Assembly (NCBI RefSeq): GCF_963576615.1
Contig: NC_088712.1
Location: forward strand, 33,365,155 to 33,429,154
Source of the DNA: Watersipora subatra
Lineage: Eukaryota > Bryozoa > Gymnolaemata > Cheilostomatida > Watersiporidae
Direction of reading: 5' to 3'
Length of the DNA stretch: 64,000 nucleotides
Shown here: one piece after another, positions 1 through 64,000 of the stretch
Numbering within the stretch: position 1 is the stretch's first letter
Layout: each line of letters begins with the position of its first letter
The notes under the pieces: generated by a model
What the model was told of the DNA's origin: nothing
What the model saw: only the letters and a program-made list of their open reading frames with translations
Databases searched by the model: none
Position numbers and translations under genes: made by a program

Positions 1-1894
1 AAAATCCCCATGTGCTTTTTGAGCCTGTAGATCCTACGAGCAAAAATAAAAATACTATAAAAAGTAAAAAAAATACGAGCTCCAAAACAAATGCTAATTT
101 TGGAGTATAGATTACACAGGACTTCTGCTTTGACCAGAAAGCAATGAGGTGAAATTTGTTTGAGATATACACAGCCTTGAGTTGTCTCTGAAAGTGCGTA
201 ATCTCCAAAACCATGGTACCAGTTCTTACACTAGACCTGCAAAAAGACTGTAGCTCAACCAAGACTCAGGAACCATGCTTCAGACTATATTACAAAATCC
301 TTGAATCGTTATTCCATGATATACAAAAACGATTAGTAATCCCATGTTAATTAAGGATTAATTAATAAAACGCTTCAAAGTTTATGTCTTTTATATTATT
401 TATTGTTGAAAATATAACCTAGCTGGGTATAAGAATGAATCAAAATGTTTTGTGTGCTGCCTTATATGCAGACTCTAATGCTTTGCCTCCTATGGTTATG
501 ACTTTTACACAGAAAAATAGGAAGACAACATATAATAAATGGGATAACTCTATATAATAGAAGAACTCAATAATATCCAATAAAATTTCACCCCTTATAA
601 AATGCTTTCCGCCTAGCAATTTTTAAAATGAGTAATATATTATTCCTGAAATTTGTTCATTAAAAAACCTTGCAGTATTCTAAGAGACAGACGTAACTCC
701 ATGACTTACTATTTTTATTCACAAACGAGCTCACAAGAGCTCAATTATTGTCTAGTGTCATGACATCAATGTCACAGGTGCTCAACTTCTCAATATTTGG
801 ACACTGAATGCTGCTCAGCTGGTCGCTGCCACTAGTTTGGGACTCTGCCAAACTAATAAAGTTTATTGAAGGTCACGACATCTAGTTTATCTTTTGTTAT
901 TGATTATAAGGCGCTTGCATTAACGACCAGCGAAATTGTTTTTTTGGAGTTCACCGGAGAATGCATGCCCAAAAGGTGTTAACTAATATGTGCCATCTTA
1001 TCAAGTATATCAAACAGTGTAGAGTTTGACTACTTTGTTGTTTTATTTCCTAGAAATAAAGACATACTTAATATGTAAAAATAAACATACCGAATTTCAG
1101 CAACGTGTTTCTGAGACGGACCACCACAAGACACTCTACTCCTTTTTCTGCCAACTTCTCACCCTATATGAAAGGAAATCACGTAATCAATTGAAGGTAG
1201 AACACGCTATTAGATTATTTACCTTATCTTGTTATTTATATACAACCTATTATTTTTACAAACTCATGTACACAAGCTCTTCTGTTCTTCTTTTTAGAAT
1301 ATTTGTTAACATAATCTTAGTGGCATATTGTGCATTGAGTAAGACCCTGTACCTAAGCAATGTTGCTTATATGGCAAATTACCCAGCTAAGAATTTGCTG
1401 CATGCTATGTTGGTGAGACCAGTTATCAATTAAAAATAACAGCAGAAAATCATACAATTAAAAGGAAAATCAAACATTGGCAAATATTAAATTAAATAGT
1501 TAAAAACCACCATACATACCCGCTTCAAAAGACTGTTCAAACTTCTTCTATGGGACATTGTGATTGCTTTGGCATTTCGTTGGGATTGTTTCTGTTACAA
1601 ATATGAAGTGCACATGTATATGGGCTATGTTTTTGTGCAATAAACACAAATACATGTATATAAAAATAATGCGGTTAACTCATGCAATTATTTACAGGTA
1701 CATGAAGATTACACTGTTAACCAAAACAAGTAAAGGGAAATTATATGCGTTCATTCGCGCTGTTACCTACCGTAACTGAAGTAGTGACCCGTTTTACATA
1801 GACAATTCGTGAAGCGCTCTTCATATTGAATGTTTCAACTAAAAACATACAGATATCGTGTTACTAGGTTTAGAAGCCTGTACTGATACCCTAA
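1..1894. other. No gene recognised
   Basis: AT-rich sequence with only short open frames, the longest 135 codons at 1026-1433 (+), rich in L, Y, F and I as random AT-rich frames are. I see no domain, no convincing exon pair and no transposon end. Probably intergenic or intronic. Confidence 0.5.
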
Positions 1895-2180
1895 TTATCC
1901 ACAGTACCGGTACCAGATATAACCCTAATCCTACACAGTATAACTGTACTATATGCAAGAATTAGAGGTTTCTACAGGTACTAAATATGACCCTATTCCT
2001 ACACAGTATAACCGTACTATATGCAAGAATTAGAGGTTTCTACAGGTACTAAATATGACCCTATTCCTGCACAGTATAGCCATACTATAGGCAAGGATTA
2101 GAGGCTTGTACAGGTACCAGATATGACCCTAATCCTGTACAGTATAGCCATACCATATGCAAAGATTAGAGGTTTCTACT
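1895..2180. repeat. 68-bp tandem repeat, about 4 copies
   Basis: A unit of about 68 bp, recognisable by the core CACAGTATAACYGTACTATA and a TTAGAGGTTTCTACAGGTAC stretch, recurs four times with a few substitutions per copy. The units carry stops in all frames, so a non-coding minisatellite. Confidence 0.8.
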
Positions 2181-2189
2181 TACTTCTGA

Positions 2190-3100
2190 TTGGCTTCCAT
2201 TGAGCTTCAAATGATTAACGCGGGTGTATGGGCACGTGTGATGCTTTCCATGCTAGTCAATGACATGGCCGATAAAAGAGTTCATTGATTCATTGCATAT
2301 AGTATATAAGCCTCTATCTAGGTTCTATATAATTGCATAGCCTCATTATAAACTTATAAAACTATAAACTCATTCTTTTATAGCTCCAGTTTTATAGATC
2401 AAGTCTCGCAACGCCGATCCTGCGTGCAATTGATATAGGAAATAATAAATAACCGTAATTCATTCAGAATAGTTTTTCATCTTCATTTTGCTACTAGCCC
2501 TAGGTGAGATAAGTAGTTAGTGAGTGGAGCCTTGTTGTAAAATAATAAACCAACACCAAGTCTGACTTGCATACAGACTAGAATATCCACTGAGGGGGAG
2601 CACAAAGTTCAGCAACAGTCATTATTGAGCTTGGTGCTCTCCTTCTGTGATAGCTAGTTTCTTCCGAGTGGTCTTATTGTTTACTAGGCTTATTTATCTT
2701 AAGAGTCATTATATTACAAAACATTTACTTTAACATCTCAAACACCCACCCTCTTTTTCCTTGTTAATATTATCGCTTGTCGTGTGGCAGATTGATTGTG
2801 GTGACAAACTGTGTTGACTTATTAAGACTAAAGGTTAACATAAACCTCAGTCAATCAATAATCAGTACAGGCCCAGGCAAAAGTGAATGCAATGTAACAG
2901 CAATTATACCCTGCACAACATTACCCACTTACTTTAAACGACTGCAGCTGTACCTTTTTCACTTGTCAGCATCACTCTTTAGAACAAGATTGCATTGGTC
3001 AGTAGATGTGCAAGAGGCTTTGATGTTTCTTAGTAGTAGTCTGAGCCAAATACTGGTATTATTTCCTAAACTACTGTTACGGTACCCATTCTGTTTGTTT
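2190..3100. other. No gene recognised
   Basis: No repeat array or recognisable domain. The segment lies just upstream of the plus-strand MULE copy and could include that element's 5' end, but I find no terminal inverted repeat that would prove it. Confidence 0.3.
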
Positions 3101-3104
3101 ACAG

Positions 3105-5470
3105 CTTGAAGACGGTGGTTACTCCATTACCATGTACACAGTACATGCGCTCAGTACTTTAGATGGTCTTCAAGCATACATAGAAGAATATGAGCTGAGA
3201 CACACGATGAAGTATGTGGTCGCAAAACAAGACAAGAGCTTCACTGCTCCACCCAATGCCGGTACGCTCTTAACGTTCTGAAACTGGTTCCTTACAGGCT
3301 TAAATGTGTGTATATATATATAAAGATATTTATATTATATGTAAATATATACAATGTTTAATTAGGTCTGTCTGGGCTAGCGGGGAGTCTGGTGTGACAA
3401 ATTTTATTGCATGTATAACAAGCTTTCTGTGTTCGTTTAGTGATATTACACTAGGTTTTTCGGTTTAGTTACTAATAGGGTATGTATCATTGAAAGATTA
3501 CGCAATGTATATATATGTATGTACACGTATATATATATAAACTTTGCTTCTGTTTGCCGTACTATAATTTTTTTTATTTCATTAATCTTTAGAAAGTCTT
3601 GCAAAGAAGTGAGGCGTTTCGTCGGAAAGATTCCGAGTACGATTGTTGGTTCAAAGATAATGCTAAGCAAACATGACCGAGATATCAACAGAAGGAAGAA
3701 AGAGCAACACAAAGACAGTGCAAGTGAGTGACAGCGGTATCTTTGTGTATAGGGCTGACGTACTGCACTCATTATAGATGTCAATAGCGATGCTACATTT
3801 CTACATGTATCAGACTCATCTGCTTTTTTCTTACCCAAGTTATAATCCTACGACTAAACACGAGCGAAGCGATTGTTCGAGAGCTTTATGATAAATGCAT
3901 ATGTGCACACAACTCATGAAAATTATTCATCAACGGCCGTCACAAACCTTTTTCCCGAAATCTCATCAACAAATTTAACCATTTTTCAATGAAGTCATTT
4001 AAGTATAATAACGAAACAAAACACATAAACCTATTTAAATATGTTACCAAGTCTTTGAAATCTGTAGACAATATTCTAAACCTTACCCATCTAAACGGAT
4101 TATACATAAACAGACAGATTAATTTGGCCTAAAATCGCGATTAAAACTTTGACAAGCTTTTTTAAATCAAAATTAAGACCAACCAACAAAACGGCAAGAA
4201 GGCCGCGAGACAGAGAGTAGAACCATCAAGTCTTGCGCATTTCATGAGAAAAACGTGCGCATTTCACCAATCTATAGCCTTGTCGAATGGACGGAGGTTT
4301 CTGTAACTAACGTAAAAGTACTGAAAAGTAATCGTTTCTTTTTTGCCGATTTCAAAGTAACTGACATTTTAGACACTTATAATGAGTACTATGGTATTCC
4401 AACTGATGTCCAAAGCAGTGAAAGTAAAGGAAATGATGATGATATTTTTCTAACAATTCTTATAAAATTATTACGACGTTTAATTATAAGAATAATTATT
4501 CGATTTTATAAGATTTAATTATAAGAATAGTCATTAGAATTTACAAGATTGAAGTATATAGTGATCGATGTTGGACAATATGTTTCTGTTATTATTTTTT
4601 CTAAATAATTTTGTTAAATTATTTAGAAAGATTTTTTTAAAAACTAGATAAATATCACAACTTCTTGATATCGGTTGCTATGACGTTTTAAAATGTAAAC
4701 AGAATTGTGCATTGGTTTTCTATTATTACTATATTACTATATTAATAATACTGGTTATTCTAATAATATCAGTGCATTTTACTTCTAATATCACATTTCT
4801 CCTATTGCAGGGGTAGAGATATAAACATACAATCATTTCTTTTCATTATTGCTGTTTGTCATGACCAAACACTTTTTTAAATAGATTTTCTAAAAATCTA
4901 TATAAATATCACAACTTCTTGATATTGTTAGTTATGACGTTTTGAAATGTAAACAAAATTGTGCATTGGTTTTCTATTATTACTGTATTACTATATTAAT
5001 AATACTGGTTATTCTAATAATATCAGTGCATTTTACTTCTAATATCGCATTTTTCCTATTGCAGGGGGAAGATATAAACATAATCATTTCCTTTCATTAT
5101 TCCTGTTTGTTGTAGATAATAATACTCAGTACATTACAGCTACCATTGCAGTTATCCTATTGCACTGCAGTGCCATTTGACTGCTAATATTGCATTTCTC
5201 AACCATCAGTACACTTTATTTTTTCCAATATCACTTTGGTCGTGGGCTGTATGACAGGGAAATTTCTAGTTGGTTGTTTCAGCGTAATCTTCGTATTTTC
5301 TTCACTCAGTGAGTTAGTTCATGCTTAGTTGGGTCATATAAAATATCTATCCAATTGTGTTGTAGAAAGAGATTAATTCTGATCATCCATTAGTGAGGAA
5401 ACTGCGAAATCTGGTTCAGGACGCGATAAAGATGATTGCACTGACAGATTGACAATAAGTCAGAATTTTT
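3105..5470 (+). pseudogene. 5' part of a MULE-type transposase gene, decayed plus-strand copy
   Basis: Three exon-like blocks between splice signals. Block 1 (3105-3261, after TTTACAG, before G|GTACGC) encodes about 52 residues including GLQAYIEEYELRHTMKYVV, similar in style to the FAR1-like N-terminal domain of MULE transposases. Block 2 (3593-3723, after TCTTTAG, before AA|GTGAGT) is homologous to 13764-13897 on the other strand; in the shared frame a Trp codon of that copy reads TGA here. Block 3 (from 5366, after TTGTAG) encodes DHPLVRKLRNLVQDAIK and matches 8550-8668 on the other strand. The intron between blocks 2 and 3 is about 1.4 kb longer than in the sister copy and contains a 245-bp tandem duplication. 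The stop and the loss of everything after block 3 make this a pseudogene. That it is a MULE is inferred from the sister copy, which retains the catalytic region. Confidence 0.6.
4619..5111. repeat. Tandem duplication, two units of about 245 bp
   Basis: 4619-4862 and 4876-5111 are near-identical direct copies: both contain TATCACAACTTCTTGATAT, ATTGTGCATTGGTTTTCTAT and CCTATTGCAGGGG in the same order and spacing. They lie in the expanded intron of the plus-strand MULE copy. Confidence 0.85.
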
Positions 5471-5479
5471 CTCCTCAAA

Positions 5480-6125
5480 AGTTACAGAGGAGTTATTATG
5501 GCCCATAGCTAAACGATAGGTTTAGTGAGCACCAGGGACCTACGATATCATTATCAACAGCTAAATGAATTGCTGTACAGTGTCTGCAACTTGACATTGT
5601 CTCTTTCTTGTTTGTACACCAGCACAATATGCAAAATCAGTCGCTTTGAAATATGCGTGTTAGGCCAGCGTAACTGACACAAGATCTGTGTTATATCCAT
5701 ATTATCTTTGATATCAAAAGAAAGGCTTTATTCATTACCTCACTCATAAAAAGTTCAAAATACAGTTCAAATACAAGTTCAAATACATAAAAGTTCAAGA
5801 TTTATTGATATTTTAAATTAAAATATCAATAAATCTATAAACAAGTATTAAAATATCTCTCAACATGTACATACTAGAAACGCATAAAAACATTCCACTC
5901 TGATGGCTTGTGGTGCTAATTGGCCATAATGGAAAACAGAAAAAAAGCACCTCTCTCAACATATAAATGAGACGTTAAAAAATATAAACGGAAACGGTGG
6001 CTGTTGACACAAGCATATTTAAAACTTCATCATGAGCATATACATGTAGAACAAGTTTATACATCTTTATACATATGCCATAACATTAATCTCGCATCAT
6101 GTATGTAAATAAGTAATAGCCTAAC
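5480..6125. other. No gene; 39-bp palindrome at 5798-5836
   Basis: AT-rich DNA between the two inverted MULE copies. At 5798-5836 an 18-bp arm AGATTTATTGATATTTTA is followed, after 3 bases, by its exact complement, a possible cruciform. No coding signal seen. Confidence 0.6.
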
Positions 6126-6129
6126 CTAG

Positions 6130-6335
6130 AGGATCACAGCTTCTACATCGCCATTCATGATCTGCAGCTCCAGAGAAAGGCTCCAAATCCGTAGGTTTGA
6201 TAATGATGAAACGACGATGAAACGACGATGAAACCATTAGTTGCAACTGCCACACAGTACTATCTCTCCACTGGGCGCATTCAAATCGGTGTTGTCATGA
6301 GGCCTTTGACGTGTGCAAAATAGCTAAAATGAACA
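6130..6335 (-). pseudogene. PHD-like zinc finger, C-terminal exon of the MULE gene
   Basis: After a TTTTAG acceptor the frame reads LFCTRQRPHD, GEIVLCGSCN, a TAA stop, then WFHRRF; after an 11-bp direct duplication shifts the frame, HEWRCRSCDPL follows. The layout C-x(n)-CxxC-(stop)-WFH-x(n)-W-x-CxxC is that of a PHD finger. One Cys of the first pair appears as Arg and the Cys after WFH as Phe. PHD fingers bind histone H3 tails, so an intact relative could target the element to chromatin. The link to the transposase is by order and strand. Confidence 0.5.
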
Positions 6336-6716
6336 TAGGCTGGCTTGTTAACAGAAAGTATGTAAATGCTATTCTAAATATTTCTTTCATCATCATCGAA
6401 ATACTTTTTCGGTGATTTGACCATTTACTATGAATAATAAAATACCACCAGCCAGTGTGTTCCAATATATGAAGAAATTCCGTTATTTTCTCATTTCCCC
6501 CAAACTAAAATTGATAGCGACATCTCAAGACCCGATGTTAACTTCTCTTTAAACCGATGCATTGTGTATATAAAATTTTTGAAAAGCGAAAAGTTTTGTG
6601 AACCCCAAGGTGAGTTTTATGAATTTTGTTATCGACACTAAGAAGTTTGTTGACATGCGAAAGAATTGTGTGATTATTCGCATGGTCGTATCAACGATGT
6701 CTTACCTTATCACGGA

Positions 6717-6830
6717 TGGTGTGGGCCCTGGTTCGTCTGACCTTTGATGGCAGTGGTAACCGAGGGACCTGTGTCCGTTCACCCTGCTGGAGGCAGGCCC
6801 CAACATGCGCACTGAGTTTCTTCATTGTTG
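6717..6830 (-). pseudogene. Exon-like block downstream of the MULE core
   Basis: An open frame of about 40 residues starting MKKLSAHVGACLQQGERTQV and rich in K, R and P, ending at a strong AAG|GTAAGA donor. Base composition is less AT-rich than its surroundings, as expected of old coding sequence. I assign it to the MULE gene only by position and orientation; I do not recognise a domain. Confidence 0.4.
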
Positions 6831-7059
6831 AAGATGTTCAATTAGTGTGCATGTAATAACACATCAATTTTGGCACAATTACATTACATCACAAAAAAGA
6901 GTGGTGTCACTTTTGTCATGCGTGCCAGTAATATGCTTTTCTGCGCAGCGAGATGCTGCAATAAAAAGTGGAAATCTGACTGTAGATAATAGAGAACTAT
7001 CAAAAGAAGCAAAACTTAAATAAGATCTGTCACCTACATGATACCCATTTCAACATTTA

Positions 7060-7397
7060 CTGGTATGGTTTATATGACTATTGTTACTTGGTAGCCAGCA
7101 TTGGTCTTCCCCACGACGAAGAAGAGATATACAGCCAGTGTATATCTCTTCTATTCCAAAGTTGTCTTCTATGGATGCAACATGTAAGACAACTTTGTTG
7201 TATTATATGTTGCATCCAAGCAGCATAGCTCGTCACCATAGAGCTTCAGTAGATGACGCTGATCGCTAGTCTGGTGCACAAACAGAAAGCGCTGTGCATC
7301 TCGTACATACGGCCTGAAATAAAATCGATTTTCAATATGTCTCTTTGACCAGCCTTCCACTAGTGTGGCACAGTTATCTTGGTCACTGACGCTACCC
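7060..7397 (-). pseudogene. MULE transposase core fragment with first catalytic Asp
   Basis: After a TTGTTCTTAG acceptor the block encodes SVSDQDNCATLVEGW, FYFRPYV, FVHQTSDQRHLLKLYGDE and LDATYNTTK. The DATYxTTK motif with its catalytic Asp is the strongest evidence for the MULE family. The frame is then broken by an insertion made of nested perfect inverted repeats (7120-7218) and resumes as FFVVGKTNAGYQV, matching the next core strand. The second Asp and the Glu of the core are not found downstream, so this copy cannot encode an active enzyme. Confidence 0.75.
7120..7218. repeat. Cluster of three perfect inverted repeats
   Basis: Three exact inverted repeats overlap or abut: AGAAGAGATATACA with its complement (7120-7133/7139-7152), CAAAGTTGTCTT (7157-7168/7186-7197) and TGGATGCAACAT (7172-7183/7207-7218). 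They lie exactly where the MULE core frame breaks, suggesting a snap-back or template-switch event. Confidence 0.85.
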
Positions 7398-7548
7398 CTA
7401 AGAACAATGATGGCAACTGATAAAAATTTACATACATAAGTATATAAAGCCTGGCTATTTTCAGCAGAAATTAATTCGATCGTTAGCAAATACAAAAAAA
7501 ATTATCGATTATGTGGCTTTTAAGCAATGTCATGAAAATTCAATGCAA

Positions 7549-7814
7549 ACACCCAATGAGAATCTCAGCTGTGGAGTGAATACTACTGAAATTCAATACT
7601 AACATCATGGAAGAGAATGCAGAATGCATGTGAACGGCAATGTGACGATCTGTGGGCCGATATCTTCTATTAGATCTGTCAGGAAGGGGATCCTTGAAGA
7701 TGGTTTTAAAATACTCCAGTATGTGTGGCCTCATCTCAGGTAGAAAATTAACTCCTTCGGACACCATGAGATGAATGTGACGTTTGATTCTGTCATCGAC
7801 ATTTTGAAGCATAC
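7549..7814 (-). pseudogene. MULE exon block, pre-core segment
   Basis: Open frame with MLQNVDDRIKRHIHLMVSEG, then LPEMRPHILEYF and SNRRYRPTDRHIAVHMH. The NRRYxPTDxxI motif is typical of the region just before the catalytic core of FAR1/MULE transposases. It follows the 8098-8252 block with compatible phase if the acceptor is AAG or CAG at about 7815. Confidence 0.7.
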
Positions 7815-8097
7815 CTGCTTGCTAAAAAGACATACAAGTGTGGGTGTAAGATAGAAAATAACTTGAGTAATGCACAAATGTGCAAATTTATTTGTAACAT
7901 GTACAGACTGTGGGCACAATGTGTAATGGGGTACGTCTGTCTCTTTTCACCGATTTAATTGCATAGTGGAAAGGAGCAATCGCACTTTGCTCAGCTTTTG
8001 TGATAACAATGTACAGTTGCACGGTTGTTCTATTTTTATGAGAGCCAATCATACAACTATATTCAAAGACATTGATAGTAAAGTTGATATTTTTAAC

Positions 8098-8252
8098 ATG
8101 CTTTGCCAACTGGGTGATTTTGATGGCATTTCACTTTAGGTAGACTGAGTAAAAAGTACTCCTCTAGCCTCAGTGGCCAGACATCCTTCACGCTCCTCAG
8201 CATCTTAGTCTTCTGTGTTTTGACAGAAGTGTTTTCAGACATCGACTTTAAC
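8098..8252 (-). pseudogene. MULE exon block before the core
   Basis: Starts after GTTTCTAG and is open to a weak T|GTTAAA donor. It encodes about 50 residues ending LSLPKVKCHQNHPVGKA, which matches the conserved LP....H..HPVG segment upstream of the MULE core. The phase from the previous block does not join cleanly, so an indel or extra exon is likely. Confidence 0.55.
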
Positions 8253-8549
8253 CTAGAAACAAATAATGTTTTTCTTGGTATAAATGTTATCATTGATAAC
8301 TGCATAAATGACACTGATCAGACCAAGGAGACAGAATAAGTGTTCAATATCACTAGCAAGTTTGGAAAAATTGGACGTTTATATAGTTGACATAGGACAA
8401 TACCTACATTAGAATGTTGGTGTGACAACATGTAATTTATTTCAATGTTGGCACCGCTATATAGGGTAGTGAATAGTTATGAAAAAAATTTATACTGGCA
8501 TTGGCGTGGTATTGACATTTCAAATGTTAGACAACTTTGAAACACCAAC

Positions 8550-8668
8550 CTTGAAATCAGAATATCTGACTATTCTCTTTATTGTCAGTCTGGCAGGGGA
8601 GTCCATTTTTATCGTGTCCTGAACCAGATTTCGCCGTTTCCTCACTGATGATCAGAATTAATCTCCTT
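8550..8668 (-). pseudogene. MULE exon block with CPA-like motif
   Basis: After a GTTGTAG acceptor the block reads EINSDH, loses frame through a 4-bp deletion relative to 5366-5460, then continues with VRKRRNLVQDTIK and SPARLTIKRIVRYSDFK up to a CAAG|GTTGGT donor. The last stretch matches the segment near the end of the FAR1-like domain of animal MULE transposases. Confidence 0.55.
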
Positions 8669-8746
8669 CTACAACACAGTTGGATAGATATTTTGTATGA
8701 CCCGACTAAGCATGAATTCACTGAGTGAAGCAAATACAAAGATTAC

Positions 8747-9008
8747 TGTTATGTTTCTGCACAGAAGCAATTAAATAGAGTATTAAATTAGAGGAATGGT
8801 TTATTGCACTCTCCAGAGACAACTGATTTGATAACAGAAAACCCAAGTATTTATATGTTTGGTCATAGAAAAGCTTTGTAAAAAGCTACAAGCATTATTA
8901 ATAGCTATAATGAGACAGTACTATATAATATTAGCTTGTATAAAGCTTTAGCTAAAAAGCATAATGTTTGTTGGCAAAGTACCAGTAATACTTGGCACTT
9001 GCATGACA
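8747..9008 (-). repeat. 3' LTR of the gypsy element
   Basis: 262 bp, same length as the 5' LTR with two substitutions. Expected to carry the polyadenylation site of the element's transcript. Confidence 0.95.
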
Positions 9009-9020
9009 CCTCCTCACTAA
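9009..9020 (-). other. Polypurine tract of the gypsy element
   Basis: On the minus strand AGTGAGGAGG directly precedes the TGTCATG start of the 3' LTR, the position of the plus-strand primer in LTR elements. Confidence 0.75.
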
Positions 9021-9021
9021 G

Positions 9022-9951
9022 CTAAAGGTTCTTTCTGGTTCTCTTAGACCTTCGGGGTTTGTCTTTGGTATACTCATCTCCATCAGGTAGACGAGGGTTG
9101 CGTGGTCTTCTTCTAGACGGAGGTTGCTCTGTTACAGTTGTAGGGGCTGGTAGTTGCAGTTTTGTCTCCTCTGTTATATCAGGTTTATCTCCAGGGTCTT
9201 GATCTTCTTCTGTTGAGTATCTTGGTCTGAGTTGTTCAACATGTCTTCTCCAAGTAGGTCCCTTTGGTACCACTTTGACATTGAGACTACGAGTTCCATA
9301 TATCTTAGTAACAATGGCTGGAACCCATCTAGGTTGTCTGTTGCGTCTAGGTCCATGATACAAGGCATAGCATGGTGCTCCAAGATTGTAGCTGCGTATC
9401 TTGCTAACTGTCTTTTCTGCCGATCGGTTGACTTCTCTGGATTGATGAAACTGTGCTATGTGTGCGGGTGATGGTAATAGGGTGTCAATCTTGCATCTCA
9501 TCTGTCTTCCATTCAGCAGCTGACTGGGAGAGTATCCTGTAGGAAGTGGTGTCCTTCTACAGTGCATCAGGAACTGTTGTAGTGCAGATTTAGGTGAGAG
9601 TGACGATTTCTTCATGGCTTGTTTGAAGGATTGTACTAGTCTTTCAGCTGCGCCATTTGTAGCTGGATGGTAGGGTGCTCCAGTGAGGTGAACAATGCTT
9701 CTCTCTTGACACCACTGCTGAAACTCTCCTGAGGTGAAGCTGGTAGCATTGTCAGTGACTATGGTGTGAGGGTATCCAAAGTGTGCGAATATCTCCTCTA
9801 AGATGTCTGTGGTAGCTCTGGTAGAAGTAGATGACGTCCTGTGTATGCATGGATACTTTGAGTAGGCATCTATCATCACTAGCCATTGGCTGCCCATGAA
9901 GTTCACTGCATGATCTAGGTGAAGACGACTCCATGGCTTCTCAGGTAGCAT
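9022..9951 (-). CDS. Integrase core and C-terminal domain (gypsy)
   Basis: 309 codons in the same frame as the preceding segment, separated from it by one TAG and seven codons. The catalytic triad is visible: Asp at about 13 (LHLDHAVNF), Asp at about 67 (IVTDNATSF) and Glu at about 103 (NGAAERLVQ), with 35 residues between the last two (DD35E). A C-terminal chromodomain-like or basic tail (PRRSKRTRKNL) follows. Integrase inserts the element's cDNA; the 5-bp duplication agrees with a retroviral-type integrase. The frame ends just before the purine tract. Confidence 0.9.
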   Translation of the reverse strand: MLPEKPWSRLHLDHAVNFMGSQWLVMIDAYSKYPCIHRTSSTSTRATTDILEEIFAHFGYPHTIVTDNATSFTSGEFQQWCQERSIVHLTGAPYHPATNGAAERLVQSFKQAMKKSSLSPKSALQQFLMHCRRTPLPTGYSPSQLLNGRQMRCKIDTLLPSPAHIAQFHQSREVNRSAEKTVSKIRSYNLGAPCYALYHGPRRNRQPRWVPAIVTKIYGTRSLNVKVVPKGPTWRRHVEQLRPRYSTEEDQDPGDKPDITEETKLQLPAPTTVTEQPPSRRRPRNPRLPDGDEYTKDKPRRSKRTRKNL

Positions 9952-9972
9952 CCAGGGATGTATAGGATACTT

Positions 9973-11442
9973 CTATGGAAGCTTCTGGTGTTCAGCACAG
10001 GCAGTGCACTGTCGGCTTGTCTCCTCTATATCAGAGTCAATGCGAGGCCAATAGACAGCAGTTCGAGCTAGCTTCTTCATTCTTTCCATTCCAAAGTGTC
10101 CAAGGTGAAGGATCTTTAATACTTCCTGTTGTAACTTGACAGGAATGACTACTCTGTTGCCATATAGAAGACAACCTTCAGTGATAGAAAGTGAATCTGA
10201 GATCTTGTGGAAGAGTGACAGCTGAGTCTCCTTCATCTCTTTGTTACCAGGCCATCCTTCTGCTGTGTAGCGCATTACTGTGGCTAGTGTTGGGTCTTTC
10301 TTTGTCTCCTTTGCTAGAACATTGTAGTCTGTAGAGTTGAGCTGTTGTCCAATAGTGTGAATAGTGCATACTGTATCAACATCATCCTCATCTTCTCTTG
10401 CATCAAACTCTTTATCAGGTCCAACTGGCAGTCTTGAGAGGACATCTGCATTTTGATGATGCTGGGTAGATCTGTATTCTATGGTGTAGTCATACTGATT
10501 TAGTACCAGTGCCCATCTTGCTAGTCTGTTGGCTGCTAAAGCTGGAACTCCTTTGGTAGGTCCTAGAAGTGTGAGAAGAGGTCTGTGGTCAGTTACCAAG
10601 ATAAACCGTCGACCATACAGGTACTGGTGATACTTCTTTAGAGCAAATATGATTGAGAGAGCTTCTTTTTGTATTTGTCCATATTTCCTCTGTGTGCTGG
10701 TCAGTATTTTTGAAACATTGGCTATTGGTCTCTCACTTCCATCAGGATAACGATGAAATAGTACAGCTCCCAGTCCAGTTTCTGAAGCATCACATGAGAT
10801 TCCAATGTCAAGATCTGGGTTGAAGTGTGCTAAGACACTATCAGTTGATAGCATATCTTTCAGTTTGTTGAAGCTCTTTTCTTGTTCAGTGCCCCACTTC
10901 CAGGTCTCTCCTTTGCGTGTCAGTTTGTGCAATGGTCCTGTGAGTTGTGACAGATTGGGTATGAACTTGCTGTAGAATTGTGTAGCTCCTAAGAAAGATC
11001 TTAGCTGAGTTAAGTCTGTTGGGACTGGCATCTGTTGTACTGCATCTGCCTTCTTTCCTTTAGTGATTCCCTTTGAAGTGAGTTTGTGTCCCAGATACTC
11101 TACTGTAGGTTGAGCAAAACAGCACTTGTCTTTTCTACATCTGAGCCCTCTTTCTTCTAATCTTTGAAGAAGTCGACGTAAGTTTTGTAGATGGCTCTCT
11201 GCATTGGCTCCACTCACTAGTATATCATCTAGGTATACTGCTACTCCTGGGAGGTCTTGGGTCAGTTGCTCCATGATTTCTTGAAAATACCCTGGTGCTG
11301 AGCTTATGCCAAAGGGCAACCTTTTCTGTAGTAGTACTCCTCGGTGTGTTGATAGTGCTAGTCGTCGTTGACTTTCTGGTGCCAACAATATTTGATTGTA
11401 GGCATCTGCTAAATCAATCTTTTGTGTAGCAATAGCCTCCAC
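9973..11442 (-). CDS. Reverse transcriptase, RNase H and integrase zinc finger (gypsy)
   Basis: Open frame of 489 codons, a continuation of pol rather than an independent gene; it has no ATG at its left end. RT motif A (KIDLADAYNQ) opens the frame, and the catalytic YLDD is at about 70-73. RNase H follows with CDASETGLGAVL, the KEALSI helix and TDHRP. The integrase HHCC zinc-binding region is at about 446-482 (HLGHFG..., CTAC). The frame ends at a TAG at 9973-9975, in frame with the integrase core beyond it, so this is a nonsense mutation. Order and spacing are standard for Ty3/gypsy pol. Confidence 0.9.
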   Translation of the reverse strand: MEAIATQKIDLADAYNQILLAPESQRRLALSTHRGVLLQKRLPFGISSAPGYFQEIMEQLTQDLPGVAVYLDDILVSGANAESHLQNLRRLLQRLEERGLRCRKDKCCFAQPTVEYLGHKLTSKGITKGKKADAVQQMPVPTDLTQLRSFLGATQFYSKFIPNLSQLTGPLHKLTRKGETWKWGTEQEKSFNKLKDMLSTDSVLAHFNPDLDIGISCDASETGLGAVLFHRYPDGSERPIANVSKILTSTQRKYGQIQKEALSIIFALKKYHQYLYGRRFILVTDHRPLLTLLGPTKGVPALAANRLARWALVLNQYDYTIEYRSTQHHQNADVLSRLPVGPDKEFDAREDEDDVDTVCTIHTIGQQLNSTDYNVLAKETKKDPTLATVMRYTAEGWPGNKEMKETQLSLFHKISDSLSITEGCLLYGNRVVIPVKLQQEVLKILHLGHFGMERMKKLARTAVYWPRIDSDIEETSRQCTACAEHQKLP

Positions 11443-13228
11443 CTAGTTTTCTGATTAGATCTTCTGGTAGTGGGATAGGTTTCCTATGTGTTTCTAGCTG
11501 ATTATTGATAGTCTTGGAGTAGTCTCCACATACTCTGATCTTCCCTGCAGCTTGACCTGTTGTAGATTTGCGTACAGGTACAACTGGTGTTCCATACTGG
11601 TTAAATTGAGTTGGTTCCCATATGCCTTTAGCTACACCTGCTTCGTTTGCTTGGTTGAGCTCTTCTGTCAAGGCAATAGGAACTGGTCTGGGTCGGCAGA
11701 AGACTGGCTTTGTTGAAGGTTTGAAGTTTATCTCTAGTTCAAAGTTCTTGAGACATCCTAGCTCGTCTTTGAATATTTCTGGAAATTCTTTGCACATCTC
11801 CTTACACTTGATTTGTAACCTCCCATCTGGCTGGTTCTCTGTGATTGTTGATACAAGGTTCTGTTGTAGCTTGTCATTAATAGAGATGCCTAGTTGCTGT
11901 ATAGCAGTTCTTCCTAGTAGGTTGAGATCTTGTACAGCACTAATCACAAATGGTAGTCTGACTTCTTTCTGTGCATCCAATTGGGCAGTTAGCTCACATC
12001 TGCCAAGCATCTCTATGAGATGTCCTGAGGCTGATTTGTAGTTAACTGTAGTAGGTTTTAGGTTTGGCTTTCCTAGCTTCTCCCATATTGATTTACAGAT
12101 GAAGTTGTCACATGCTCCAGTGTCCAGTTCAAGTGTGAAGTTGTCTCCCTCCAGTTTGATGTTTTCAGCAAGTTTCACCATCTTGGTTGATGTGCATTCT
12201 ATTATCTTTACTGGTTTTTCTGCTGCAGATGATTTCTTTTTCTTGCATGCTCTTTCTATGTGACCTTGTTTAGAACAAAAGTTGCAGGTGGCTGCTTTGA
12301 ATCTGCAGTCATCCGCTGTATGGTTAGCTCGGTCACATCTGTAGCATAGCTTTCCTTCCTTCTGCTTGTCAGATGTAGAGTTGTTTTTCTGGATTGGTTT
12401 GTATCTTGATTTCTGTTGAGCAACCTTGTTGACTTTAGACGAGTTTCCATAAACTGTCTCTTTGGCAACTTTAGCTGCTTCTTCTGTTTCCTGTGCTACC
12501 TGTATAGCTTTGTTGAAGTTGAGTTCATTGTCCTTGACCTTGAAGAGAGATTTGAGAACTGCTTCATTGTTTACAGAGCAGATAAATCTTGTTCTGAGAG
12601 CCTCATCTAATGGATCTGTAATGTCTATGAAGGCACATGTAGTTGCATCTTGACGAATTCTGGCAGCTAACTCTTGAATAGTTTCTCCAGGTTTCCTCTG
12701 CATGTCACTCCAATACTTGTAACGCTCTCTAACAATGAAGCGCTTAGGGTCATACTGGTCTTTGAGAAATTCCAGTATTTCATCCATGTTGAGGTCGTTG
12801 ATCTGCTTGGGTGTTGAAAGCTGAGCTGCCATATTACTAAGCTGCTTGTAGAGTGTAGGCTGTTGGTTGGTGAGAAAAGTGCCAGCAATCTTGTCTTGAT
12901 GAATAGAATTTGCTGCAATGAATGTGTTGAATCTGTCTATGTAATCTGTTAGTAGCTCTGCTGTTGGGTCAAAACCTGGGAAGGCTGGAACAGCGGTTGC
13001 AGCTGTTTCTTGTTTCCGTTGTAGGTTTTGTAGTAGTAGCTCCATCAGTTTCTTATTCTCCTCCATTCTTTCATCTTGCTGACGTCTGTATTCCTCTTGT
13101 TGCTGCTTGAACTCCTCATGCTGCTGTTGTCTATGCTCTTCTTGCTGCTTTCTCTGCTCCTCTTGCTGCTGTCTCTGGTTCTCCTGCTGCTTCTGCATTA
13201 GCTTGATCAGGTCTGCTACTTCTGCCAT
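11414..13228 (-). CDS. Gag-protease and start of reverse transcriptase (gypsy)
   Basis: 604 codons. Residues 1-75 are a Q/E/R-rich probable coiled coil, about 80-270 the capsid-like Gag region, and two CCHC zinc knuckles lie at about 295-308 (CYRCDRANHTADDC) and 315-328 (CNFCSKQGHIERAC), both CX2CX4HX4C, which bind genomic RNA. The aspartic protease active site DTG is at 369-371 (LELDTGAC). The N-terminal part of RT follows from about residue 495. Gag, protease and pol are in one frame with no gag-pol shift. The frame ends prematurely just before the conserved RT motif A because of a one-base change at an A-run; the rest of pol is in the next frame. The ATG at 13228 is the first in frame after the primer binding site. 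Confidence 0.9.
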   Translation of the reverse strand: MAEVADLIKLMQKQQENQRQQQEEQRKQQEEHRQQQHEEFKQQQEEYRRQQDERMEENKKLMELLLQNLQRKQETAATAVPAFPGFDPTAELLTDYIDRFNTFIAANSIHQDKIAGTFLTNQQPTLYKQLSNMAAQLSTPKQINDLNMDEILEFLKDQYDPKRFIVRERYKYWSDMQRKPGETIQELAARIRQDATTCAFIDITDPLDEALRTRFICSVNNEAVLKSLFKVKDNELNFNKAIQVAQETEEAAKVAKETVYGNSSKVNKVAQQKSRYKPIQKNNSTSDKQKEGKLCYRCDRANHTADDCRFKAATCNFCSKQGHIERACKKKKSSAAEKPVKIIECTSTKMVKLAENIKLEGDNFTLELDTGACDNFICKSIWEKLGKPNLKPTTVNYKSASGHLIEMLGRCELTAQLDAQKEVRLPFVISAVQDLNLLGRTAIQQLGISINDKLQQNLVSTITENQPDGRLQIKCKEMCKEFPEIFKDELGCLKNFELEINFKPSTKPVFCRPRPVPIALTEELNQANEAGVAKGIWEPTQFNQYGTPVVPVRKSTTGQAAGKIRVCGDYSKTINNQLETHRKPIPLPEDLIRKLGGGYCYTKD

Positions 13229-13336
13229 TGTAGTGGTGCAATTTTGAACAGTTACTCTTGTAATAAACTAGAACTCTTTGTATCGATTTTATCAATGATA
13301 AAATCTGAACAAAACTCTTTGTAACTGTTCAAAAGA

Positions 13337-13352
13337 GAAATCCTTGTCGCCA
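13337..13352 (-). other. Primer binding site of the gypsy element
   Basis: On the minus strand TGGCGACAAGGATTTC begins about 9 bases inside the 5' LTR. TGG pairs with the 3' CCA of a tRNA, and GTCGCCA is a tRNA 3' end used by several gypsy elements. The exact tRNA is not determined. Confidence 0.7.
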
Positions 13353-13361
13353 ATTAGCTTC

Positions 13362-13623
13362 TGTTATGTTTCTGCACAGAAGCAATTAAATAGAGCATTA
13401 AATTAAAGGAATGGTTTATTGCACTCTCCAGAGACAACTGATTTGATAACAGAAAACCCAAGTATTTATATGTTTGGTCATAGAAAAGCTTTGTAAAAAG
13501 CTACAAGCATTATTAATAGCTATAATGAGACAGTACTATATAATATTAGCTTGTATAAAGCTTTAGCTAAAAAGCATAATGTTTGTTGGCAAAGTACCAG
13601 TAATACTTGGCACTTGCATGACA
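13362..13623 (-). repeat. 5' LTR of the gypsy element
   Basis: 262 bp, TG...CA on the minus strand, differing from the other LTR at two positions. In this family the 5' LTR carries the promoter and transcription start. Confidence 0.95.
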
Positions 13624-13763
13624 ATTACGCTGAAACGACAAATTATAATTTGGGTAAGAAAAAAGCAGATGAGTCTGATACATGTAGAAAAATAGCGTCG
13701 CTATTGACGTCTATCATGACTGCAGTACGTCAGCTCTACACACAAAGATACGCTGTCACTCGC

Positions 13764-13897
13764 TTGCACTTTGTGTTTGTATTGCTGCTTCCTTCTTCTG
13801 TTGATATCTCGGCCATGTTTGCATAGCATTATCTTCGAACCAACAATCGTATTCGGAATCTTTTAAACGAAACGCCTGGACTTCTTTGCAAGACTTT
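13764..13897 (-). pseudogene. MULE exon block, N-terminal region
   Basis: Bounded on the minus strand by an AATCTTCAG acceptor and an AA|GCGAGT donor (GC where the plus-strand copy has GT). One frame is open across most of the block and gives AFRLKDSEYDCWFEDNAMQT; the first codons appear shifted by an indel. The same block on the other copy (3593-3723) has a stop in place of the Trp after QT. Confidence 0.55.
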
Positions 13898-13959
13898 CTG
13901 AAGATTAAGGAAATGGAAAAAACTATAGCACCTCAAACAGAAGCAAAGTTATATATATG

Positions 13960-13966
<7 letters not shown>

Positions 13967-14023
<57 letters not shown>

Positions 14024-14215
14024 CTGTTATATAGTATATATAATAATCGACATGCCCTCTATTCTTATCATTAAAATGTGTTGCAACTTGCTCCATACCC
14101 TTTGTGTTTCAAGGTGCCTCACATGACATCTTGAGAATAGAATGCCTCAGCTTACTATGGGTAGTATTCCTACTGCATCTCTATCTGCAAAGTTTAAATT
14201 TTCAGCATAGATGTC

Positions 14216-14250
<35 letters not shown>
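13967..14250. repeat. Two (TA)n microsatellites
   Basis: 13967-14019 is almost pure TA dinucleotide; a second run lies at 14217-14249. The first follows the MULE homology block at the same place where the plus-strand copy has a shorter TA-rich run (3509-3538), marking the end of the detectable duplication. Confidence 0.95.
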
Positions 14251-14254
<4 letters not shown>

Positions 14255-15515
14255 GTTATATAACTTTTGTGTTTTTACAATGTGAGTTTATGGTTATGTG
14301 AACATATGGTAAACTTTCAATCATGATGCTTATTTCTCCAGGGATCGACTACAAATGAGTTGTTTCTAAAAGTATGTTATTGGCATAAAAAATACAGACC
14401 ATCAAGGAGTGCCCTTACCCATCAAAGAGGGTCTAGAAGATAAGCGAAGAAGAAAAATATAGTTGTCGCTCTGGCAGTATAAATTGTGAATAATCGAAAA
14501 CAGACATAATACCACGAAACGAAAGCAATAGATTTATCATTTGTGTCTTTTTTCCAGGCATAATAAAACTACCAAAATGATATACATGTACCTATATCGA
14601 TATATCTTGAATAAACGTGGCAGCAGGAAAATCTTCATTTACTATGAAGATCTACGCCCAAAGGCGCACGTTTTTGTTGAACAAGGTAGCTACGAGTTGC
14701 TTGAATCGGCAACTCACACGTTTGGTTCGTAGCTGTGTTCACGCATCAAATTGCAGTAGTCCGGGGCTACAGGCCATTTTTGTGTCACTTTTTTTGCAAG
14801 GATTCATGATAATGGGGTATAACAAGTCTTAAATTTGCTAGAGAGATTAACACATCCCATACTTTATGTACTATACTTACTGGAGATATTGTTGTCAAGC
14901 AGTGATTACTTGCCATTAAAAGGTGAGTAGAAATACATAAATAAGATTTTCTTTGCGCGATGCGCACTTAGTCAAATCACTCAATTAGCTCTATAAACTC
15001 AAGTCTGTCTTTTCAATACGGAGCGTAGGTTCTTAGTTTGTTTTTGCTATCGCCCTGTCAGAGTCAGATGTAAAAAATATGATGATTTGTGAGTTTCTAG
15101 CCCGCAGTTCCTAAATCGGTTCGAAAAATTTGTAGCTGTGTTGGTGATTATATGTAATCAGTAGTACCATGGACGTAAGAAAATAGTTTTGTATAACTTT
15201 TAAAAGAAACCTTTGACATCAGTGTTAAACGTCCTGCTCTAGCGGGCAATATTTGTTTCTTTTTTGCATTTCTAAAGCAAGCAGCTTTGTCTGACCAGCA
15301 ATGTTGTTCTGCATGCTTGCAGTCGAAACTCTTCTTTTGAAAATAATGAATGACTACTGGCATTAAAGAATGGTTACTGGTGTTTTGCATAGCTGGAAAT
15401 GCCTAGATTTCTTCTAGATACTAGAAATATAAGGAATATATATATAAAAGAGTGATAAAAACATACATTGAAAAAATACCAAAAAGGTTTACATTTACAT
15501 TTACTGTTTACATTG
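14255..15515. other. No gene assigned; possible upstream exons
   Basis: Lies upstream of the protease exons. A short plus-strand frame ending at 14732 (contains NKRGSRKIFIYYEDLRPKAH) reads like protein but I recognise no domain. A candidate acceptor TTGCAG at about 15320 is followed by a short open segment. Any N-terminal exons of the C48-like gene should be here. Confidence 0.3.
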
Positions 15516-15521
15516 TTATAG

Positions 15522-16813
15522 TACCAAGACATGATTCTGAGCGAAGTCACTACTACCTAATGGTTAGTATTCTTATACTGCACTTTTATATTAAAAGATT
15601 ATGTCTTTATATTAATTTTGAGAACAATTAGTGTTGCATGGCTGTGCATAGTTATTATAATTATTTTAAAAATTTAAAATACATGTAGCACATCTTTTAT
15701 ATAGCATGGAACTTGAATAAGATAACTGTTTTGTAGGCACTGGAATATTTGTTCTGCATGTATCTATAACATGCAACTTGCATTAGCTTGCATAGCTTTA
15801 TATATAAGTTGTATATGGTACTCTGTTTGCAGCTGTTAGATAGGAAACTTGAGAAAATTCATTTAATGGGCTCTTTTTTTATAAAGGACAGCAGACCATT
15901 GAAAAAAGGTGAGCACAAAATACTTCACTAGGTTTGTCGGTAAATCTTACAAAAAGCAACAGTTACAGCCTTTGCATTCTAGCATAAATGGTTTAATCCA
16001 AAAACTCACTTTGAGCAACAATATTTGCAGGAAGCTTGTTTCTGTTGATGAGAGGTTTGCTGATTATGCTGTGAAAGATAATGAGATGGTGGCTATGCAA
16101 CAGAAAGATCGTGTAAGCTGTGGACTGTATGTTATCAAGGTGAGTGACACTCTCATTCGTAGAGGTCTCAAGACTTCAACAGTTATCAGTAGGAAACGTC
16201 TGGTAGGATTATTTATCTACACATTAACTATTACGGGACTATTACTAGGGAACCTAGTCCTGTTCTGCCAATTTTCATTGTTAACCACTGTTTTGTCAGC
16301 CAAATTAGTGGGGTTTCTTGTAGGGGCTTATGCAATTACTTACATTTCTTTTGTAAACTTATTAAAGAACAATTCTAAGAATCTCTATTTTTATACGGTT
16401 TTTAATATTTTCAGCATGCGCAACGATATCTTGAATCATTTGAGCTAGAAAATAGAAAAGATGGTGATATGTCTATAAATCCTTCCATACACCGTAAAGA
16501 TGGTGATATGTCTATAAATCCTTCCACACACCGTAAAGATGGTGATATGCCTTTAAATCCTTCCACACACCGTGAAGATGGTGATATGCCTTTAAATCCT
16601 TCCACACACCGTAAAGATGGTGATATGCCTTTAAATCCTTCCACACACCGTAAAGATGGTGATATGCCTTTAAATCCTTCCACACACCGTAAAGATGGTG
16701 ATATGTCTTTAAATCCTTCCACACACCGTAAAGATGGTGATATGCCTTTAAATCCTTCCACACACCGTAAAGATGGTGATATGCCTTTAAATCCTTCCAC
16801 ACACCGTAAATAA
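15522..16813 (+). pseudogene. Ulp1/SENP-like (C48) cysteine protease, C-terminal exons
   Basis: Four exon-like blocks with GT-AG borders: 15522-15562, 15833-15908, 16031-16139 and 16415-16813. Block 1 ends SERSHYYLM, matching the catalytic-His strand of Ulp1 proteases. Block 2 begins LLDRKLEKIHLMGS; where the family usually has Asp-Ser this copy has Gly-Ser. Block 3 has QQKDRVSCG, with oxyanion Gln and catalytic Cys at the spacing of QQxNGSDCG in SENP enzymes. Block 4 continues in phase (IK|HAQRYLESFELEN) and ends in nine 13-residue repeats and TAA. Blocks 2 and 3 join in frame only if a 7-T run at 15874-15880 has one base more, so this copy is frameshifted or the run is misread. Such proteases cleave SUMO or related modifiers and occur both as host genes and as cargo of large DNA transposons. 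Confidence 0.6.
16457..16807 (+). repeat. 39-bp coding minisatellite, 9 units
   Basis: Nine direct copies of a 39-bp unit encoding DGDMPLNPSTHRK, all in frame with the protease exon, followed at once by AAA TAA. Units differ by one or two substitutions (the first has SI for PL). The length is a multiple of three, so copy-number change would lengthen or shorten the protein tail without shifting the frame. Confidence 0.9.
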
Positions 16814-17006
16814 TTATTGGCAAGTATAAAGGTATGTGAAACAATAACTATTTCCAGCAGATTTGGCACATCTGTATATCTTGTATGTAAAGATATGTAA
16901 AGATACTTCCTTATTTATCTGGTTTAATTTTCTCAACCTGAACTAACAACTTTTTAGCATTTTGCATTGATCTTCATTTTTAACCAGTTGTATTTATTTA
17001 TGTTAG

Positions 17007-17674
17007 GAAGATGGTCAAGCATTGGCCGATATCAAGCTCTCTATTTAAGCAGGTAGGTTGAAGCCACATACAGGCTAACAAGTTTTATATTTATATAATG
17101 TTAATACATAATTATTATTTTACTGGGTTCACCAATCTAGAGCATGAAAATATTATTCTGATATATTTTAAAGAGTACAGTGTTGGTATCAACGGACATT
17201 ACCTGCTTTGTATATCACTAGATCAAAACTTTGTGAAGTAGTCTGTAACTTTTTCTATTTCTTTATTTGTGTAATAGCCAAGGAAGAATCCGCAAGAGAA
17301 GAAGCAGTGAAATGTTTTAGGACAACAGAAGATCATAAAGCTACCAACTGGAATGGCAAGGAGCTTACAGAAAACCCTGTGAAATTTCCTGCGGTGTCAC
17401 TAGATACTCAGCTGATGTAATATAAAATTAAGTACCTTAAGCGTTATAAAACACACTATGCTTGTTATGTTTTTAATATAGTTGCAGCCAAAGATTATGA
17501 ACATTGTCGACAGGAGAATATATCTGGAATGTATGATGGTATTCAGATGGTAAATAAATCTTTTAAAGATATATTATCTTTAAAAGAGTAACTCTGACTA
17601 TCAGGTCATTGGTCGGCGACTTATTAGATTGGGTCCAGCTGTACTAGAAGCTTGGAGTCATGGTGTAAAAAGTT
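17007..17674 (+). other. Exon-like segments of unknown gene
   Basis: Segments with splice borders follow the protease: 17007-17052 (TGTTAG to CAG|GTAGGT), 17278 onward (after GTAATAG; frame KEESAREEAVKCF), about 17482-17549 (frame AAKDYEHCRQENISGMYDG, donor ATG|GTAAAT) and about 17606-17674 (VIGRRLIRLGPAVLEAW, then TGA). Two reading-frame chains are possible and I cannot choose between them. They may be alternative 3' exons of the protease gene, since its repeat exon ends in a stop, or a separate gene. No domain recognised. Confidence 0.35.
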
Positions 17675-17778
17675 GACTGCAGAAAATGACAATAGTAGGC
17701 CAACTGCAGTATATTATGGTATGGAAAAATGCATTACACATAGCTAAACAGATGTTTTCCTGTTATGGTTTGCAATGT

Positions 17779-17870
17779 ACACAGTAGCCTGTGAGGTAGT
17801 AGACAGTAGCCTGTGAGGTGGTAAACAGTAGCCTGTGAGGGTAGTACACAGTAACCTGTGAGGGTTGTCT
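17779..17870. repeat. Short minisatellite, about 4 units of 21-25 bp
   Basis: The motif ACAGTAGCCTGTGAGG recurs four times with variable linker length. Confidence 0.75.
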
Positions 17871-18312
17871 AGATGGTCAGCTCTAACACTTTATTTTGTG
17901 GTGATTCGATGTCTGAATGGATTTAGTCTTGCATATGTAAAAGGCAGTACAGGTCCGGTGTACGAGAATATCATGTTTGCGCCGGTCCACAACTAAAAAT
18001 CCTCTACACGATGTGAATATATCGGCTGGAATTTGTGAATAACTTGTGCTATCTAGGTTATGTTTAACAGACGATTGCGGAGCTGTACGCGTACAATAGT
18101 TTCGAAAGTATTCTTAGTAGTTCTCTAATCTGCTGGTTTATTAATTTTTCAAGTTTATTTTTCCTTGTGCGCGTCTAGTGTTTGTTTCTGGTTGTATCTT
18201 CTCAATATTGTAGATGTTTCGATAATCAAGCGAGTTATAGTTTGCTCAGTTTCTCATTTACTTAGATATCCAGTTTGTTATCTTCATACAATTTTTTATG
18301 TTGTTGTTGTAG

Positions 18313-18363
18313 GTAATGCAAAGCTGTTTAGGAAGCGGCGATACAATTGCGGGGCTGTATCAG
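18313..18363 (+). other. Exon-like segment with strong donor
   Basis: A TTGTTGTTGTAG acceptor precedes about 51 bases open as NAKLFRKRRYNCGAVS, ending TATCAG|GTAAGT, a consensus donor. The start of the following tandem array repeats this exon end. No gene assigned. Confidence 0.3.
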
Positions 18364-18538
18364 GTAAGTAGTGATATGATTGTTGCGCTATATCAGGTAA
18401 GTGGGATACAATTGTGGTGCTACATCAGGTAAGTAGTGATACAATTGTGGCACTATATCAGGCAAGTGGTGATAAAATCGTGGTGCTGTATCAGGTAAGT
18501 GGTGATACAATATTCTGGTGCTATATCAGGATATGTCA
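18331..18538 (+). repeat. About 33-bp tandem array carrying a splice donor in most units
   Basis: Five to six units built on GTAAGTAGTGATACAATTGT followed by GGYGCTATATCAG. Most units contain the junction CAG|GTAAGT, the consensus 5' splice site; one has CAG|GCAAGT. The first donor belongs to the exon-like segment at 18313-18363. Confidence 0.8.
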
Positions 18539-19225
18539 CATCCATTCTGTGAAGCTCCTCTTGTTTTGAAAGCATTTGTTCATACCAATTTTATCAATTA
18601 AAAATCCTCATTGTTAGTGTGCAACTTGGACATTCACCTGTTCCATAAACTTGAGACTAAAAACTGTTGCTGTTGTTTAACAGTCACATACCATTATGTT
18701 TTTATAAGGAAGTTATTCAATCTCTATTGATAAATCCTACATTGTCATTTCGTTTGTGTGTTAGTCTGTGTAAACGGTATCTATTTACACAGACTAACAG
18801 ACACATTTTTAGGCTGATTTTGTTACAACTTCGTACTCATATGCTCTGTGCTTTTAACACTTCACACTCATAGGTATTTATGAAACTCAAAAACGACATA
18901 ATTAGTTTCACATGATTCATGCAAAATCAGTATTTCAAAAAGACTCAAGTTTGTGGACAAGTGACAAGAAGTCGGCCAACGCATTTAGTGTGAAAACAAA
19001 CAATAATTATTAGGAAAAAAGCCCATCCGGTAAATTTTAAACCATTTATTCTTCGATTTTCTAAATTGTGTGATAGAAAAAAAGAGGAAAAATGTTGTAC
19101 TATGGCAGCCTATTCAAACACTGTAATATTTGTTTTGGTTAAAACTATTCAGATAGACGATGCCAAACTCCTTATCGTAGTAAGATTTGTTGTGAGAATG
19201 AAAGCTGAAAGTGCACAGCTACGAT

Positions 19226-19974
19226 GTCAATACCTGGGCACTGGCCATTTCTGATGTCAATACTTGGGCACTGGCCATTTCCGATATCAATACCTGTGCA
19301 CTGGCCATTTCCAATATCAATACCTGTGCACTGGCCATTTTTGATATCAATACCTGTGCACTGGCCATTTCTGATATCAATACCTGGGCACTGGCCATTT
19401 CCGATATCAATACCTGTGCACTGGCCATTTCCAATATCAATACCTGTGCACTGGCCATTTCTGATATCAGTACCTGTGCACTGGCCATTTCTGATAGCAA
19501 TACCTGGGCACTGGCCATTTCTGATAGCAATACCTGTGCACTGGCCATTTCTGATATCAGTACCTGGGCACTGGCCATTTCTGATATCAGTACCTGTGCA
19601 CTGGCCATTTCCGATATCAATACCTGTGCACTGGCCATTTCTGATATCAGTACCTGTGCACTGGCCATTTCCGATATCAATACCTGTGCACTGGCTATTT
19701 CTGATATCAATACCTGTGCACTGGCCATTTCCGATATCAAAACCTGGGCACTGGCCATTTCTGATATCAGTACCTGTGCACTGGCCATTTCTGATATCAG
19801 TACCTGTGCACTGGCCATTTCTGATATCAGTACCTGTGCACTGGCCATTTCCGATATCAATACCTGTGCACTGGCCATTTCCGATATCAAAACCTGTACA
19901 CTGGCCATTTCCAATATCAATACCTGTGCACTGGCCATTTCCAATATCAATACCTGTGCACTGGCCATTTCTGA
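19226..19974. repeat. 30-bp tandem repeat, about 25 units
   Basis: Unit TGATATCAATACCTGTGCAC followed by TGGCCATTTC, about 25 copies with substitutions at a few fixed positions (TGTGCA/TGGGCA, TATCAA/TATCAG, TGAT/CGAT/CAAT). The unit is a multiple of three and lacks stops in several frames on both strands, giving 249-303 codon open frames in at least four frames. That pattern follows from the repeat and is not evidence for a protein. Confidence 0.95.
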
Positions 19975-20615
19975 TCACACGCACATGCTACAGCGTATTA
20001 TAAAATGTAATCGACCAGTTTGCATCAAATATGTTGCGTATGAAAGCGTGTTGGTAAACAGAGAACAAATTATCGCTGAAAACCTAATCAAACGAACGTC
20101 ATATTTACATTTACTCGCTTGAAAGGTCAAAAGATTTTCCTGTTGTGTTTCTCACAATTATGGACTGGTCTTAAGGTTATTATAGTAACCATTGCAGAGT
20201 AAACCGAAAAATGAAATGTTTTGTACCCTAAATAAAAGGAAGACCTATGTGTCCCCCTTCTGAGGGCCACACAGTTTTCAATGAGATAGAAGGCTAAGAG
20301 AAAGTGTGGGTGAATCACAATAAATGAAACTTAGTCATGGAACTACAGATTATGAAAAAAATCTATATAACAGAACAAAAGTGAAAAAGTTAAGAAACGG
20401 TCATTTAAATGGCAATGCAAATACATTATACTTTGATACAACAAATAAACCTCATCATTAGGTATAATTGGGTTAGCTATAACTTTTTCTTTTATACACG
20501 TTGAATCTGTACTTCACTCCATTTTCAATTATAGTCTCCCCTTTCCTGCAATCAGACAAAGAAATGTGAGTGAAACTGGTAAATATCTTGTCATACACCA
20601 CAATTACTTTTTAAT

Positions 20616-22144
20616 GCAGTATAATACACCCCTATTTCTATAACCTTATCTAGCAGTATAATACACCCCTATTTCTATAACCTTATCTAGCAGTATAATA
20701 CACCCCTATTTCTATAACCTTATCTAGCAGTATAATACACCCCTATTTCTATAACCTTATCTCGCAGTATAATACACCCCTATTTCTATAACCTTATCTA
20801 GCAGTATAATACACCCCTATTTCTATAACCTTATCTAGCAGTATAATACACCCCTATTTCTATAACCTTATCTCGCAGTATAATACACCCCTATTTCTAT
20901 AACCTTATCTAGCAGTATAATACACCCCTATTTCTATAACCTTATCTAGCAGTATAATACACCCCTATTTCTATAACCTTATCTCGCAGTATAATACACC
21001 CCTATTTCTATAACCTTATCTAGCAGTATAATACACCCCTATTTCTATAACCTTATCTAGCAGTATAATACACCCCTATTTCTATAACCTTATCTCGCAG
21101 TATAATACACCACTATTTCTATAACCTTATCTAGCAGTATAATACACCCCTATTTCTACAACCTTATCTAGCAGTATAATACACCCCTATTTCTATAACC
21201 TTATCTAGCAGTATAATACACCCCTATTTCTATAACCTTATCTAGCAGTATAATACACCCCTATTTCTATAACCTTATCTAGCAGTATAATACACCCCTA
21301 TTTCTATAACCTTATCTAGCAGTATAATACACCCCTATTTCTATAACCTTATCTCGCAGTATAATACACCCCTATTTCTATAACCTTATCTAGCAGTATA
21401 ATACACCCCTATTTCTATAACCTTATCTAGCAGTATAATACACCCCTATTTCTATAACCTTATCTAGCAGTATAATACACCCCTATTTCTATAACCTTAT
21501 CTAGCAGTATAATACACCCCTATTTCTATAACCTTATCTCGCAGTATAGTACACCACTATTTCTATAACCTTATCTAGCAGTATAATACACCCCTATTTC
21601 TATAACCTTATCTCGCAGTATAATACACCACTATTTCTATAACCTTATCTAGCAGTATAATACACCCCTATTTCTACAACCTTATCTAGCAGTATAATAC
21701 ACCCCTATTTCTATAACCTTATCTAGCAGTATAATACACCCCTATTTCTATAACCTTATCTAGCAGTATAATACACCCCTATTTCTATAACCTTATCTAG
21801 CAGTATAATACACCCCTATTTCTATAACCTTATCTCGCAGTATAATACACCCCTATTTCTATAACCTTATCTCGCAGTATAATACACCCCTATTTCTATA
21901 ACCTTATCTAGCAGTATAATACACCCCTATTTCTATAACCTTATCTCGCAGTATAATACACCCCTATTTCTATAACCTTATCTAGCAGTATAATACACCC
22001 CTATTTCTATAACCTTATCTAGCAGTATAATACACCCCTATTTCTATAACCTTATCTAGCAGTATAATACACCCCTATTTCTATAACCTTATCTAGCAGT
22101 ATAATACACCCCTATTTCTATAACCTTATCTAGCAGTATAATAC
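20616..22144. repeat. 37-bp satellite, about 41 units, with higher-order structure
   Basis: Unit GCAGTATAATACACCCCTAT followed by TTCTATAACCTTATCTA (37 bp). The units are nearly identical. A CTAG/CTCG variant at the unit end recurs every third unit in the left part (111-bp period), and a rarer CACCACTATTT variant recurs 518 bp apart (14 units), showing block duplication. Neither strand has a long open frame. Confidence 0.95.
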
Positions 22145-22237
22145 ATCTCTTTCCCAAAACCTTGCGCTAGAGGACTTGAATGTAGGAGCTGAAGATGTGC
22201 GTTTTCCATCAACTTGATGCAAAACTACTGCAATCAT

Positions 22238-22346
22238 AGTTTATGAATCACAGTCTATGAATCATAGTCTATGAATCACAGTCTATGAAACATAGTCTAT
22301 GAATCACTCTCTATAAAACACAGTCTATGAATCAGTCTATGAAACA
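22238..22346. repeat. 14-bp tandem repeat, about 8 units
   Basis: Unit YAGTCTATGAATCA, with variants TGAAACA and CTATAAAACA. Non-coding. Confidence 0.85.
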
Positions 22347-23539
22347 AGTGAAATTGATTAGAAAAAGAAAAGTTGTCAGGAAATTAAGTTAAGTCTAGTT
22401 TTTCCTTTTTGTATGCCCACAGGGGGTGAGTTTGTAAAAATCTTGGAACGAATTAAGAAATTTGCATGTACTTTACTGTTCATATAACATAAAGCCCTAT
22501 AATGTAAATGTTCCTCGAACAGATTATTTACATTGTAAGAGCGCCTACTGTAGTGAAATTATTTAGAGGTGACATTCGCATAGAGGGTGGCGCTGTATTT
22601 CTCAACTAGCTTGTCAGAAGTTTAGAAAGATAGATTTAACCCCTTTATGAGTGATGCAATGCTCTTGTCGCCCGTATTTTGCACATTCCCTCGGGCGAAT
22701 CGACACTGATCGGTCTCAGAACTTTACTATACCTTTTTGTATGTATATCAGACGAAGTTGAACAAAGAGCCACTTTGAGTAAAGATTGTTAACCAGACAT
22801 TGTTAACCAGACACAGTCACAGTATTAAGTATTTTGATGATGTTGCTTTCAAAATTTTAAAGAAAAAACCGTAAAGTTTTGGAGTTGGAAAATGAACATG
22901 GCGTTTTCAAGTTTAAAGACGTTTTAAACGTTGCATACCTGTTGAAAGAGCACATTCTACCACTTACAGCGCTTCATAAATCTGAAATATAAAAAATTTG
23001 ACAAAAATTCAAAAATTGTCCTCTGTCACCCTCCGTGCCTCCCTCAATGTTAGAATATGCCATAAAAATGGCTGCTCTTACGTCATACGGTGTTGTTGAA
23101 AAGTATTCATACTATTCATTAAAACTTTAAAATCATCAGGTAAAATTGTAAACCACATTATGAATGAATCTGAAAACAATGGATGGAAATTAGACCTTAA
23201 TGACTTCAAATCGGAGCGTAATTCTCATGATTGTGACAATCAATCTTCTCAGATAGACTGTCACTAAAATCATGGTAGCCGCTACAACAAAAGAATTAAT
23301 TAATTATTGATGTAACTGAGTCATTATTAGTACCATTTTTGGACACTTTTTTAGTGACCACTAGCTATTATGGGTTCGCAAAGATCAAGGAGAGTCAAAG
23401 TGGCAGGCTAATAGAGGTGGTGTTCAAATAAAGGGTGGCGCTGTATTTTTCACCCCTTCTTATATAGTAGTGTTCTATTAGAGGTTACATTAAACAAAGT
23501 CTGTGTTGGAACATAAGTTTTAAGGTGTGAACACAGCAT
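22347..23539. other. No gene; piece of a dispersed repeat
   Basis: 22420-22540 resembles 56620-56770 (shared order: GGAACG..TTA, CATGTA.TTTAC.GTTC, CTATAA, AACAGATTAT), so it is part of a dispersed repeat. The motif AGGGTGGCGCTGTATTT occurs twice, at about 22585 and 23436. A 35-codon frame from 23161 (MNESENNGWKLDLNDF) has no other support. Confidence 0.4.
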
Positions 23540-23722
23540 TTCACTGTTATAGATTATGGATGTTATAGATTATAGATGTTATAGATTATGGATGTTATAG
23601 ATTATAGATGTTATAAATTATGGATGTTATAGATTACAGATGTTATAGATTATAGATGTTATAGATTATGGATGTTATAGATTATAGATGTTATAGATTA
23701 TGAATGTTATAGATTATAACTT
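23540..23722. repeat. 16-bp tandem repeat, about 11 units
   Basis: Unit GTTATAGATTATRGAT, alternating between TATGGAT and TATAGAT versions. Confidence 0.9.
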
Positions 23723-23926
23723 GAATATGTCCAGAATGAATCAATCTTGAGACACTCTCCTTCCAGAGATCTTTTAACAAACTAATCCAATCTACTAATT
23801 ACTTTTGCCTTTCACACTCGTCTAACTTCAACAGAGGTTTTGCTAATTTTCAACATTCTCTTATAAGCATTTGGATATATAATAACCATGAAAGCAAATG
23901 GAAACAAACGCTGAAATTCAACGTAC

Positions 23927-24036
23927 CTGGAGAGCACGAAGAGATGCTCAAACATCGGCATGTACGCATCACTCATATATTCCCCATCAATTTCAGTCAG
24001 ATAAAATTGAGTGCATTCTGGGATGGATAGCGCGAG
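23927..24036 (-). CDS. DHFR-like exon 5
   Basis: 110 bp, GATTTGCAG acceptor, CCAG|GTACGT donor. Encodes 36 residues with CTQFYLTEIDGEYMSDAYMP, aligning with the [19 protein letters not shown] segment of the other gene. It leaves two bases (AG) for a last exon that I cannot place with confidence; a Y-x-F-x-F-x-VY segment near 20230 is a weak candidate with a mismatched phase. Confidence 0.75.
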
Positions 24037-27000
24037 CTGCAAATCATGAAACCCTTGATTATATTGGAGGAGCAACTGAAGCCGACTGCTTAAGAGTGGA
24101 TCTATAATGACTGGTAACTTCACTAAGTGAATATATCACTATATATTATATCACTATATGCGTATAAACTAGTTTAAACTAGCAAACATCTATCACTGGT
24201 CTGACCGATAAGAGCTTACTGAACTCTAATCTATTATAATTAAAATAGGTCATTTTAATTATTCAACATTACAACATTCCATGAATATTCAGAAGGCGTC
24301 ATATGACCTCAACATTCCATGAATATTCAGAAGGCATCATATGACTTCAACATTACAACATTCCATGAATATTCAGAAGGCATCATATGACTTCAACATT
24401 ACAACATTCCATAAATATTCAGAAGGCGTCATATGACCTCAACATTGCAACATTCCATGAATATTCAGAAGGCGTCATATGACCTCAACATTGCAACATT
24501 CCATGAATATTCAGAAGGCGTCATATGACCTCAACATTGCAACATTCCATGAATATTCAGAAGGCATCATATGACTTCAACATTACAACATTCCATGAAT
24601 ATTCAGAAGGCGTCATATGACCTCAACATTACAACATTCCATAAATATTCAGAAGGTGTCATATGACCTCAACATTGCAACATTCCATGAATATTCAGAA
24701 GGCGTCATATGACCTCAACATTACAGCATTCCATGAATATTCAGAAGGCGTCATATGACCTCAACATTACAACATTCCATGAATATTCAGAAGGCGTCAT
24801 ATGACCTCAACATTACAACATTCCATGAATATTCAGAAGGTGTCATATGACCTCAACATTACAACATTCCATGAATATTCAGAAGGCGTCATATGACCTC
24901 AACATTACAACATTCCATGAATATTCAGAAGGCGTCATATGACCTCAACATTGCAACATTCCATGAATATTCAGAAGGCGTCATATGACCTCAACATTAC
25001 AACATTCCATGAATATTCAGAAGGCGTCATATGACCTCAACATTGCAACATTCCATGAATATTCAGAAGGCGTCATATGACCTCAACATTGCAACATTCC
25101 ATGAATATTCAGAAGGCGTCATATGACCTCAACATTTGTGAGAATAGATTATTTTCTAAGAATATGTTTTATTATATGGTTATATACATGGATTACAGTG
25201 CACTTTCAGGATACGATGTTGATCAGTTCCGGGATTGGCATCGGATGGTGAAAAAGTTATATGTAGGGGTATAGAAACCATAGTAATTATATAACGCAAA
25301 CTTCCCCTGGTAAAAATCGTCAAAATATATACTATTTTTATATATACTATTATACTAAATTTTATATAAGTGCTGTACATAATGAAAATTAGTAACAAAA
25401 CAGTATTTTAATCTTAGTAACTATAATTATCTACGGTAACTTTATAATATTTAGTGTATTTATTGGCTATGATCTTCATTAAAATGCAACGTTACAATGT
25501 CTATGAGCAGTACTACGTACTGTAGAAAGTTCTTACCTTCAAGACAGACGTACATATAACAAAAACTTTGAATTCACTTCAAATAAGTTTACCTTACTAA
25601 ATACACACAAACTTAAAGCTAAGTTTTAGTATGTATTTTAAACTGTTTTACTGAATTTTAACTTTCTATCCCTAAAGTTTTGTCACTTAACCCTTATCAG
25701 TTTCAGTTTTTGCTTTCACTATAACTTTTAGCGTACCTGTTATATTACCATTTTACACATGAGAATAACTGAATGAGAGAAATCGGTCATCATGTCTCTT
25801 TCATGCGTTGTGAAAATATTTTCGGCGAACAGCATCTCGGTGTCTTTGTTATTTTGACGTACGTAATAAGCACACCGACTGCCAAATTTGAACTCGGGGG
25901 AAAATCTTGTTGAATTCGTATAGTGAAAAAAGATTTGTATGGTGAGATGAAAAGACCATCATGTTCCATTTCGCACGGTGAAAAAATCGTATATCAGGGT
26001 AATCGTATCCTGAGGATGCACTGTATTGGGAAATATCTAACAACGATGACTTCTTAATACTTGAGCTAAGTTGACTCCCAGTTTTAAAACTGCTTCTTTT
26101 TAATGTACCGACCCTAAAATTTACATATCAAACGTAGAAAGCATGAGAATCAATATTTACAAATACTTGAGGTCTTGCAAAAACTTTTCCAAAACCAAAC
26201 ATAAGAAAAGTTTACTCACAGAACAACTTCAATTAAAATGAAATTGACAAAAGCATACAAACTGCACAAAACCCGGAAAGGAACCTAACCCCCCCTTTGA
26301 CAGAGGTATGCAAACTGTATGATAACTGGAAGAAAACCTGACCCCCTTTTGACAAAAGTATGCAAACTGTATGATACCTGAAAGGAAGCCTGACCTCCAT
26401 TTGACAGAAGTATACAAACTATGATACCTGGAAGAGAACCTGACCTCCATTTGACCAAAGTATACAAACTGTATGACACCCGGTAGGAAACCTGAACCCA
26501 CATTTGACAGAAGTATACAAACTGTATGATACCTGGAAGAGAACCTGACCTCCATTTGACGAAAGTATACAAACTGTATGACACCCGGAAGGAAACCTGA
26601 CCCAACATTTGACAGAAGTATACAAACTGTACGATACCTGGAAGGGAACCTGACCTCCCATTATCCAAACACTTTCAATTCTTTCATTCTGCTTGCACAA
26701 TTGGAGAGCTTCATCCATTGAAGATGCAACGAGATGGGTAGGATGGTTAGGTACCCTGCACAGCAATCAAATAAAACAAGCTACAAAAACAAGACCAGTA
26801 CATGTTATTACTGCAACGGTTAGTTTTCCTATGACCACACCCATTAAAAATGAGCAGCAAAAAAAGTTGCATTTCAAATTGAATCATTGGTTGATAGTTA
26901 CAAATATGCATTGAAACTTCATCTTCTCTAGGATCAAATCTCTGGGGGAACAACTAACAAAATATTCATTTCAAAAGCGAAGCCATTACAAATGCAAACG

Positions 27001-29242
27001 TGTAAAATTACTTTCCAGCTATGTAGTTGAATTTTCTAGCTAGATTATGAGGCACAATAACTATTATTATATATATGCGCTATAATACAATATATTACAA
27101 TATAAAGCATATTAAAGTATAACACAATATTAAACAATAAGGCAGAATTAAAATAGAAATTAGTTCGCTATTACCATAATACAATGCGTGAATCATTTTC
27201 AGGTGTTATTTCCAAAATGGCTTAGCCGAAACCTCCCCTTACAGTCGCTCAGCATTCACATCGTCCACATATATGACATGAAATTAGAGCAGATATTTGA
27301 CTCGAACTTCAAAGACTTCAAAAGAAGAACCTTCAAATTACTCAAAACAGCATTCTAAGCAAAACAACCGGTAAAAAAGTTAACCGTCAAATGTAAACAA
27401 TATAGTATGTCGTCCCCCCGACTTTATGACCACGTCCGCGGGAAGGTCAGGCAACTCAGTGCGAGGTGCAGCAAAACCCAATCTTCATTAATTTATGTAG
27501 AACTTTTTCATTAGGGCAAAAGTTTTCTACGAGACGATATCCACAATAATTTCTCTCGAAGTTAAAATTTGGTGATTTGTGTACTGATTAAATACATTAT
27601 TAAGAGATATACGTTGCTTGTCATGGAGTTCAGGGTTCAGAGTTCAGGTTTCCGTGATGGTGAAAGTGGAATTGCAAACAGATGAATGTTGAAGTCTCCA
27701 CTAAAACTTTAAAGTTCACCGAATACATACTAAAGCTTCCTTCAAGCATGTGTTTAGTAAAAGAAATTCATTTAAGTTAGATTCAGAGTTTATGTTACAC
27801 GCCTGTCATGAAAGTAAAAACTCTCCACGGTACGTTTTGCATGTAATGTTAATTATTTAGATTAGATTCAGGGTTTATGTTACGCGTCTGTTTCGAAAGT
27901 AAGAACTCTGCACTTAGTATATTGTAATGTTATATTATCTTGCAGATCACAACCACAAAGTGCACTACAGTGTACTACTTAAGGTACAACTACAGCTTAC
28001 TACTTAGTATGGTAAACTTATTTAAGTTGCATCAGAATCGATTGAATATACAGAATTGACGTATGTCCAATCCGTATTACGACCGGCCAGTCCAAACGCG
28101 GTCGTAAGTCGAAGACTTACTGTATATAAAATAAGTTAGCTAAAGGTTCAACTGGTGCAAGTTCGGGTAAGTTATGCTGTGTATTTCTACTACTGCAACC
28201 TCCGACTTTACGCAATGCCTAGCCTGCACTTGGATTAGTGTGTCTCAAAGGTAAAATAACAGCACTTATTAATAATTACTTTATTATTAATATATATTAA
28301 AACGTTACTTTATTATTATGCGACTTAATTTATACACTATTTTATTATTATGTTAATTTAGTATTATTATTATATGAGTATTGGCTCTAGCAAAAAAGGG
28401 TTATAACATACAAAGTGTTCTTAAATGAGTATTGGTTCTAGTATAAGAGGGTTATAACATAGAGTGTGTTCTTATATGAGCATTGGCTCTATTATAAGAG
28501 GTTTATAACATACAGAGTGTGTTCTTATATGAGTATTGGTTCCATTATAAGAGGGTTACAACATACAGTGTGTTCTTATATGAGTATTGGCTCTATTATA
28601 AGAGGGTTATAACATACAGAGTGTTCTTATATGAGTATTGGCTCTATTATAAGAGGGTTATAACATACAGAGTGTTCTTATATGAGTATTGGCTCTATTA
28701 TAAGAGGGTTATAACATACAGAGTGTTCTTATATGAGTATTGGTTCTATTATAAGAGGGCTACAACATACAGTGTGTTCTTATATGAGTATTGGCTCTAA
28801 TATAAAGGGGTTATAACATACAGAGTGTCGTTATATGAGTATTGGTTCTATTATAAGAGGGTTACAACATAGAAAACAGGTCTTATTGAAAGAATAGAAC
28901 TGTGCATATAGAGATTTGAGAATATTCTGCCAAGTTTCACACACCTGTCTGACGAGCTGGATAAAACAATGGTCAATACAGAAGCTCGAGACAACTCCTG
29001 CACACTGCTTGACTCAAACGTCCGTCTCCCTTTTATATTTGCTACAAGACCACCTGCAGTAGACCCATTGCTCAAATGTTAAGATCTATTAATCACATAA
29101 TACAAAATGCATGGAATAATCTTAAATTGGAATGAAAACTTCAATGCTAACCATAAAATTATATATGGGAGTAGATAGATACATGGTCTTACCTGGTGTG
29201 GAGGTAGAACTTGTTAGCGTTATGTAATATTCATAGTCTTTC
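23927..29242 (-). CDS. Divergent dihydrofolate reductase-like gene (exons 2-5)
   Basis: Four minus-strand exons match DHFR exons 2-5 in order, size and phase: 29193-29242, 28945-29053, 26638-26755 and 23927-24036, all with GT-AG introns and no stops, joining to about 128 residues. Key matches are KDYEYYITLTSSTS (Asp at the catalytic acid position), IKGRRTFES and TIVLS (as in MGRKTxxS and NIVLS), ESVWIMGG (NADPH-binding GG turn) and TQFYLTEIDGEYMSDAYMP. Exon 4 has the same 118-bp length as in the DHFR gene upstream. DHFR reduces dihydrofolate with NADPH. Here the Arg of the R-x-N-I-V-L-S segment, which binds the folate carboxylate, is replaced by Val, and GGSSVY is GGQVPF, so altered function or slow decay is possible. 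First and last exons are not identified; a weak candidate 5' exon is at 31903-31947. Introns contain two large minisatellites and a TIR element. Confidence 0.75.
24263..25135. repeat. 46-bp minisatellite, about 19 units
   Basis: Unit CATTACAACATTCCATGAAT followed by ATTCAGAAGGCGTCATATGACCTCAA, with GCGTC/GCATC and TTAC/TTGC variants; one early unit is shortened. Lies in intron 4 of the DHFR-like gene. The unit contains the palindromes TGAATATTCA and CATATG. Confidence 0.95.
25196..26024. mobile_element. TA-flanked TIR element, 829 bp, non-autonomous
   Basis: Left end CAGTGCACTTTCAGGATACG and right end (complement) CAGTGCATCCTCAGGATACG form near-perfect terminal inverted repeats flanked by TA on both sides (25194-25195 and 26025-26026). 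A second copy lies at 56969-57875. No transposase frame. TA duplication and a CAGT start suggest a pogo/Tc1-mariner type, but family assignment is inference. Confidence 0.8.
26245..26660 (-). repeat. 52-bp minisatellite made of a DHFR-like exon-4 end and splice donor
   Basis: About 7-8 units of about 52 bp. On the minus strand each unit reads GGAGGTCAGGTTCYCTTCCAG-type sequence followed by GTATCATACAGTTTGTATAC. The unit nearest the exon is the true exon-4 end and donor (CCAG|GTATCG at 26638), so the array repeats the last coding bases plus about 27 bases of intron. Several downstream units keep CAG|GTATC and could act as competing donors. Confidence 0.9.
26638..26755 (-). CDS. DHFR-like exon 4
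   Basis: 118 bp, GTGCAG acceptor, CAG|GTATCG donor. Encodes 39 residues including SSMDEALQLCKQNERIESVW and IMGGQVPFQ, aligning without gaps with exon 4 of the upstream DHFR gene. Its last 25 bases are the start of the 52-bp minisatellite unit. Confidence 0.85.
26960..28370. other. No gene; possible TIR element 27403-28124
   Basis: Intron 3 of the DHFR-like gene. A GTCGTCCCCCCGACTTTATG stretch near 27408 and GGTCGTAAGTCGAAGACTTA near 28102 look like imperfect inverted ends of an approximately 0.7-kb element. Twice-repeated TTAGATTCAGRGTTTATGTT lies inside. No coding signal. Confidence 0.35.
28376..28870. repeat. 51-bp minisatellite, about 10 units
   Basis: Unit GAGTATTGGCTCTATTATAA followed by GAGGGTTATAACATACAGAGTGTTCTTATAT, with TGGTTCT/TGGCTCT variants. 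Lies in intron 3 of the DHFR-like gene, ending about 75 bp from exon 3. Confidence 0.95.
28945..29053 (-). CDS. DHFR-like exon 3
   Basis: 109 bp, CTGCAG acceptor, CAG|GTGTGT donor. Encodes GLVANIKGRRTFESSSVQEL then SRASVLTIVLSSSSD. The split codons at both ends match exon 2 and exon 4 phases. Confidence 0.75.
29193..29242 (-). CDS. DHFR-like exon 2
   Basis: 50 bp, ATTTTTAG acceptor, CCAG|GTAAGA donor. Encodes KDYEYYITLTSSTSTP, aligning with human NEFRYFQRMTTTSSVE. Enters with 1 base and leaves 1 base of a Gly codon that exon 3 completes. Confidence 0.8.
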
Positions 29243-29510
29243 CTAAAAATGATAATAATATGCATACAATGTAACGAGCAATTTAAATGTAAACTGCCAC
29301 ACAGTGTGCAGATATAAATGTGTAATACAGTTAAAGATGTGGTTGCGTCAAAAAATTCGATTTAATGAAATTAAAACCAATAAAAGGCTAAAACATCAGC
29401 TACAATTTGATGCCATTTTATGTCTTTGTAGACCAACACTGTCCAGAGATATATGCATTTGAATGAGGCCCTCTTTTAAAAAGCTCACGTTCCAGCGGTT
29501 GCTTCTTTCG

Positions 29511-29518
29511 TGACGTCA
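29511..29518 (+). promoter_or_regulatory. CRE-like site TGACGTCA
   Basis: A perfect palindromic TGACGTCA, the CREB/ATF consensus, about 80 bp upstream of a TATA-like element. Both lie upstream of the small plus-strand gene. Function is inferred from the motif only. Confidence 0.5.
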
Positions 29519-29592
29519 CAAGTAATACATCTGAAAAGAAACCACGAGCGATAAATATGAGGTCGCTTCCTTAGCCAATCATCAGCGCGAAA

Positions 29593-29603
29593 TTTTTATA
29601 TAG
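29593..29603 (+). promoter_or_regulatory. TATA-box-like element
   Basis: TTTTTATATAGG at a plausible distance upstream of the first splice donor at 29862. A start about 30 bp downstream would give a 5' exon of about 230 bp. Confidence 0.45.
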
Positions 29604-30018
29604 GCCGTAATAAATGTTATCACTCGTAAAATGTGTTATCTGTGATCTCAAACTTAAGGATTTTACTCTATTATTAAATCGCATGGACATCGATATTTAC
29701 TAAATTAATTAACATTGTTACTTTAATGAATTACTTGATCGACACGTTTTATTGGCAAACAACATAATTGTAAAAATTGCTGTCAAGTTACTGCGAAGGT
29801 GACTCCGAGTTTTCTTGGCATCAGGTAGTTAAAGTTCTACGGAGGAAGATCGGAGAATGGAGGTAAATTTATCTTTTACTTTGAGTCTCCTATAGAGTCT
29901 CCTGTTGAGATTATATTTTCCTGCTTGAGGCTAAAATGTAATTTCCTGCGCGTGCGAGATACGTATGTACAGTGAGTTCTTGACGGCTTCTTTTTAATCT
30001 TTAGCATCTAGCAATACA

Positions 30019-30642
30019 ATGACTTGGATTGATGAATATACTAAAGGTAATATTTTAGTACTCATTAATACATGTACTAATTAATAAAATTATTACTTTT
30101 TGCTATCACCAATCATCGTTCTATATTTTTTATCGGTTCACCTAGCTACATTTGCTTCAATTTTCTTTGGCAGTTTTATCTAGTAAATAAGATTTATGAT
30201 TTGACTTTAGATGTTCACTTTTCACTTGTAGAAAGTGAAGAAAATCGATTGATCAATGCAAATCTTTAACTTCCAGAACCAAAGCTTCGAATCGTTGGCT
30301 TGGCGTACTTGTGACTTTGTTAAACATTTATTCGTTTTTAACATTACACTCGCAATCTATCAAACTCCCAATTTGAAAGCTTTCAGTAGATACGCTTTAG
30401 AATGACATATCTATGAATGACATATATTTATTGCATTTCTTTTACTGATTACAGAATGTTTATGTCGTCCCACCAGCCGAAGCAGCTTTATCAGTGTGGA
30501 AACTGCCATAAAGGGAAAGAGAGACTTGAATGTGTGCTGCATAAACCATGATGTTTTGTTTGAGTTTGTTGCAGTAGATGAATTTGTCTTATTGTATCAG
30601 CCAAAACTATGTGAGTGGCCACGACTTGATGAATATTTTTAA
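30019..30642 (+). CDS. Small two-coding-exon gene, 71 residues, unknown function
   Basis: A 5' non-coding exon ends GGAG|GTAAAT at 29862. Coding exon 30005-30046 begins at ATG 30019 (MTWIDEYTK, one base left over) and exon 30455-30642 continues exactly in phase as ECLCRPTSRSSFISVETAIK, then KRDLNVCCINHDVLFEF and ends WPRLDEYF TAA. AATAAA follows at 30641-30646. Borders are GT-AG (CTTTAG, AAAG|GTAATA, ATTACAG). No signal peptide, membrane segment or known domain is visible. A seven-codon upstream frame starts at ATG 29856, crosses the first intron and stops in a TGA overlapping the main ATG (ATGA). A decayed homologous segment on the minus strand near 50500-50620 shows the last exon is repeated, so a transposon origin is possible. 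Confidence 0.5.
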
Positions 30643-30908
30643 TAAAAGCTTTATGCCGAGATGAAAATATTTTTGCTTGTAAAAACTATATAATAAAATA
30701 ATATTGTTGAAGATAATGCAAAACATGATTTGCAGAATATTGTAGTGAATTGGATATGGATGTCTGCAGAACTGGAGAATGTGAGTTCAAATTCAGTTTG
30801 CAGCAGACTTCTCATCCTTAAAACTCTATCCCTATGTATATTCTTTCCAAAGACGCGGCTTGCTTACTTCGGTAGTAAGAAACTAGTACTATAGTCGGTG
30901 TAGGCAAT

Positions 30909-30978
30909 GATATACAGCCCCGCCCCAAGGATAGGCGATGGACATAAGGTGGGCGGGACTTATGGGAGGCTGTATATC
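30909..30978. repeat. GC-rich hairpin with GATATACAGCC ends
   Basis: GATATACAGCC at 30909-30919 is exactly complementary to GGCTGTATATC at 30968-30978; inside are CCCCGCCCC and GGGCGGG, also mutually complementary in part. Unusually GC-rich for this window. Confidence 0.7.
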
Positions 30979-31049
30979 GTTAGTATGGGTAGCGGCGGAA
31001 CTGTGCTGATACAAAGACCTTATTCAACATAGTTAGCTTGAGAGAATTA

Positions 31050-31500
31050 CAGTAGACCGGTAGAATTGGTAGTCGGTACCCAAATGTTTACACAACATTT
31101 GGAGAAAGTGAGTAGAACAAATTTTCAATTTTCGTTATTTGATGCCTTTGAAACATTCATAATAATGCATCTGTAGCTGGATTTAAAATTTTATTCTAGC
31201 CAACATGAGCAAATACAAAATAAGATATATGCCAATAGAGCCGCGTAGGACTAGACTTTTATTGCAAATAGCCGATGTGAATACGAGAGATAGAGACAGG
31301 TTGTATAACGCGTGACATCATTTTGGGCAAGTCTGGGCATGTTTTTTTGACCTGAGCGTTTTTACCGCGATCAGATTTTTTCGATTTTAATCTTCAAATA
31401 TCTTGGCAATAAGATCGCCTAACGCAACAAACAACATATCAACTGATAGAGAAAAAAATGCTTTCTTTTAAGATCAACTCAAATTTGACGCAACCACATC
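31050..31500 (+). repeat. Dispersed repeat, copy 1
   Basis: Contains CCAATAGAGCCGCGTAG, GCCGATGTGAATACG and TCGATTTTAATCTTC. The same blocks occur in reverse order and orientation at 49620-50000 and in part at 52530-52620. The homology appears to extend left into the small gene's last exon (30560-30760). Confidence 0.65.
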
Positions 31501-31902
31501 TTTAAAATGATGTCCATGTAGATTCTGGCAACAAGAGGTTTTTAAAATGTCTTGCATATAATAAAATGGTGCTTAATTGCAAAATTGATCTTTTAACTGA
31601 GTAGCGAAAAAACACAAGTTCGTAGGAGTTGTCATGCCATGATAATATGGTACAAATTTTATATTGGGCACATTCACGACCAGTTCAGTGAACATTTTGG
31701 TGACAAGGGTATAAACATAAACATATAATGAATTGATTATCTAAAACTAACAAACAAAAATGGAAATTTGCCTTCTCTTGCATTTTCTCAAAAAGTAAAG
31801 GGTAGACAACTGTTTTATATTATTGTTCTCTATTCTGAACCAAACGAAAAGTTTGCATCATATCTGACTAATGCCAAGCTGATCCAACCTAAAAAAACTC
31901 AC

Positions 31903-31947
31903 CTTTGACTAATACAACCATATGGAGCAAAAGGAAGAAGGTGAAAG
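31903..31947 (-). other. Candidate 5' exon of the DHFR-like gene (weak)
   Basis: 45 bp between a TTTGCAG acceptor and AAAG|GTGAGT donor on the minus strand. Phases (1 base in, 2 bases out) equal those of the first visible exon of the upstream DHFR gene and would join exon 2, but the encoded FHLLPFAPYGCISQ shares little with [14 protein letters not shown]. Confidence 0.2.
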
Positions 31948-32492
31948 CTGCAAAAAAGGTGATTAATTAGGCCTGCAAGCTATGCATTTGATCAGTTGCT
32001 CACGTCTTCCTCTCTCTGATGACCTACTTACTCACACAAGGCCATTTAAAGACGCAGCTTTAGCTCTCAAATTCACGAAGGCTAAATTCACATATATATA
32101 TTATATATATAATTCTATAATATAATATTCTACATATATTCTACAATTATATATATTCATATATAATTTGTACTATGCATTTGCTTTACAATAGCCAGTT
32201 CATCACAAACTGTCAAATATGAATAATTAAATCAGATGGCGCCACGTCACAGCAGACGAATTGTTGGAATGAATCCAGTCATCGTGTCCAGTTATCTGAC
32301 ATTTGAACATTTGCCTCTTAGTTATTCAATAATCCAAAACCTTGAAATTGTCAAAGCTAAACTGACTTTGAACCATTAACAGTTGCCAGTCACAGCAAAG
32401 CTGTGTGCACACTAGCAGATAATCTCTTCTTAAAATTCAGCCAAATTCTGTGTTAATAAATTTGCACTGTAAGCAAACAGTTTGACTGATAA

Positions 32493-32622
32493 TACATCCA
32501 CTGTAATATGCATCCACTGTAATATGCATCCACTGTAATATGCATCCACTGTAATATGCATCCACTGTAATATGCATCCACTGTAATATGCACCCACTGT
32601 AATACATCCACTGTAATATGCA
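32493..32622. repeat. 16-bp tandem repeat, about 8 units
   Basis: Unit TGCATCCACTGTAATA, with one TGCACCC variant and one shortened unit. Confidence 0.9.
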
Positions 32623-32751
32623 TTACTGAATTCCTACTTTTATTCCATGCACTAAATTTTATTCAACTCAAAGGTAAAACCGAAACGGCTTTGTTTGAAT
32701 GTTGTCGAGGAAGAGATTGTCGTTGCAACTGAGCTAAAGGGTGATTTCCTT

Positions 32752-32831
32752 TTAGAAGGATATCTGCAGCTTTAGAAGGGTATCTGCAGCTTTAGAAGGG
32801 TATCTGCAGCTTTAGAAGGATATCTGCAGCT
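32752..32831. repeat. 20-bp tandem repeat, 4 units
   Basis: Unit TTTAGAAGGRTATCTGCAGC, four copies. Confidence 0.9.
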
Positions 32832-32839
32832 ATGAATTT

Positions 32840-33775
32840 ATCATGAATTAAACTCCTATGTATGAATATTTGCTTAAATAAACTATAAAGATTTACCAGC
32901 TATACACGACTAATCGATTTTTCAAACTTATGATATTGAATAATTTTTGATTGGCCAGGAACCCAAATATTTCATATTTATATAAGTGACTGACTGAACC
33001 TACAAATATAAGGTGGTTGTGGTTGCATTTAGTCTCCTTAAACCTCCACACAATCAATTTCAGAGAAGTTATGAGATGCCAGAAAAGATCGAGGATTGGG
33101 TCAGAGGATTGCGTACTGATCAAAAGAAGCGATGGTCAGCGGACAATGAAAGCATAAAGAAGACTTGATGGCAAGTGTTTCAGTGCGCATATGTTATGAG
33201 GCTCAGTTTATTCTCAAGAGAAAAACTATCTTATTAACACGAATAATTTGAACATTTAAAAAATGATAACATTTGGATTTCTTCGATTAACCGTAAGTTT
33301 GCCTAAAATCTCAAGTGACATTATTTTGAACACGGAATACTAAACCAACCAAACAACCGACCCAATTCTTCAGCATGCCTCAGTTGACAAGTTATAACAT
33401 GTCTGTCAACCATAATTCGACATACCAACTAACTACTTTCCATACATCAATGAATTGAGTGATATGGAGTCAATTAATTGATCTGATTATTTGCAATATC
33501 TATATCTAATAACTCACTGCAGCTTAGGCCAAGGCAGGTTTAGACCAAGACCGATCCCTCTATTACTCGTGCACATCGCTGCCATCATAGATATATTCAT
33601 AGCCATGTCCTTCATTCTCTAAAAATGTTTAGTATAGATCTTATTTGTAATAACTTGAACAATGATGCGACGAGTAGATGAGCTAAAGCAAACGAGCGAA
33701 ATCAGAAGCTACGTCCTTGTCTTATTCATCAACAAAAGTCAGAGAATATTATATGTATATCTATAGACTATATAA
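32840..33775. other. No gene recognised
   Basis: AT-rich DNA between the two DHFR genes. The first AATAAA in the DHFR direction beyond the satellite is near 33207 (TTTATT on the plus strand), a candidate polyadenylation signal if the satellite is transcribed. Confidence 0.4.
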
Positions 33776-33782
33776 CTATAAC

Positions 33783-36700
33783 TACTAGTACCAGAATACT
33801 TGTAATATACTGAGTAGCTACTAGTACCTGATAGACTTGTAATATACTGAGTAACTACTAGTACCTGATAGACTTGTAACATACTGAGTAGCTACTAGTA
33901 CCTGATAGACTTGTAATATACTGAGTAGCTACTAGTACCTGATAGACTTGTAACATACTGAGTAACTACTAGTACCTGATAGACTTGTAACATACTGAGT
34001 AGCTACTAGTACCTGATAGACTTGGAATATACTGAGTAGCTACTAGTACCCGATATACTTGTAACATACTGAGTAACTACTAGTACCTGATAGACTTGTA
34101 ACATACTGAGTAACTACTAGTACCTGATAGACTTGTAATATAATGAGTAGCTACTAGTACCTGATAGACTTGTAATATACTTAGTAACTACTAGTACCTG
34201 ATAGACTTGTAATATACTGAGTAGTTACTAGTACCTGATAGACTTGTAATATACTGAGTAGCTACTAGTACCTGATAGACTTGTAATATACTGAGTAGCT
34301 ACTAGTACCTGATATACTTGTAATATACTGAGTAGCTACTAGTACCCGATATACTTGTAATATACTGAATAGTTACTAGTACCCGATAGACTTGTAATAT
34401 ACTGAGTAGCTACTAGAACCTGATAGACTTGTAATATACTGAGTAGCTACTAGTACCTGATATACTTGTAATATACTGAGTAGCTACTAGTACCTGATAG
34501 ACTTGTAACATACTGAGTAGCTACTAGTACCCGATATACTTGTAATATACTGAATAGTTACTAGTACCCGATAGACTTGTAATATACTGAGTAGCTACTA
34601 GAACCTGATAGACTTGTAATATACTGAGTAGCTACTAGTACCTGATATACTTGTAATATACTGAGTAGCTACTAGTACCTGATAGACTTGTAACATACTG
34701 AGTAGCTACTAGTACCTGATAGACTTGTAATATACTGAGTAGCAACTAGTACCTGATAGACCTGTAACATACTGAGTAGCTACTAGTACCAGATATACTT
34801 GTAATATACTGAGTAGCTACTAGTACCTGATAGACTTGTAATATACTGAGTAGCTACTAGTACCTGATAGACTTGTAATATACTGAGTAGCTACTAGTAC
34901 CTGATAGACTTGTAACATACTGAGTAGCTACTAGTACCTGATAGACTTGTAACATACTGAGTAGCTACTAGTACCTGATAGACTTGTAACATACTGAGTA
35001 GCTACTAGTACCTGATAGACTTGTAACATACTGAGTAGCTACTAGTACCTGATAGACTTGTAACATACTGAGTAGCTACTAGTACCTGATAGACTTGTAA
35101 CATACTGAGTAGCTACTAGTACCTGATAGACTTGTAACATACTGAGTAGCTACTAGTACCTGATAAACTTGTAATATACTGAGTAGCTACTAGTACCTGA
35201 TAGACCTGTAATATACTGAGTAGCTACTAGTACCTGATAGACTTGTAATATACTGAGTAGCTACTAGTACCTGATAGACTTGTAATATACTGAGTAACTA
35301 CTAGTACCTGATAGACTTGTAACATACTGAGTAGCTACTAGTACCTGACAGACTTGTAACATACTGAGTAGCTACTAGTACCTGACAGACTTGTAACATA
35401 CTGAGTAACTACTAGTACCTGATAGACTTGTAACATACTGAGTAGCTACTAGTACCTGATAGACCTGTAACATATTGAGTAGCTACTAGTACCTGATAGA
35501 CTTGTAATATACTGAGTAGCTACTAGTACCTGATAGACTTGTAATATACTGAGTAGCTACTAGTACCTGATAGACTTGTAATATACTGAGTAACTACTAG
35601 TACCTGATAGACTTGTAATATACTGAGCAGCTACTAGTACCTGATAGACTTGTAATATACTGAGTAACTACTAGTACCTGATAGACTTGTAATATACTGA
35701 GTAGCTACTAGAACCTGATAGACTTGTAATATACTGAGTAGCTACTAGTACCTGATAGACTTGTAATATACTGAGTAGCTACTAGTACCTGATAGACTTG
35801 TAATATACTGAGTAACTACTAGTACCTGATAGACTTGTAACATACTGAGTAGCTACTAGTACCTGACAGACTTGTAATATACTGAGTAACTACTAGTACC
35901 TGATAGACTTGTAACATACTGAGTAGCTACTAGTACCTGATAGACTTGTAATATACTGAGTAACTACTAGTACCTGATAGACTTGTAATATACTGAGTAA
36001 CTACTAGTACCTGATAGACTTGTAATATACTGAGTAGCTACTAGTACCTGATAGACTTGTAACATACTGAGTAGCTACTAGTACCTGATAGACTTGTAAC
36101 ATACTGAGTAGCTACTAGTACCTGATAGACTTGTAACATACTGAGTAGCTACTAGTACCTGATAGACTTGTAATATACTGAGTAGCTACTAGTACCTGAT
36201 AGACCTGTAATATACTGAGTAGCTACTAGTACCTGATAGACTTGTAATATACTGAGTAGCTACTAGTACCTGATAGACTTGTAATATACTGAGTAACTAC
36301 TAGTACCTGATAGACTTGTAACATACTGAGTAGCTACTAGTACCTGACAGACTTGTAACATACTGAGTAACTACTAGTACCTGATAGACTTGTAACATAC
36401 TGAGTAGCTACTAGTACCTGATAGACTTGTAATATACTGAGTAGCTACTAGTACCTGATAGACTTGTAATATACTGAGTAGCTACTAGTACCTGATAGAC
36501 TTGTAATATACTGAGTAACTACTAGTACCTGATAGACTTGTAATATACTGAGTAGCTACTAGTACCTGATAGACTTGTAACATACTGAGTAGCTACTAGT
36601 ACCTGATAGACCTGTAACATATTGAGTAGCTACTAGTACCTGATAGACTTGTAATATACTGAGTAGCTACTAGTACCTGATAGACTTGTAATATACTGAG

Positions 36701-38131
36701 TAGCTACTAGTACCTGATAGACTTGTAATATACTGAGTAACTACTAGTACCTGATAGACTTGTAATATACTGAGTAGCTACTAGTACCTGATAGACTTGT
36801 AATATACTGAGTAACTACTAGTACCTGATAGACTTGTAATATACTGAGTAGCTACTAGAACCTGATAGACTTGTAATATACTGAGTAGCTACTAGTACCT
36901 GATAGACTTGTAATATACTGAGTAGCTACTAGTACCTGATAGACTTGTAATATACTGAGTAACTACTAGTACCTGATAGACTTGTAACATACTGAGTAGC
37001 TACTAGTACCTGACAGACTTGTAATATACTGAGTAACTACTAGTACCTGATAGACTTGTAACATACTGAGTAGCTACTAGTACCTGATAGACTTGTAATA
37101 TACTGAGTAACTACTAGTACCTGATAGACTTGTAATATACTGAGTAACTACTAGTACCTGATAGACTTGTAATATACTGAGTAGCTACTAGTACCTGATA
37201 GACTTGTAATATACTGAGTAGTTACTAGTACCCGATAGACTTGTAATATACTGAGTAGCTACTAGTACCTGATAGACTTGTAATATACTGAGTAACTACT
37301 AGTACCTGATATACTTGTAACATACTGAGTAGCTACTAGTACCCGATATACTTGTAATATACTGAATAGTTACTAGTACCTGATAGACTTGTAATATACT
37401 GAGTAGCTACTAGAACCTGATAGACTTGTAATATACTGAGTAGCTACTAGTACCTGATATACTTGTAATATACTGAGTAGCTACTAGTACCTGATAGACT
37501 TGTAACATACTGAGTAGCTACTAGTACCTGATAGACTTGTAATATACTGAGTAGCTACTAGTACCTGATAGACTTGTAATATACTGAGTAGCTACTAGTA
37601 CCTGATAGACTTGTAACATACTGAGTAGCTACTAGTACCTGATAGACTTGTAACATACTGAGTAGCTACTAGTACCTGATAGACTTGTAACATACTGAGT
37701 AGCTACTAGTACCTGATAGACTTGTAACATACTGAGTAGCTACTAGTACCTGATAGACTTGTAATATACTGAGTAACTACTAGTACCTGATAGACTTGTA
37801 ACATACTGAGTAGCTACTAGTACCTGACAGACTTGTAATATACTGAGTAACTACTAGTACCTGATAGACTTGTAACATACTGAGTAGCTACTAGTACCTG
37901 ATAGACTTGTAATATACTGAGTAACTACTAGTACCTGATAGACTTGTAATATACTGAGTAACTACTAGTACCTGATAGACTTGTAACATACTGAGTAACT
38001 ACTAGTACCTGATAGACCTGTAACATACTGAGTAGCTACTAGTACCTGATAGACTTGTAATATACTGAGTAGCTACTAGTACCTGATAGACTTGTAATAT
38101 ACTAAGTAGCTACTAGTACCTGATAGACTTG
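33783..38131. repeat. 37-bp satellite, about 118 units, abutting the DHFR last exon
   Basis: Unit GAGTAGCTACTAGTACCTGA followed by TAGACTTGTAATATACT (37 bp), over about 4.35 kb. Two common sites vary (GTAACATACT/GTAATATACT and GTAGCT/GTAACT). Rare variants recur at exact unit multiples: CCTGTAACATATTGAG at 35464 and 36611 (1147 bp, 31 units) and CTAGAACC at 35711 and 36858 (again 1147 bp), so a 31-unit block was duplicated; shorter block copies of 5 and 15 units are also seen. The right end is the coding end of the DHFR gene. Confidence 0.97.
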
Positions 38132-38186
38132 GAATTCGTAATTGATGTCATTTTCAGTTTGAAGTCCAGCAGGAACACCGTCTAGC
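38102..38186 (-). CDS. DHFR: DHFR last exon, ending inside the satellite
   Basis: 85 bp after a TATTTTAG acceptor. Encodes [20 protein letters not shown] then YQVLVAT and TAG. The stretch from about CAAGTCTATCAGG onward is a unit of the 37-bp satellite. The stop (38102-38104) exists because this unit has TAG where nearly all other units read CAG. Confidence 0.9.
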
Positions 38187-41100
38187 CTAAAATAACCGTA
38201 AGAGTTAATAATACTAAAGCTAGCAAATCTCTGGCTGTGGCATGTGGGAGTTATCCAAACATTGTTATATATTTGATAAATATTCATTATAATTGACAAT
38301 TTAGTCACCATAAAACAGGGCTTTTGATTTGCAAAGGTTACACTCAACTCAACATCATAAAACAAGACTTCTCTTGTGCTTTATTCTGTTTTAGTCACCT
38401 AAACCTCTGCTTGCAAATTCTATTTCCCTCATTTAGTCACCTAAACCTCTGCTTGCAAATTCTATTTCCCTCATTTAGTCACCTAAACCTCTGCTTGCAA
38501 ATTCTATTTCCCTCAAAATGCTCAATTTTGAAAGACAAGCAGTCGTATTTTACACAAAATAGCGAAGAAAGAGCACTCGCATAGATATTTCTATTTTAAG
38601 TGATCAATTAGGAGATGCGAAAGCCTCTACACAATATTACAACAAACCAACGAGACATCAACAATGTCCTTACAAAACTATATATTGTTGCGGAATTTAA
38701 AATCGGAGCCAGTGTCGCACTTAAAATCGGAGCCAGTGTCGCACTTAAAATCGGAGCCAGTGTCGCACTTAAAATCGGAGCCAGTGTCGCACTTAAAATC
38801 GGAGCCAGTGTCGCACTTAAAATCGGAGCCAGTGTCGCACTTAAAATCGGAGCCAGTGTCGCACTTAAAATCGGAGCCAGTGTCGCACTTAAAATCGGAG
38901 CCAGTGTCGCACTTAAAAATGAACATAAAAATCTAGTAGATTTCATCAGCAAGTATCGATATTTTTTCTATCATTTGAGGTGATCTGACTACCACGATAT
39001 TTCAAGACTAAATGTCTGTGTTTCCCAATCACACCGTATTCACACTTGTAATCACACCGTATTCACACTTGTAATCACACTGCTATCCACACTTTATTCA
39101 CTGTATTCAGAGATATGCAAATATAGGTCAAATTTTATTTAAAAACCAAATTATCTTAGTGATGCCTCAACAAAGTACAGTTTTAATAATAAACTAAGAG
39201 AATCCTGGTGTTGCCCGGGTAATAAAAAAGTCTTTAGACAAAAAATTTGCTTTCAGTTAACATATAACAACATCTACCATTTACATGTATATTTATACAT
39301 CAATTACTATTCTAATTTTTTAAACTTCATATCATGACGAATGGGTTTTTTGTGCAGTTCAAATAAATTGAGAAAAAAAATAAAATAACTGTAAAGTTTT
39401 TCAAACTGTCCCAAACAGCTGTAACTTTTAAATTTCATAACATGAAAGAAGTGTTCCGTTGAAATAAATTAGAAGGGAAAATAAAAATGTAAAGGTGTTT
39501 AAATGTAAAATCATTAGCAAGTAATGGCTTAATATAGTCTGTTTTGCTACGATTACAATCAAAAATTATATGGTATATAATTATATTATTTTAGTTTGTT
39601 TCAGTGTTGGCATGATAAGTTAAAACTATCGTATAGTCATATAGATTGGTATAGAAACCCATACTAATTATCTAATGCAATCATCTCCTGGTAAAAACCA
39701 TCATCATTAAGAATAGTAACAAAACAATATGTTAAACTTAGTAACTATAGTTACCTACAATAACTTTAGCGTATTAACTGAATGAGAAAAATGTTTTTTG
39801 TGCAGTTCAATTGAATTAAGAAGAAAAATGAAACAACTATAAAGGTTTTCAAAATTTTTCAAACAACTGTAACTTTAAATTTTATATCATGAAATGAGTG
39901 TTTTGTTGAAACAAATTAAGAGAGAAAATAAAACTGTATAGGTGTTTAAATATAAATGTCTAATCATTAGCAAGTAATGGCTAATTATAATGTTTTGCTA
40001 CGATTACAATGAAAAAATTATTGGGTATACAATTATATGATTTTAGTTGGTTTTAGTGTTGGCATCATAAGGTGAACATATCGTATAGAGTGGATTAGAA
40101 ACCCATAGTAATTATATAATGCAAACACCTTCTGGTAAAACTCATCAAAATCATCATTATTAAAAATAGTAACAAAACAATATGTTAAACTTAGTAACTA
40201 TAGTTACCTACAATAGCTTTAGTGCATTTTGTGGTTATGATTTACGATTTGCAAGATAATGTAACATTACAATTACTATGTTTCCATGATGCGCAGTGCT
40301 TCGGAGTTGCGCCCTCTCCGAATCATGGAAACGGCGTGTCTGCACTGAACTCACTGCGCACTGATCAGTGCGAAGCCAGTGCAAATTCCCAGCAAGGAAA
40401 TAGCAATTGCGCAGTGGCTGCGCATAGCTCTCATGCCACGGAGATGGATTTTTCGAGGGCCATAAACTAGTACAAATGTTATCATGCTAATCTTGTTTTT
40501 TTTTATTCTTACGATCTTCTTTCACCTAAATTTAATTATGGTCTGCACCAACGAGGATGATGAGGTGATTAATTTCTTAGACTTTGTTATCGATACCAAC
40601 ACTTTTCGAAAACTAGGTGGCAAATCCTTAAGTAACGTTTAAATAACATATTACTTAAAAACTACTTATTATAAACATATTACTTTGTAAAAATTGTGTT
40701 GAGGTTTGTAAAACCTTGTGAATGTGTATTGTAAATAAAAGTATAATGATGACAGAAGCATAAAAAGACCGTTTCTGACGTTCGGTATCCATGATCGATT
40801 CAATTTTTCCATCAGGCGATTCGATTTATACAATTTCTCTTCTCTGGCTAATTTGCTGAAAACCACTGTGCAGCATGGAAACGTACAATCCTCTCGACTT
40901 CGGAGGGGGCTGCATCGCAGTACTGCACACCATGGAAACATAGTGTATGTACTACATGAAGAGTTCTTACTTTTCATACCGACGTGTAACATAAACGCTG
41001 AATCCAACCTAAATGAATTCAGTTTACTAAACAATACTTAAAGGAGACTTTTGCATGCATTTTAGTAAACTTTAAACTTTTATTTAAAATTTCATCACTT

Positions 41101-44100
41101 TTTTATTTGAGAATCCATTTTTACCATTTTTACCATAACAGATAACACTGAACTGAGAACTGAGCGACAAAATAGCATATTGACATTTTTGTTGACTTGT
41201 CGTAATCAGTACAACAATCGCCAAATTTTAATTGCGAGAGAAGTTATTGTTTATATCGTATGACGGAAAACAAATTTGCCCTAGTATGGCGAGGATGAAA
41301 AAGCATCGCATTTCTACGAGTTAGGCGAAAAATATTTTATAACAAGGACTAAGTAACCCATGGGCGTAATGTGTCCACTAATACGTCAGTTAGCGTGTGC
41401 AATCGAGAAAGGGAATACGGTATATGATAAGAGCGTTAGAATTCTAAGGACTGTGTAGCTCGGTGGTTGAATGCGTGGTTAAAAACTTGTGGCTGCAATC
41501 TCTGTGAGTTCAAATCCAGCACTTCGTGAGTTTTTCAATGTAAGATTTTAATAGCAATAACTGGACAAGTAGACATTTGAACCAATAGATGATGATGGCA
41601 AACTCTGAGATTTATACTTATAGAAGATGGAATGTAATTATGCAGTCATACTTGGTTGGGTTAATATTTGCTAATTATAGATTCCTTGCTATCAATAGTG
41701 GCAGACACCTAAAACCTTTTCAAATAATCTCTAGCTCCTACATTATCCATGAATAGATTTTAGTTCCTACCTGAGGAAAGATCATTAAACTATTTGTTAG
41801 AGTACGTACTGGACACGCTTAAATTGAGATAGTTCCATGGTTGGCAAGAAAACATCACATTCCATCGAGTTATATAGCCTTGTGAGATATATTCTATGTA
41901 AATATGGATAGTTGAACGCTTCCTACAAAACAAGAAAACAACAACAAGGTTTCTGTAAAAAGTCTGGATGATCAAAAGGTTAAAGAGCATTTTAACAACA
42001 ACGACAGAACATTAATACTTCAGGAGTTGCCTGCTCTTGCTCAACTTAAGCTAAAACGTAAAAGGAGACAGCTCATAATTTGCTATGCAATTATTGTGAT
42101 TGTCAATTATTGTGATTGATACAACTGCGAGTGAAATGCAAGCTAAAGATGCTAAAAAGAGTCTTTACAGCTCAAATGGCAAAGTGATTAAAAATTGTTT
42201 CCAGTGCTATCCAACACTTCATCAGTTTTTAATTTTGTGATAAAAGAGTAACTTGAAAATAAATGATATTATACGAAGGACAATGAGGCCATCAGCTATT
42301 CATATATATAAAGTAATAAACACATGTTTAGGAGTAAACAGGGGTTGATAACCATGGGTCCACCGTGTGGTTTAGCACGTCTCATTTGACCAATGACCGG
42401 AATATAAGCCGTCCTACAGATGAATCTGAAAATTTAACACGTGTGGAGTTATCAACTCGACCCTTTGAATAAGGAAAGTTAATGCAAAAATACCCAGCTG
42501 TGATTTTCTATCTAGAGAAGATAAATAGGTGAAGGAAACAGGTTCAGACAACATAAAAAGGTAAAGATATTTTTAACCCTTGAGAACAAAACAAACCTTT
42601 TGCTCTAAAATAACAACTAAACGACCCATTTATCACATTGTTGCTCTTCTATTCAACTTTCATTCAAGATAAAGGATCATGATTAACAACTTTCTTTCAA
42701 GATGGAGGTTCGTGATTAACAACTAGAATTCAAGATGGAGGTTCATGATTAACAACTAGAATTCAAGATGGAGGTTCGTGATTAACAACTAGAATTCAAG
42801 ATGGAGGTACATGATTAACAACTAGAATTCAAGATGGAGGATCATGATTAACAACTAGAATTCAAGATGGAGGTTCAGGATTAACAACTAGAATTCAATA
42901 TGGAGGTTCATGATTAACAACTAGAATTCAAGATGGTGGTTCATGATTAACAACTAGAATTCAAGACCGAGGTTCACGATTAACTAAAATTCAAGATGAA
43001 GGTTCACGATTAACAACTAGAATTCAAGATGGAGGTTCATGATTAAAAACTTTCATTCAAGATGAAGGTTCATGATAAACAACTTTCATTCAAGATGGAG
43101 GTTCATGATTAACAACCAGAATTCACATTTCACAAATTGTTACCTAAAACAAGAAATATATAGCGTATTTGATGTAAACAGAACATTCTTGAGCAGTAAA
43201 ACAGATTATGAGTAAAGCTCTAATAAAGACAACTCTATTAAAGAGTGTCTGAAAGGTCCAAGCATTTTGCAACTTTCATTACTTTGGAGTAATCCTCTTC
43301 TGAATGTTACTTGAAACATTGATATACGTTATTATTTCAAAAAAACTATGTGTTGGAATAACCCTAAACGAAAATGCAAAAGAGTGTGTTAGCAGGCTGA
43401 ACATCCTTAGTCTCTAAGTGCTAATCAGTCCAGGTTTCCTGTGTTCTGTTGCAGCGATTACAAATCTTCCCATGTCGCTAGTTCAGCATTTCTAAACCGA
43501 GATTCAGCAAACTTAAACTAACTTTTAATCACATTTTTAATGAAAACAAAATATTAAAAATTTTCTGCTACAAGTTAAGAGAAAATAACATATTCAACTA
43601 CCCATTTCTTAACACATTCTTAATTAATGCGAGGTATTGCGCTTGCAACCCTATCAAAGGGCAGTCAAACAATGACACCTAATCTACTATAAGGTATAAG
43701 GTATATCTGTATAAGGTATAAGTCAGCACCAGGACGATATAGACGAATCTACTCTGGCTTTCGAATAAAACAAAACATGATGATTTTCAATGCAAATAAT
43801 ATTGCTATTTGCAAATTGCCCAGCTCCCTAGACTACTCCTCTTAAAAGCTGCCCTAAAATGAAATGGAAACATCAAATTCAAATTTTTAATATTGAAATA
43901 GCCATCTCACACAATATACACAAACATATATACTGTAAAACCTCTAATTGAATGCCACCTTCAACTACTACTTTGACAATAAAGGTAGAACCCATAATGA
44001 ACCCATAATATCAGGTGCCCCAGTATTGCTATCAGTATTGAACATAATACAACCCATAATACCAGGTGCCCCAGCATTGCTATCAGTATTGAACATGATA

Positions 44101-47100
44101 CAACCCATAACATCAGGTGCCCCAGTATTGAACATGATACAACCCATAATATCAGGTGCCCCAGCATTGCTATCAGTATTGAACATGATACAACCCATAA
44201 TATCAGGTGCCCCAGTATTGAACATGATACAACCCATAATATCAGGTGCCCCAGTATTGCTATCAGTATTGAACATGATACAAACCCTGCTAACAGCAAT
44301 CAACTCGAGTGCTAGCATTGAACAGATATTCTTAACATTTGGGTTTGTTAATTCAAAAGTTAGAAATAGACTGGGCACAAAAAAAGCTGAGAAACTTGTA
44401 TTAATTTATCGCATGACCGATACCTAAGTACATATTCAGTCACATAATGTATCTACTACTACCAGATTTACCAATTCTTTGCTTCGATTTTAGCAATTGT
44501 AGATCATTATGCTCTGCTCTTCACTACCACACAATCAACCACTGGGGTTAAAATTTCCTGCTTATAGATAAAGCTGCATGTGATATATTCACTTTATGTG
44601 ATACGATTTCTGCTCTGTATTTCTTTATTCATGTTTGATTAAATTTTAAATTTCTGAAATTTTCCTTTCTTTTCTTTTTCTCACAGCAAATCATACAGTA
44701 GCTTTTACTAAACCATAACATGCAACATGTCACATACAACTTTTATTACATCTACTAGGTAAATCAGACACGCTGATTCTAATTTTGTACTCAAAAAAAA
44801 GATTGGTCCACCAACTTTCAAAGTAATGAAGGCTTTTTTACAACGTTTTAATATAGGTCTCGGAAACAACACGGTCGGCACAACAAGCTCCGCCCATAAA
44901 TCCGTGATGTAACCTAGCTTTTTAGGAACGGAAGTTAAGTAGGGATGTTTGGACCGATTTAGAATAATAGAGATGGGTGTTTTAAAATCCATTATTATCT
45001 AAATTCAGCTTTAAAAATAGTCTCAGTCTTTTCTGAAAGGTAGATAAGCTTTTAACATTGAATATTTAAAAATGAGCTCAAAAACGCGGTAACAACGCTA
45101 GCTTGTGATGAAACCGCGCTTTTGGAGCTAATTTTTGTCGGCGTTCAGCCTATTTAAACATCATGTAATAAGCTACGAGCAATTTTAAATAGTTCGCATA
45201 CCTTTCATAATAGACTGAGATTATTTTACAGGCTGGATTTACATAACAATGGGTTTTAAGACACCCATCTCTATCATTCTAAATCGGACTAAACATCTCT
45301 AACTTCTGTTCCTGAAAAAGCTAGGTTTCGTGACATATTTTATGTGCGAGCTTTTAATGCCGATTGTGTTGTTTTCGAGACGGATATTGAAACGCTTTAA
45401 AAAAGCCTTAATGACTTTGAAGGTTAGTGGACCAATCTTTATTTTCAGTACAAAATCGGAATCGGCGTGTCTGATTTAGCTAAAAAATACGATAAAAATT
45501 GTGCGTAACAGTTATGGTTTAACAGATGATTCCACGTATGCATGTTCAATACTCAATCATGCAGCAGTAGTAAGTGATGCTAATTAGACTTGAAATTGCA
45601 AAAACCTTGGTCAAATGATATAAACCATGAAAACCGGTTTAAACCATAAAAACCGGTTTAAACAAAAAAAACTGGTTTATTGGTTTTTTTTATGAAAACG
45701 GCAGTTTTTTTATAAAACCGGTGATTTTTTCCAACCCTGATCTCTCGGCTTCCCAATGCATATTTTATTTAGAGATATTTGACAAGTTAGAGGTAAGTTA
45801 CCCTAGGACACTTATGTATTCGTGGCATCTAACTTTCGCGGTGTCATCCTCTCGCGAAAATTTAATGAGCGAAACTAAACTATCATAACGAACGAGCGAA
45901 GTTAAATAGCTTTGTTCATTGATATCCACAATAAAATCGTCATTATAGAAATGCAGGCATTTTTCGTCTGTGGTTGGGATCAATGGGAAATTTCTGGTAA
46001 ACTCATTATAGCTAATACACCGACTGAGCAGCGTGGCAAAGCAAATTAAGATTATATCAGTTTAGTCACCGAATTTGTAACTGATGAGGATGAAAGTCTG
46101 GTAGGTGAAGTCATAAAATTGAAGAATAATTATTGTAGTGATGAATTTGATTACCAACCAAAGACAATATCAACCCTCATCAGGTCCAACCACATTATCT
46201 CTTTCACTGCCAACCATATACAAATTCGCTACCGGCCTAGTGCCAGCCATTTTACCGAAATTGCCGATATTGCTTCATGATATGCATACAGTATTTTTTC
46301 AAGTTCTACTTTAATTATCTGTATAATCACAAAAATCTAAATTGGCTATTACGTCATCAACAACTAACTACCTGTTTTATGACTCGCGCGGGGTAGTTAA
46401 TGAACTCACAGAAAAATGTTCGTTTTTAGATTAGAAATTCTCAAACAAAAGTTTAAAGTTGCTTCGTTGTTTAGGCTGATTTTATAAAGAAATCTTCGGA
46501 CAACACAGTCAATTCCATAAATCTCTTAAAGACCGTGGGTTATGTGGTCAACGAATAATAAAATCAGGTTACCACGCAATTGCTGAGAAAGTCCAAAAAT
46601 GTGTTTGTGGCAGTGGCCCCTAGAAAACGCATAAATGCGTTTATGGCAGCGTAAGGGTTATACAGTTTTGGTTGTGAAGTTGGTTGTTTCCTATTTATTT
46701 TCTTCTTCTTGGGATTCGAGTGTGAAAGTCACGGCGAAAGGGACCTAGACGTCATTGATAGTCTAAGAAACAAATGGCAGCAAGTGATCAAATTGAATTG
46801 TCGATCTCACCCACACATTTCAACCTGTGGCTTACAAATACGAACTAGTCCCAAATTGAATTTTTTTCTTATTAGCAAACTGGACCTGAGGAATGTAATC
46901 TGTTTTTTCCACTGAATTTATTTTCACATCACTATATTTTCGCACTCATCAGAGCCGCGAAATTAAGTTGCAGCAAAATTTTACCCTGTGTGCTACTCAC
47001 GAAACTAAATACTAGCGAAATATAAGTGTCCTAGGGTAGCAAATTTATTGCATCCAAAAGGTTTAACATCGCTTCACCAAAAAAGGGCAAATATAGGCAA

Positions 47101-50100
47101 CATTTGCTTCGCCTGAAAAATGGCTAAATTTATCTTGCCAAAATTCTGACAAGCCATTTGGAAAATACACAGCCAGCCTCTATTTACATGCTGCCTCCAA
47201 ATGACTGCCACTAGAGAGGACGAGTTGAAAAATAGAGCATTATGGCGCTCAGTTAAAGGTTTTTTACGCTAAGAGAATGTTTTGCATAGCTTTTAACTGT
47301 AAAGATTTTATATAAACATTTATAAAATATAGTACTTCAATCCAAGTTTGGCCATTTAAAATTAAAGCTGACAGACTCGATACTAAACTGATAATGAACT
47401 AGCAGTCAAGATAAACAGAGGATCGATAAATAAATACCTGGTAGACACTGGAACCTCCAATTACAAACACCTCTTCCACATGGAACTCTTCCAGTGAGGT
47501 CAGTTCGAGGGCCATTTTAAAGGTAGGGACACGATGAACGCCTTCCGGTAGGGATCTAATGAGAAAAGAATTGTAATCAAATTACAATTAATTAATCAAA
47601 TCGTATTTTTGTTAGGCTCAAGATTTCCACACAATAACATCTTTTCACAACAAATGGCTATGCTAAAAAACTGTACCTATCATATACAAGAAAAATTACT
47701 GGGAGTGATGGGACAGTTTACAGGGTTGCGTAGTTATAAGCATTCAAACAGTTGACAGTTAGGCCTCAGATAAACTGACACCATCTTTTAGGTAAATCAA
47801 GAGTGATAGCAGTCGAGTTGAGCAGTGATCAGTCTTATCCATATTAATAAACCCCACTTTGCAATTCTGTCTGTTAGTCCATCTAGCGCTACGCCTATAC
47901 ACATTTTTTCTGTTGATTTCATCTAAACTTTACAACCATGTGCTTTCCACCAGGTCACTAAAAATATTTTGGGTTTCAAAACCAAATATTCTGGTTCCTG
48001 AGAGCCTCTTATAGACCGGCTATCTAGAAGAATGAGAGAAAGCCCCAGCATCACTAAACTAAGCTCACCGTATTACTATTGTTAGATGGAACATCCAGTA
48101 GCACTTGTCAGATTGCCGCTACCCTAGGACACTTATATTTCGCTAGTATTTAGTTTCGTGAGTAGCGCACAGAGTAAAATTTCGCTGCAACTTAATTTCG
48201 TGGCTCTGATGAGTGCGGAAATATAGTGATGTGAAAATAAATGCAGTGGAAAAAAACAAATTACATTCCTTAGGTCCAGTTCGCTAATAAGAAAAAAAAT
48301 TCAATTTGGGACTAGTTCGTATTTGTAAGCCACAGGTTGAAATGTGTGGGTGAGATAGACAATTCAATTTGATCACTTGCTGCCATTTGTTTCTTAGACT
48401 ATCAATGACGTCTAGGTCCCTCCCGCCGTGACTTTCACACTCGAATCCCAAGAAGAAGAAAATAGATAGGTAACAACCAACTTCACAACCAAAACTGTAT
48501 AACCCTTACGCTGCCATAAACGCATTTATGCGTTTTCTAGGGGCCACTGCCATAAACGCATTTATGGACTTTCTCAGCAATTGCGTGGTGACTGTGTTGT
48601 CCGAAGATTTCTCTATAAAATCAGCCTAAAACAACGAAGCAATTTTAAACTTTTGTTTGAGAATTTCTAATTTAAAAACGAACATTTTTCTGTGAGTTCA
48701 TTAACTACCCCGCGCGAGTCATAAAACAGGTAATTAGTTGTTGATGACATAATAGCCAATTTAGATTTTCGTGATTGTACAGATAATTAAAGTAGAACTT
48801 GAAAAATACTGTATACATATCATGAAGCAATATCGGCAATTTCGGTAAAATGGCTGGCACTAGGCCGATAGCGAATTTGTACATGGTTGGCAGTGAAAGA
48901 GATAATGTGGTTGGACCTGATAAGAGTTGATATTGTCTTTGGTTGGTAATAAAATTCATCACTACAATAATTATTCTTCAATTTTATGACTTCACTTACC
49001 AGACTTTCATCCTCATCAGTTACAAATTCGGTGACTAAACTGATATAATCTTAATTTTCTTTGCCATGCTGCTCAGTAGGTGTATTAGCTATGAATTTAC
49101 CAGAAATTTCCCATTGATCCCAACCACAGACGAAAATTGCCTGCATTTCTAATATGATGATTTTATTGTGAATATCAATGAACAAAGCTATTTAACGTCG
49201 CGTTTTCGCTGGTTCATTATGATAGCTTAGTTTCACTCATTAAATTTTCGCGAAAGGATGACACCACGAAAACGCGAAAGTTAGATGCCGCGAATACATA
49301 AGTGTCCTAGGGTAGTCAACATACCTAGTGACAGGAATTTAATGGATCATTCATTGTTAGCACCTAAAGAGTTAAAATTGAAGCTCCGCTTCTACCATTG
49401 CATATCATCTTTGTTAGTGATCGTGGTGAAAATATTGTTGCAACTCTATTGTGATAGGGAAGATGGTAAAGCCGCTATACAGCTTGCTAATGAATTTAAT
49501 AATTTAATTCAACACGGACAACATTTGCCTAATCAGTAATGAACTTACCAGCAAGTGTTTGTTTTATACAATGGCCTTTTAACAACTTTTGTTACAATGG
49601 CCATTTTAGTTGAATTTTATCAGAAATTATCAGGTATTATTCTATCATTTGTGATTGTTGTTGATGTTTGAGGTGGTCTGACTGCTAAGACGTTTCAAGA
49701 TTAAAATCAACCAATCTTTATCACGGTTAAAACGCTAGGAAAATAAAGATAGCCTAGACTTGCACAAAATGATGTACATAGCCACGAGGCTGCCGGTCTT
49801 TCGCACGTATTCACATCAGCTATTGCTATAAAAGTCAAGCGCTACACGGCTCTATTGGCATATACGGTATTTTAATTTGTATTTGCTCATGATTATTGAA
49901 ATAAAATTTTTAATCTAGCTACATATATACGGTATTGCTATAGATGTCTCAAATACTCCAAGGTAATTAAAATTTGTCTGATTCGTTTCTTCTAAATGCT
50001 TTATCTAGTCTATTAGTACTGACTTGTAGCAAATTTTTTACTGATCACTTTGTACTAGTTGATTAAGTACGAAACAAACAGTTTGTGAGTTGACCAAAAT

Positions 50101-53100
50101 AGTGAACGCAAAACATAACATCAACTTCTTTTAAATTGACTTAGCGATAATCCAACTTTAAAAACAAACTCGTCTGGCAAAAAGTTAATAAAGCCCTTCC
50201 TGCACCTGGTTGGCGGTGTGAACTCACCTGTTCGCACTTAGTAGTGTGGAGCATAGAATTTTTCGAGTAGCTCTTAATATTTGGCCCATTAGAACTGAGT
50301 CGAGCTATGCAAAAGAACCTGCCAATACAGCTCTGATTACAGTTCATAAACTCATCTACCAGACAAGCTATGTATGTAATATTTTCTGCAAGTAATTTTG
50401 CATTCATGATTATGCAACTGATATTTTGCATAAATTTTAACACTGTTTTGAATTATTTTTAACATTATTTCACTATATAATTTTTACAAGCCAAAAAAGT
50501 TTCATCTCGGCAGGAAGTCTTCATTAAAAACATACAATCAAGTTGTGGCCAGTCATATCGTTTCAGCTCAGATAATAGAAAAATTATTCTACTGCAGTAG
50601 ATTAAACTCTGTATGTGTCGTATCTGGATATTCCTCTTCATCTTTGATCCTAAGATATGTAGCTCTCAGTATGTTGTATACGCAGGTTGGTAGTGATCCC
50701 CACTCTGCTCTTGTAAGTCATTCTGGGTCCAAAGTATTAATGATCTGTCGGAGCATGATTCCTGTCTTTAGATACTACGTTGTACATCTTATTTTCTTCT
50801 GTCGTTTTGATGGTTTCTAACTCGCATATCTGGATATTTTGGTGCTAATAAAATATTAAACTTTAAGAATCTGTTGATATCATATCAAATGTCACTTAGA
50901 ATTTATATAAAATCTAGCAAAGACAGTAGCAACAAAAAATTCATATACATGTAATTACAAAACTTACCTAAACTCTATCAGCGGCACTTGGCTGCAGTCA
51001 CAATGTACTAGCTAAAACAACCAGAGAAAACCTAAACTCTATCAGGGGTACTTGGCTGCAGGCACAATGTACTAGCTAAAACAATCAGAGAAAACCTAAA
51101 CTCTATCAGCGGTACTTGGCTGCAGGCACAATGTACTAGCTAAAACAACCAAAGAAAACCTAAACTAGTGACACGGCTACTAGTTGAGGCTTTCAACTAG
51201 TCGAAGCTGAAATCAAGTCTTGAGACCGTAAATGGCAGCTTCAAAGATATTTGATTAATATGTTCTGCATAAAACCGCACACGCCATTCGATACAAAAAC
51301 AATCATTATTATTGCCCTCGAATCTCTAGGCTTCTTGTTACTAAACATTCCTCTTACCTGTTCATGGCGTTTTATTATCGGTAAGTGGAAAAATAAAAAT
51401 TTGTTAAAACTAGAAATTTTGAGTAGTAAATGATGAGTTGACTTACTACAATCAATGGTGCAATGTTTCCCGTTAGTATGTGTATTCTTAAGTAGCAAAA
51501 TTATTCCTTTTACTTTAGTTTTAGTAGATAAAAAACACTCAAACACAAAAATAGATATACCTTCATTATCATATCTTCCTCAGCAGCACAACGCCTGTCA
51601 GCTCTAACCATACACTGTCTGCCCTAATCTGTCACCAACTGACGCTCAAAAAAGTCTGAGGCATCTTCGCTGGAACTCTAGAGGCCGGGTTGTCATTCTG
51701 TTGTTATTCAATAGATCGTGGCGATTTGCTGATTGAAGGAAATTCGGATTGAAGCAGATTGTCATTCAGTAAATCAGTGAAATCTCCCATAACCTATGAC
51801 GGTTCCGTAGTGTTATTACTTTCATTCCTCATGCTGTGCCCTGATAATTTACTGAAACGACGGTTTCTCAAGTTTTGACCAGATAATTTACTAAAACACC
51901 CCCATCCATCCTGAGAAATCATCATAGCTTAAGCCTAGTTCCCATATACGTCGCAAAGCAATGGCGACAGCACCGCAGGCCATTAGCGGTGAAATGGGAA
52001 CCTACACGCTGGGTACTGCCGAGGACCGCCGGTAGTTGCTAGCAGCAACACAAGAGTTTAGCGCTGTTCCAATTTCGCGAAGAGTTGCAGGCAAAACCTT
52101 CTCGAAATGCACTGTACAGGTGAAGGTCGGCATTATCAAAATGGCATGGCAGGGGAACATTTTTATGCCATTATTAGCGATGCAGCTTTATGTGAACATA
52201 AGCCGCCGAGCCTAGCGTCGCAAGCGCTTTGCTGCGCAATATTACCGCCAGAGTCTCGCAATTGATATGGGAACCAGGCTTTACGCTAATGCCTAACTTA
52301 TCCAAGTCTAACTGGGGATAGTGAATTCTCTAACACTGAGAATCTTCGAGATCACAGACTACAAGTTTGTTAGCGATAACATTTATTACGACCTAAATAA
52401 CACATTCGTGCTGATGATTGGTATGATTGGTACATATGAAAAGAACGTATATTTATTGCTCGCGGACTCTTTCCCCATACACCACTTTATACGTTTCGAA
52501 TTAACCACCCGCTTAAAACTGAGCATTTGAACGCATGATCAAGTTTTGTCGATTTTAATCTTGAAAAATTCTGGCAGTCAGATTAGCTCAAACATCAAAT
52601 ACAATCACAAATGATAGAATAATACCAATTATATAATAATATAATACCAATTATATAATAATATATTTTCTGATAAGATTAATTAAAATTTGGTGCAAGT
52701 ACATCTTCAAGTGTTTTGTACTTCACTGTGATTATATTAAAAGATGGTAGCATTTTACATATATAAAGTAAATGTTGGCAGTCTACATGTTACATGTACA
52801 TGTACATGCGCAAATATGAACATACAATACTATAGAGAGTTTAATAATTGGAAGAAATCCCTAAATGTCACCCAAAAATACAGAATAATAGTTTTATCAC
52901 TCCAGAAATGGTTAAACAAACAAAATGAGCGATGAAACTATTAAGAAATATGTTTGCTCCACCCAGCTGACTCTTGCTGACACTTGCCATCAGGCATGAG
53001 TTGAGCAGATTCTAAGTCTACAAAGTTCAGCACCAGGGAGTATTTTAACTACGCAATGACCTCTAGCAACTGTTCATAAAGTTATAGTTTCGCGATGATA

Positions 53101-56100
53101 CATATGAAAAATCGTTTGTGTGTTCTGATTCTCCTTCAATTACTTGCCCAAAGACCAATATGTATAAAGTATAGAAGCTAATTTTACTGACCAGAAACAA
53201 TGAGAATACACTGTGTTGACTTGGAAAGCGTTAAAGCATGCAATGAAAAAACTTGAGAGGCCTGATGTACCGTAGTTAAAAAAACAGTTGATACTTCAGT
53301 CACCCTTGCGGGCCGAAATGATTTTAACTGGAGTATCATTTTGGGTGTCATATCTTCTCACAAACTATTTAGATACATATTCTCTTACCAATAGTAATAG
53401 CACAATGTATGTTGCTGGAATCCTCAATTTACAAGCTTTCCGTAAAGTACAAAAATTTCATTGATTTCTTAGCTGTTTTATACAAAATCTGATTTTAAAC
53501 CTTGACAATTACTTGAAGGAGAACAAATTTATGCTGTTGATAGTGAAACATTTCCTTTACTCAATGTCTGGTGGATAGGCGAACAGCATAGTTATGGTAA
53601 AACTAGCTAGTAGCATTACACCACTTGTTCATACCGGTTGTATGCTGTATCCGCTACTGATATCAAATATGCTTCTTGATGTCCGTTCACGCGGATAATG
53701 AAAGGGTTTTAAGGAAAAGTTTTCAAGATAATTTTAGAAGTTACAGATATGGGAGAGTACAACCAGAACTGACAGGATTTTGCCGATGTTTAAATTCTCA
53801 ACCTTTACAGATCCTTTCAAGCGGACAAATGCCCAGACTAACTAAACAGAGAACATGACTTGTATGCATAATAGGAAACTGATGACTGTGGAAAAACTCA
53901 AACTAAATCTGCCTTGACAAAATTGGTATCAGTAAAATAAATATAAGCAACATACAACTGATCATCCCGGCTGAGGACGATATTGAGCCTGTTTTTCATC
54001 GGACGAAACCTCTCGGGGATTGAAAAGTATGTCTTCCGTCCCATAATGAGGGCATTTTGTTTTCCTTTAGGGGCAGTTGAAGTGAGTTTTCGAAAAAACT
54101 GCTTGTCAGACCTATAGATAAAGCAATGACAGGTGTTTGAGAAAAGGTTTGCAATTTATTGAAAGTAAATCTTTACAAGCTACAAGGAAAAATACAACTC
54201 TAAATTGAACGTCAACGGCATGCAATGTTGACACTTTTTGAAAGAAATGTAGTTTGCTAGAGAAAGCTTACTTACTATATCACAACTTTCTTTAATGTAT
54301 AAAATATAATGCCTACCAACTTAGGTTCTTTTTGGTTGACACGCCGTTAGTCCTCGAGCTCATTTTGTCATGTCCATGATTTTGTGACAATAAGGATAAA
54401 GGCAATTTTAAAAACCTCGATTTCACTAAATACATGTACCAAATGGCAATGTCATTTCGCATTGCTAAGACAAAGTATACAAGAGTTGATCCAAAAGTTC
54501 CACGACAGGTTCGATATTTGAAAAACGTTTTACTCAACACACCTTTGTAATAGTCTCCTTCACAATAAGCCCCTTGGCGAACAATACAATGATGAGAATG
54601 ACATTTCTAAGATTACATATACTATTGAAACTCATTTTGTGGTATGATGTCAAGCTCTGCAGAAAATGCCATCATCAAAACCTCCAATGTGTCAAATTTT
54701 TTTTTTTAACACACGTTTTAGTCGAAGAACAAGAAAAAGTCACCTGACACCAGGTCTGGCAAATAGTATGGGTGGGGAAAGTGCTTTATTTTACAAAAAA
54801 AATTCAGTAACCTTGATAGCAGTGTGCCAGAGTGAGTTGTTGTGGTGCAGGATGAATTATTGCTTTCTCCACCTTCCAGACTTTAATTACTGTCCCACCT
54901 AAAGGTATTTATTGCTTGTACACTGGGCCCTCGTAAATGAAGAAAGTCACAGTAATAGCCTTGGTAGCCGATATGGATAGCCGAGATTTTTAGGTCTGAA
55001 TGAGACAGGCTCCTCTACTGTGAACTCTGAGTCTTTTTTTCAGGGCCATAGGAGTAAATTCAACTCTCATCACTCGTAACCCATGTCAAGCTTCACAGAC
55101 GGTTCTGTAAGCCATATCAAGCTTCACAGATAGACAGTTCTCTAATGGATTATAGCAGTCAGCACCTATTTATCATCAAATTCTAGCTGAGACTGGTCTT
55201 CCACTACGAATTTCATCTTCCATTGATTCTCTTCTTTCCCTGATTTTCTTAAACCATTCAAACACCTTCCTCTGCTTGAACAGTTTTTTCCTAAGCCAAT
55301 TGCATCATTTAATAGGTTTTAATAGCATTCTTTCCAAGCCTAATACAAAATTCGATAGCACTCCTTCATTCTGTAAAATCTGCTATTCTTTCAAACTGAT
55401 GAAACGTTATTTTCTACAAAGTGATTTTGGCATATTGTTCAGTATCTTGAATCATGTTGTAATGCATATAATAATTCTAAAATTGACCACCCAACTACTA
55501 TGACAATCTGCAAAAGATTAGCAAGATAGCACAAATCCTTGAAAAATTACTACACCTGTCCCAGAACTTCTGGATCGACCCTTATAAATAGTGGTTATTT
55601 ATTAGTTGGAAAAATATCAATAGGGCTCTTTTTGAGCTGGCATTGTGACTTGAAAAATAGATGTGATATATCTTAACTCAAATGCAACTCATGATAATTT
55701 AAGCATTGTGTTTTTAAGATTTGAAAGGACATGGAGTGTGGGTGACAAAAACTACATAAGTTTCAACCCAACAGTTTTTCATTAGATTTACACTATGCTA
55801 AAAATCAGATTGGACTTGCTTACCTTCTGCTACATATCACATCGGAAAAACTTCGACTGCAGCTTTTTTTGATGCCCAGCAGTAATCTTTATGCAGTAAA
55901 AATTTAGCAAGAGCTACCACATGTTTATGGGCATTCAAAGTTCATTGAATGACCAAGAATAAGACTTGAAAAGTTAAAAGCGTACAATATTTTAGCTAAC
56001 AAATCTTTATTTACTAACCACCTACAATTTAAAACTCCCTTAAGTAAATTCCACTCATCATAAAAAGTACAAGCAAAGGTTTTGCTTCACAATAAGTAAG

Positions 56101-56303
56101 AAATTCCATTATTTCCACTATATAATGTGTCAGGCCAGTGGAAGTTATCAAATTTGATTTGAATAACAAGAATACCATAGTTAGCTTGAAAAATGTCGCT
56201 TTTTTCTGGGAGATAAAACGACATGTAGGGGAATATCTATAATATTTACTAGTACCCTCGCAGTTTACTGTGCCATGGGAGAGCGCCAAGTGTGCCAATG
56301 AAG
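38102..56303 (-). CDS. DHFR: Dihydrofolate reductase, all but the first exon
   Basis: Five minus-strand exons join with matching phases to 171 residues: 56256-56303, 53959-54111, 47438-47555, 41810-41922 and 38102-38186. DHFR reduces dihydrofolate to tetrahydrofolate with NADPH, supplying thymidylate and purine synthesis. Diagnostic motifs in order: [21 protein letters not shown] (Asp at the catalytic acid position), [22 protein letters not shown] (folate-binding Arg), [12 protein letters not shown] (NADPH site), [19 protein letters not shown] and INYEFQVY. About ten N-terminal residues with the start codon are missing; their exon should lie above 56303. Exons 2 and 3 of vertebrates are fused here. 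Introns hold minisatellites, TIR elements and a mariner. The last codons and the stop lie in the 37-bp satellite. All visible motifs are intact, so a functional gene is likely. Confidence 0.92.
38391..38516. repeat. 42-bp tandem repeat, 3 units
   Basis: Unit TTTAGTCACCTAAACCTCTG followed by CTTGCAAATTCTATTTCCCTCA, in the last intron of DHFR. Confidence 0.95.
38697..38916. repeat. 24-bp tandem repeat, 9 units
   Basis: Unit AAAATCGGAGCCAGTGTCGC plus ACTT, nine almost perfect copies, multiple of three and stop-free in several frames on both strands. Unusually GC-rich and homogeneous for this window, so recently expanded. Confidence 0.95.
39028..39082. repeat. 23-bp tandem repeat, about 2.5 units
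   Basis: Unit AATCACACCGTATTCACACT plus TGT. Confidence 0.8.
39345..40235. repeat. Diverged tandem duplication of about 445 bp
   Basis: 39345-39795 and 39796-40235 share TTTTTTGTGCAGTTCAA, ATCATTAGCAAGTAATGGCT, TTTTGCTACGATTACAAT and TTAAACTTAGTAACTATAGT in the same order. The second half also resembles the interiors of the TA-flanked elements at 25196-26024 and 56969-57875. Confidence 0.8.
40275..40944. mobile_element. Nested TIR element, 670 bp
   Basis: Starts ACTATGTTTCCATGATGCGC and ends with the complement ACTATGTTTCCATGGTGTGC; the similarity continues inward for about 45 bp (to CCCYCTCCGAA). It interrupts a sequence that resembles the other TA-flanked elements on both sides, so it inserted into an older repeat. 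More GC-rich than its surroundings; no transposase. Confidence 0.75.
41453..41517 (+). ncRNA. tRNA-like pol III promoter, possible SINE head
   Basis: TGTAGCTCGGTGGTTGAATGCG resembles a tRNA D-arm with A box and GAGTTCAAATCC resembles a B box, about 50 bp apart. The arms do not fold into a proper tRNA, so a tRNA-derived SINE or pseudogene is more likely than a working tRNA gene. It lies in the last DHFR intron. Confidence 0.4.
41810..41922 (-). CDS. DHFR: DHFR exon 5
   Basis: 113 bp, TTTTGTAG acceptor, CA|GTACGT donor. Encodes [20 protein letters not shown] then [17 protein letters not shown], matching EAMNHPGHLKLFVTRI...SDTFFP of human DHFR. Confidence 0.93.
41990..42660. other. No gene recognised
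   Basis: Intron 4 of DHFR. The short duplicated TTATTGTGATTG at about 42092-42117 is the only feature seen. Confidence 0.4.
42662..43125. repeat. 33-bp minisatellite, about 14 units
   Basis: Unit ATTCAAGATGGAGGTTCATG followed by ATTAACAACTAGA, with ACTTTC variants at both ends and one shortened unit. In intron 4 of DHFR. Confidence 0.95.
43130..43940. other. No gene recognised
   Basis: AT-rich intronic DNA with no repeats longer than a few bases except GGTATAAGGTATA near 43700. Confidence 0.4.
44005..44285. repeat. Minisatellite with 39- and 51-bp units, about 6 units
   Basis: Unit CCCATAATATCAGGTGCCCC then AGTATTGAACATGATACAA, with an optional 12-bp insert (CTATCAGTATTG). Long and short units alternate. 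A 159-codon frame crosses the array (43948-44427) but is probably a by-product. Confidence 0.9.
44758..45481. mobile_element. Foldback element, about 280-bp inverted arms
   Basis: 44758-45035 and 45205-45481 are inverted copies (shared AATCAGACACGC, TGGTCCACY, AGACACCCATCTCTATYATT in complement). The centre contains CTAGC and two copies of an AAAACGCGGT-like motif. Arms differ by scattered substitutions. No coding sequence; a foldback or long-TIR non-autonomous element. Confidence 0.75.
45490..45795. other. No gene; AACCGG-rich degenerate repeat
   Basis: 45625-45725 holds several copies of AAAACCGGTTTAAAC-like sequence, a small degenerate repeat. Otherwise no feature. Confidence 0.4.
45801..47036 (+). 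mobile_element. CCCTAGG-ended element, copy 1
   Basis: 1236 bp, beginning CCCTAGGACACTTATGTATT and ending with its complement, flanked by TA (45799-45800, 47037-47038). A second copy in the opposite orientation lies at 48122-49312. Internal landmarks include two CATAAACGCATTTATG-like palindromic stretches. Only short frames; non-autonomous. The TA duplication suggests the Tc1/mariner group, but this is inference. Confidence 0.85.
47438..47555 (-). CDS. DHFR: DHFR exon 4
   Basis: 118 bp, CTCATTAG acceptor, CAG|GTATTT donor. Encodes [10 protein letters not shown] and [20 protein letters not shown]; the GGSSVYQ turn binds NADPH. Lies between two inverted CCCTAGG-ended transposable elements. Confidence 0.95.
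48122..49312 (-). mobile_element. CCCTAGG-ended element, copy 2 (inverted)
   Basis: 1191 bp, same ends as copy 1 (CCCTAGGACACTTAT), TA on both sides (48120-48121, 49313-49314), and homologous to copy 1 in reverse over its whole length with small indels. The two copies bracket DHFR exon 4 and could pair in the pre-mRNA. Confidence 0.85.
49620..50620 (-). repeat. Dispersed repeat, copy 2 (inverted relative to 30.5-31.5 kb)
   Basis: The complement of 50460-50620 aligns with 30560-30690 (GAGTGGCCACRACTTG, GCCGAGATGAAA, GGCTTGTAAAAA). 49740-49960 aligns in reverse with 31130-31310 (GCCGCGTAG, GCCGATGTGAATACG). Coding potential of the small gene's last exon is lost here. Confidence 0.65.
50969..51165. 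repeat. 64-bp tandem repeat, 3 units
   Basis: Unit CTAAACTCTATCAGCGGTAC then TTGGCTGCAGGCACAATGTACTAGCTAAAACAACCAGAGAAAAC. Confidence 0.95.
51170..51925. other. No gene recognised
   Basis: Intron 3 of DHFR. Overlapping short frames on both strands at 51241-51546 have no support. Direct CATTCAGTAAATC/CATTCTGTTGTTATTCAATA similarity near 51700 is minor. Confidence 0.35.
51930..52283. mobile_element. MITE-like element with TIRs
   Basis: Begins TAAGCCTAGTTCCCATAT and ends with the complement TAAAGCCTGGTTCCCATAT. About 354 bp, GC-rich relative to its flanks (GCGACAGCACCGCAGGCC and similar), no coding potential. Superfamily not assigned. Confidence 0.65.
52700..53950. other. No gene recognised
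   Basis: Intron 3 of DHFR. Contains an ACATGT-rich stretch (TACATGTTACATGTACATGT at 52780-52806). No exon of either strand stands out. Confidence 0.4.
53959..54111 (-). CDS. DHFR: DHFR fused exon 2-3
   Basis: 153 bp, CTATAG acceptor, CA|GTTGTA donor. Encodes [20 protein letters not shown] then [15 protein letters not shown] and [10 protein letters not shown]. Corresponds to two exons in vertebrates and in the neighbouring DHFR-like gene. Confidence 0.93.
54480..55584 (-). pseudogene. Mariner transposon fossil
   Basis: About 1.1 kb, flanked by TA and bounded by imperfect inverted repeats (CAAGAGTTGATCCAAAAGTT at the left, complement TAAGGGTCGATCCAGAAGTT at the right). On the minus strand broken frames follow mariner transposase order: near 55250 [20 protein letters not shown] then RSGRP (DNA-binding HTH); near 54830 [20 protein letters not shown] (region of the second catalytic Asp, read as Asn) and RLKR; near 54600 [12 protein letters not shown] (C-terminus). 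Many stops and shifts make it inactive. It lies in the DHFR intron between the LPW exon and the fused exon 2-3. Confidence 0.85.
56256..56303 (-). CDS. DHFR: DHFR first visible exon
   Basis: 48 bp, ACCTCAG acceptor, GAGG|GTACTA donor. Encodes [15 protein letters not shown], matching GIGKNGDLPWPPLR of human DHFR. Needs two bases from an upstream exon that I cannot place. Confidence 0.85.
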
Positions 56304-56968
56304 CTGAGGTAATAAGTCATAGCACAATTATTCAGAAATATCGAAAGGCGACAATAGATGCAATTACTAAAACTAAATGTCTCGAGTTGGAGTCTCATTG
56401 AATGTGATCATTTATTCTAACTTCAAACCATGGCTTTGGAGAAATAGACAGACATTGCAATAGTAATAGATAGATTACTATTGCAATGTCGAAGATTGTA
56501 ACAGATTACTATTACATATTTAGTAATATTACTATTGTAATAGTAATAATTTTTGTTTAACTTTATTTTAGAGCTACAATGTTGCTTTTAATTCGAAGGT
56601 CGAGTTTAGTTTTTTCTATTTGAAGGGACAAGGGGAGAGAGTTTTGAGACGATTTTGGAACGGATTAGGCAATTTATAAATTGACATGTATTTTACAGTT
56701 CGTATAATATAGAATCCCTATAACATAAGCATTCTTGGAACAGATTATTGTCTTTGTAACAGCCTTTAAGGTATGTACTCATTGTTCAATAACAGCCATC
56801 TTGTGAAATGTAGAAAGGCTCAAGTTGTCACATGATGAATGAAACTTATCTAATTATTAACATATGTACAAAATTAAAACTGTCTAAACTCGTAAACGCA
56901 GTCAGGTATTGAACTGTTCTTTTCATAAATTAGGTAGAGGATTCTTATAGCACCTCTGAAGCCCAATA

Positions 56969-57875
56969 CAGTGCACTCTCAGAATACAATTTTAATCTGT
57001 TCAAGGGTTAGTATCGTACAGTGAAAAAATCATATGTAGTGGTATAGAAGCCATAATTATATAATGCAAACATCCCTTGGTAAAAATCGACAAAATTTAT
57101 AAGTGCCGACATATTAAAATTACTAACAAAATAGTATATTAACCTTAGTAACTATAGTTACTCACAGCAACTTTATTGTATTTAGTGAGTATGATCTGCA
57201 TTAAAATGTAACATTATAATGTACAATGTGCAGCACGTACTGTAGGGAGTTCTTACCGTCAAGACAGACGTACGTATAACATAAACTTTGAATTCACTTT
57301 AAATAATTTTAGCTTACTAAACACACCAAGTTTTAGAATGCATCTTTAATTATTTTACGGTGTTTCAACTTTTTATCTCTAAAATTTTACTGCTTACCAG
57401 TTTCTGTCTTCGCTTTTACTATAACTTTTAGCGGACCTGTTTAAAACCTTTTTCAGTCTAATTCGGCAAAAAAGCTTGACCAATGCCGTCTTTGTAACAA
57501 GTAGATTTTTCTTAGCAGACTAAGAGAAAATGTCTGACCACTGACCTTCTGTTTGAATGAATCACAGCTCCAACTTTGCTACCAGTTTTGAAGGGAAAAT
57601 ATTACCATTTTACAGTCGAGAATCGCTGAACTGAGATAATCAGTCATTGTGCCCCTTTCAGGCACTGTGAAAATATTTTCGACGAACAGCATCTGTGTCT
57701 TTGTTATTTTGACCTACATTATAAGCATGATGACTTACAAACATGACCTCGAGTGAAAATTTGGTTGAATTCGCATAGTGAAATAAGATTCATATGATGA
57801 GGAAAATAATCATGTTCCACTTAGTAAGGTAAAAACAATCGTATATCAGGGAATTTTCATCCTGAGGGTGCACTG
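56969..57875. mobile_element. TA-flanked TIR element, copy 2
   Basis: 907 bp, same family and orientation as 25196-26024: left CAGTGCACTCTCAGAATACA, right complement CAGTGCACCCTCAGGATGAA, TA on both sides. The two copies share internal blocks such as GTTCTTACCKTCAAGACAGA. Upstream of the visible DHFR exons. Confidence 0.8.
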
Positions 57876-57879
57876 TAAT

Positions 57880-59140
57880 TTCAATCTTGACTTACAGCCA
57901 CCATCTGAAATTACATGATTTAATTCTTAAATTCATTTGCAATCAGACTTTCGAGCTGGTCACCAAGATAGCCATTCCGTAAATCTCCCACAAGAGTAAT
58001 TACATGTAGTAGTAAAAAGTATGAAAGGTAAATTGGGGTCAACTGAGATATTTGATTAGGCCTACAGTGTTTTGATATATTCTTGTATAAGGATCATTGG
58101 TAGACAGACCTTAGTGCATGGATGGCATTGACGCCGACATGCCTGAGCATTGCGATAGAAGTTTTGTTCCTTGGAGATAAAAAGCTGCAGCGATCAGAGC
58201 AACAGTTTACAATTGATGTGCAGAAGAATCAACCATGGTAACCCTTGGTAAGCAGCAACCGCACGAAAGTTTGTAATTTGTCGATCTGGTGAACCAATGA
58301 ACAACTCATTTGAACTTTTACTACTCGTAAATACAGACTTCGTGTCTAGTTTGCAGTGAAAAGCCTCTAGCGCATTTGAATTTAGCTAAATGTTTACAAA
58401 CTGCCTTTATAATGATATAATGGAAAAGCACATTCCGAAATAATTTTTTCGTTGAATCGACCATATACACTGGCTTAAAAATTAAAATTACTTTGTTTGC
58501 ACCGATAGTATTAATTACACTTTGCATTAATTAATTGAAAATTACAAGTTTTTGTTTCCAAAAATGTTATTGATAATAGTTGAGCAAGCTATCAGCATAA
58601 CCAGTTATCAGTATTATCATTATTTTGTTTTACTGCTTAACATTTTGTCTTACTACTGCAACAATGCTTTTTGCCATTACTCTATGTATTACAGTTTACA
58701 CTGATAGTATTACTACTCATACAGATGTAGTGAATTTTTACATAGAACTCTGTTAGGTAGTTTAGAAAGTTATTTGGTACATCATAATAACTTGTGGCTT
58801 CAGAGTTGTGACTGTGACTTCAGAGTTGCAATTTCAGTCATAAATAATCATAACTGCATTTAGTACGATTATAAATGGCTGAGCAGTAAGGATTAAAGTA
58901 TGTACAGGGCCACATCTCGACCTAGTGTCTGTGTATCGATTCACTCATAGTTTGTATATACGTAGGCTTACTCCGCGACTCTGTAACATTTTATTCTCCA
59001 CTCGGCATATTATACTCATTTTATAGCTGGTGTATTAGCTCACGTTTTAACCAGAGTAACCATTCGTCGTCCAAATGTAAGTACTTTTTGAGTATTAGTT
59101 AAATCATGAGACTGTGTATCAACCCACTCTAGAATATTTC
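57880..59140. other. No gene recognised
   Basis: A minus-strand segment at 58125-58265 has an ATG near 58238 and a possible CTAAG|GTCTGT donor, but stops break it and no family is recognisable. The missing first DHFR exon should lie above 56303, possibly here. Confidence 0.3.
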
Positions 59141-59149
59141 GGCTCTTTC

Positions 59150-60800
59150 TTTTTTCTTAGTGTAATTGTTGCCCTGTTGTATGGTGGTATTAACAACAGC
59201 AGATACCATAAAGGGGCACCGCCTAAACCACAGGAGAAAATCCAAGATATAATGTAACGAACAAAACACCTGGCACAACAAAGGACCATCAAGAGAAGCA
59301 ATAATTAGAAACACATCAACAAACAGATTAAAAACTTCCAGTAAATGGAGTCCACTAAAAAGATGTGCCAATTGTCTTGCCAAACAACCGCTAAAAGAGA
59401 TTAAAAGAGATAAATTACACGCGCACAGCTAAGCTAACCTCTACCAGACTTGACCAAAATAACTGGAGTTAGTCATCACTTACAATCAGCACACTCCCAT
59501 GATGCACTTACAACAAATTTGCTCAAATACCAACCCTCTACAACATAAAGAACAGAAACTGAGCGCCTAAACACTTTTTCACAGGCTAACAGAGACCTCT
59601 AGAAAAGATAACGGCTCCAATGACTCCGCCTCTTTCCTCCGTATGCTGAGACTTTTTTCTTCCTCTGTGGAGATCTTTTTTCTTTCGCTGCTGAGCCTCT
59701 TCCTACTTCAACTGTTAAGCCGCTCTATCTATGGACTGCCATCCCTTTCCTTTTACCGTCAACACTCATAATCGCGTGGGACTGAGCAAAAGAACATAAA
59801 CGATCGTTCGTGTAAAGTTGTAACTCTCATTGGCTATTTTTAACCTTTTTTCATTAGTACTATTGTTCTAGAATGTGGTTTATTGTGTATTCTAATTCTT
59901 GGACTTTTACTTGAAGTATCTTTCACTGGTAAATATCAATATTGCTTATAACAGCTTTACACTTTGTTGTATAGAAGCATTAGTAAAAGCAGATAGTATA
60001 ATGGAGAAACGTCTAAACATCGGAGACATGCGCAATATTACAATGAACATGTCTCCTAATACATTAGAGTACCAGCAATAAAAACAGACATCATACACTC
60101 ATCTATAAGCAGCTTGGAAACGTGTGGAAGGAAGTAGGAAAGGTGGGAGGAAAGAGACATCGATTGACATGCCAGAAAACCATTAAAAGATAGCAGACCT
60201 GTACCAGACACGGCCAAGACAATTGGAGTTAATCATTTCTAATCATTACACTCACATGATGTAGGCCTACTTAAGAGAAGTATACTCAATTGCTAACCTT
60301 CTGCAACATATAGTTCTAACAGAACCTGATCGCCTAAACACCTTCTCATAGGCTAACAGAGACATCTATAAAAGAGAACAGCACCAACAATTCAGCATCC
60401 GTTTTTCTCTTTCCTTTCCAAGGACCTCCTGAGGCTGCCTCTGGAGCCTCCCTTTCTCTTCCCTCTGCCTCTGGGGCCTCTATTCCTTCCTTACCTATGT
60501 AGCCTCATTGTTAATGATCTGCTGATCCTCTCCTACTTCCCCATTACGACTGCCATGACTTTTGTTTGACTGTCAAAACTCGCAGCCGTATGGACCGAGC
60601 AGCAAACATAGACGACCGTTCGAGTAAGGGTGTAACTTTTGGATATTTTAACTTTTTGTCTTTAATATTATTTTTTAGAATTTTAGTAGATGTGTATTTC
60701 AATTATTGGGCTTATAGAACAAAGAAGTGCCTTTTACTGGTAAATATCAGTATTGCTTACAATAGCTTAACACCTCACTTGCACCTGAACCAGTAACAAT
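59150..60800. repeat. Diverged tandem duplication of about 0.8 kb
   Basis: 59150-59975 and 59985-60800 share, in order, the motifs ACCAGAC..GACCAA.A.AA.TGGAGTTA, CGCCTAAACAC, TCA.AGGCTAACAGAGAC and CACTGGTAAATATCARTATTGCTT. Overall identity is moderate. Both copies are C/T-rich in the middle. No coding potential recognised. Confidence 0.7.
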
Positions 60801-60804
60801 CAAT

Positions 60805-62050
60805 TTAGTTCCAACAAACAAAGCAAAAGTACACAAACTGAAATATTCAAAATAGAATAAAATGAAAAAGCAAATTCAACACTGATGTTGTGCGTGGATT
60901 CGGATTACTTATGCACAACATAATTCCTCCACATCCAATCACAACAACCTTCACTAGCGCCTGAATCAGTAATAGTCAAACTAGTTCATACTACCTATGC
61001 AAAGGTATACAAACTAAGCATAGATAAAATAGAATAAGATGACACAACGAATTCAACACTGATGCATGTGTGGATGAGGGTTAATTGTGTATAGCATAAT
61101 TCTTTCCAAATTACGCATTCTACCCTATACTAATAAACTTTACTTCACCAAGGAATGATTTTTCAGCCAGTTTTGTTAACAGCATTCAACTAGTAAGAGG
61201 ACTACGAAGCAAAATACAAAATCATCAAAGCTAAAAGACTCTTTTCCATGTGTTCATCGAACTCATCCACAATCTACAGACCCTAGTAGCCTTCGTATGT
61301 CTCACTGAAATTTCAAAATGCGACTAAAACAGTACATACTTTAATGTCCACGGTAAATCGCCGTGAAGACCAATTCCAAGTTTATCACAGCATGCCACTA
61401 CAATATTGCAAGATTTAGTCATGATGTTACAAGATTCCAGTATCCTGACTTGGAATTTAAGCAAACCGCCAATTTTCGATTGCGAGCATTAGATAGAATC
61501 GACAAAAACTCAAGGTGCCTTCGGTGAGCAGTAAATGCTACGTACATATACAGCAAATAAAGTTGCCAAATTGTAGACTACTTAGTACATGTTCAAGTCT
61601 GGGAAGTTTACAAATCGTCGATCATTCTACATAAATTCGGCGTTCATTTTTGTGAGCGCTAATTTTTATTTGTTTAGAGCGAACTTTCTCCATATTTACT
61701 CGCTGTGTTTCTTCGGACATCCTGTGGCGGTGTCTATGGGCGACGAGGCAAATTATTTCAGTAACATCCTCTATAAATATTATTGGCGAATCTCAATGTC
61801 CGGTAATTGATCTCAGAAATTAGACTAACCGCGCCACTTCGTTTGAGTGATATGTCTATTGGCGGAAATCGGGCGTCACATGTTACGACGCGTGCTTTGT
61901 TATGAGCGTAAATCATGTCGTGACATGCATTAACAACGCACTGTTGGAAAATCTGTGCTCAAAAGTGAAAAGACTAGAAGAAGCATAATATTTTTTAACA
62001 ACGTCATAACTATTAGCTTTATACAAATTACAAACAGTTTCAGTTGGGCG
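60805..62050. other. No gene recognised; probable promoter region
   Basis: Contains a weak internal duplication (60770-60920 versus 60960-61110, both with CAACACTGATG.TG and GTGGAT). The right end precedes the ATG at 62054 and would contain its promoter, but no clear TATA box is seen. Confidence 0.35.
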
Positions 62051-62053
62051 GCG

Positions 62054-63990
62054 ATGAGCGACGAAGACAAAGACTTTATCGATGTTGAAAGTGTGAGAGC
62101 TAAATTATTTGATAGTACTCCTATTTAGCAGTTTCAGGTTGGATAAAGAGCTACTTAGTATAACCTTCTTTATTAGACGTTACGTTTTTACAAATAATGT
62201 TATTAAGCTCATGCCGACTTCCATAGAAATAGCTCTAACTTCAATCACCGGTCCGCTTCTGTTTTTTGTTTATGCTAATGACTTGCCAGGCAAAATAACA
62301 TCGGAATGTCGTCTGTTTGCAGATGATGCCCTTGTGTGCAATTTAAGAAGTGAGAGTGCAGTTTCAAACGAAGATTTAATGACTCTCGAGGAATGGTCCC
62401 GCATCTGGCAACTTTCTTTTAATCAAAGTGTTCAGTTTTTTCCATCGGTGAACTGAAATCTCAACAGGACTACTATTTACATAATGCAAAGCTAACAAAT
62501 GTTGACTCCTATCCATATTTAGGAGGTGAGCTGAGTAGTAAATTAAAATGGGAAAAACACATAGATAAAATTACATCAAAAGCTAACAGACTAGTAGGAA
62601 TGTTACATAGAGTTCTTAAAACAGCTGACACTAAGACAAGATTAGTAGCATACAAGACTCTGATACGATCAGGCCTTGAATATACTTGCCAGGTGTGGGA
62701 CCCACATTTAAAAAAAGATATCAAGAAGATCGAGAAAATCCAAAATAAATGTCTGAAATATGTTTACCGCATAAGATCACCAGTAAGCTTTTTACAATTA
62801 ATGGAAAGCACTAACAAAATCATTACAAGAATCTAGAAAAGATGCCCGAATAAAACTATATTGCAAAGTGTTGAGGTCTGGTGTTATTCAAAACACTTTT
62901 ACTCTTCCCAATAACCTGCACGATACAAGACAAAATAGGGAATTGTACATGCCATCTATAAAATCAGGGCAATATTTTCACTCCTTTTGGCCAAAAACAA
63001 CTAGGGATCTTCGAGGGAATGTCGAGTGTGCAGATGTTTAATTTCTTTGATTTAACCGGAGAGATTTGTACATGTATATATATATGTCAATAAATAAATA
63101 TATAATAAAGAATAAAATAAATAAATAAAAGTAAAAAATAAACAAAGGTTCTTGAAACTGAGTTTTCACGTCTTTTTGCCTTTAGAGGCTCTCAGTGAGA
63201 ACAATCTGATCTGACCGGTGTTCGTCTTTTGACAAAGTCTCAGATACATGCCCCATTAGGCTGTTACTGAACGTATCTTTAACTGCTCTGTTCAAAATAG
63301 CGGATATTCAAGCAAATTTTGTCCGATTTCCTTTTTTTGGAAATTTTGTACCTACAAGCACTTGTTGAAATTTGCATCAAAATGCGCACTATAAGAATAA
63401 GTTGCGCACTTTACTATTTTGTTAGTAACCAAGTATTAATGTTGTGTTGCTAACATTTTAGGATGACGAACGCACAGGCGATGCTGATAATGATCTACAA
63501 TTTGCTAATCCAGTAAGTATGGTACAAGTGTTACCTTTTTCTATAGATGCTTCTGTGAGTGGTAACAGTACTAAGAGTTGCTAGACATTGTACATTGTGT
63601 AATAGTTCAAGTGTACTCACGTGGTCAAGTGTACCGTATACTTTGCTTCAAGCAGTATGTTGAGTTTTGGCTTCGAAATGAAACTGGGATGTACTATTTT
63701 TATCTTCAGTCATTGAAGAATTCGATAATTTTAGCTTAGGTACAACTTTATATAGAAATTGAGCACCAATGACTAGTATTTATAAAATTATAATATTCAA
63801 TATTAACTACTAATCAATGTAGTAATTATAGTGCGAAGTCATAGCTGGGATAATTGCTGCTGCCCTTGCAAGTTCAAAGTTCAGCATTCTGAAATTTTTG
63901 TTTAGTTTTTTGGGAGTGAAAACTTTTTTAAGCTCAGTTTTACCTTTTCCGATTACCTCACAAATTAATTTGTTGCCTGATAGACAATTT
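62054..63990 (+). CDS. 5' exons of an unknown gene with an acidic N-terminus
   Basis: Exon 62054-62092 encodes MSDEDKDFIDVES and ends AGT|GTGAGA. Exon 63464-63514 (ACATTTTAG acceptor, CCA|GTAAGT donor) encodes DDERTGDADNDLQFANP, joining in phase 0. A third segment from 63832 (ATTATAG acceptor), also phase 0, encodes CEVIAGIIAAALASSKFSIL and a hydrophobic continuation to a TAG at 63991. The first two exons have good splice sites and an acidic, hydrophilic composition unlike the AT-rich background. I do not recognise the protein. If the third exon is real, the product would have an acidic head and a membrane-inserting tail. The gene may run past the right edge. A LINE fragment lies in intron 1. 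Confidence 0.5.
62205..63160 (+). pseudogene. 5'-truncated non-LTR retrotransposon (jockey/CR1-like)
   Basis: 62217-62453 encodes GPLLFFVYANDLP, RLFADDALVCNL (catalytic DD of RT motif C) and LEEWSRIWQLSFN. After a frame change, 62470-62835 encodes YPYLGGELSSKLKWEKHIDK, ANRLVGMLHRVL, AYKTLIRSGLEYTCQVWDPH and KIEKIQNKCLKYVYR, the usual post-RT region of jockey/CR1-type elements. A third frame up to about 63040 ends QYFHSFWPKT. Two frame shifts and a missing 5' half make it dead. The 3' end has a (TATA)n and AATAAA-rich tail at 63075-63160. Insertion is in the sense direction in an intron. Confidence 0.85.
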
Positions 63991-64000
63991 TAGGTTGTTT

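Follow-up and report, generated by a model that had tools for sequence, protein, structure and literature searches.

Where does a DHFR gene end when its coding sequence runs without a break into kilobases of tandem repeat? The question is raised by a 64-kb window (the whole stretch of DNA analysed here, 64,000 nucleotides) from scaffold C5 of Watersipora subatra, on the minus strand of which an exon with DHFR-like translation enters an array of 37-bp units. An earlier note had placed the coding end and stop codon of DHFR inside this satellite and had suggested that the 3' UTR might run through 4.3 kb of it. In the gene model described below, the 4.3-kb repeat is instead most of a mid-gene intron in a double DHFR gene, and not the end of a DHFR gene; the analysis corrects the wrong model of a DHFR gene ending in a satellite.

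A double DHFR gene around the repeat

Searches with human DHFR as the query gave several DHFR-like matches on the minus strand, mostly weak, which fall into two sets, the second starting just past the array. An acceptor directly precedes the exon beyond the array, and its phase agrees with that of a donor-like CAG/GTACTAG (the slash marks the junction) in unit 1 of the array. A search with both DHFR domains joined found P0121, a protein of 365 aa deposited as 'uncharacterized protein [Watersipora subatra]', which consists of two fused DHFR domains. The spliced fit of P0121 to the window has a single solution within the search bounds: 11 exons with GT-AG introns, accounting for 365 of 365 residues. 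Its parts, together with the array and the codon formerly read as a stop, are as follows.

61340..61422, minus strand: exon 1, start codon at 61422 (exact fit to P0121)
53956..54111, minus strand: exon 2, domain 1 (fit to P0121)
47438..47555, minus strand: exon 3, domain 1 (fit to P0121)
41810..41922, minus strand: exon 4, domain 1 (fit to P0121)
38120..38186, minus strand: exon 5, final exon of domain 1; array unit 1 opens with its last 12 bases (fit and unit register)
33782..38135, minus strand: 37-bp minisatellite over the exon 5/intron 5 boundary (TRF and unit register)
38102..38104, minus strand: TAG read earlier as the stop codon, part of intron 5 in the gene model (unit register and fit to P0121)
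33619..38119, minus strand: intron 5, 4,501 bp, of which 4,338 bp (96%) are array (fit to P0121)
33518..33618, minus strand: exon 6, opening domain 2 (RMKDMAMNISMMAAMC...LPWPKL) (fit to P0121)
29193..29242, minus strand: exon 7, domain 2 (fit to P0121)
28945..29053, minus strand: exon 8, domain 2 (fit to P0121)
26638..26755, minus strand: exon 9, domain 2; the ~25 bases at its end (MGGQVPFQ region) are part of the first unit of a second array (fit to P0121)
23927..24036, minus strand: exon 10, domain 2 (fit to P0121)
20473..20545, minus strand: exon 11 with the gene model's stop codon TAA, stop at 20473 (fit to P0121)

The donor of intron 5 is CAG/GTACTAG inside unit 1 (TATCAG/GTACTAG with more exon bases), and its acceptor is catttttag/AGAATG. 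Exon 5 is spliced from 38120 to 33618 and followed by six more exons, and P0121 is fully encoded, which is at odds with a coding end in the satellite; a 3' UTR through the repeat likewise does not fit a model that reproduces P0121 with the array intronic and the stop at 20473. Downstream of that stop, the first AATAAA lies at 1,423 bases and an AGTAAA at 358. Two other ideas about the gene were rejected: domain 1 is not a pseudogene frameshifted before exon 5, as the phases agree with the donor TGTCCA/GTACGT, and the second DHFR set does not lack its third exon, which is present at 29053-28945.

P0121 may itself be a prediction, and the splice between exons 5 and 6 is that of a gene model. The available text of the genome note (PMC12902671) gives 783.70 Mb, HiFi data at ~39-fold and a QV of 63.2 for the primary assembly, and describes the Ensembl annotation as built mainly from transcriptome alignments. 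A profile search of the genome with PF00186 had exon 2 of the double DHFR gene as its sole match; with the remaining exons of the gene undetected, this result says nothing on the existence of other DHFR genes. Rfam, at the gathering score, had no match within the 64-kb window.

The two-domain plan is shared by at least 13 relatives (P0122-P0134), some of them partial, among the best 120 of 764 matches. They include proteins of Bugula, Mactra, Mercenaria, Mytilus, Saccostrea, Ylistrum (two forms), Argopecten, Solemya, Tubulanus and Lamellibrachia; those from Mactra to Solemya are bivalves, Tubulanus is a nemertean and Lamellibrachia an annelid. Against the PF00186 profile, exons 1-4 joined score E 6e-32 and exons 9-11 joined E 8.4e-10, and the assignment of domain 2 to DHFR rests on the latter match together with the alignments. 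In the predicted structure of P0121 (mean pLDDT 88.3, pTM 0.53), a succession of strands and helices occurs twice in similar form. All 50 of the PDB entries listed as matching it are DHFR or DHFR-TS, each match being about one domain long, with the matched half not indicated. Residues were compared in nine proteins split into their domains (Watersipora, Bugula, Mactra, Mercenaria, Mytilus, Saccostrea, Tubulanus, Argopecten and Lamellibrachia; Solemya, P0127, P0130, P0131 and P0133 are left out) at two positions. Arg70 (human numbering), part of the canonical DHFR active site, is R in 9/9 copies of domain 1 and in 0/9 of domain 2, while position 30 is acidic in all nine copies of domain 2 (D in eight, E in one). 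Domain 2, lacking Arg70 while remaining acidic at position 30, is therefore conserved and yet probably not an ordinary DHFR. No published description of such a double DHFR was found among the titles listed in literature searches.

The array at the end of exon 5

By TRF, the array has 117.7 copies with 95% matches and 0% indels; read in register on the minus strand from 38131, it consists of 117 whole units of 26 types, with a mean pairwise identity of 95.5%. Unit 1, CAAGTCTATCAGGTACTAGTAGCTACTTAGTATATTA, occupies 38131-38095, and the end of exon 5 at 38120 lies inside it. The in-frame run that the earlier note had described, from INYEFQVY into the satellite, is real, but its QVY codons already belong to the array. 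Left unspliced, the exon reads on through QVLVAT to a TAG that does come from a satellite unit; as a coding end this fails, the TAG being intronic in the gene model. The same position holds CAG in 112 of the 117 units (CAA in two; AAG, CAT and TAG in one each), in line with what had been noted of the other units, and with CAG the frame would indeed run 21 residues further to a stop. CAGGT, followed by A or T, is present in 109/117 units, and the donor 9-mer CAGGTACTA in 104/117, that is, in 103 identical copies beyond unit 1.

We consider it highly probable that this array, in intron 5 of a two-domain DHFR gene, represents a splice-site-spanning minisatellite, or 'mirage', seeded from the end of exon 5, with the donor of unit 1 spliced to exon 6. 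The array could have arisen and be tolerated in the following manner: A 37-bp seed, consisting of 12 bases of coding sequence at the end of exon 5 and the adjoining 25 bases of intron 5, would have been duplicated in tandem and, through unequal exchange, have spread further into the intron; such exchange fits the repeated blocks in the succession of unit types along the array. Exon 5 would still end functionally in unit 1, whose CAG/GTACTAG donor the spliceosome would pick and join to exon 6 of domain 2 over 4.5 kb that hold the 103 further donor 9-mers. Exon definition, by pairing the acceptor of exon 5 with the nearest donor, may account for the choice of the first among many equal donors. 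Splicing at unit 1 in vivo, the history of seeding and expansion and the silence of the extra donors are what we infer from this arrangement. Use of a later donor, or retention of intron 5, would reach the TAG and yield a protein of domain 1 only. With 104 identical donor 9-mers, of which the gene model uses just the first, intron 5 would be a natural test of donor choice by the spliceosome.

Tandem duplication might also have made intron 5 itself. In the Rogers model, introns are reportedly gained by tandem duplication of a segment at AGGT; here an exonic segment of this kind would have been doubled and spliced from copy to copy. The donor coincides with the array, which fills nearly all of the intron, and this route is proposed for amphioxus globins in the available text of PMC3087553. 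It is nonetheless an unlikely origin for intron 5, as only the donor and not the acceptor lies inside the array: the acceptor is situated 163 bp past it, in unrelated sequence. Moreover, the fusion of two gene copies would in itself predict an intron between them.

Still less probable is a complete DHFR consisting of domain 1 alone, its mRNA ending within the array and its stop codon being the TAG of unit 1. The frame is open from exon 5 into the TAG, domain 1 is DHFR-like along its length by profile, alignment and model, and a donor 9-mer that is identical in 104 of the units leaves room for such a transcript as a minor form, produced by intron retention or from a later donor of the array. 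On the other hand, the deposited P0121 continues into domain 2, its relatives do likewise, and the exons further down have open frames and phases that agree. Neither AATAAA nor ATTAAA occurs on the transcribed strand of intron 5, as the earlier note had reported for AATAAA; this is weak evidence against an mRNA end in the array, since even the stop of the gene model is followed by AATAAA only after 1,423 bases, a distance that in turn speaks weakly for the shorter transcript.

QVYQ, the translation of the first 12 bases of the 37-bp unit, is situated in the predicted strand (residues 171-180) that ends domain 1. Y178 does not vary among the 14 double-DHFR proteins aligned, V177 hardly varies, and the Bugula protein has FQVYQR at the position of the Watersipora QVYQ. 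Among the 74 rotations of the 37-bp unit, three give V or I followed by Y at codons 2-3 and a single one gives QVYQ. A genome search for the unit returned 19 matches at ≥93%, all at this locus, and 10 further ones at 67-73%, none above 73%; as the search skips common words and simple repeats, these counts are lower bounds, and the array is private to the locus, and not a dispersed satellite with the same unit at many loci, within that limit. The QVYQ codons in the unit, the Bugula FQVYQR and the failure to find a close copy elsewhere together make outward copying from the exon much likelier than invasion. Growth out of exon 5 was the first of the two origins offered earlier and is the probable one. 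The second, in which a foreign satellite invaded, replaced the exon end and supplied VY and the donor by chance, can draw on the weak matches on C1, C2 and C6 and on the frequency of tandem arrays in this genome, but is most improbable given a QVYQ common to Bugula with VY nearly invariant, its yield from just one rotation, the lack of close copies in the genome search, and two kinesin arrays (L082 and L037, below) whose repeated codons fall within the kinesin profile match.

Arrays at other splice sites

The same gene carries a second boundary array.

26244..26662, minus strand: second boundary minisatellite, eight units of ~52 bp, over the exon 9 donor (TRF and unit reading)

Its unit 1 comprises the last ~25 bases of exon 9, with the invariant GG codons, and the start of the intron; the donors of the eight units are CAG/GT (four), CGG/GT (three) and CAG/TT (one). 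In the genome search, this unit matched only itself. Two of the gene's 10 donors, none of its 10 acceptors and 41 of its 1,098 coding bases lie in arrays. With 20% of the window and 26% of the gene's span taken up by arrays, the numbers of donors and acceptors inside them do not exceed what chance would give. In 20 stretches of 10 kb each, taken at round-number positions, array coverage is 11.1%, against 18.0% for the window by the same measure, and since three of the 20 hold arrays of more than 100 copies, the DHFR array is large, yet its size is not unique.

A search of the genome with the kinesin profile PF00225 gave at least 131 exon matches, from which 54 exons without stops were sampled, mostly in order of E-value with a few passed over; 40 were taken with 400 bp and 14 with 150 bp on each side. 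In the 40 wide-flank exons, TRF found arrays or short repeats at or ≤40 bp from the match end in 5/40 and from the match start in 6/40, most of which stop before the splice site. Read by eye, the splice site is within a tandem array in five of the 54 exons, two donors and three acceptors:

L037, donor: 32 bp, at least 13 units; exon bases CAGCAAAACTGTGATG, residues SKTVM, then GTGAGT
L082, donor: 45 bp, TRF 4.1 copies, array reaching the limit of the flank taken; repeated are the codons SSRSHSVFTVT and GTAAGTG
L045, acceptor: 52 bp, TRF 7.9 copies; three candidate acceptor AGs, all in the array
L053, acceptor: 39 bp, TRF 7 copies; array ends at the acceptor AG
L077, acceptor: 23 bp, TRF 6.5 copies; array ends at the acceptor AG

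The L045 array includes exon codons if the acceptor is an upstream AG. L044, where the acceptor could not be placed, is not counted among the clear cases, and L071 and L047 were rejected as boundary arrays, their repeats being close to the splice site and not over it. The repeated codons of L082 encode the conserved switch I motif of kinesin, so that the direction points from exon to array.

An automatic test found, in the 40 wide-flank exons, one duplicated donor and three duplicated acceptors, as against three and four at control points 90 bp inside the introns; it picked copies of the sites other than those chosen by eye in L037, L082, L045, L053 and L077, and found no donor in L065 and L073, leaving 52/54 donors scored. 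Arrays at splice sites were therefore not enriched over intronic control points in these 40 exons: control points are hit as often, which argues that arrays are tolerated over splice sites and does not support a preference for them. Given this and the high coverage, mere overlap of an array with a splice site was rejected as evidence.

We suggest only tentatively, holding it somewhat less probable than its opposite, that tandem arrays often grow across splice sites in this genome, at about one exon in 10 (5/54 in kinesins, 2/11 in DHFR), and that introns thereby receive dozens of copies of exon ends and splice signals. If so, a good share of intron sequence would here derive from the introns' own boundaries, boundary arrays would keep supplying new splice sites and new introns, and U1 selection would have to tolerate more than 100 identical donors in one intron. 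The kinesin frequency makes the feed of tandem duplication into intron evolution countable in one genome.

Comparison with known systems

Several known arrangements resemble parts of this locus. In bifunctional DHFR-thymidylate synthase, a DHFR domain is likewise fused to a second domain, and the bivalve relative P0126 is so named in its record; in the Watersipora protein, however, the second domain is another DHFR-like domain and not TS. With intron gain by the Rogers model, the array has in common the tandem duplication of a segment holding AG/GT, but it is many-copied, the acceptor is outside it, and there is no sign of intron 5 being new. Ordinary intronic minisatellites and satellites share its period, copy number and repeated blocks of unit types; in contrast to them, the Watersipora array starts in coding sequence, holds the splice donor and is private to its locus as far as searched. 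The intronic minisatellites treated in the available text of a paper on earthworm metallothionein (PMC12783039) are of this ordinary kind, not boundary-spanning ones.

The closest likeness is to the 'mirages' of amphioxus, minisatellite-like tandem duplications over exon-intron boundaries. As described in the available text of two papers (PMC3087553, PMC3902484), they are known at Adh3, the globins BflGb6 and BflGb9, TnC and PGBD5, lie at 5' or 3' boundaries with units of 10-160 bp, carry splice signals in many but not all copies and vary in length, while regular splicing is reportedly undisturbed. The Watersipora arrays have the anatomy that defines mirages, as far as sequence alone can tell: their tandem units straddle exon-intron boundaries (the 37-bp unit 1 spans 38131-38095, with the exon end at 38120), and splice signals recur in many of the copies, though not in every one (CAGGT in 109/117). 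Calling them mirages rests on this likeness to the amphioxus cases, undisturbed splicing being predicted here by the P0121 model. They differ in phylum, Bryozoa, and in scale: 117 units over 4.3 kb compare with six and three units in the two BflGb6 haplotypes reported in the available text of those papers, one array makes up 96% of its intron, two arrays occur in one 11-exon gene, and five clear cases in 54 kinesin exons. No earlier report of boundary-spanning minisatellites outside lancelets was found among the open-licence PMC papers listed. The arrays show splice-site-spanning minisatellites outside lancelets, and the known mirage type is extended by them to a new phylum, at high copy number.

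The fused gene and its second domain

Two DHFR domains are fused in one gene (window 20473-61422, minus strand), a plan common to the Watersipora protein, P0121, and its 13 double-domain relatives, P0122-P0134; it is represented in bryozoans, bivalves, one nemertean and one annelid. Judging from sequence, the second domain is probably not a standard DHFR, because Arg70 (human numbering) is absent from it in all nine cases aligned, although an acidic residue is retained in them at position 30.

Surroundings of the 3' part of the gene

Features of the window
9022-13267, minus strand: LTR retrotransposon with long ORFs
15903-16813, plus strand: exon-like stretches, weak Peptidase_C48 (Ulp1) match
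16457-16810, plus strand: 39-bp array
19223-19975: 30-bp array, 25 copies, ~500 bp past the DHFR stop codon
20616-22145: second 37-bp array, 41 copies, 71 bp upstream of exon 11

The 30-bp array is stop-free in several frames on both strands, and the consensus unit of the second 37-bp array differs from that of the exon 5/intron 5 array. In the retrotransposon, the ORFs match reverse transcriptase, RNase H and integrase, their protease matches falling under the cut-off. The Peptidase_C48 match (profile search, E 0.005) is likewise under its curated cut-off; the reading frame runs open from the exon-like stretch through the 39-bp array that follows it to a TAA, and this array is possibly another one seeded by an exon.

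Arrays elsewhere in the genome

Arrays of more than 100 copies occur in three of the 20 sampled 10-kb stretches.

Stretches with arrays of >100 copies
L023 (C4:30000000-30009999): unit 53 bp
L027 (C6:30000000-30009999): unit 18 bp
L032 (C10:10000000-10009999): unit 10 bp

At L082, a sampled kinesin exon (G000:C1:56449604-56450053), the intron opens with in-frame repeats of the codons for SSRSHSVFTVT, one of them varied; within the stretch examined, GTAAGTG follows each copy.
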